A stretch of DNA of 30,314 bases from Bacteroides sp. (lineage in GTDB: Bacteria > Bacteroidota > Bacteroidia > Bacteroidales > Bacteroidaceae). The notes below the pieces were generated by a model, which did not search any database, was not told the origin of the DNA, and was given only the letters and a program-made list of their open reading frames with translations. Shown here piece by piece: positions 1 through 30,314 of this stretch. The translations under genes were made by a program, and so were the position numbers. The stretch spans positions 1-30,314 of the forward strand of contig DXOJ01000697.1 in the NCBI GenBank assembly GCA_019412865.1. The letters are read 5' to 3'. Numbering within the stretch: the first letter of the stretch is position 1; each line of letters opens with the position of its first letter.

Positions 1-22
1 CTTCCTCACCGATGAACGGTAG

Positions 23-61
23 CTTGGTCGGTGAGCAAGGAGGCGTTCCTCACCGACCAAG
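23..61. repeat. Perfect 13-bp inverted repeat (CTTGGTCGGTGAG/CTCACCGACCAAG)
   Basis: CTTGGTCGGTGAG at 23-35 is the exact reverse complement of CTCACCGACCAAG at 49-61, with a 13-nt loop. A further partial direct copy, TTCCTCACCGA, lies at 2-12 and recurs at 46-56. The CTCACCGA word is thus present three times in alternating orientation with centres 23 and 21 bp apart. No T-run follows, so a simple intrinsic terminator is not supported. The element runs into the window edge and may be larger. Confidence 0.75.
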
Positions 62-124
62 GATACCTTGCATTTAAAGAACGGACGTTTTCATACAATG
101 AAAAACGGTCTGTTTACCCTTTAT

Positions 125-175
125 TTATGCATAATAAGGGGCGCGATATGCATATTCTTGCACTAGATTATGCAT
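125..175. repeat. Three phased ATGCAT palindromes
   Basis: ATGCAT occurs at 127-132, 148-153 and 170-175, spaced 21 and 22 bp. The first two extend to 10-bp perfect palindromes, TTATGCATAA (125-134) and ATATGCATAT (146-155). Two-helical-turn spacing puts them on one DNA face, as expected for cooperative protein binding. That reading is inference. Confidence 0.6.
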
Positions 176-324
176 TTTATTTTCTATTTGATTCGATTCA
201 TAGCCACTGTTGAATAATAGAATCTTAAAAATAGAACAGAACAGTTTGTTGCTGTAATACAGTCGATTCACCGATAAGAATCCCCCGTTCATTGATTTTT
301 TTTCCTTTTTCTGCTTCTCTGTCA

Positions 325-332
325 TACATTTG
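325..332 (+). promoter_or_regulatory. Putative -7 promoter element of the VTC operon
   Basis: TACATTTG matches the Bacteroides -7 consensus TAnnTTTG exactly. The -33 position, 20 bp upstream, reads TTTC (301-304), a 3/4 match to TTTG in a T-rich tract. A start of transcription near 339 would give a leader of about 30 nt before the ATG at 368. Confidence 0.55.
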
Positions 333-348
333 TTACAGTATTGTAACA
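331..348. promoter_or_regulatory. Perfect inverted repeat over the predicted transcription start
   Basis: TGTTACA (331-337) and TGTAACA (342-348) form a perfect 7-bp inverted repeat with a 4-bp spacer. It overlaps the end of the -7 element and the expected transcription start, 20 bp upstream of the first gene. This is the classic position for a dimeric repressor operator. The binding protein is unknown. Confidence 0.55.
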
Positions 349-367
349 CTTGCTACTCTAATCCCTT

Positions 368-1153
368 ATGAATATGAACGAGGCATGTAATGTAACCACC
401 GCACTTTCCGCTTTCTCCTCCATTTCTTTGGAAGAGATGAGTACCATCCGTTTGATGAACCGTACGGACACGAAGTATATCGTTTCGCTCTCTGCCCTGA
501 TGGACGTATTACAACGGGCAAATAATTGTTATCGTGTGCAAGAGGTGCAGGGGGAGCGAAATATAGCTTATCACACTACCTATCTCGACACTCCCGATTA
601 CGCCATGTATCTGGCTCATCAAAACGGAAGAGTGATCCGTGAGAAGATCCGTGTAAGGACGTATGTATCTTCCGGTCTGACTTTTCTGGAAGTGAAGAAT
701 AAGAATAACAAGGGGCGGACAGATAAAAAGCGGATTCGGGTGCAAGGAGTAAACTCTTTGCGTCAGGATGGGGGAGAAGAGTTTCTTCGCAATTATGCCT
801 GGTATGAGTTGTCCGCCTTGAAATTTCTACTGGAAAATCATTTTCATCGTATTACACTGGTGAATAAGGCAATGACAGAACGTCTGACCATCGATACTGG
901 TGTGCATTTCCATCATCTCATAACTGGAACGGAAGCAAGATTGGAAAATCTTGCTATCATAGAACTGAAACGTGACGGGAGAACTTATTCACCCATCGGT
1001 GAAATACTGCGCGAACTGCATGTGCGGCCTTCGGGAATTAGTAAATATTGTGTGGGAACCGTACTCACAGCCGGGAACTTAAAATATAATCGGTTTAAGA
1101 CCAAGTTGAGAATGGCACAGAAGATAGCAAAGAAGCAACTAATGAATATTTAA
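368..1153 (+). CDS. VTC-domain polyphosphate polymerase-like protein
   Basis: This 261-aa protein is read as a VTC domain protein (triphosphate tunnel metalloenzyme fold, the catalytic fold of the eukaryotic Vtc4 polyphosphate polymerase). The tunnel-type charged motifs are visible. They are R-x-D-x-KY near residues 32-37, an alternating basic strand R91-K93-R95-R97, E108-x-K110 (FLEVK), a KKR cluster near 120-122, an acidic/basic IELKRDG strand and a C-terminal SGISKY segment. There is no signal peptide or membrane segment, so it should act in the cytoplasm, perhaps at the inner membrane with its neighbour. It begins a four-gene operon, 17 nt before the DUF4956 gene. In other bacteria VTC and DUF4956 genes occur together, sometimes with CotH kinases. 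ATG 368 is chosen, with a second in-frame ATG at 374. Polymer-making activity is inferred from the family, not shown. Confidence 0.85.
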   Translation: MNMNEACNVTTALSAFSSISLEEMSTIRLMNRTDTKYIVSLSALMDVLQRANNCYRVQEVQGERNIAYHTTYLDTPDYAMYLAHQNGRVIREKIRVRTYVSSGLTFLEVKNKNNKGRTDKKRIRVQGVNSLRQDGGEEFLRNYAWYELSALKFLLENHFHRITLVNKAMTERLTIDTGVHFHHLITGTEARLENLAIIELKRDGRTYSPIGEILRELHVRPSGISKYCVGTVLTAGNLKYNRFKTKLRMAQKIAKKQLMNI

Positions 1154-1170
1154 TATAAAACCTGAATAAT

Positions 1171-1845
1171 ATGTTTGATGAACTAAGTGATATTACATTA
1201 ATAGAAACACCATTGATGGATAGCGCAGGTTTCCTGGAATTGTTGTTGCGATTCTGCTTCAATTTACTGGTGGTATCCTGCATTATTCATCTGTTTTATT
1301 ACCCTAAGAGCAAACGGCGTGATTATTACTTCACCTTTACGCTGATAAGCATCAGTATTTTCCTGATGATTTTCTTATTGGGAAGTGTCAAACTGAAAAT
1401 AGGTTTTGCGCTCGGTTTATTTGCCATTTTCGGTATCATCCGTTATCGGACCGAGTCAATGCCCGTGCGTGAGATGACTTATCTTTTTGTCATCATTGCT
1501 ATTTCGGTAATCAATGCCCTTGCCGTGGAAATCAGTTATGCTGAACTGGTATGTACCAACTTGCTTTTCATTGTCAGTATATGGCTTTGCGAAAGCAATC
1601 GCTGGCTGAAACATATCTCCTGTAAACTGATTCAATATGATAGAATAGAACTTATAAAACCCGAAAGGGAATTGGACTTATTACGCGATCTCCGCGAACG
1701 GACAGGACTTGACATTGTTCGTGTGGAAGTGGGACATATCGATTTTTTACGGGATACAGCCATGCTGAAAATCTATTATGAACCGCTGAAAGATGAGATA
1801 AATACGATTGATACGTTGACCCGCTTACCTAGAGAAAATGAATAA
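1171..1845 (+). CDS. DUF4956 family inner-membrane protein
   Basis: This 224-aa protein has about four hydrophobic segments in its N-terminal two thirds (about residues 20-43, 52-72, 76-92 and 100-140, the last probably two helices). The hallmark DUF4956 loop FAIFGIIRYR...REMTYLF spans roughly 84-107. A soluble C-terminal domain (about 150-224) contains the segment RELDLLRDLRERTG. The family is of unknown biochemical function and is usually encoded beside VTC-domain proteins, which suggests a membrane partner or exporter for the VTC product (inference). It lies 17 nt downstream of the VTC gene, and its stop overlaps the next start by 8 nt, indicating translational coupling. Confidence 0.85.
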   Translation: MFDELSDITLIETPLMDSAGFLELLLRFCFNLLVVSCIIHLFYYPKSKRRDYYFTFTLISISIFLMIFLLGSVKLKIGFALGLFAIFGIIRYRTESMPVREMTYLFVIIAISVINALAVEISYAELVCTNLLFIVSIWLCESNRWLKHISCKLIQYDRIELIKPERELDLLRDLRERTGLDIVRVEVGHIDFLRDTAMLKIYYEPLKDEINTIDTLTRLPRENE

Positions 1846-2629
1846 GAAAATGGAAGATAAGTCAGGCAGAGAAAGTCAGAAGAGATTCTGGGGGACAGGT
1901 AGATACCTGATTGGTTGCTTATTATTGTTGTGTATGGCAGGGAAGAGCCATGCGCAGGGAGATGACTTCGGTGTGTGGACCAGTGCGGAAGTGAAGAAAA
2001 AGATATTCTCCGGTTTCGATGCTTCTCTGGAAGGTGAATTTCGTACAAGAGACGGATTGCAGACGGTGGAACGCTGGTCGGGTTCGGCAGGTGTTTCCTA
2101 TAAGATGTTTCGTTGGCTGAAAGCATCCGCAGGATATACGTTTATTCATTATTACCATCCGATGGAAGTCACTAAAAAAGGAAATTATATCCCCGAATAT
2201 TGGCAGCCGAAACATCGTGTAAACTTGTCATTAACAGGAAAGGTGGACTGGCGCCGCTTCACGTTTTCCCTTCGTGAACGGTGGCAATATACTTATCGTC
2301 CCAGTCAGTCGGTTCCCAAATTCGATGGTGATGACGGGAGTGTGAAGAATGATGAATATATTAGCGGAAAAGGAAAAAATGTGCTTCGTTCCCGCCTTCA
2401 GGTGGAATATAACATACGTAAATGTGCTTTTACTCCTTATACTTCATGCGAACTTTCACATTCGTTGAATGAGATTGGTGCTTTTGAAAAGTTGCGATGG
2501 ACATTGGGGACGGAATGGAAACTAAGTAAGAAACATGCTCTCGATTTTTATTATCTGTATCAAAATAAGGCAGACGACGATGAGGCAAACGGGCATGTGA
2601 TCGGTGCAGGATATTCATTTAAGTTTTAA
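1838..2629 (+). CDS. DUF2490 family outer-membrane beta-barrel protein
   Basis: This 263-aa protein has an N-terminal export signal: a hydrophobic segment YLIGCLLLLCMAG followed by an A-x-A type site near SHAQ. The rest is rich in alternating amphipathic, aromatic strands (ASAGYTFIHYY, FTFSLRERWQY) and ends in GAGYSFKF. A terminal phenylalanine is the usual beta-barrel assembly signal. The start DFGVWTSAEVKKKI and the pattern of strands fit DUF2490, small barrels of unknown cargo. The gene overlaps DUF4956 by 8 nt. An alternative start at 1850 would shorten the long n-region. In this operon it is the likely outer-membrane component. Confidence 0.8.
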   Translation: MNKKMEDKSGRESQKRFWGTGRYLIGCLLLLCMAGKSHAQGDDFGVWTSAEVKKKIFSGFDASLEGEFRTRDGLQTVERWSGSAGVSYKMFRWLKASAGYTFIHYYHPMEVTKKGNYIPEYWQPKHRVNLSLTGKVDWRRFTFSLRERWQYTYRPSQSVPKFDGDDGSVKNDEYISGKGKNVLRSRLQVEYNIRKCAFTPYTSCELSHSLNEIGAFEKLRWTLGTEWKLSKKHALDFYYLYQNKADDDEANGHVIGAGYSFKF

Positions 2630-2647
2630 TAGATAAAACAAGAAATT

Positions 2648-4642
2648 ATGAAAAGGATTGTGTTGTTTTGGATACCGCTTTTATTGCTGTTGTTGGTGAA
2701 CTGTACGACGGAATCATTCGATTTCGGCGATCAGGAAGGAATATTGGTCGGAGGTTCGGGAGGTGGAGGAAGCAGTCAGCCCAACCCAACGATTCCCGAG
2801 GGATCGGAAGATTTATTGGGATTTACAATCACTTTTGATGAAAGTGATAGGACGACGTATGGAAGCATGTCGGAAACGGTCACTTCCGATGATGATTTTA
2901 TAGAGAACTCCCAATTTGCCTCCGTGGTGACGATTACCTATAATGGAACGACTGCCACGGTAGGTAATGGAGTTTCCGGAGTGGAAGTATCTTCCAATGG
3001 GGCGCATATTGTGGTCAATTCTACGGTCAGCGGAGTAGAGTATGTGTTGAACGGGACTACTACGAACGGCTCGTTCAAGGTATACAGCGAAAAGAAATTC
3101 AAATTATCACTGGCGGGGGTGTCTATACTCAATCCGGTAGGTGCTGCCATTAATATCCAGTCTTCCAAACGTGTGTTTGTGGTATGCGCGGATGAAACAA
3201 CGAATGTGTTGACAGATGGGTCTTCTTATACGGCAACTACTGATGGAGAGGATATGAAAGCCTGTCTGTTCAGTGAGGGGCAGCTCATTTTCAGTGGAGG
3301 CGGTTCACTCACAGTTACCGGAAATTATAAACATGCCATCACAAGCGATGATTATGTGCGTTTCCGTAGCGGGTGTAATATTACGGTAGCTTCGGCCAAA
3401 AAAGATGGAATCCATACCAATGAATCTGTGATTATCGGCGGCGGAATACTGAATATATCTTCAGACGGCGATGCTATTCAGTGTGAAGAGGGAGGAATTA
3501 CGATGACCGGAGGCTTTGCAAAACTCTCTACAACGGATAATAAAGCGCATGGGTTGAAATCCTGTCTGGATGTGGTAATCAGTGGCGGTGCTATTCAGGC
3601 ACAAGTGGCGGGAGCAGCCTCCAAAGGAATATCCTGTGATGGTAACCTGACCATCTCCGGAGGAAAGCTGACTGCATTCACTTCTCAAACCGCTCTTTAT
3701 GAAGATAATGATTTAAGTTCGTGTGCAGGAATTAAATGTGACGGAAATATCCTGATTACAGGAGGGGAAATCGCTATTCAGAGTACAGGTGGAGCCGGTA
3801 AAGGTATCAACTGTGACGGTTCGATTACCATCAATGACGGCACGGTGAAAGTGATAACTACCGGTACGCAGTGTGTATATGGCAAGCTCGATTCGTCGGC
3901 AAAAGGAATCAAAGCGGACGGTGCGTTGACAATCAATGGAGGAACGGTGCTTGTGAAGGCTACCGGTGGGGAAGGCAGTGAGGGTATCGAGAGTAAAAGT
4001 GTGTTGACTGTCAATGAGGGTACAGTTGCCGTGCTTTGTTACGATGACTGTATGAATGCAAGTAACAGCATTGTTCTTAATGGTGGTAATATTTATTGTT
4101 ATAGTTCCGGAAATGACGGCATTGACTCTAATGGTACGTTGACCATTACGGGGGGAGTGATTGTATCGTCGGGTACTACTTCTCCCGAAGACGGATTCGA
4201 TTGCGATCAGAATACCTTTAAGATTACCGGGGGGATTGTTCTGGGTATTGGAGGAGGAACAAGTACACCTACATCAAGTGTATGTACGCAACGCACTGTG
4301 ATCTATGGCGGTTCGGGAAGTAACGGAGAAATACTGAATATCCAGTCGGCTGACGGAACCAGCGTACTGACCTATCAGATTCCCCGTGCTTATTCTCAAA
4401 TGACGGTATTGTTCAGTAGTCCGAATCTGACCTCGGGCGGTAGTTATACTATCTCAAAAGGAGGAACGGTTTCCGGTGGTTCCGAGTTCTTCGGGTTATA
4501 TTCGGGAGCCACTTATTCCGGTGGCACGCAGGCGGCAACATTTACTGCCAGTTCGATGGTGACACAAGTCGGCAGCACTTCCGGCGGTGGCCAGCCCGGT
4601 GGTGGAGGAGGTGGACATGGACCTGGTGGATGGGGATGGTAA
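2648..4642 (+). CDS. Cthe_2159-like beta-helical carbohydrate-binding-domain lipoprotein
   Basis: This 664-aa protein has a lipoprotein signal, with hydrophobic residues 4-17 and a lipobox ending LVNC (C19). A glycine/serine/proline linker follows (about 33-50). The body (about 60-600) is a regular parallel beta-helix with repeated cores such as GIKADGALTINGGTV, GINCDGSITINDGTV and GIDSNGTLTITGG. This is characteristic of the Cthe_2159 family (carbohydrate-binding domain-containing protein). The C. thermocellum founder is reported to bind calcium and acidic polysaccharide/cellulose. Many turn Asp/Asn residues could bind Ca2+. The C-terminus is an odd Gly-rich tail with seven or more Gly around a His-Gly-Pro and a terminal GWGW. 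It is the last gene of the operon, 18 nt after DUF2490, and is presumably anchored in the outer membrane. A hairpin covers its stop codon. Confidence 0.82.
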   Translation: MKRIVLFWIPLLLLLLVNCTTESFDFGDQEGILVGGSGGGGSSQPNPTIPEGSEDLLGFTITFDESDRTTYGSMSETVTSDDDFIENSQFASVVTITYNGTTATVGNGVSGVEVSSNGAHIVVNSTVSGVEYVLNGTTTNGSFKVYSEKKFKLSLAGVSILNPVGAAINIQSSKRVFVVCADETTNVLTDGSSYTATTDGEDMKACLFSEGQLIFSGGGSLTVTGNYKHAITSDDYVRFRSGCNITVASAKKDGIHTNESVIIGGGILNISSDGDAIQCEEGGITMTGGFAKLSTTDNKAHGLKSCLDVVISGGAIQAQVAGAASKGISCDGNLTISGGKLTAFTSQTALYEDNDLSSCAGIKCDGNILITGGEIAIQSTGGAGKGINCDGSITINDGTVKVITTGTQCVYGKLDSSAKGIKADGALTINGGTVLVKATGGEGSEGIESKSVLTVNEGTVAVLCYDDCMNASNSIVLNGGNIYCYSSGNDGIDSNGTLTITGGVIVSSGTTSPEDGFDCDQNTFKITGGIVLGIGGGTSTPTSSVCTQRTVIYGGSGSNGEILNIQSADGTSVLTYQIPRAYSQMTVLFSSPNLTSGGSYTISKGGTVSGGSEFFGLYSGATYSGGTQAATFTASSMVTQVGSTSGGGQPGGGGGGHGPGGWGW

Positions 4643-4658
4643 ACAGCAGTTTACCGTC
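4635..4658 (+). terminator. Hairpin spanning the stop codon of the beta-helix lipoprotein gene
   Basis: GATGGTAAAC (4635-4644) pairs with GTTTACCGTC (4649-4658) through a 4-nt AGCA loop, a 10-bp stem with one G-U wobble. The TAA stop (4640-4642) is inside the stem. No U-tract follows, so it may stabilise the 3' end or cause weak termination instead of acting as an intrinsic terminator. Confidence 0.4.
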
Positions 4659-4683
4659 GAAATCCGTTCTTTGGTCGATTCTA

Positions 4684-4715
4684 TTTGTGATAAAACAGGT
4701 TCGGTTTTATCTTTG
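4684..4715 (+). promoter_or_regulatory. Consensus Bacteroides promoter with an inverted repeat between its elements
   Basis: TTTG (4684-4687) and TATCTTTG (4708-4715) are separated by 20 bp, a full match to the Bacteroides TTTG/TAnnTTTG promoter. The spacer contains the perfect 8-bp inverted repeat GATAAAAC (4689-4696)/GTTTTATC (4704-4711) with a 7-bp centre. A bound protein there would occlude RNA polymerase. The repeat might alternatively act as a weak terminator hairpin for the upstream operon. Transcription should begin near 4722, 19 nt before the kinase ATG. Confidence 0.65.
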
Positions 4716-4740
4716 TTTCGATAATCAGAAGCAATGAGGC

Positions 4741-5955
4741 ATGAAAAGACTGCGTAAACAACACGTGCTGGAGCAGAGTATTTACGGAGCTATCTGGATC
4801 GTAATATTTCTTCTTCCGCTGATAGGCGGATACTTTGCCATGAGTGGAGGACTTGAACGGGAGGAAACCCGTATGGTGATCCGCGAATCATGGTTGAGTA
4901 TCCTTCCTTTTTTCGTGCTTTTCCTGTTAAATAATTATGGGCTGGTTCCCTATTTTCTTTTTAAGAAAAGGTACTGGCAATATACTGTTTCGTTGATTTT
5001 TGTAATAGGAATGATTTGTTGGCTTTCTCCGTTTCCTTCTGCCAATCATTTCCCCAAAGATTTCAAGCGAGGAGAGTTGCCTCTTCGTATGAAGGAGAAC
5101 CGGAGGGACCAGATTATTAAGACGAGAGAAAAGGCGAGGGAGGAAGGGGATGTGCATTGGCATGAATCCAATCCCGAACAACGTCCTAGGGGAATGGGAG
5201 ATCCAAATGGTCCCGGAAGATTTCCAAAACCGACTCCTTTTCCTTATCCTCCTTTTGTGCTCCGCTATCTTATTCATTTCATCATTGCCTTTTTGATGGT
5301 AGGGTTCAATATCGCCATCAAACTTTTCTTTAAATCTTTCCGTGATGAAGAAATGCTGAAGGAACTGGAACATCAACGTTTGCAGTCGGAACTGCAGTAT
5401 TTGAAATATCAGATTAATCCTCATTTCTTCATGAATACGCTCAATAATATTCATGCGTTGGTGGATATTGATACGGGGAAAGCGAAAAGTACGATTGTGG
5501 AACTCTCTAAACTGATGCGTTATGTGCTTTATGAAGCGAGTAATAAAACGATTTTGCTTTCACGTGAGGTTCAGTTTCTTAAAAATTACATTGCCCTGAT
5601 GAGTTTGCGCTATACCAACAAAGTATCTATTCAGATGGATTTTCCGGCCGAAGTGCCCGAAGTGCAGATTCCTCCTTTGCTTTTTGTCTCTTTTGTGGAA
5701 AATGCTTTTAAGCATGGAGTCAGTTATCGGAGCGAGTCTTTTATTCATGTCTTGATGCAGTTGGATGAGGGCAACCGGCTTTCATTCCGTTGTTCCAACA
5801 GCAATAATGGTTCGGCTGACGAACAGCATCATGGCATCGGACTCGAGAATATCCGTAAGCGGTTGAGGCTTTTATTTGGCAATGATTATACGCTTTCCAT
5901 TACCGAAGAGGAACATAAATTTGATGTCTTACTTATTATACCTTTATTAGAATGA
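4741..5955 (+). CDS. LytS/YehU-type sensor histidine kinase
   Basis: This 404-aa membrane kinase has hydrophobic segments near residues 14-34, 52-74, 80-97 and 175-197. An unusual hydrophilic loop (about 98-172) between the last two is rich in Arg, Glu and Pro (PGRFPKPTPFPYPP). The cytoplasmic part is a His_kinase (PF06580) domain with H-box YQINPHFFMNTLNNI (H228 probable phospho-acceptor). The ATPase N-box is FVENAFKHG (N321), with a glycine motif GIGLENIRKRL. It overlaps the response-regulator start by 4 nt (ATGA). Such pairs regulate a few envelope or metabolic genes, and the adjacent VTC operon is a natural candidate target (inference). It has its own promoter at 4684-4715. Confidence 0.93.
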   Translation: MKRLRKQHVLEQSIYGAIWIVIFLLPLIGGYFAMSGGLEREETRMVIRESWLSILPFFVLFLLNNYGLVPYFLFKKRYWQYTVSLIFVIGMICWLSPFPSANHFPKDFKRGELPLRMKENRRDQIIKTREKAREEGDVHWHESNPEQRPRGMGDPNGPGRFPKPTPFPYPPFVLRYLIHFIIAFLMVGFNIAIKLFFKSFRDEEMLKELEHQRLQSELQYLKYQINPHFFMNTLNNIHALVDIDTGKAKSTIVELSKLMRYVLYEASNKTILLSREVQFLKNYIALMSLRYTNKVSIQMDFPAEVPEVQIPPLLFVSFVENAFKHGVSYRSESFIHVLMQLDEGNRLSFRCSNSNNGSADEQHHGIGLENIRKRLRLLFGNDYTLSITEEEHKFDVLLIIPLLE

Positions 5956-6680
5956 AATGTATAGCAATAGATGATGAGCCGTTAGCATTGACGCAGTTGT
6001 CGGATTATATATCCCAGGTACCTTTTTTGTCTTTGGTAAAGTCATGCCAGGATGCGTTCGAGGCAATGAAGATATTGTCCGAAGAGGAGGTTGATTTGAT
6101 CTTTGTGGATATTAATATGCCCGATTTGAACGGATTGGATTTCATACGTTCTTTGGTGAACCGTCCGTTGGTGATTTTCACTACTGCTTATTCTGAATAT
6201 GCGGTAGAGGGTTTCAAACTGGATGCCGTAGATTATCTGCTGAAACCGTTTGAGTTCCAGGATTTATTGAAAGCGGCGGATAAAGCCCGCAGGCAATTTG
6301 AATATCGTTTGTTGGAACAACAGGGTGAAATAGGAAATGCTTCGCAGATAAAAGGAGATTCATTATTCGTGAAGAGCGATTACAGAGTGGTTCGCATCGA
6401 TGTGAAGAATATCCGCTATATTGAGGGGATGAGTGAGTATGTGCGTATCTTTGTGGAAGGAGAGGACAAGCCTGTAATAACGCTTGCCAGCCTCCAGAAA
6501 ATGGAAGAACGGCTTCCCACGCATTTCATGCGGGTCCACCGTTCTTATATTGTCAATCTTCGCAAGATTACCGAAGTTTCCCGTCTTCGCATTATCTTTG
6601 ATAAGAATACTTATATTCCTGTCGGTGATAATTATAAGGAGAAATTTACGGAATACATTGGGAAATTAAGCCTTTCTTAA
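5952..6680 (+). CDS. LytTR-family response regulator
   Basis: This 242-aa protein has an N-terminal receiver domain (about 1-120) with acidic residues D7/D8, phospho-acceptor D53 in FVDINMPDLNG, T77/T78 and K98 in the LLKPF motif. A C-terminal LytTR DNA-binding domain (about 140-240) contains VKSDYRVVRI, IRYIEGMSEYVRI and MRVHRSYIVNL. It is translationally coupled to the kinase by a 4-nt overlap. Its stop lies inside a 16-bp perfect palindrome TTAAATAATTATTTAA (6677-6692), which also contains the stop of the convergent peptidase gene. Confidence 0.95.
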   Translation: MKCIAIDDEPLALTQLSDYISQVPFLSLVKSCQDAFEAMKILSEEEVDLIFVDINMPDLNGLDFIRSLVNRPLVIFTTAYSEYAVEGFKLDAVDYLLKPFEFQDLLKAADKARRQFEYRLLEQQGEIGNASQIKGDSLFVKSDYRVVRIDVKNIRYIEGMSEYVRIFVEGEDKPVITLASLQKMEERLPTHFMRVHRSYIVNLRKITEVSRLRIIFDKNTYIPVGDNYKEKFTEYIGKLSLS

Positions 6681-6684
6681 ATAA

Positions 6685-7869
6685 TTATTTAATTCCCAGT
6701 TTTTTGGCAATTTCTTTAGGAAGTGCATCTTTATGCACCAGGATATTCATTGTCTTGTAGGCAACGAATGCTTTGGAAGCATACCAGATACCATCATATT
6801 TGCCTGATTTACCCCAAGAGTTTTTCACCATGAAGTATTCTTTTCCATTCTGGTCTTTAGCGATGCCGTAGATTACCATTCCGTGGTCGTCTGTTGTTTC
6901 CCAGTTGTCAAAAGCAACTTGACGCATTTCCTGGGTAATATCCTTTTCAGGGAAAGGTTTGGTGAATAGTTCTCTGCGTTTGTCGGCGGCAGTCAATCCT
7001 GTCCAACGGGCCATGTCTGAACCGGACAGTTCAGATTCTTTGGCTGCATCTGGCATTACGGCGATACCGTCACGTGAGAATCCTTGTTCGCTGACATCGC
7101 TACCCCATGCAAAGGTATAGCCTTTCTTTACTGCATTGTCCATAACAGCCATCAGTTCTTCGATAGGCAGGTTGTAAGACAGACCATTACGCCAGTTATC
7201 CTGAATTTCGATGGCGAATTGAGAATAGAACGGATGGTGTGTATAAGAAGTCAGTGATACATAGTCGTTATAGTTCAATCCCAGTGATTCGGCAAAAGTC
7301 TTCGGAGTATATTCTTTGCCTTTGTAGGTGAACTTCTCCGGACATGCTCCTAGGTAAGTGTCATAAATGGCACTTAGTCCGTTTTTCCATACCGGAGTCA
7401 GTTTGCTTAATTTACCTTTTGCAATCGCATTGATATAACCGGAAGCAACAGCATCCAGCTCATTATGTACCGGCAGCGTATCACCATACATAATACCCGG
7501 CATCACTTCTTGCGGAACGATACCATAATTCTTGATGCAATACATTACATCATAAAAACTTCCACCCGGAGAGAAAGAACTGTCACCGTGATAACGTACA
7601 TAGTTTACTCCGCGATCCTGCATCGTTTTGTGTACAACAAACATTTCAGACAGGTCGTATTCACCTTTACCTAAACGAAGTAGTTCTGATTCAACAAATC
7701 CGAGAGTTGAGAAACTCCAGCAAGTACTCGAACGATTTTGGTTCTTGATAGAAGTTATCGGATTTTCTTTCACTGTCGTGAAAACAAAACCTTCTTCAGG
7801 TTTTGCATCTTGTGCCATAACACTTAGGCTGAACAGGCCTAAAGCAGCAATAAGGATTGTCTTTTTCAT
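6685..7869 (-). CDS. C1-family (bleomycin hydrolase/aminopeptidase C-like) cysteine peptidase
   Basis: This 394-aa papain-fold peptidase has the catalytic set Q44 and C50 in NQNRSSTCWSFST, H329 in DDHGMVIYG and N350 in VKNSWGK. The order and length fit the C1B/bleomycin-hydrolase-like group. Unlike the cytoplasmic bleomycin hydrolases it starts with a clear signal peptide (MKKTILIAALGLFSLSVMAQ, cleavage after A19 likely), so it should act in the periplasm or outside. It is monocistronic and tail-to-tail with the response regulator with only 4 nt between their stops. A -7 element lies 34 bp upstream of its start. Confidence 0.92.
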   Translation of the reverse strand: MKKTILIAALGLFSLSVMAQDAKPEEGFVFTTVKENPITSIKNQNRSSTCWSFSTLGFVESELLRLGKGEYDLSEMFVVHKTMQDRGVNYVRYHGDSSFSPGGSFYDVMYCIKNYGIVPQEVMPGIMYGDTLPVHNELDAVASGYINAIAKGKLSKLTPVWKNGLSAIYDTYLGACPEKFTYKGKEYTPKTFAESLGLNYNDYVSLTSYTHHPFYSQFAIEIQDNWRNGLSYNLPIEELMAVMDNAVKKGYTFAWGSDVSEQGFSRDGIAVMPDAAKESELSGSDMARWTGLTAADKRRELFTKPFPEKDITQEMRQVAFDNWETTDDHGMVIYGIAKDQNGKEYFMVKNSWGKSGKYDGIWYASKAFVAYKTMNILVHKDALPKEIAKKLGIK

Positions 7870-7902
7870 TCCTATGAAATTAATATTAAATTGTTTTGGC
7901 TA

Positions 7903-7910
7903 CAAATATA
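7903..7910 (-). promoter_or_regulatory. Putative -7 element of the C1 peptidase gene
   Basis: On the minus strand these bases read TATATTTG, an exact match to TAnnTTTG, giving a short leader before the start at 7869. No good TTTG lies 19-21 bp upstream. That region is instead occupied by three 10-bp tandem repeats (7923-7952). Confidence 0.5.
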
Positions 7911-7922
7911 GGAAAGTTTCAC

Positions 7923-7952
7923 CACAGAGTAACACAGAGTTTCACAAAGTTT
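7923..7952. repeat. Three 10-bp tandem repeats
   Basis: CACAGAGTAA (7923-7932), CACAGAGTTT (7933-7942) and CACAAAGTTT (7943-7952) are consecutive and differ by one to three bases. One unit per helical turn directly upstream of the -7 element suggests a binding platform covering the -33 region. A dispersed intergenic repeat family is the alternative. Confidence 0.6.
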
Positions 7953-8003
7953 TCTCTTTTTTCAAATGGACAGCTATCTTAATGACTTCCGTTTTATGAC
8001 ATT

Positions 8004-9209
8004 TTATTGTATCTTGGCGCGGTAAGTTCGCTCGGAGAAAGTAATATTCAGGAACAGGGAAAGGCTGTTTTCTTTTTGCATACCGTTAGGAATTTTCATC
8101 TGGCCTTTATATTTCAATCCGATAGAAAGGACGTTGTTATTGCGCAATCCGAAGTTAAGTCCGGTACTGACGTAATATTCGGTTGCCTTTTTCTTTTGAA
8201 TGACGATATAGGAATTATTAATACCTGTTCCCAATAGGATGCTGACCGGATTACGATAGACATTGCCCAATGTATATCTTCCACCGACTGATAACCGGTG
8301 TTGATTCTCAAAACTGACATTGGATTGGGAAGATTGCATCCGGCTCCAGTCCACATATTTGTAGTCGATGGTTGCCATCCAACGTAGAGTGTTGTAGGAA
8401 GCTCCGAGCCCAAAGAATTGAGGAAGACATTGGCGATAGCGTTTCAGGCTTTTTTCAATATCATCTCCTCCCGAACTGCTACTAACGTATAAGTTATTAT
8501 CCTGCTTAAAATCCTGAGAGTAACCATATACGGCACCGGCAACGAAAGAACGTTCGCGGTCTATAGCCCATTTATACTGTACACCGAAATCCGCATAAAA
8601 AGTATGTTTGTAGGAGCTGGTTTCTTCTGTGGCAGTACCTTGCGTCTCCGTTTGTGTGATGGTCCCCGTCACATAAGAAAGATTGGTGCCGACAGAAAAT
8701 CTTTTTCCGAAAAGGTAAGCCGTGCTGATACCCATCTTGGAAAGTCCTCCTTCACCCTGAAAGAGAGAAGAGATAGTACCTCCATTGGTGCCTGCCACTT
8801 CTTCATCCAGCGTGATGGCATATCCCACACTGCTGACGGGAGCCATGAAAATTGCTCCATACCAGCGTGGCATAATCCGGCAACCGATACTTAGGTTATT
8901 CAGATTTCCGGTGACGGAACGGTTACTTGCTCCTCGTTGCGAATAAATCTGGTATGCTCCCATGATACCGGCATCGATCTGGAAGCGTTGTTCGGTCAAC
9001 TCTGTGAGTGAAGCCGGATTGGCGCTGTTAAGGAAATTATTTCCTCGCAATGCAATGCCTGTGCCGCCCAGTCCGGCATATTGCCCGCCTTCTCCGGTAG
9101 AAAGTTCTCCCAGTCCGAACATGGAAGTAGGGGAGTTCGTTGTATTTTGTGCAATAACTATAGAGACAGGAGTATAGAATGCCAGAAGGCAAAACAAAAT
9201 CTTTTTCAT
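8004..9209 (-). CDS. FadL/OmpP1-like outer-membrane beta-barrel protein
   Basis: This 401-aa protein has a signal peptide (MKKILFCLLAFYTPVSIVIA, cleavage before Q21). An N-terminal stretch SPTSMFGLGELSTGEGGQYAGLGGTGIAL...NSANPASLTEL resembles the plug region of FadL/OmpP1-like transporters, with the NPAS motif. Many amphipathic strands with aromatic girdles follow (RWMATIDYKYVDW, LSIGLKYKGQM, LSLFLNITF). The cargo is unknown. It overlaps the DUF4270 gene by 4 nt (ATGA), so the two are co-translated. There is no terminal Phe, as the protein ends RTYRAKIQ after a final strand. Confidence 0.8.
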   Translation of the reverse strand: MKKILFCLLAFYTPVSIVIAQNTTNSPTSMFGLGELSTGEGGQYAGLGGTGIALRGNNFLNSANPASLTELTEQRFQIDAGIMGAYQIYSQRGASNRSVTGNLNNLSIGCRIMPRWYGAIFMAPVSSVGYAITLDEEVAGTNGGTISSLFQGEGGLSKMGISTAYLFGKRFSVGTNLSYVTGTITQTETQGTATEETSSYKHTFYADFGVQYKWAIDRERSFVAGAVYGYSQDFKQDNNLYVSSSSGGDDIEKSLKRYRQCLPQFFGLGASYNTLRWMATIDYKYVDWSRMQSSQSNVSFENQHRLSVGGRYTLGNVYRNPVSILLGTGINNSYIVIQKKKATEYYVSTGLNFGLRNNNVLSIGLKYKGQMKIPNGMQKENSLSLFLNITFSERTYRAKIQ

Positions 9210-10531
9210 TGTTGATAAGTTTTGTAAAGTATGATAAGTTTGGTATTCTTTTTATTGGCGGTATGTTCTCCGTCGCCGAAAATAACGCCTTGAAGTGTGG
9301 TATAGAACAAGTTGTCCGGAAGAAATAATTGTAGTTTCTGACGATCATATCCGGTAGTTCCCAGGTTTGTTTGCAGGAAAGAGGTGATGTCAAAAGAGTA
9401 ATAAGTCTCCTCATAAGACATCTCGTCGACTACTAGATTTCCGCTTTGTACGGAACTCCCGGTGAGGTCGGTGATTACACTTTGCGTCACATTTTCATTG
9501 TTGGCGGTGTAGAGAGCCAGGCTTTTGGGCAACGGGTACATGCCGTCATAAGTTCCTTTTACCGGATATAACTGTAACGTTGCGCTCTCGATAGTCACAA
9601 GCTCTCCTTTTTCGCAGAGATTATTTAAATGTGGGAAGTCGATGGTGACATACATACCTGTCATTCCCTGCAGGTAGACCTGATGCTCGCTTTTTCCGGA
9701 AGAGTATTCATTGCCGTCCCCACTTTGCAGGTTGGCTATCGGGATGTTTGAGCGGTCTTGTTCTATTTTGTTGTAAGTCAGCGTGCTGCTTGTATTGAAA
9801 ACCAGTGTTTTTTCGTTCAGTGTTTCCGTAATCTGGTGATAGTAGACCGTGATGCACATACTGGAGTCGTTGACTTGAAATCCGCTGATACAAGCGTCAT
9901 TTGCATCGGGTATAAAAGCAATTCCCTTGAAATAATCATGGAAGAAATCCTGGGATTGTACCCATCGGCCATCATTCAGCATCAAGTTGAACCATTCTTC
10001 TCCCCATGCATCCGGCAATCGTATTTCCAGTTCTTCGCTCGGTGAGCCCGGAGTAGGACGAAAGTCGAAAGATGCCAGTGGAGTTTCGTTGTAATAGGCA
10101 GTAGTAGTGTTGTATAGGTACCCTCTATCGTCCAGTTCTATATTCTTTGTCAGTTCATGCAGATGAATGCGTTGGGTTTTTAGTGTATCTCCCAGGTAAT
10201 TGCCCGAAGAATACAGGCGTATGGTGATCGAGTCGAACTCATATTGGATGTTTTCATCAAAAGAATAGGAAGGTACTTCATACTCTGCGTAAAAAGAGGC
10301 GGTAATTTTCCCCCATAAGTTGTCGTCACGGTATCCTATCTGGCAAACCGTATCTCCCGAAGTGGCTATGGAGTCGCTTAATACTGTACTAAGTAATACC
10401 GTACAAGTATCCATCTGTTCGTTGAGGAATGAACTTTGTACCCATTTCGCTCCTATGGACGATGAATCGTCTACACAAGCGAAAAAAGAAAGAGATATAA
10501 AGAATGAAAAAAGTAGTATGATTGACTTCAT
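9206..10531 (-). CDS. DUF4270 family lipoprotein
   Basis: This 441-aa protein is counted from the ATG at 10531. A longer in-frame start at 10591 would put 20 charged or polar residues before the signal and is rejected. The signal MKSIILLFSFFISLSFFAC ends in a lipobox with C19, followed by VDDSSSIGAKW. The body is all-beta with a repeated pattern of IxLYSSGNYLGDT- and IxSATLQLYPV-like strands, typical of DUF4270 (PF14092), an exported Bacteroidetes family of unknown role. It is first gene of a two-gene minus-strand operon with the FadL-like barrel, suggesting a lipoprotein partner of that pore (inference). Confidence 0.82.
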   Translation of the reverse strand: MKSIILLFSFFISLSFFACVDDSSSIGAKWVQSSFLNEQMDTCTVLLSTVLSDSIATSGDTVCQIGYRDDNLWGKITASFYAEYEVPSYSFDENIQYEFDSITIRLYSSGNYLGDTLKTQRIHLHELTKNIELDDRGYLYNTTTAYYNETPLASFDFRPTPGSPSEELEIRLPDAWGEEWFNLMLNDGRWVQSQDFFHDYFKGIAFIPDANDACISGFQVNDSSMCITVYYHQITETLNEKTLVFNTSSTLTYNKIEQDRSNIPIANLQSGDGNEYSSGKSEHQVYLQGMTGMYVTIDFPHLNNLCEKGELVTIESATLQLYPVKGTYDGMYPLPKSLALYTANNENVTQSVITDLTGSSVQSGNLVVDEMSYEETYYSFDITSFLQTNLGTTGYDRQKLQLFLPDNLFYTTLQGVIFGDGEHTANKKNTKLIILYKTYQQ

Positions 10532-10561
10532 GTAGTAAAAATGAAATTGGTTTTGTACCGG

Positions 10562-10592
10562 CAAAAGAAGAGGTTTTAAATAGTCCTCCAAA
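10562..10592 (-). promoter_or_regulatory. Putative promoter of the DUF4270 operon
   Basis: On the minus strand TTTG (10592-10589) precedes TTCTTTTG (10569-10562) by 19 bp. The -7 box has one mismatch to TAnnTTTG. The -33 element overlaps the left arm of the 14-bp inverted repeat that begins at 10590. Confidence 0.45.
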
Positions 10593-10672
10593 AAACTATC
10601 GACTAAATCTCTGTATTTGTCGACCTGAATTTTGTTGGTAGATAGAATGTCTTTATTTGTCGATAGTTTTTT
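10590..10672. promoter_or_regulatory. 14-bp inverted repeat between divergent envelope operons (operator candidate)
   Basis: AAAAAACTATCGAC (10590-10603) is the exact reverse complement of GTCGATAGTTTTTT (10659-10672). A third related word, TATTTGTCGA (10614-10623), repeats at 10654-10663, 40 bp away. The left arm touches the -33 of the minus-strand promoter and the right arm touches the -33 region (about 10668-10671) of the plus-strand promoter. The layout is symmetric and suggests one regulator controlling both operons. Confidence 0.6.
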
Positions 10673-10692
10673 TATGCGTGCCCGTTGCCGCC

Positions 10693-10700
10693 TACATTTG
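10693..10700 (+). promoter_or_regulatory. Putative -7 element of the Kelch/DUF4907 operon
   Basis: TACATTTG matches TAnnTTTG exactly and lies 24 bp before the ATG at 10724. The -33 position is a T-run, not TTTG, and overlaps the right arm of the inverted repeat, which would fit activator or repressor control. Confidence 0.5.
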
Positions 10701-10723
10701 CGGTTGTAATCAACGACATATTT

Positions 10724-11782
10724 ATGAATACGAAAATGAATAAATTACTTTGCATGATGGTGGTGCTGCTTTCATTGGCGGCATGTACGGATGATACTGA
10801 ATATACGGCAGGTGTGTGGTATCGCCGTTCTGATTTTGATGGTGTGGCGCGTACGGACGCAGCTGGTTTTACGATTGGTAACATAGGGTACCTCTGCACC
10901 GGATACCGGGGGAGTACCAAAGACCGTTTGAAAGATTGTTGGGCGTATGACATTGAGGCTAATTCGTGGACACAGTGTACATCAATGCCCGATGCAGCTC
11001 CAGCCCGGAATGCAGCTACAGGTTTTGCAGTAGGTACCAAAGGATATATTGCTACCGGTTACGATGCGACAAAAAAGGATTATCTGAATGATTGCTGGCA
11101 GTATGATCCTGCCACGAATTCCTGGAAGGAGATGGCTTCTATTCCGGATGGAACTGATGGGACTAATATCTATGGTAAACGGTATTATGCGCTTTCTTTC
11201 GGCATTGGTCAGTATGGGTATCTGGGTACAGGTTACAACGATAATTATCAAAAGGATTTCTGGAAGTTCGACCCGTCGGTGGGAGATAAAGGAGAATGGA
11301 CAGCCATGAGTGGATTTGGCGGACAGAAGAGAATGGGCGGTATGGCCTTCGTCATAGATGATATAGCTTATATCTGCGGCGGTGAAAATAACGGTTCGGA
11401 TGTGACGGATTTCTGGTGTTTTAATCAGGCAACGGGTACTTGGAAAGAATTGCGCGAACTTTACGATAAGAGTGATGATGATTATGACGACGATTACACT
11501 TCTATCGTCCGTTCTTATGCTTGTGCTTTCGTGATCGACGGTAAAGGATACATTGCTGCGGGGCAGACTGCTGGTGGTAGTTATCGTTCCAATTATTGGA
11601 TTTACGACCCTCTGACAGACCTCTGGGATGGGGAAGATTTGACAGATTTCGAAGGAAGTACACGCTCGAAAGCCGTATGCTTTTCTACTGGAAAACGGGG
11701 AATTATAGCTACGGGAGGAGCTTCTACTTATTATTACGATGATACTTGGGAGTTGAAGCCTTATGAATATGAAGAGAAATAA
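10724..11782 (+). CDS. Kelch-repeat surface lipoprotein
   Basis: This 352-aa protein is counted from ATG 10724, with an alternative at 10736. A TTG at 10685 would add residues before the signal and overlap the promoter. The signal ends in lipobox SLAAC (C21). About six Kelch-like blades follow, with repeated G-Y-(I/L)-x-T-G-Y and D-x-W-x-(Y/F)-(D/N)-x(5)-W motifs: GYLCTGYRG...DCWAYD, GYIATGYDA...DCWQYDPATNSW, GYLGTGYND...DFWKFD, AYICGGENN...DFWCFN, GYIAAGQTA...NYWIYD, GIIATGGAS...DTWELK. An acidic insert DKSDDDYDDDYTS sits between blades 4 and 5. It is probably a beta-propeller binding protein on the cell surface. It overlaps the DUF4907 gene by 20 nt. Confidence 0.88.
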   Translation: MNTKMNKLLCMMVVLLSLAACTDDTEYTAGVWYRRSDFDGVARTDAAGFTIGNIGYLCTGYRGSTKDRLKDCWAYDIEANSWTQCTSMPDAAPARNAATGFAVGTKGYIATGYDATKKDYLNDCWQYDPATNSWKEMASIPDGTDGTNIYGKRYYALSFGIGQYGYLGTGYNDNYQKDFWKFDPSVGDKGEWTAMSGFGGQKRMGGMAFVIDDIAYICGGENNGSDVTDFWCFNQATGTWKELRELYDKSDDDYDDDYTSIVRSYACAFVIDGKGYIAAGQTAGGSYRSNYWIYDPLTDLWDGEDLTDFEGSTRSKAVCFSTGKRGIIATGGASTYYYDDTWELKPYEYEEK

Positions 11783-12092
11783 AAAAATAATAGGTATTAG
11801 TTGCTTTGTCTTGCTGCTTTTAGTGGGAATCATATATGGGTATATGCATTCGATAAACATATATCGGCTGGAAGTAACCCAGATTGAAGGTAGTGGATAC
11901 GGTTATAAGATTTATGAGAGAGAGCGTTTGATAATCGTTCAGCCTTTTATCCCGGTTGTATCCGGGAAAAGACCTTTTCAATCGGTGCAAGATGCCCAAT
12001 GTATCGGAAATTTAGTGCTGGAACGAATTAAAGCTGGAAATGAATTTGCCATATCAAAGGCTGACCTGGATAACTTGGGAGTAGTGTATTAA
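11763..12092 (+). CDS. DUF4907 family membrane-anchored small protein
   Basis: This 109-aa protein has one N-terminal hydrophobic segment (about 9-28, IIGISCFVLLLLVGIIYGYM) and a small soluble domain. Its motifs GSGYGYKIYERERLIIVQPFIPVVSGKRPFQSVQDAQCIGNLVLERI fit the Bacteroidetes family DUF4907, of unknown function. The start lies inside the Kelch gene (20-nt overlap), so translation is coupled; ATG 11769 is an alternative. The segment could be an uncleaved anchor or a signal peptide. A phased palindrome array begins immediately after its stop codon. Confidence 0.75.
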   Translation: MNMKRNKKIIGISCFVLLLLVGIIYGYMHSINIYRLEVTQIEGSGYGYKIYERERLIIVQPFIPVVSGKRPFQSVQDAQCIGNLVLERIKAGNEFAISKADLDNLGVVY

Positions 12093-12180
12093 TGCCACCA
12101 TGTTGGCACAGTCATGCCACCTCATTGGCACGATAGTGTCAACATGGTGGCACTGTTGTGTCAATACGATGGCACAAACT
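12093..12180. repeat. Four-unit 22-bp tandem array of palindromes
   Basis: Units start at 12093, 12115, 12137 and 12159, exactly 22 bp apart, directly after the DUF4907 stop codon. Each has the form TGYCA-N6-TGGCAC followed by five variable bases. Units 1 and 2 are TGCCA/TGGCA perfect palindromic arms, while units 3 and 4 have TGTCA/TGGCA, which still pair in plus-strand RNA by a G-U wobble. Unit 1 (TGCCACCATGTTGGCA) is the reverse complement of unit 3 with one difference, so a larger hairpin is also possible. It lies between convergent genes. Confidence 0.85.
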
Positions 12181-12197
12181 AAAGCATTAAGTACAGA

Positions 12198-12725
12198 TTA
12201 TTTCTTCTCTTCTTCTTTGGGTGCAACTACATAATCTTCTTTGATAAACTCATCATACACCCGCTTGGGATGATCGAATGGTGCGGTTCCATTCTTCTGC
12301 TCATTGAAGTTTTCCCGGCGGAATTGTTTCAGTTTCAAATTATCTTCTGCATACTCCCTCAATTTCTTATGCTCATTTCCATAAAGCGAACTTTCAGTTA
12401 CGTCAGAATTGAGCAGGTTTTCTTTAGGAGTGATAGTAGGTAGGAGCACTTGTTCCAACAGACCACGATAGGCACCGTTATATTCGCACCATACGATATC
12501 GTTGGCTACAAATATACGATAGGAGTACTTAGACCAGGCAGTTTTGATTTCAATAGATGTAGCATAAATTTCAATGGTAGCTTCTGAACCATACGCTTGG
12601 TCACGGATCACAACGGTCGTCCGACCGCTAAGTTCTTCCTTCACGGAAGTTTGCCACTTATCAGAGTGTAAGATCTCTTCGATAATTTCCGGCAAATTTT
12701 CTTTAATCTCAAACTGTATTCTCAT
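12198..12725 (-). CDS. Conserved-looking cytoplasmic protein of unknown function
   Basis: This 175-aa protein is not recognised. It has no signal peptide or membrane segment. The N-terminal part (1-95) looks alpha/beta (LPEIIEEILHSDKWQTSVKEEL then strands TTVVIRD, ATIEIYA, SIEIKTA, YRIFVAN). The C-terminal third is highly charged (EHKKLREYAEDNLKLKQFRREN) and ends in Lys/Glu. It stands alone between the palindrome array and the divergent patatin gene. A strong AAGGAGGA sequence lies about 40 nt upstream of the ATG, too far to act as a normal ribosome site. Between them is a GC-rich CCTGCCCGCAGG palindrome that could bring the two closer. Confidence 0.6.
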   Translation of the reverse strand: MRIQFEIKENLPEIIEEILHSDKWQTSVKEELSGRTTVVIRDQAYGSEATIEIYATSIEIKTAWSKYSYRIFVANDIVWCEYNGAYRGLLEQVLLPTITPKENLLNSDVTESSLYGNEHKKLREYAEDNLKLKQFRRENFNEQKNGTAPFDHPKRVYDEFIKEDYVVAPKEEEKK

Positions 12726-12785
12726 GGTGCTTGCCTGCGGGCAGGACTTTTTAATTTTTTTCCTCCTTAAACAATTAAGTTAGCC

Positions 12786-12793
12786 TAAAGTTA
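12786..12793 (-). promoter_or_regulatory. Weak -7 candidate for the 175-aa gene
   Basis: The minus strand reads TAACTTTA, 7 of 8 matches to TAnnTTTG. A partial TTG-containing -33 (about 12813-12816) lies 20 bp upstream. This is a tentative call. Confidence 0.25.
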
Positions 12794-12836
12794 CATAGAT
12801 TGAAGCAAAAAAACAAGATTTTGTTGAAATATTTAC

Positions 12837-12844
12837 TATTTTTG
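12837..12844 (+). promoter_or_regulatory. Putative -7 element upstream of the patatin gene
   Basis: TATTTTTG matches TAnnTTTG but is about 108 bp from the ATG, implying a leader of roughly 100 nt. It overlaps the left arm of an 11-bp perfect inverted repeat, TATTTACTATT (12830-12840)/AATAGTAAATA (12891-12901). No TTTG sits at the right -33 distance. Confidence 0.35.
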
Positions 12845-12951
12845 CTGAATGAACTACCTTTTCCGTTTGTTTTTGTTATAAATATGCATGAATAGTAAAT
12901 ACAGAGAGAGCATGTATAAAAGAGAATGGAAATTAGAAGATAGGAGAAAAA

Positions 12952-13797
12952 ATGAAGAACTTACAGATAGATGGATCTACCGGTTTAGTGTTGGAAGGCG
13001 GGGGAATGCGTGGAGTATTCACCTGCGGCGTACTTGATTATTTTATGGATCATGATATCCGGTTTCCCTATGCGATAGGAGTGTCTGCCGGTGCATGCAA
13101 CGGATTGTCGTATGCATCACGGCAACGGGGACGTGCCAAGTACAGCAATATCGACTTGTTGGAGAAGTACAATTATATCGGTCTGAAATATTTGCTCAAA
13201 AAGCGTAATATTTTGGATTTCGATCTATTGTTCAATGAGTTCCCCGAACACATTCTTCCTTATGATTATGAAACATATTTTGCTTCACCGGAACGTTTCG
13301 TGATGGTGACTACTAATTGCATTACGGGAGAAGCCAATTATTTCGAAGAGAAAAAAGACAGGCGCAGGGTGATCGATATTGTCCGTGCATCCAGCAGTCT
13401 CCCTTTTGTGTGTCCTATCACTTATGTGGATGAGATTCCTATGCTTGATGGGGGAATCGTAGATTCCATACCTCTGCAAAGAGCTATTGCGGATGGCTGT
13501 ACGAGAAATGTCGTGATACTTACCCGTAACCGGGGATATCGGAAAGATTCGAAAGATATTCGTATCCCTTCGTTTGTATACCGGAAATATCCGAAGTTGC
13601 GTGAAGCGTTAAGTTGCCGGTGTGCTGTTTATAATGAACAGCTGGAAATGGTGGAACGCATGGAGGATGAGGGAAAGATTGTCGTTATCCGTCCTTTGAA
13701 ACCTGTAGCTGTAGACCGTATAGAGAAAGATGTGCAAAAGCTGACAGAGCTTTATAAGGAAGGGTACGAATGTGCGAAAGCTTTATTTTCATTTTGA
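12952..13797 (+). CDS. Patatin-like phospholipase (YjjU-type)
   Basis: This 281-aa cytoplasmic protein has the patatin catalytic set: oxyanion glycine loop EGGGMRGVF (about 15-23), nucleophile elbow GVSAG with S45, and catalytic D166 in the DGG motif (MLDGGIVDSIPL). Size and the C-terminal segment (VVIRPLKPVAVDRIEKD) suit the bacterial YjjU/RssA-like patatin family. It presumably hydrolyses acyl esters of membrane lipids; the true substrate is unknown. The start is preceded by AGGAGAAAAA, a reasonable ribosome site. Its 3' end overlaps the convergent WYL regulator gene by 9 bp. Confidence 0.92.
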   Translation: MKNLQIDGSTGLVLEGGGMRGVFTCGVLDYFMDHDIRFPYAIGVSAGACNGLSYASRQRGRAKYSNIDLLEKYNYIGLKYLLKKRNILDFDLLFNEFPEHILPYDYETYFASPERFVMVTTNCITGEANYFEEKKDRRRVIDIVRASSSLPFVCPITYVDEIPMLDGGIVDSIPLQRAIADGCTRNVVILTRNRGYRKDSKDIRIPSFVYRKYPKLREALSCRCAVYNEQLEMVERMEDEGKIVVIRPLKPVAVDRIEKDVQKLTELYKEGYECAKALFSF

Positions 13798-14811
13798 CTT
13801 TGTATATTGCTTGGCAGCCTTTTCCAATTTCCGACTCATTAATTCTACCAATGTCTTGGGATAAAGAATTTCTATTCCGTCAACATATCCGAAGAATACC
13901 CGTTCTAACTCATGGTTGATTACGACTTCAATTTCCAGTATGACGCTTCCGTCGGGTAGCCTTTCCACCAGTTGTTGACTGCGATGTATAGGCTTGGTTA
14001 TGATGTAAGGTGCTTCGGCTGCCGCTACTTTGAAACCAACTTTCTCTGCTACGCTTCCGGAGTTTTTGGTGACACCGACCAAGTCGTCGAAGAACGTATT
14101 CGGATCGAAGAATGTATTTTTGATATAGTGTTCTTGTGGCAGAACTTCCAATGATTGTATTCTGTCCAAAGCTAAATTTTGCAATATTCGTCCGTTTCCT
14201 CTGACTCCATAAACGAACCACCGGTTGCGATATTCTTTTAATAGATAAGGATAAAAAATAAAGCTGTTGGCGGAACGTGCCTTGAACGAACGATATTTGA
14301 GCTGTATCGGATGCTCGTTTACAATCGCGTGATAGATCGTATCCAGATAATCCAGTCCTTTCAATGATTCATTCTTTTCAAAGTCAATGACAGGCGTGGT
14401 TTTCATCCGGGCAGAAGCGACATGGTCTTCCAGGCGGTTGATAATATCGCTCATTTCCGTGAAATAGGAGAAACCCTTAAATTGCCGTAACACTTCCACT
14501 GCTTCCGACATCATTTTCAGGTCTTGTTCGTTCAGCGGGGTTTGTGTAATGCTGTATTCCGGATCTTCGTATTTATAGTATTTATTTTCGTACACCACAA
14601 TCGGAGCGTTATAACCCAGCTTCTCGCTACGCATCATCTGTATATCCATTTGTACCGTACGTTTGCTTATGCCTTTATCAATGCCTTCGTATTCATAAAG
14701 AGCATCCGAGCAAGCATCTACCAAATCTTCCAACGTCCAGCGTCGATAAGGATTACGCAGACAGTTATCAATTGTTTTATAACGGATTAAGGCATTTCTA
14801 TTTGCTGGCAT
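13789..14811 (-). CDS. WYL-domain transcriptional regulator
   Basis: This 340-aa protein is counted from the ATG at 14811 (MPANRNALIRYKTIDNCLRN). The upstream in-frame ATG at 14838 would add an unlikely hydrophobic tail, and 14811 fits the promoter leader. The N-terminal 90 residues form a winged-helix type DNA-binding part (YRRWTLEDLVDACSDAL, SKRTVQMDIQMMRSE). The middle and C-terminal region is a WYL domain (IQLKYRSFKARS, FYPYLLKEYRNRWFVYGVRG, LALDRIQSLEVL), a ligand-sensing fold often responding to nucleotides. The target is unknown. It reads away from the carbohydrate operon and shares its upstream region with it, so it is a candidate regulator of that operon (inference). Confidence 0.88.
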   Translation of the reverse strand: MPANRNALIRYKTIDNCLRNPYRRWTLEDLVDACSDALYEYEGIDKGISKRTVQMDIQMMRSEKLGYNAPIVVYENKYYKYEDPEYSITQTPLNEQDLKMMSEAVEVLRQFKGFSYFTEMSDIINRLEDHVASARMKTTPVIDFEKNESLKGLDYLDTIYHAIVNEHPIQLKYRSFKARSANSFIFYPYLLKEYRNRWFVYGVRGNGRILQNLALDRIQSLEVLPQEHYIKNTFFDPNTFFDDLVGVTKNSGSVAEKVGFKVAAAEAPYIITKPIHRSQQLVERLPDGSVILEIEVVINHELERVFFGYVDGIEILYPKTLVELMSRKLEKAAKQYTKSK

Positions 14812-14835
14812 AAGTAGAAGAATAAAGATTTGCTT

Positions 14836-14867
14836 CAAAAGTAGAAAAATAAATTCAGGAAAACAAA
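14836..14867 (-). promoter_or_regulatory. Consensus promoter of the WYL regulator gene
   Basis: On the minus strand TTTG (14867-14864) precedes TACTTTTG (14843-14836) by 20 bp, a full match to the Bacteroides -33/-7 consensus. Transcription should begin near 14829, about 18 nt before the ATG at 14811, supporting that start choice. Confidence 0.65.
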
Positions 14868-14977
14868 GAGGTTACAGGTCTTTATTTCCATAATATTTTC
14901 CTAATTAGGTATCTATTTCTACTACTTTATCTTTTTTTTCCTCGATTAATTCGATTTTAAGTCATTATTAATTCACT

Positions 14978-15013
14978 TTTGTGGAATTTATTAAGGGGGG
15001 CCTCTTTACTTTG
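14978..15013 (+). promoter_or_regulatory. Tentative promoter of the glycoside hydrolase operon
   Basis: TTTG at 14978-14981 and TTACTTTG at 15006-15013 (one mismatch to TAnnTTTG) are 24 bp apart, slightly longer than usual. The spacer holds a G6 run (14995-15000). The long spacing would suit activator-dependent expression. No SusR or ECF-type site was recognised. Confidence 0.35.
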
Positions 15014-15040
15014 CTGAAAATAGTTTTAAGGACTTAATGG

Positions 15041-15073
15041 TATAACATGAAAAACAAAGAAATAACATGGTAA
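15041..15073 (+). other. Leader mini-ORF and duplicated start region
   Basis: An ATG at 15047 opens an eight-codon frame (MKNKEITW) that ends at 15071-15073, overlapping the true ATG (15067) in another frame. Its start region TATAACATGAAAAACAAA (15041-15058) is identical over 18 bp to the start region of the next gene, the GH3 (17202-17219), which begins MKNK. It may be a relic start or a translational coupling leader. Confidence 0.5.
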
Positions 15074-17178
15074 AAAGGTTTGATTGGTTATTGGTCTATT
15101 TATTGTTTTCAATAGGGATAATGGCACAGTCCGGCGGCAGGAAACAGTACAATTCTTACAAAGGATTGGTTATGGCTGGTTATCAGGGGTGGTTCAACAC
15201 CCCTGGTGACGGTTCCGGCCGTGGATGGCATCATTACAATGGTCGTGAAGGATTTCGTCCGGGATCGTGTTCCGTAGATCTTTGGCCGGAGGTATCGGAG
15301 TATAAGAAGCTCTATAAAACGGATTTTACTTTTGCGGATGGTAAGCCTGCATCCGTCTTTTCTTCTTATGACGAGTCGACTGTCAATGTTCATTTCAGAT
15401 GGATGAAAGAGTATGGACTGGATGGAGTGTTCATGCAGCGTTTTATCGCAGAAATCCGGAATGAAAGCGGATTGAAGCATTTTAATAAAGTATTGAACTC
15501 GGCAATGAAAGCTGCTAATAAATATGAACGGGCTATTTGTGTGATGTATGACTTGAGCGGGATGCAGCCTGGAGAAGAAAAACTGTTGCTCAAAGACATT
15601 GCGGAAATTGCGCAACGCCATTCTTTAAAAAATCATGCGAAAAACCCTTCTTATCTGTATCACAATGGCAAACCGCTGGTAACAGTATGGGGTGTGGGAT
15701 TTAATGATAATCGCCGTTATGGATTGAAAGAAGCTGCACATATTATCGACGGCTTAAAATCACAGGGATTTAGTGTGATGCTTGGAGTACCTACTCAATG
15801 GCGGGAGCTGAAAGGGGATACGGAATCAGATCCCAGGTTGCATGAGCTTATCAGAAAATGCGATATTGTGATGCCTTGGTTCGTGGGACGTTACAATGAA
15901 ACCACTTATCCGAAATATCAGAAGTTGGTGGAAGAAGATATCCAGTGGGCGAAAAAGAATCAGGTTGATTATGTACCGTTGGTTTTTCCGGGTTTCTCCT
16001 GGGGGAATATGAAAGGTAAAGATCATAATTCATTTATCCCCCGCAATAAAGGCTCTTTTCTTTGGAAACAGATGATGGGAGCTATCCGGGCGGGTGCCGA
16101 AATGATTTATGTAGCTATGTTTGACGAAATTGATGAGGGGACGGCTATCTTTAAATGTGCAAAGGAAGTTCCGACAGGAAAAAGTACATTCGTTCCTATC
16201 GAGGAAGGAGTAGAAAGTGACCATTATCTGAAACTGGTTGGTGAAGCCGCTAAGGTTCTGCGCAAAGAAAAGGCGATAGCTTTTAATACCAGCCTGAATC
16301 CGGCAACTCCGAATCCTTTCATCCGGCATATGTACACAGCAGACCCTTCGGCTCATGTTTGGGAAGACGGACGTCTGTACGTATATGCTTCCCATGATAT
16401 AGCACCTCCGCGAGGTTGTGATTTGATGGATCGTTATCATGTGTTTTCAACCGATGATATGGTGACATGGACGGATCATGGAGAGATATTAAGCTCCGAT
16501 CAGGTGCCATGGGGACGCAAAGAAGGAGGATTTATGTGGGCTCCGGATTGTGCTTATAAAAACGGCACTTACTATTTTTATTTTCCTCATCCCAGTGAAA
16601 CAGACTGGAACGACAGTTGGAAGATCGGAGTGGCTACCAGCAATAAACCGGCGGAAGGATTCAAAGTGCAGGGATATGTTGAAGGGATGGATCCGATGAT
16701 TGACCCTTGTGTCTTTGTAGATGACGACGGGCAGGCGTATATCTATAATGGCGGTGGCGGCACCTGTAAAGGAGGTAAGTTGAAAGATAATATGATGGAG
16801 TTGGATGGCCCGATGCAACTCATGAAAGGACTGGAAGATTTCCATGAGGCAGCCTGGATTCACAAATATAATGGAAAGTATTATCTCTCTTATTCCGACA
16901 ATCACGATGAAAACTGGAACGATGGAGTGAAGGGGGACAACCGGATGCGCTATGCGATCAGTGACTCTCCGTTGGGACCTTGGGAATCGAAAGGTATTTA
17001 TATGGAACCGACTGACAGCTATACCAATCATGGATCTATTGTCAAGTTCAAAGGACAATGGTATGCCTTTTACCATAACAGTGCGTTGTCCGGGCACGAC
17101 TGGCTTCGTTCTATCTGTGTAGATAAACTGTATTACAATCCTGATGGTACAATCAAGCTGGTAAGGCAAACAAAATGA
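15067..17178 (+). CDS. GH99/GH71-like::GH43 two-domain exported glycoside hydrolase
   Basis: This 703-aa protein has a signal peptide (1-20, cleavage IMA/Q). The N-terminal half (about 30-400) is a TIM-barrel of the GH71/GH99-like superfamily: GLVMAGYQGWFNTPGDG, VSVFSSYDEST-type loop, and MFDEIDEGTAIFK, whose E354/E357 pair resembles the E-x-x-E catalytic pair of GH99 enzymes. The C-terminal half (about 415-700) is a GH43 five-bladed propeller with D426 (TADPSAHVW), D546 (MIDPCVFVDDDG) and E594 (FHEAAWIHKYNG), the usual base, modulator and acid. Both domains look intact, so two sequential cleavages on one glycan are likely; substrates are unknown. It is first gene of the operon, 29 nt before GH3. 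Confidence 0.87.
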   Translation: MVKRFDWLLVYLLFSIGIMAQSGGRKQYNSYKGLVMAGYQGWFNTPGDGSGRGWHHYNGREGFRPGSCSVDLWPEVSEYKKLYKTDFTFADGKPASVFSSYDESTVNVHFRWMKEYGLDGVFMQRFIAEIRNESGLKHFNKVLNSAMKAANKYERAICVMYDLSGMQPGEEKLLLKDIAEIAQRHSLKNHAKNPSYLYHNGKPLVTVWGVGFNDNRRYGLKEAAHIIDGLKSQGFSVMLGVPTQWRELKGDTESDPRLHELIRKCDIVMPWFVGRYNETTYPKYQKLVEEDIQWAKKNQVDYVPLVFPGFSWGNMKGKDHNSFIPRNKGSFLWKQMMGAIRAGAEMIYVAMFDEIDEGTAIFKCAKEVPTGKSTFVPIEEGVESDHYLKLVGEAAKVLRKEKAIAFNTSLNPATPNPFIRHMYTADPSAHVWEDGRLYVYASHDIAPPRGCDLMDRYHVFSTDDMVTWTDHGEILSSDQVPWGRKEGGFMWAPDCAYKNGTYYFYFPHPSETDWNDSWKIGVATSNKPAEGFKVQGYVEGMDPMIDPCVFVDDDGQAYIYNGGGGTCKGGKLKDNMMELDGPMQLMKGLEDFHEAAWIHKYNGKYYLSYSDNHDENWNDGVKGDNRMRYAISDSPLGPWESKGIYMEPTDSYTNHGSIVKFKGQWYAFYHNSALSGHDWLRSICVDKLYYNPDGTIKLVRQTK

Positions 17179-17207
17179 GTGATTGACTAAAGAAAAACGA
17201 ATATAAC

Positions 17208-20072
17208 ATGAAAAACAAAATGAAATGGATGTTGGCAATAGGATTATTGTCATGTTCAATGGCAATGGCGCAGCAACAAAGTGATATACTGTCGGTATCG
17301 GCTTCTGCCAATGCGGAAAATGCTGCTTTAGCTTTTGATAAAAATGTAAAGACGATGTGGACATTACCTTCGCAGGCACTAAAGACCGAGCAATGGCTGA
17401 TGTTTACCATCCAGCAACCGGGTGATGTTTGCGAACTGGATCTTCAGATGCAGGGAGTCAACAGAAACGAACTGAAAGAGGTATTGGATATCTTTGTCAC
17501 TTATGACCCGATGAATCTGGGAACTCCCGTAAACTACCGGATAGAAGGCAATGACAAACAGATGAAAGTGAAATTCACTCCTAAATATGGCGCTCATGTC
17601 AAGTTGAATTTCAAGCCGGGAAAGCTGGATAAACCTTTCTCTCTAAAGGAGATTTCAGTATTGGTAGCAGAGAAAGTACTGACAGATAGTAAAGGGAAAG
17701 TGACTGACCGTCGTTATATGGACGCATCGCTTCCGGTAGAAGAACGGGTGGAAAGTCTGCTGGCAGTGATGACACCTGAAGATAAAATGGAATTGATTCG
17801 TGAAGGATGGGGTATTCCCGGTATTCCTCATTTATATGTACCGCCTATCACAAAAGTGGAAGCCGTACATGGTTTCTCGTATGGAAGCGGAGCGACTATT
17901 TTCCCGCAGGCTTTAGCAATGGGAGCCACCTGGAACCGGAAGCTGACGGAAGAAGTGGCGATGGTAATCGGAGACGAAACGGTAGCCGCCAATACAAAGC
18001 AGGCATGGTCACCGGTGCTGGACGTTGCGCAGGATGCACGTTGGGGACGTTGTGAAGAGACTTTTGGAGAAGATCCGGTATTGGTATCACAAATAGGTGG
18101 TGCATGGATCAAAGGATATCAGTCCAGAGGATTATTTACTACTCCCAAGCATTTTGGCGGACATGGTGCTCCATTGGGTGGGCGTGACTCGCATGACATC
18201 GGTTTGTCTGAACGTGAAATGCGTGAAGTTCACCTGGTTCCGTTCCGTCATGCTATCCGAAACTATGACTGTCAGTCTTTGATGATGGCTTACTCCGATT
18301 ATATGGGTATTCCGGTTGCCAAGAGTACGGAACTGCTGCAACAGATTTTGCGGCAGGAATGGGGATTCAACGGATTTATTGTCAGTGACTGTGGTGCTAT
18401 CGGTAATCTGACTGCCCGTAAACATTATACGGCACAAGATAAGATTGAAGCTGCTAACCAGGCATTGGCTGCCGGTATTGCCACTAATTGCGGTGATACT
18501 TATAACAATAAAGAAGTGATTCAGGCCGCCAAAGACGGACGCATCAACATGGAAAATCTGGACAACGTATGTCGTACCATGCTTTCTACCATGTTCCGTA
18601 ATGAACTCTTTGAAAAGAATCCCTGCAAACCGTTGGACTGGAAGAAGATTTATCCGGGATGGAACTCTGACAGCCATAAAGAGATGGCACGTCAGGCAGC
18701 CCGTGAATCTATCGTAATGTTGGAGAATAAAGAGAACCTTCTGCCTTTGACCAAGAACCTGCGTACAATAGCTGTACTGGGTCCCGGAGCAGACGATCTC
18801 CAACCGGGTGATTACACTCCGAAACTACTACCCGGACAGTTGAAGTCCGTATTGACGGGCATTAAAGAGGCTGTTGGTAAGCAAACGAAAGTTCTTTATG
18901 AGCAGGGTTGTGACTTTACAAATCCGGATGAAACGAATATTCCCAAAGCAGTAAAAGCCGCTTCTCAATCCGATGTTGTAGTAATGGTGTTGGGAGATTG
19001 TTCTACCAGCGAAGCCACCAATGATGTTCGCAAGACATGCGGTGAGAATAATGACTGGGCCACTCTGATTCTGCCGGGTAAACAACAGGAATTGCTGGAA
19101 GCGGTTTGTGCGACAGGTAAACCGGTGATTCTGATTCTTCAGGCAGGACGTCCTTATGATATTCTGAAAGCATCGGAAATGTGTAAAGCTATTCTCGTAA
19201 ACTGGTTACCGGGACAGGAAGGTGGTCCGGCAATGGCAGATGTACTGTTTGGTGATTATAATCCCGGTGGTCGCTTGCCGATGACTTTCCCGCGTCACGT
19301 AGGACAACTTCCTTTATATTATAATTTCAAAACATCGGGGCGTCGTTACGAATATGTAGATATGGAATATTATCCTCTTTACCGTTTCGGATTCGGTCTT
19401 AGCTATACCTCTTTTGAATATTCGGATTTGAAGATACAGGAAAAACCCAATGGAAATGTGACGGTTCAGGCTACAGTGAAGAATATAGGAAGCCGTGCCG
19501 GTGATGAAGTAGCACAATTGTATGTGACGGATATGTATGCCAGCGTCAAGACCCGTGTTATGGAGTTAAAGGATTTCGACCGTATTTATTTGCAACCGGG
19601 AGAATCGAAAACCGTCTCTTTTGAACTGACGCCATACGACATTTCATTGCTCAATGACCACATGGACAGGGTAGTGGAAAAAGGAGAATTCAAAATATGT
19701 GTCGGTGGTATGAGTCTTGACTATGTGGCCAAGAATGAGATTAAACATAGTGTGGGTTACAGCGATAATAAAAAAGGGGTGACCGGTATGCTTAACTATA
19801 CGCACGAATTCGGTGCCGACTTTATCCTTTCTGTATCCAAAGTAGAAGAGAATCTGACGAAGAATCAAAAGACTGTATGGGTCAGCGTGAAGAATAATGG
19901 TACGCTGATGGATATTGGCAAGGTGGAAATGTTTGTTGACGGCAAAAAAGCAGGGGATGCCATTCATTATGAACTGGGAGCCGGAGAAGAAAAACTGATT
20001 CCGTTCAAACTGGATAAAGACAACAAGCAACCTGTTGCTTTTACTACTAAATATAAGATGGTGGCTCTGTAG
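17208..20072 (+). CDS. GH3 beta-glycosidase with N-terminal discoidin-like and C-terminal extra domains
   Basis: This 954-aa exported enzyme has a signal peptide (cleavage MAMA/QQ, about residue 22). Residues about 23-155 form a beta-sandwich resembling a discoidin/F5-8C-like module (ASANAENAALAFDKNVKTMWTLPSQ). The GH3 N-terminal barrel follows with GRCEETFGEDP, KHFGGHGAPLGGRDSHD and the nucleophile D394 in FIVSDCGA. Next come the GH3 C-terminal alpha/beta domain (VVVMVLGDCSTSE..., LVNWLPGQEGGPAMADVLFGDYNPGGRLPMTFP) and an Fn3-like domain (VTVQATVKNIGSRAGDEVAQLYV). A further beta-rich tail (about 845-954) carries VWVSVKNNGTLMDIGKVEMFVDG and looks like a CARDB/immunoglobulin-type module. Specificity (gluco-, xylo- or other) cannot be set from sequence. 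A hairpin spans its stop codon. Confidence 0.93.
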   Translation: MKNKMKWMLAIGLLSCSMAMAQQQSDILSVSASANAENAALAFDKNVKTMWTLPSQALKTEQWLMFTIQQPGDVCELDLQMQGVNRNELKEVLDIFVTYDPMNLGTPVNYRIEGNDKQMKVKFTPKYGAHVKLNFKPGKLDKPFSLKEISVLVAEKVLTDSKGKVTDRRYMDASLPVEERVESLLAVMTPEDKMELIREGWGIPGIPHLYVPPITKVEAVHGFSYGSGATIFPQALAMGATWNRKLTEEVAMVIGDETVAANTKQAWSPVLDVAQDARWGRCEETFGEDPVLVSQIGGAWIKGYQSRGLFTTPKHFGGHGAPLGGRDSHDIGLSEREMREVHLVPFRHAIRNYDCQSLMMAYSDYMGIPVAKSTELLQQILRQEWGFNGFIVSDCGAIGNLTARKHYTAQDKIEAANQALAAGIATNCGDTYNNKEVIQAAKDGRINMENLDNVCRTMLSTMFRNELFEKNPCKPLDWKKIYPGWNSDSHKEMARQAARESIVMLENKENLLPLTKNLRTIAVLGPGADDLQPGDYTPKLLPGQLKSVLTGIKEAVGKQTKVLYEQGCDFTNPDETNIPKAVKAASQSDVVVMVLGDCSTSEATNDVRKTCGENNDWATLILPGKQQELLEAVCATGKPVILILQAGRPYDILKASEMCKAILVNWLPGQEGGPAMADVLFGDYNPGGRLPMTFPRHVGQLPLYYNFKTSGRRYEYVDMEYYPLYRFGFGLSYTSFEYSDLKIQEKPNGNVTVQATVKNIGSRAGDEVAQLYVTDMYASVKTRVMELKDFDRIYLQPGESKTVSFELTPYDISLLNDHMDRVVEKGEFKICVGGMSLDYVAKNEIKHSVGYSDNKKGVTGMLNYTHEFGADFILSVSKVEENLTKNQKTVWVSVKNNGTLMDIGKVEMFVDGKKAGDAIHYELGAGEEKLIPFKLDKDNKQPVAFTTKYKMVAL

Positions 20073-20080
20073 AGCCATCA
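20059..20080 (+). other. Intercistronic hairpin over the GH3 stop codon
   Basis: TGGTGGCTC (20059-20067) pairs with GAGCCATCA (20072-20080) around a TGTA loop, a 9-bp stem with one G-U pair. The TAG stop (20070-20072) is in the loop and stem edge. It is not followed by a T-run, and the next gene starts 22 nt later, so mRNA processing or differential expression is more likely than termination. Confidence 0.4.
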
Positions 20081-20102
20081 CCTTCATCTAATTCCTGATA
20101 AA

Positions 20103-21818
20103 ATGAAACAATTACTTTTGGTTTCGTGGTTGCTGTCACTGTCCGCTATCTTGGGATTGCCGGAAGTGAAAGCAGATGTAAGGATGCCTTTGATTTTCGG
20201 TAACCACATGGTTTTGCAACAAGATACCCGGATTACGATTTGGGGATGGGCTGATGCCGGAGAAAACATTGAAGTACTCTTTGCCGGACAAAAAGTGAGA
20301 ACCACTGCCAATGCTGACGGGACATGGCAGGTAAAACTGAAGCCGGTAAAAACGAAGAAAAAAGGAGAGACGCTGACTATTACCGGAAAAAACAAACTGG
20401 TTTATTCGGATGTGCTGGTAGGTGATGTATGGGTTGCTTCCGGACAATCAAATATGGAGTGGGGGATCAAGGTCAGAAAAGAATATGCTGATGATATAGC
20501 TCATTCGGAAGATTCGTTGTTACGTTTATTCTTTGTTCCTAAAAATACGTCATTACAGCCATTGTCGGAGATTGAAATTCCTCAAGGAACCGCCAGTCCC
20601 GAACGGGCTGCCAGATGGGTGCTTTGTACTCCGGAGATGCTGGCAAAAATAAATGGGCAGGGTTTCTCTGCCACTGCCTATTACTTTGCACGTGATATGC
20701 GTGCTGCAAACGGACGTCCGTTAGGAGTGATACAGTCCGCCTGGGGTGGTACACGTGCAGAAGCTTGGACAAGCCTTTCCGGGCTAAAGCAGGAGCCTGC
20801 ATTGGCTCATTATGTAGCTGCTTACGAGAAAAATGTGAAAGATAATCCGGAAATACTGGCTACTTATCCGCAAAAGCAGAAAGAGTTTGATATAGCAGTC
20901 AGAGAATGGGATCAAACAATAGGTAAAGAGTGGAATCAGGCACAGAAAGAATGGGCGGTAGCCGTACGCGCTGCACAAGCCGATGGGAAACCGGCGCCCG
21001 CCAAACCGGAACCCAGAGTACCTCGTCCACCCAATCCACGCAAACCGGATGGTGGAAATAACGGCCCGGCTAATCTGTTTAACGCCATGATTTCTCCTTT
21101 AATTCCGTTAAGTATCAAAGGAGTAATCTGGTATCAGGGTGAATTTAATTCCGGTGGCTCGGCAAAAGAATATGCGACACTTTTTTCCCGGATGATTACA
21201 GATTGGAGGGAGAAATGGGGAATAGGAGATTTTCCTTTTGTATATGTACAGCTTCCTAATTTCGAGCCTGTAGATCAGGAACCTTCTGTTGAGGGGAACG
21301 GTTGGCGTTGGGTACGCGAAGGTCAGTTGAAAACACTGAACCTGCCTAATACTGCGATGGCGGTAACGATTGATGTTGGCGACCCGTTCGATTTGCATCC
21401 GGTTGATAAATACGATGTAGGACATCGGTTAGCCCTTGCTGCCCGTAAATTGGCATATGGAGAGAAAATTGTTGGTATGGGACCTCTTTATAAGAAAATG
21501 TCAGTGAAGGGCAATAAAATTATCTTGGAGTTTACCAATCAGGGTAAGAAGTTGATGATAGGGACTTCTCCCTATATCCCTGAAGGAGAACAGGTTTGTC
21601 CAAAGCCGACAAAACTCACTGGATTTGGCATTGCCGGGGTCGACCGTAAATTTGTTTGGGCGGATGCCGTCATAGAAGGTAATAAGGTTATTGTATCGAG
21701 TCATGAAGTTGCCGAACCCGTAGCTGTGCGCTATGGATTTTCCAATAGCCCGCGTTGTAATCTGTATAATGAGGAAGGGTTGCCGGCATCGCCTTTCCGT
21801 ACAGATCACTGGGAATGA
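20103..21818 (+). CDS. SGNH-type sialate O-acetylesterase-like carbohydrate esterase
   Basis: This 571-aa exported protein has a signal peptide (about 1-24) and an N-terminal beta-sandwich (MPLIFGNHMVLQQDTRITIWGWADAG...) usual for this family. The SGNH hydrolase (PF03629/sialate O-acetylesterase-like) shows block I GQSNMEW (S116), the GVIWYQGEFNSG block and D430-L-H432 (FDLHPVDKYD) as catalytic Asp/His. A long charged and proline-rich insert (about 255-320, KEWNQAQKEWAVAV...KPEPRVPRPPNPRKP) interrupts the catalytic region. In a plant-glycan operon it more likely removes acetyl groups from a polysaccharide than from sialic acid (inference). It lies 30 nt after the GH3 gene. Confidence 0.88.
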   Translation: MKQLLLVSWLLSLSAILGLPEVKADVRMPLIFGNHMVLQQDTRITIWGWADAGENIEVLFAGQKVRTTANADGTWQVKLKPVKTKKKGETLTITGKNKLVYSDVLVGDVWVASGQSNMEWGIKVRKEYADDIAHSEDSLLRLFFVPKNTSLQPLSEIEIPQGTASPERAARWVLCTPEMLAKINGQGFSATAYYFARDMRAANGRPLGVIQSAWGGTRAEAWTSLSGLKQEPALAHYVAAYEKNVKDNPEILATYPQKQKEFDIAVREWDQTIGKEWNQAQKEWAVAVRAAQADGKPAPAKPEPRVPRPPNPRKPDGGNNGPANLFNAMISPLIPLSIKGVIWYQGEFNSGGSAKEYATLFSRMITDWREKWGIGDFPFVYVQLPNFEPVDQEPSVEGNGWRWVREGQLKTLNLPNTAMAVTIDVGDPFDLHPVDKYDVGHRLALAARKLAYGEKIVGMGPLYKKMSVKGNKIILEFTNQGKKLMIGTSPYIPEGEQVCPKPTKLTGFGIAGVDRKFVWADAVIEGNKVIVSSHEVAEPVAVRYGFSNSPRCNLYNEEGLPASPFRTDHWE

Positions 21819-21852
21819 CACAAATACCAGAATAAATAAAAAGAAAAACACC

Positions 21853-23550
21853 ATGAAGAGATCTACTTATCTATTAATTGCAAGCGTATTGGCAGGATGT
21901 ATCACTTCCTGTTCATCAGGAAAGCGAATCGCCCAACATCGGATAGTAACTAATCCGATGAATCTGAACTACCGGTTTCAACCGAAAGACGAATCGCGTC
22001 GGGAAGCTGCCGATCCGGTATTGGAGTACTTTAAAGGCTATTATTATTTATTTGCGTCTAAGTCCGGTGGATATTGGCGCTCTGAAGACCTGGCCGACTG
22101 GGAATATATTCCTTGTACGACTATCCCCACATTGGAAGATTATGCTCCTACCATTCTTCCAATAGGAGATACGCTCTATTTTACTACTTCCAGCGGGAAA
22201 ACACAGATTTTCAAAAATGCCCATCCGGAAAAAGATACTTGGGAGGCTGTGGACAACAAACTGACCTACCGGCTTCACGACCCGGCTTTCTATAGTGATG
22301 AGGACGGTAAGGTGTATATGTATTGGGGATGTTCGGATAAGGACCCGATTATGGGGGTGGAAGTAGATCCGAAAGATGGTTTTCGCGCGTTGGGTGAAGC
22401 CAAAGCACTGATCGCGCATCATGGAGATAAGTATGGCTGGGAAGTTCCCGGAAAGAATAATGAAGAACCGCGTCAGGGATGGAACGAAGGACCTTGTATG
22501 CTGAAATATGAAGGACGTTACTATTTGCAATATGCGGCTCCGGGTACTCAATATCGTATTTATGGCGATGGAATCTATGTAGGAGATACTCCTTTGGGTC
22601 CTTTTGAATATGTGGAAGACAATCCGTTCTCATTTAAACCGGGAGGCTTTATCGGTGGGGCAGGACACGGACATACTTTTCGGGATAAGTATGGAAACTA
22701 CTGGCACGTAGCTTCCATGATCATTTCCGTTCGTCATATGTTTGAACGGCGGTTGGGACTTTTTCCGGTTGCTGTATCCAGTCGCAACGGTATATATGCT
22801 CACACAGTCTGGTCGGATTATCCTTTCTATATTCCTAACCGGAAAGTTGATTTTGATAAAACAGATTTGAGTATGGGATGGAATCTGCTTTCATACCGGA
22901 AACCGGTACAGGCTTCTTCGTCTCTTGCCGGCTATGAACCGGGCAATGCAAATGATGAACAGATTGAAACATGGTGGGCTGCTCAAACCGGAAAAAAGGG
23001 CGAATGGTTACAGGTTGATTTGGAGACTCCAATGTTGGTAAATAGTATACACGTGAATTTTGCCGACCATCACTTCAAGGTTTTCGCACCACACCCTCCC
23101 GTTGTTTATCAATTTTTTATCGAAGGTTCGGCAGATGGGAAAAAATGGATGAATTTGTTTGATGAAAGAGAGAATGGAAAAGATGAGCCTCATCGCCTGT
23201 TTACGTTGGATAAACCCGTGAAAGTCCGTTATTTGAGAATTTGTAACGCTAAAGAGATGGCTGGGTGCTTCTCTTTATCCGGTTTCCGTGTATTTGGTAA
23301 AGGAGAAGGTGCTGCTCCTTCTAAGGTGACAGGCTTCCGGGCAATCCGGAATTCGGAGGATAAACGAATGTTTCGTTTCACTTGGGATGCACAAAAAGGG
23401 GCTACCGGATATGTTTTACGATGGGGAACACAGAAAGATAAGTTAACGCACGCAGTGATGGTATTTGAAAATCAATACGAAGCCCGTTACTTTAATAGAG
23501 ACTCGGAATATTATTTCTCGATAACGGCATTTAATGAAAATGGTAATTAA
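21853..23550 (+). CDS. GH43-family lipoprotein with CBM32-like and Fn3 domains
   Basis: This 565-aa protein starts at ATG 21853; an earlier in-frame ATG at 21733 lies inside the previous gene and is rejected. Lipobox VLAGC gives C16. The GH43-type propeller (about 40-340) has D54 (AADPVLEY), D143 (LHDPAFYSDEDG) and E212 (GWNEGPCMLKYEGRYYLQY). A discoidin/CBM32-like domain follows (about 345-480: PVQASSSLAGYEPGNANDE, GEWLQVDLETPMLVNSIHVNF, RYLRICNAK...LSGFRVFG). The Fn3 domain is about 487-565 (VTGFRAIRN...GATGYVLRWG...YYFSITAFNENGN). It is probably surface-anchored, trimming a glycan before import. It lies 34 nt after the esterase gene. Confidence 0.9.
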   Translation: MKRSTYLLIASVLAGCITSCSSGKRIAQHRIVTNPMNLNYRFQPKDESRREAADPVLEYFKGYYYLFASKSGGYWRSEDLADWEYIPCTTIPTLEDYAPTILPIGDTLYFTTSSGKTQIFKNAHPEKDTWEAVDNKLTYRLHDPAFYSDEDGKVYMYWGCSDKDPIMGVEVDPKDGFRALGEAKALIAHHGDKYGWEVPGKNNEEPRQGWNEGPCMLKYEGRYYLQYAAPGTQYRIYGDGIYVGDTPLGPFEYVEDNPFSFKPGGFIGGAGHGHTFRDKYGNYWHVASMIISVRHMFERRLGLFPVAVSSRNGIYAHTVWSDYPFYIPNRKVDFDKTDLSMGWNLLSYRKPVQASSSLAGYEPGNANDEQIETWWAAQTGKKGEWLQVDLETPMLVNSIHVNFADHHFKVFAPHPPVVYQFFIEGSADGKKWMNLFDERENGKDEPHRLFTLDKPVKVRYLRICNAKEMAGCFSLSGFRVFGKGEGAAPSKVTGFRAIRNSEDKRMFRFTWDAQKGATGYVLRWGTQKDKLTHAVMVFENQYEARYFNRDSEYYFSITAFNENGN

Positions 23551-23573
23551 TATAGTGTAAGATAAGAAGAAAG

Positions 23574-26135
23574 ATGGACATCATGAACAGGTATAAAAAG
23601 ATTTTGTTGGCAGGTACTTTATCTGTGATGTCTTGCTCATTGATACATGCGCAAGAGTTGTATAAGAATGAAAACGCTCCTGTGCACGAACGGGTGGCAG
23701 ATTTACTTTCCCGCCTGACAGTGGAGGAAAAGATTAGTTTGCTGCGTGCCACTTCTCTCGGTATTCCCCGTTTAGGCATTGATAAATACTATCATGGCAA
23801 TGAGGCGTTGCATGGAGTAGTCCGTCCGGGACGTTTCACCGTATTTCCGCAAGCTATCGGACTGGCAGCTACCTGGAACCCGGAGTTACAAAAACGGGTG
23901 GCTACTGTGATTTCGGATGAGGCGCGTGCCCGTTGGAATGAACTCGATCAGGGGAGAGAGCAGAAAGAGCAATTTAGTGACGTACTGACCTTTTGGTCGC
24001 CTACGGTGAATATGGCACGTGATCCCCGTTGGGGACGTACGCCGGAAACGTATGGGGAAGATCCTTTTCTAAGCGGAGTGATGGGAACGGCTTTTGTGAA
24101 AGGTTTGCAAGGAGATGATCCGCGTTATTTGAAGATTGTTTCCACTCCCAAACATTTTGCAGCCAATAACGAGGAACACAACCGTTTTGTCTGTAATCCG
24201 CAAATCTCGGAAAAGCAACTGCGGGAATATTATTTCCCTGCTTTCGAAATGTGTGTGAAGGAAGGGAAGGCAGCTTCTATCATGACTGCTTACAATGCGT
24301 TGAACGATGTGCCTTGTACACTGAATACCTGGCTACTGAAAAAAGTATTGCGTCAGGACTGGGGATTCCGGGGATATGTCGTTTCCGATTGTGGGGGACC
24401 TTCTTTATTGGTAAACGCCCATAAGTATGTAAAGACGAAAGAAGCGGCTGCCACTCTATCCATTCAGGCAGGATTGGACTTGGAATGTGGAGATGATGTC
24501 TATGACGAATATCTGTTGAATGCTTACAAACAATACATGGTGTCGGATGCCGATATAGATTCGGCTGCCTGTCATGTGTTGACAGCGCGTATGAAACTAG
24601 GACTTTTTGATGGAACCGAACGAAATCCGTATACCAAAATCTCTCCGTCAGTGATCGGTTCGAAAGAGCATCAGCAAGTTGCTTTGGATGCAGCCCGGGA
24701 GTGCATTGTTTTATTGAAGAATAAGAATAATATGCTTCCATTGAATGTTAATAAGGTGAAATCAATAGCAGTAGTGGGTATCAATGCGGGCAAATGTGAG
24801 TTTGGCGATTATAGCGGTGCTCCGGTAGTAGATCCGGTTTCCATTTTGCAAGGTATTAAGAACAGAGTGGGCGATAAAGTGAAAGTTGTATATGCACCTT
24901 GGAAGTCTGCCGCTGATGGTTTGGAACTGATTCAAGGAGAAAACTTTCCGGAAGGATTGAAAGCGGAATATTTTGAAAACACCGCATTGGAGGGTGCGCC
25001 TAAAGTACGTAAAGAAGGTTGGATTAATTTTGAGCCTGCCAATCAGGCACCCGATCCTTTTCTTCCCAAGTCTCCGCTTTCCGTTCGTTGGACGGGAAAG
25101 TTGAGACCGGTTATCTCCAGTCGTTATACTTTTAGTTTTACTTCCGACGATGGTTGTCGTTTGAGTATTGACAACCAGTTGTTGATTGATGCCTGGTCGG
25201 CTCATGCGGTATCTACTGACTCTGCTTCCATCTATCTTGAAGCGGGGAAAGATTATCAGTTAAAAGCGGAGTACTATGATAACCGGGATTATGCTATCGC
25301 AAAACTACAATGGAAAGTTCCACAAGTAGGAAAAGCTACCCGCCTCGATTTGTACGGGGAGGCCGGAAAAGCAGTTCGTGAATGTGAAACGGTCATTGCT
25401 GTGATGGGAATCAATAAGTCAATAGAGCGTGAAGGACAGGACCGGTACGATATTCAGCTTCCGGCAGACCAGAGAGAGTTCTTACAGGAAATCTATAAAG
25501 TAAATCCGAATATAATCGTTGTATTGGTAGCGGGAAGCTCACTGGCTGTCAACTGGATGGACGAACATATTCCTGCCATTGTGAATGCCTGGTATCCGGG
25601 CGAACAGGGAGGAACAGCTGTTGCCGACGTATTGTTCGGTGATTATAATCCTGCCGGCCGTTTACCGCTCACTTATTACAAATCTCTGGATGAATTGCCA
25701 CCGTTCGATGATTACGATATAACCAAAGGGCGTACTTACAAGTATTTTAAAGGAGATGTTCTTTATCCTTTTGGTTACGGACTTAGTTATTCTTCTTTCA
25801 AATACAGCGATTTGAAAGTAAAGGACGGCGCAGATACCGTCACCGTTTCTTTCCGCTTGAAGAATACCGGCAAGAGGAAAGGGGATGAAGTGGCACAGGT
25901 TTATGTGCGGATTCCGGAAACCGGAGGTATCGTTCCGATTAAAGAGTTGAAAGGATTCCAACGTGTTTCTTTGAAATCGGGCGAGAGCCGTGTGGTCGAA
26001 ATCAAACTCGATAAAGAGCAACTTCGCTATTGGGATACAGGATTGGGACAATTCATCGTTCCCCAAGGTGCGTTTGACATTATGGTCGGTGCTTCTTCTA
26101 AAGATATTCGTCTGCAAACTGTCATTAATTTATAG
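23574..26135 (+). CDS. GH3 beta-glycosidase with inserted PA14 domain
   Basis: This 853-aa exported enzyme begins at 23574; the in-frame ATG at 23583 (MNRYKKILL) sits at a better distance from AGAAGAAAG and may be the true start. The signal peptide ends near LIHA/Q. The GH3 barrel shows MARDPRWGRTPETYGEDP, TPKHFAANNEEHNR and nucleophile D272 in YVVSDCGG. The alpha/beta domain is split by a PA14 module (about 460-610: GLKAEYFENTALEG, RYTFSFTSDDGCRLSIDNQLLID, LKAEYYDNRDYAIAKLQW). It resumes with VNAWYPGEQGGTAVADVLFGDYNPAGRLPLTYY and an Fn3-like C-terminus. PA14-GH3 enzymes usually act on short plant oligosaccharides; the sugar is unknown. It is the last gene of the operon. Confidence 0.93.
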   Translation: MDIMNRYKKILLAGTLSVMSCSLIHAQELYKNENAPVHERVADLLSRLTVEEKISLLRATSLGIPRLGIDKYYHGNEALHGVVRPGRFTVFPQAIGLAATWNPELQKRVATVISDEARARWNELDQGREQKEQFSDVLTFWSPTVNMARDPRWGRTPETYGEDPFLSGVMGTAFVKGLQGDDPRYLKIVSTPKHFAANNEEHNRFVCNPQISEKQLREYYFPAFEMCVKEGKAASIMTAYNALNDVPCTLNTWLLKKVLRQDWGFRGYVVSDCGGPSLLVNAHKYVKTKEAAATLSIQAGLDLECGDDVYDEYLLNAYKQYMVSDADIDSAACHVLTARMKLGLFDGTERNPYTKISPSVIGSKEHQQVALDAARECIVLLKNKNNMLPLNVNKVKSIAVVGINAGKCEFGDYSGAPVVDPVSILQGIKNRVGDKVKVVYAPWKSAADGLELIQGENFPEGLKAEYFENTALEGAPKVRKEGWINFEPANQAPDPFLPKSPLSVRWTGKLRPVISSRYTFSFTSDDGCRLSIDNQLLIDAWSAHAVSTDSASIYLEAGKDYQLKAEYYDNRDYAIAKLQWKVPQVGKATRLDLYGEAGKAVRECETVIAVMGINKSIEREGQDRYDIQLPADQREFLQEIYKVNPNIIVVLVAGSSLAVNWMDEHIPAIVNAWYPGEQGGTAVADVLFGDYNPAGRLPLTYYKSLDELPPFDDYDITKGRTYKYFKGDVLYPFGYGLSYSSFKYSDLKVKDGADTVTVSFRLKNTGKRKGDEVAQVYVRIPETGGIVPIKELKGFQRVSLKSGESRVVEIKLDKEQLRYWDTGLGQFIVPQGAFDIMVGASSKDIRLQTVINL

Positions 26136-26154
26136 ATTTTATCATCGTTGTTGA

Positions 26155-26201
26155 GGCTGTGTAAAGGGTATCGATGTATTAACTGTACCTTTTACACAGC
26201 C
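26155..26201 (+). terminator. Hairpin after the glycoside hydrolase operon
   Basis: GGCTGTGTAAAGGGTA (26155-26170) pairs with TACCTTTTACACAGCC (26186-26201), a 16-bp stem with one G-U wobble and a 15-nt loop. CGACTTTTAATTT follows. It begins 19 nt after the GH3 stop and is a good end for the plus-strand transcript, although the T-tract is short. Confidence 0.6.
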
Positions 26202-26230
26202 CGACTTTTAATTTATGGTATTCTTTCCTG

Positions 26231-26260
26231 AAATAAAAAAGAGAGGACATTCGTCCTCTC
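26231..26260 (-). terminator. Intrinsic terminator of the GH2 gene
   Basis: On the minus strand GAGAGGAC (26260-26253), loop GAAT, GTCCTCTC (26248-26241) is followed by TTTTTTATTT (26240-26231). The perfect 8-bp stem plus U-tract is a classical intrinsic terminator, 26 nt past the GH2 stop codon. Confidence 0.8.
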
Positions 26261-26286
26261 CTTTATTCCTGCTTCCTACCTTATTC

Positions 26287-29200
26287 CTATTTATTGGTAG
26301 TCAGGCAATTAATCATATTCACTACTAATTTACCTGCTACCGGATCTGTTGTAGCCTTTTCTGTACACATGGTAGAGATCATTGCTTCTCCCTTTCCGTC
26401 AGCTATTTGTAACATCGTCAGTCCACGCATGGATTCTATGCGTTCAATGCGGTCTTCCGGTTTGCCACCGTCAATATAGGCATGAATTTTCATCTGTCCT
26501 GCCAGTTCCGTTACGTTCTTGTGGCGATGGGCTTTCAGAGTAGCAGTACATGCTTGCGGAATTTCCCGTTTATTGTTGTTGAAATAACGTAATTCCAATA
26601 CATCGATGTCATTGAACACCGGAGCGTCATTACGTTCCATAATTACGATATCGCCTTCTGTCGGGATAATCCAGCCCGTGATATATTCAGGATATATCGC
26701 TTTGAGGGCTTCTTTACTGTTGAGGAAGAGCAGCTTTCCACCTGTTGCCTGATAGGCGCGGAACAGCTCTTTTTCTTCGTCAGTACAGGTTCGCAGACCG
26801 GAGATGACGCAAAGGTCAGCTTTCTGTTTGCTGTTGAGCAATTCTTTTACGGAAGAAACCGGTTGGTAATTGATGTTCAGGAAGTCGAACACTGTTTTCG
26901 TGTTATCTTTATCCAGTAATACAATCTTTTTGTTTGGGTCTACCTGACCTACATTCCACTCTTTATTAGTGAGCAACAACTCATATTCATTGGCAGAAAT
27001 TGGCAGACCGTTCTCTGTGAGTTTTAATACCAGTTTGGCTTTTGTCTTGTCGGCAGGCAGATCGGCCGGCAACTGAATATCAGGTTCGGCATAGTATCGC
27101 GCATAATGTTTCACAGCCGGAATCTTTTCATTGCCGCTTGCCAGGCACTTTCCGCTTTCATCTTGTATTTCCCAACGAAGCAGGGACGGTTGCAGATCCG
27201 TACCGTCTTCACGGTCATTGACCACATAGATGCGTGTAGGCAGTTTCTCACCTGCGTACAAGTTGCGTCCCCATAATTCTGCGCTAACCAATACAGGTTG
27301 TAAAGCCCGTTTCAAAGCATAGTAGGTGGGGTACGGTTCTATGTTCTGATAATCGTATGTCTGACGGAACCATGTCATCAATGCAAAGTGCATAATACCT
27401 GAAGCCTGGTCGTTGGAGCGACGAAGCGTTTCGGCCAGTTCACCCGTGATGAATGCTTGTACTTTCAGGAATGAAGCCGGGTCTGCCCAATCATAAGACT
27501 CATAACCGATCAGTGTATAAGGATTCTGGTGGATGAGCTGATAAGAGCGTGTGGGATGCCCTGTCTCATTATTAGGATAACCTGTAGACATTTCTTGGCT
27601 GATAAGCGGACGGTCGGCTACCTTGAACTGCTTTTGGAATTCTCCATTAAAGAAACGGAAAAGTGAGAAGTCATACCAATTGTAATAACCGTGCATATCG
27701 TCAATGTCGCCATCGTCGATGCTACTCATAAAGTCAGCGCCGAATTTTTTATCCTTGCCTTTGGCCTGATAGTTAGAGTCGAAGCAGATAGGACGGGTAG
27801 GATCGATGCGACGCATCTCTTTCACTACATCCGAGATAATGCGGTATTTCTCTTTGGCACGTTCCAGATTGCTGTCATTATCGTAAAACTTCATTTCATT
27901 GTTTACCGTCCAGAATAGCAGTGAAGGGTGATTGCGATATTTCTTCAGTAATCCTAAGAATTCATTACGCCACATTTCAATCAGACGTTGGTCAGGAATC
28001 GGTGTGGAATGAATCATCAGCCACGACCAAGTGCCTTCGAATGAAACACCAATACCGTTACGGTCGGCAGCTGTCATCCAGCGTTTGTTCCACGGGGTAG
28101 TGTGCGTGCGGGTTACATCGATGTTTCCGGCTTTCATCAGTTGCATGAATGTATTTGCCAGATTTTCATCATTAGGGGCCAGTGCGAAAGGAATGTGGTT
28201 TCCGCCGCGCAACCAGTATTTATGTCCGTTCAGGTAGAAAAGCCCGTCTTTCACTTCAAAAGTGCGGAATCCGGAAGTCTCTGTCAGACAGTCCAGTTCT
28301 GTTCCTTTATCTGCTACCAGGCGGAATTTAAAGTCGTACAGGTTGGGATGTTGCGGTGTCCATAAGCGAGGTTTCAAATCGCTGACAGTATAGGTTTCTA
28401 TTCGCTCTTCGCCTGCATGGAGATTTAGTTTCCGTATGGATAAACCGGAATAGAGCACAGCACCGGTTTCTTTGTCGATGATGTCCGTATAAAGGTCGAA
28501 TTGTTTCTTTTTACTACCGTGATTCTTTAAGGTTATATCGAAGGTTGCACCGTTTAGAGTCGGTTTAATAAAGACATCTTCCACCTTTGCAGGATCAGTG
28601 ATAGTCAGTTTTACCGGTTGCCAGATTCCGGCAGGTTCGTCACCATAAAAACCATGAGGTATTTCTTTTAGGAGGGCATCTTTGTTTACTTCTACTTTAG
28701 CATCTTCCTGTTCGCTTTCACGCACAGAAGAATAAAAGAAATCGATAGCATTTGCTGATTCCGACGTACTTCCATCCATTTTGCGTGTCACTTTTACGGT
28801 AATCAGGTTCTTGCCGGATTTCAGTAACCGACTGCCGTCCACCTGAATTTCACCGAACATGCCGAGATGTGAAGTGGCTAATGTTCCGTTGATATAGATT
28901 TCGGCAATTTTGGAGACTGCGTCGAAGGTCAGAGTCAGATTCTTGCCTTCTATGTTGGCAGGTAGTACCAACCATTGACGATACCAGGCATATTTTACCC
29001 GGCGATAATCGAATGTATAGTTTTCGCAGCGTTCGGTTTCCTGTTGGTAGTATGTGTCCGACACACCTTTGGGCTGCGCACCGGTAGGAGAGGGCATTGT
29101 TTCGCCATGTAGCCAGATGCGGATAGGTGTCCAAAAGTCAGGAACGGACATGATGTGCCAGTCCTGATCGTTCGTTTGTGCTGAAACAGCCTTATCCTTG

Positions 29201-29988
29201 TTGTCCAGTTGATAGTCCGGCATAAAGAGCCAGTTGCCATCCAGCGTGATGTCTGTGCGGCTGCCGGTGAGTGTTGCCAGTTTGGCGGGTGTATAGGAAG
29301 CCCGTTCCTGGCGGCGTTTGTTTTCTTTCTCCGTAGGAGTGGCCTTCTTTTGATATTCTGCCACTTTCACATCTTTCAGTGCATCGTCTGCCATCGGAAT
29401 AACGGTGAGATCATCAAATTCAGTTTCTATCCATCCTCCACCCAAAGCAACTTCGCCCGATGGTACCAGGTCGGCATTTGGGTTTACAAGATCAATACGC
29501 GGTTGTTCTTCGTCGTTGAGGAATATGCGGATACGGTTGCCGCAAACTTCTACTTTTACACGATACCACTCTCCCGGTACGGGATGGAAGCCTAACGGAC
29601 GGACTCCCATAAATTCGTCTGTCCCCATATATCCGGTGCGCATCAGGTAAAGGTCATCTTGCAGCCCGCCTTTGATACCTACCACATAGCGGTCGAAACG
29701 GTTGTAATTGCGGAAGCTCGCCCATATCTGCACCTGTTCGGCATTTTTAGGGGCGCGGGCTTTGAAAGAAAAGGAGTAGTTTTTCCATTCGGGATGACCG
29801 AATACGGCATAAGCGCCTTTCGAACGGAAAACATTGTCGGCAATACTGCATGTTCCCCGACCCACCACTTTCAGTGTTTCTCCGGCATTGGAGAAGTCGT
29901 TTGTCCATGTAGCATTGCTTTGTGCTTGTCCGTTCATGCAGAAGGCGCTGCACGCACAAGCCAAAAATACTTTGCTGATTCTATTCAT
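26287..29988 (-). CDS. Large GH2 glycosidase with N-terminal concanavalin-like domain
   Basis: This 1233-aa protein is counted from ATG 29988 (MNRISKVFLACACSAFCMNGQAQ, signal peptide about 1-23). An earlier in-frame ATG at 30036 only prefixes the signal. Residues about 25-195 form a concanavalin/LamG-like sandwich of the type seen in DUF1080-like proteins (FSFKARAPKNAEQVQIWASFRN, GEWYRVKVEVCGNRIRIFLND). GH2 domains follow: sugar-binding sandwich (ITLDGNWLFMPDYQ... LTLTFDAVSKIAEIYINGTLA), Ig-like, and TIM barrel with the acid/base E698 in WTVNNEMKF and nucleophile E799 in SQEMSTGYP, 101 residues apart. The C-terminal 350 residues contain further beta-sandwich and a Rossmann-like part (KKIVLLDKDNTKTVFDFL). 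It is monocistronic, convergent with the GH3 operon. Confidence 0.9.
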   Translation of the reverse strand: MNRISKVFLACACSAFCMNGQAQSNATWTNDFSNAGETLKVVGRGTCSIADNVFRSKGAYAVFGHPEWKNYSFSFKARAPKNAEQVQIWASFRNYNRFDRYVVGIKGGLQDDLYLMRTGYMGTDEFMGVRPLGFHPVPGEWYRVKVEVCGNRIRIFLNDEEQPRIDLVNPNADLVPSGEVALGGGWIETEFDDLTVIPMADDALKDVKVAEYQKKATPTEKENKRRQERASYTPAKLATLTGSRTDITLDGNWLFMPDYQLDNKDKAVSAQTNDQDWHIMSVPDFWTPIRIWLHGETMPSPTGAQPKGVSDTYYQQETERCENYTFDYRRVKYAWYRQWLVLPANIEGKNLTLTFDAVSKIAEIYINGTLATSHLGMFGEIQVDGSRLLKSGKNLITVKVTRKMDGSTSESANAIDFFYSSVRESEQEDAKVEVNKDALLKEIPHGFYGDEPAGIWQPVKLTITDPAKVEDVFIKPTLNGATFDITLKNHGSKKKQFDLYTDIIDKETGAVLYSGLSIRKLNLHAGEERIETYTVSDLKPRLWTPQHPNLYDFKFRLVADKGTELDCLTETSGFRTFEVKDGLFYLNGHKYWLRGGNHIPFALAPNDENLANTFMQLMKAGNIDVTRTHTTPWNKRWMTAADRNGIGVSFEGTWSWLMIHSTPIPDQRLIEMWRNEFLGLLKKYRNHPSLLFWTVNNEMKFYDNDSNLERAKEKYRIISDVVKEMRRIDPTRPICFDSNYQAKGKDKKFGADFMSSIDDGDIDDMHGYYNWYDFSLFRFFNGEFQKQFKVADRPLISQEMSTGYPNNETGHPTRSYQLIHQNPYTLIGYESYDWADPASFLKVQAFITGELAETLRRSNDQASGIMHFALMTWFRQTYDYQNIEPYPTYYALKRALQPVLVSAELWGRNLYAGEKLPTRIYVVNDREDGTDLQPSLLRWEIQDESGKCLASGNEKIPAVKHYARYYAEPDIQLPADLPADKTKAKLVLKLTENGLPISANEYELLLTNKEWNVGQVDPNKKIVLLDKDNTKTVFDFLNINYQPVSSVKELLNSKQKADLCVISGLRTCTDEEKELFRAYQATGGKLLFLNSKEALKAIYPEYITGWIIPTEGDIVIMERNDAPVFNDIDVLELRYFNNNKREIPQACTATLKAHRHKNVTELAGQMKIHAYIDGGKPEDRIERIESMRGLTMLQIADGKGEAMISTMCTEKATTDPVAGKLVVNMINCLTTNK

Positions 29989-30112
29989 GATATTACAAGT
30001 TAATAATAGTTTGAGTATAAAAGTACGGCTCGACAATAAATATTAGAATGAAGTACCGCTTAATGTACACTTAATATGTGATTAATTGTCTCTGCTCTTG
30101 TTTTTCGTTGAT

Positions 30113-30120
30113 TAATTTTG
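30113..30120 (+). promoter_or_regulatory. Possible -7 element for a gene beyond the right edge
   Basis: TAATTTTG matches TAnnTTTG, but no TTTG lies at the correct distance upstream. It would read through the 22-bp array towards the window end. The call rests on the -7 box only. Confidence 0.25.
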
Positions 30121-30158
30121 TATCTTTATAGGTTTCTCTTTCTTTTTTAATTGCCATT

Positions 30159-30248
30159 CACCTTATAAAGTGACAAATAGCATCTTATAAGGTGACATTT
30201 ATCCTACTATAAGATGACTATGGTCCCGTTGTAACATGACAACTACGC
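30159..30248. repeat. Second four-unit 22-bp periodic palindrome array
   Basis: TGAC recurs at 30171, 30193, 30215 and 30237, exactly 22 bp apart. Each is preceded by a short palindromic core: CTTATAAAG, CTTATAAGG, CTATAAGAT and GTTGTAACA. The arms vary between units while dyad symmetry is partly kept (unit 2 has CTTATAAG, unit 4 GTT-GT-AAC). CATCTTATA (30181-30189) is the exact reverse complement of TATAAGATG (30208-30216). The array shares no sequence with that at 12093 but has the same unit length, unit number and architecture. Confidence 0.75.
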
Positions 30249-30314
30249 GATTGCATAAACCAGGGCAGACGCATTATATTTTTTACTATCCTACTCCTGT
30301 TTTCATTCTATTTA

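What the first reader, a model, noticed from the sequence alone, without database searches (positions are those of the whole stretch)
368..4642. Envelope-spanning VTC / DUF4956 / DUF2490 / beta-helix lipoprotein operon
Four tightly packed genes put a polyphosphate-polymerase-like enzyme in the cytosol, a multi-pass inner-membrane protein, an outer-membrane barrel and a surface beta-helix lipoprotein likely to bind Ca2+ or acidic polymers. This parts list would suit synthesis, export and surface display of an anionic polymer such as polyphosphate. VTC plus DUF4956 is a known pairing; joining it to an outer-membrane barrel and a Cthe_2159-like protein appears little described.
Basis: partly seen in the sequence, partly recalled or inferred. 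Interest (0 to 1): 0.72.

Follow-up and report, generated by a model that had tools for sequence, protein, structure and literature searches.

The report
Bacterial polyphosphate-export operon with surface module
A Bacteroides-type bacterium's four-gene operon looks like a bacterial counterpart of the yeast machine that makes a phosphate chain and pushes it through a membrane, here with extra parts that may carry the chain to the cell surface; the chemistry is predicted, not shown.

The parts
325..332 (+). candidate Bacteroides -7 promoter box TACATTTG (consensus TAnnTTTG recalled), 35 bp before the first ATG
   Evidence: pattern found; consensus match only, no evidence of use
368..1153 (+). 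VTC-domain (TTM) protein, 261 aa, soluble, predicted polyphosphate polymerase
1171..1845 (+). DUF4956 protein, 224 aa, five predicted membrane helices plus a C-terminal beta-alpha-beta-beta domain; predicted inner-membrane partner or translocon
1838..2629 (+). DUF2490 protein, 263 aa, signal-like N-terminus, predicted outer-membrane barrel
   Evidence: barrel inferred from family
2648..4642 (+). Cthe_2159-family beta-helix lipoprotein, 664 aa, Gly-rich tail
4741..5955 (+). His_kinase (LytS-like) membrane sensor; same transcription unit or linked regulator (inference)
   Evidence: order kept in L060, L080, L081
5952..6680 (+). response regulator with LytTR DNA-binding domain

Best explanation
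The operon encodes a bacterial, split counterpart of the yeast VTC complex. Step 1 (inferred from conserved ligands and fold): the cytosolic VTC protein polymerises phosphate from ATP in its tunnel. Step 2 (inferred): it docks on DUF4956, whose conserved Lys/Arg belt (K46, R49, R91, R93, R100) at the presumed cytosolic face guides the chain into a membrane channel, so synthesis and translocation are coupled as in yeast. Step 3 (inferred from what stands in that gene slot): in diderms an outer-membrane protein passes the chain on; here DUF2490. Step 4 (inferred, weakest): the Cthe_2159 lipoprotein holds or organises the anionic chain, or a matrix containing it, at the surface, perhaps through divalent cations. 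The two-component pair may control expression in response to an envelope or phosphate signal (inference). Shown: gene order, families, conserved residues, predicted folds, linkage. Not shown: every biochemical step.
Confidence: 0.45

Rival explanations
1. Accessory to a surface polysaccharide: VTC-DUF4956 delivers phosphoryl groups or controls a glycan matrix, and the surface protein (Cthe_2159, or CotH kinase elsewhere) binds or modifies that glycan. The product is then a phosphorylated or regulated polysaccharide, not free polyphosphate.
For: In streptococci, clostridia and bifidobacteria CotH, a VTC-type gene and DUF4956 sit beside Pel clusters (PMC7112168, passages). Annotated glycosyltransferases stand near CotH-VTC-DUF4956 in Pseudobutyrivibrio and Planococcus, and in a C. 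perfringens table (PMC2879425, passages). Cthe_2159 proteins bind cellulose and polygalacturonate (stated in PMC6712302, passages).
Against: No glycosyltransferase among the ten window ORFs scanned. Annotated neighbours in the Deinococcus, Shinella and Aminobacter loci include none (the gene tables are incomplete). Most neighbours were not identified, so a glycan partner elsewhere is not excluded.
Confidence: 0.25
2. Phosphate scavenging: the TTM enzyme hydrolyses polyphosphate or triphosphates taken up through the outer-membrane protein and DUF4956; the operon imports, it does not export.
For: D34 at the place of an acidic residue of triphosphatases (ExExK motif recalled). Porin_O_P and phytase-like neighbours, and phosphonate-transport and phosphatase genes near one Deinococcus pair, fit phosphorus uptake.
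Against: Closest fold is Vtc4 and not a triphosphatase; the first acid of the recalled ExExK motif is R32, as R196 in Vtc4. CotH and Cthe_2159 partners are not known uptake proteins (recalled). No importer among the ten window ORFs scanned; neighbours elsewhere were mostly not identified.
Confidence: 0.15
3. The VTC-DUF4956 pair is one machine, and DUF2490 and the Cthe_2159 lipoprotein are unrelated passengers.
For: Cthe_2159 is missing from most loci (8 of 62); 44 of 80 DUF2490 rows lie away from DUF4956.
Against: Linkage far above chance for Cthe_2159, the same association in another phylum, several gene orders, many changes on the tree while still clustered.
Confidence: 0.08

Closest known systems
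Yeast VTC complex (Vtc1/Vtc3/Vtc4)
   Same: TTM tunnel domain with the same basic residues and metal-binding Glu; membrane partner with a basic belt (analogy).
   Different: No SPX domain and no Vtc1-type membrane domain (only VTC and only DUF4956 found by Pfam); membrane part is a separate protein without detected kinship; adds outer-membrane and surface proteins and a two-component pair.
CotH / poly-phosphate polymerase / DUF4956 accessory genes of Gram-positive Pel clusters (PMC7112168)
   Same: Same VTC-type and DUF4956 pair, with a CotH partner.
   Different: No CotH among the ten window ORFs scanned and none in G001; Cthe_2159 and DUF2490 instead. Pel genes were not searched for.
Cthe_2159 family (4peu/4phb)
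   Same: Family match 256 bits, structure relative E 3.5e-19.
   Different: Lipoprotein in an operon with VTC-DUF4956-DUF2490; that setting was not found in the papers searched.
PPK1 polyphosphate kinase
   Same: Makes polyphosphate from ATP (stated in PMC10657179, passages).
   Different: Other protein family and fold (recalled); found in 100 of 159 genomes without association with VTC.

Membership tests
VTC / Vtc4-type polyphosphate polymerase | VTC Pfam domain over cut-off | tested here: met
   109 bits, cut-off 23
VTC / Vtc4-type polyphosphate polymerase | TTM tunnel fold nearest to Vtc4 | tested here: met
VTC / Vtc4-type polyphosphate polymerase | tunnel Lys/Arg and metal Glu of Vtc4 | tested here: met
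   ten positions identical; H283 is K in the bacterial profile, T198 is D; R361 not numbered
VTC / Vtc4-type polyphosphate polymerase | polyphosphate synthesis from ATP | not testable with these tools
   needs enzyme assay
Eukaryotic VTC complex | SPX domain on the polymerase | tested here: not met
   261 aa, only VTC found at E up to 0.1
Eukaryotic VTC complex | Vtc1-type membrane domain (DUF202, recalled) | tested here: not met
   only PF16316 found in the membrane protein at E up to 0.1; fold comparison inconclusive
VTC-DUF4956 pair | adjacent VTC and DUF4956 genes | tested here: met
   17-bp gap; 54 of 62 window-type DUF4956 hits in the survey have VTC within 4 kb
CotH-VTC-DUF4956 accessory group of Pel clusters | CotH kinase gene in the cluster | tested here: not met
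   none among the ten window ORFs scanned; none in G001
CotH-VTC-DUF4956 accessory group of Pel clusters | pel genes alongside | not tested
   no search for Pel families was made
Cthe_2159 family | Cthe_2159 domain over cut-off | tested here: met
   256 bits; 4peu E 3.5e-19
Cthe_2159 family | binding of acidic polysaccharide or Ca2+ | not testable with these tools
   needs binding assay; Ca2+ sites were not mapped
DUF2490 outer-membrane proteins | DUF2490 domain over cut-off | tested here: met
   127 bits
DUF2490 outer-membrane proteins | beta-barrel channel | not tested
Surface-exposed Bacteroides lipoprotein | lipobox and surface export signal | tested here: inconclusive
   lipobox LVNC present; the acidic export signal is recalled and only weakly resembled by TTESFDFGDQ

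The most novel reading that the evidence does not exclude
Bacteria have a dedicated route that makes polyphosphate and threads it through the whole envelope to the outside: a split VTC synthase-translocon (VTC + DUF4956) to which lineages plug different outer-membrane pores (DUF2490, TolC, Porin_O_P) and different surface handlers. In Cthe_2159 versions the chain is kept as a cation-linked surface or matrix polymer; in CotH versions the exported chain could be the phosphoryl donor for extracellular kinases, which have no ATP outside the cell.
Probability: 0.28. Interest if true: 0.85.

Novelty: new variant of a known kind. Interest (0 to 1): 0.6.

Why it matters
To my knowledge (recalled) no dedicated exporter of polyphosphate is established in bacteria. 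A VTC-like synthase linked to a membrane protein and to interchangeable outer-membrane and surface parts would be a concrete exporter candidate in Bacteroides, testable by gene deletion. It would also explain why a secreted kinase family (CotH) keeps company with a polyphosphate polymerase family in several phyla, and would give DUF4956, found in 86 of 159 Bacteroidales genomes surveyed, a function.

Tried and rejected
Natural VTC-DUF4956 fusion: one locus (L080) first looked like a single long frame, but that frame runs across a masked stretch, so no fusion is claimed. P0001 (another stretch joined to DUF4956) and P0176 (VTC joined to a glycosyltransferase) are single-member clusters and were treated as probable assembly joins; this was not tested.

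PPK1 replacement: rejected as a general rule in this sample. Phage or defence origin: no PHROGs or PADLOC match at E 0.01 for the four proteins. Plasmid copy of the operon: no near match in the plasmid collection. NCBIfam gave no name for genes 1-5. DUF4956 fold relatives: weak MscS-type, ribosomal and ferredoxin-like rows only, read as common arrangements. Expression: DUF4956-DUF2490 of B. thetaiotaomicron (BT3498-99) are listed as 7.6-fold lower without iron at P 0.175 (PMC10434189, passages), so not used. A search for B. thetaiotaomicron locus tags listed 20 of 31 papers, none of the 20 relevant by title. The low-scoring DUF4956 class (38 hits) goes with VTC (28 of 38 within 4 kb) but with neither DUF2490 nor Cthe_2159 (0 of 38 each): a different architecture. 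A first sample of 148 genomes of the phylum had DUF4956 in 45; it was used only as a source of sequences.

Limits of counts: hits at contig ends were not removed. One search used 32 of the listed Cthe_2159 rows (further repeat rows of the same genes left out). The CotH list is capped; 16 listed rows on relevant contigs were compared. In one search, 6 of the 80 named loci were dropped because my ORF caller did not label DUF4956; the 80 are the best of 571, so they lean towards the window's kind. Papers such as PMC7480376 and PMC9210967, which hold the word Cthe_2159, were seen only in listings. Plasmid-collection gene tables are incomplete.
Full report
WHAT IS THERE. Four + strand genes at 368-4642 are packed with gaps of 17, -8 and 18 bp. 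Pfam names them VTC, DUF4956, DUF2490 and Cthe_2159, all far over cut-off. A His_kinase gene (4741-5955) and a LytTR response regulator (5952-6680) follow. The nearest held genome, G001 (unnamed), carries the same six genes in the same order, and the window's VTC and DUF4956 are 99% identical to its copies. The next rows are Bacteroides salyersiae and B. cellulosilyticus, so the window most likely comes from a Bacteroides (inference). B. salyersiae keeps all six; the B. cellulosilyticus locus could not be read in full.

THE ENZYME. A profile of 40 bacterial VTC proteins finds yeast Vtc4 in the PDB at E 1.5e-15; the single window sequence alone found nothing. On the printed alignment the Vtc4 positions R196, K200, R264, R266, K281, K294, R296, E426, K428 and K458 meet identical profile residues; H283 meets K. 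The corresponding window residues are invariant in all sequences aligned, except R32 in one of 40. The predicted model (pLDDT 94.9) fits Vtc4 best by two programs. One difference counts against simple identity: D34, D in 53 of 53 close relatives and D or E in 40 of 40 wider ones, stands where Vtc4 has T198. No SPX domain was found.

THE MEMBRANE PROTEIN. DUF4956 is predicted with five membrane helices (18-47, 51-70, 74-93, 99-117, 123-142) and a C-terminal strand-helix-strand-strand domain (pLDDT 86.7). If that domain is cytosolic (inference), K46, R49, R91, R93 and R100 all lie on the cytosolic side; each is basic in at least 98% of 58 sequences, and R91 and R93 in all 48 of the wider set. 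Yeast VTC uses a positive belt between tunnel exit and channel entrance, though mutations of channel residues had mixed effects (PMC9911596, passages). The likeness is functional only: no sequence relative in the PDB and no clear fold relative was found.

CONSERVATION. In one sample of 159 Bacteroidales genomes each family was searched and places were compared. Of 62 window-type DUF4956 hits (over 100 bits, 58 genomes) 54 have VTC and 36 DUF2490 within 4 kb, and 8 have Cthe_2159 within 6 kb. Of 38 low-scoring hits 28 have VTC and none DUF2490 or Cthe_2159. Hits at contig ends were kept, so these are lower bounds. Eight of 31 Cthe_2159 genes lie within 6 kb of a DUF4956 hit, 0.10 expected by random placement, Poisson P 2.7e-13. 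Genome-level co-occurrence is weaker: 17 of 58 genomes with window-type DUF4956 have Cthe_2159, against 9 of 101 others, Fisher P 0.0015. CotH lies within 6 kb of at least 6 of the 62 and 5 of the 38 (capped list), and CotH genes were also identified at two further window-type loci, L070 and L074. Among 74 usable named loci of 80, VTC is within four genes in 67, DUF2490 in 67, Cthe_2159 in 27, regulator in 4 and kinase in 3, in orders such as VTC-DUF4956-DUF2490-Cthe_2159 (12) and Cthe_2159-DUF2490-VTC-DUF4956 (5). On a quick VTC+DUF4956 tree the Cthe_2159 link needs 17-19 changes, at least 14 on firm branches, and no shuffle of 500 was as low. So it behaves as a module gained and lost many times.

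OTHER PHYLA. Paenibacillus cellulosilyticus has a divergent kinase-regulator pair, then VTC, DUF4956, Cthe_2159; its regulator is OmpR-type, not LytTR. In the other Bacillota record with Cthe_2159, Acetoanaerobium, VTC-DUF4956 lies elsewhere, behind a regulator-like gene. CotH accompanies VTC-DUF4956 in Deinococcus taeanensis, Pseudobutyrivibrio, Planococcus, E. faecalis and Nonomuraea; Deinococcus sp. QL22 has the pair without CotH next to it. In Shinella and Aminobacter a phytase-like protein follows DUF4956-VTC. In Hymenobacter DUF4956 is followed by TolC and a T9SS-sorted protein, with no VTC recognised in the stretch. In Pseudoalteromonas it is followed by a Porin_O_P porin, with only a weak partial VTC match beside it. 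These 13 stretches from the plasmid collection are a small, uneven sample, five of them without annotation.

READING. The constant core is VTC plus DUF4956. An outer-membrane gene follows in most of the Bacteroidota loci read and in Pseudoalteromonas, not visibly in Deinococcus or the alphaproteobacteria; no DUF2490 match was found in the Gram-positive stretches scanned. The surface part varies. This fits a machine that makes something in the cytosol and delivers it beyond the envelope. The enzyme family and its intact ligands make polyphosphate the most likely product. I put 0.45 on synthesis coupled to export towards the surface. The main rival is an accessory role in a surface glycan (0.25), because the CotH version lies beside Pel genes in Gram-positives (PMC7112168, passages) and near glycosyltransferases in two loci read. 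Uptake and hydrolysis get 0.15.

NOVELTY. The VTC-DUF4956 pair and its CotH company are in print (PMC7112168). VTC, a gene annotated as tubulin/FtsZ GTPase in the DUF4956 position, and CotH also appear in a C. perfringens locus table (PMC2879425, passages; that this is DUF4956 is my inference). DUF4956-DUF2490 adjacency is visible in a B. thetaiotaomicron table (PMC10434189, passages). The set with Cthe_2159, its recurrence across Bacteroidales and in Paenibacillus, and the exchangeable outer-membrane slot were not found in searches (listings, and passages of the papers named here) of an open-licence library that lacks most subscription journals. Hence 'new variant of a known kind'.

Noticed in passing
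window 15067-26135 (+) and 26287-30036 (-): A run of large secreted-looking ORFs that read like a glycan-degradation locus (two long beta-glucosidase-like ORFs, sialate-esterase-like, GH43-like, GH2-like; names from reading the translations, no family search run).
   Followed up: no
window 8004-10591 (-) and 10685-11782 (+): DUF4270 protein with an adjacent 401-aa protein without a Pfam match, and a divergent kelch-repeat protein.
   Followed up: no
window 6685-7869 (-): C1-type peptidase convergent with the two-component pair; a relative also lies near the DUF4956 locus L076.
   Followed up: partly
L068 4260-5416, and 20-23 of 74 named loci: Two small proteins (my labels UP242, UP133; UP242 with SdrD_B and other prealbumin-like matches) often sit just upstream of VTC in Bacteroidales loci, with and without Cthe_2159; a further candidate surface module.
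   Followed up: partly
P0176 (439 aa) and P0001 (346 aa): Single database proteins joining VTC to a glycosyltransferase and another stretch to DUF4956; probably assembly joins.
   Followed up: partly
L161 6425-7516 (Pseudoalteromonas): The outer-membrane gene after DUF4956 matches Porin_O_P, 'phosphate-selective porin O and P'; the family is broad (recalled), so selectivity is not shown.
   Followed up: partly
G001: The nearest genome has two PPK1 matches as well as the VTC operon.
   Followed up: no
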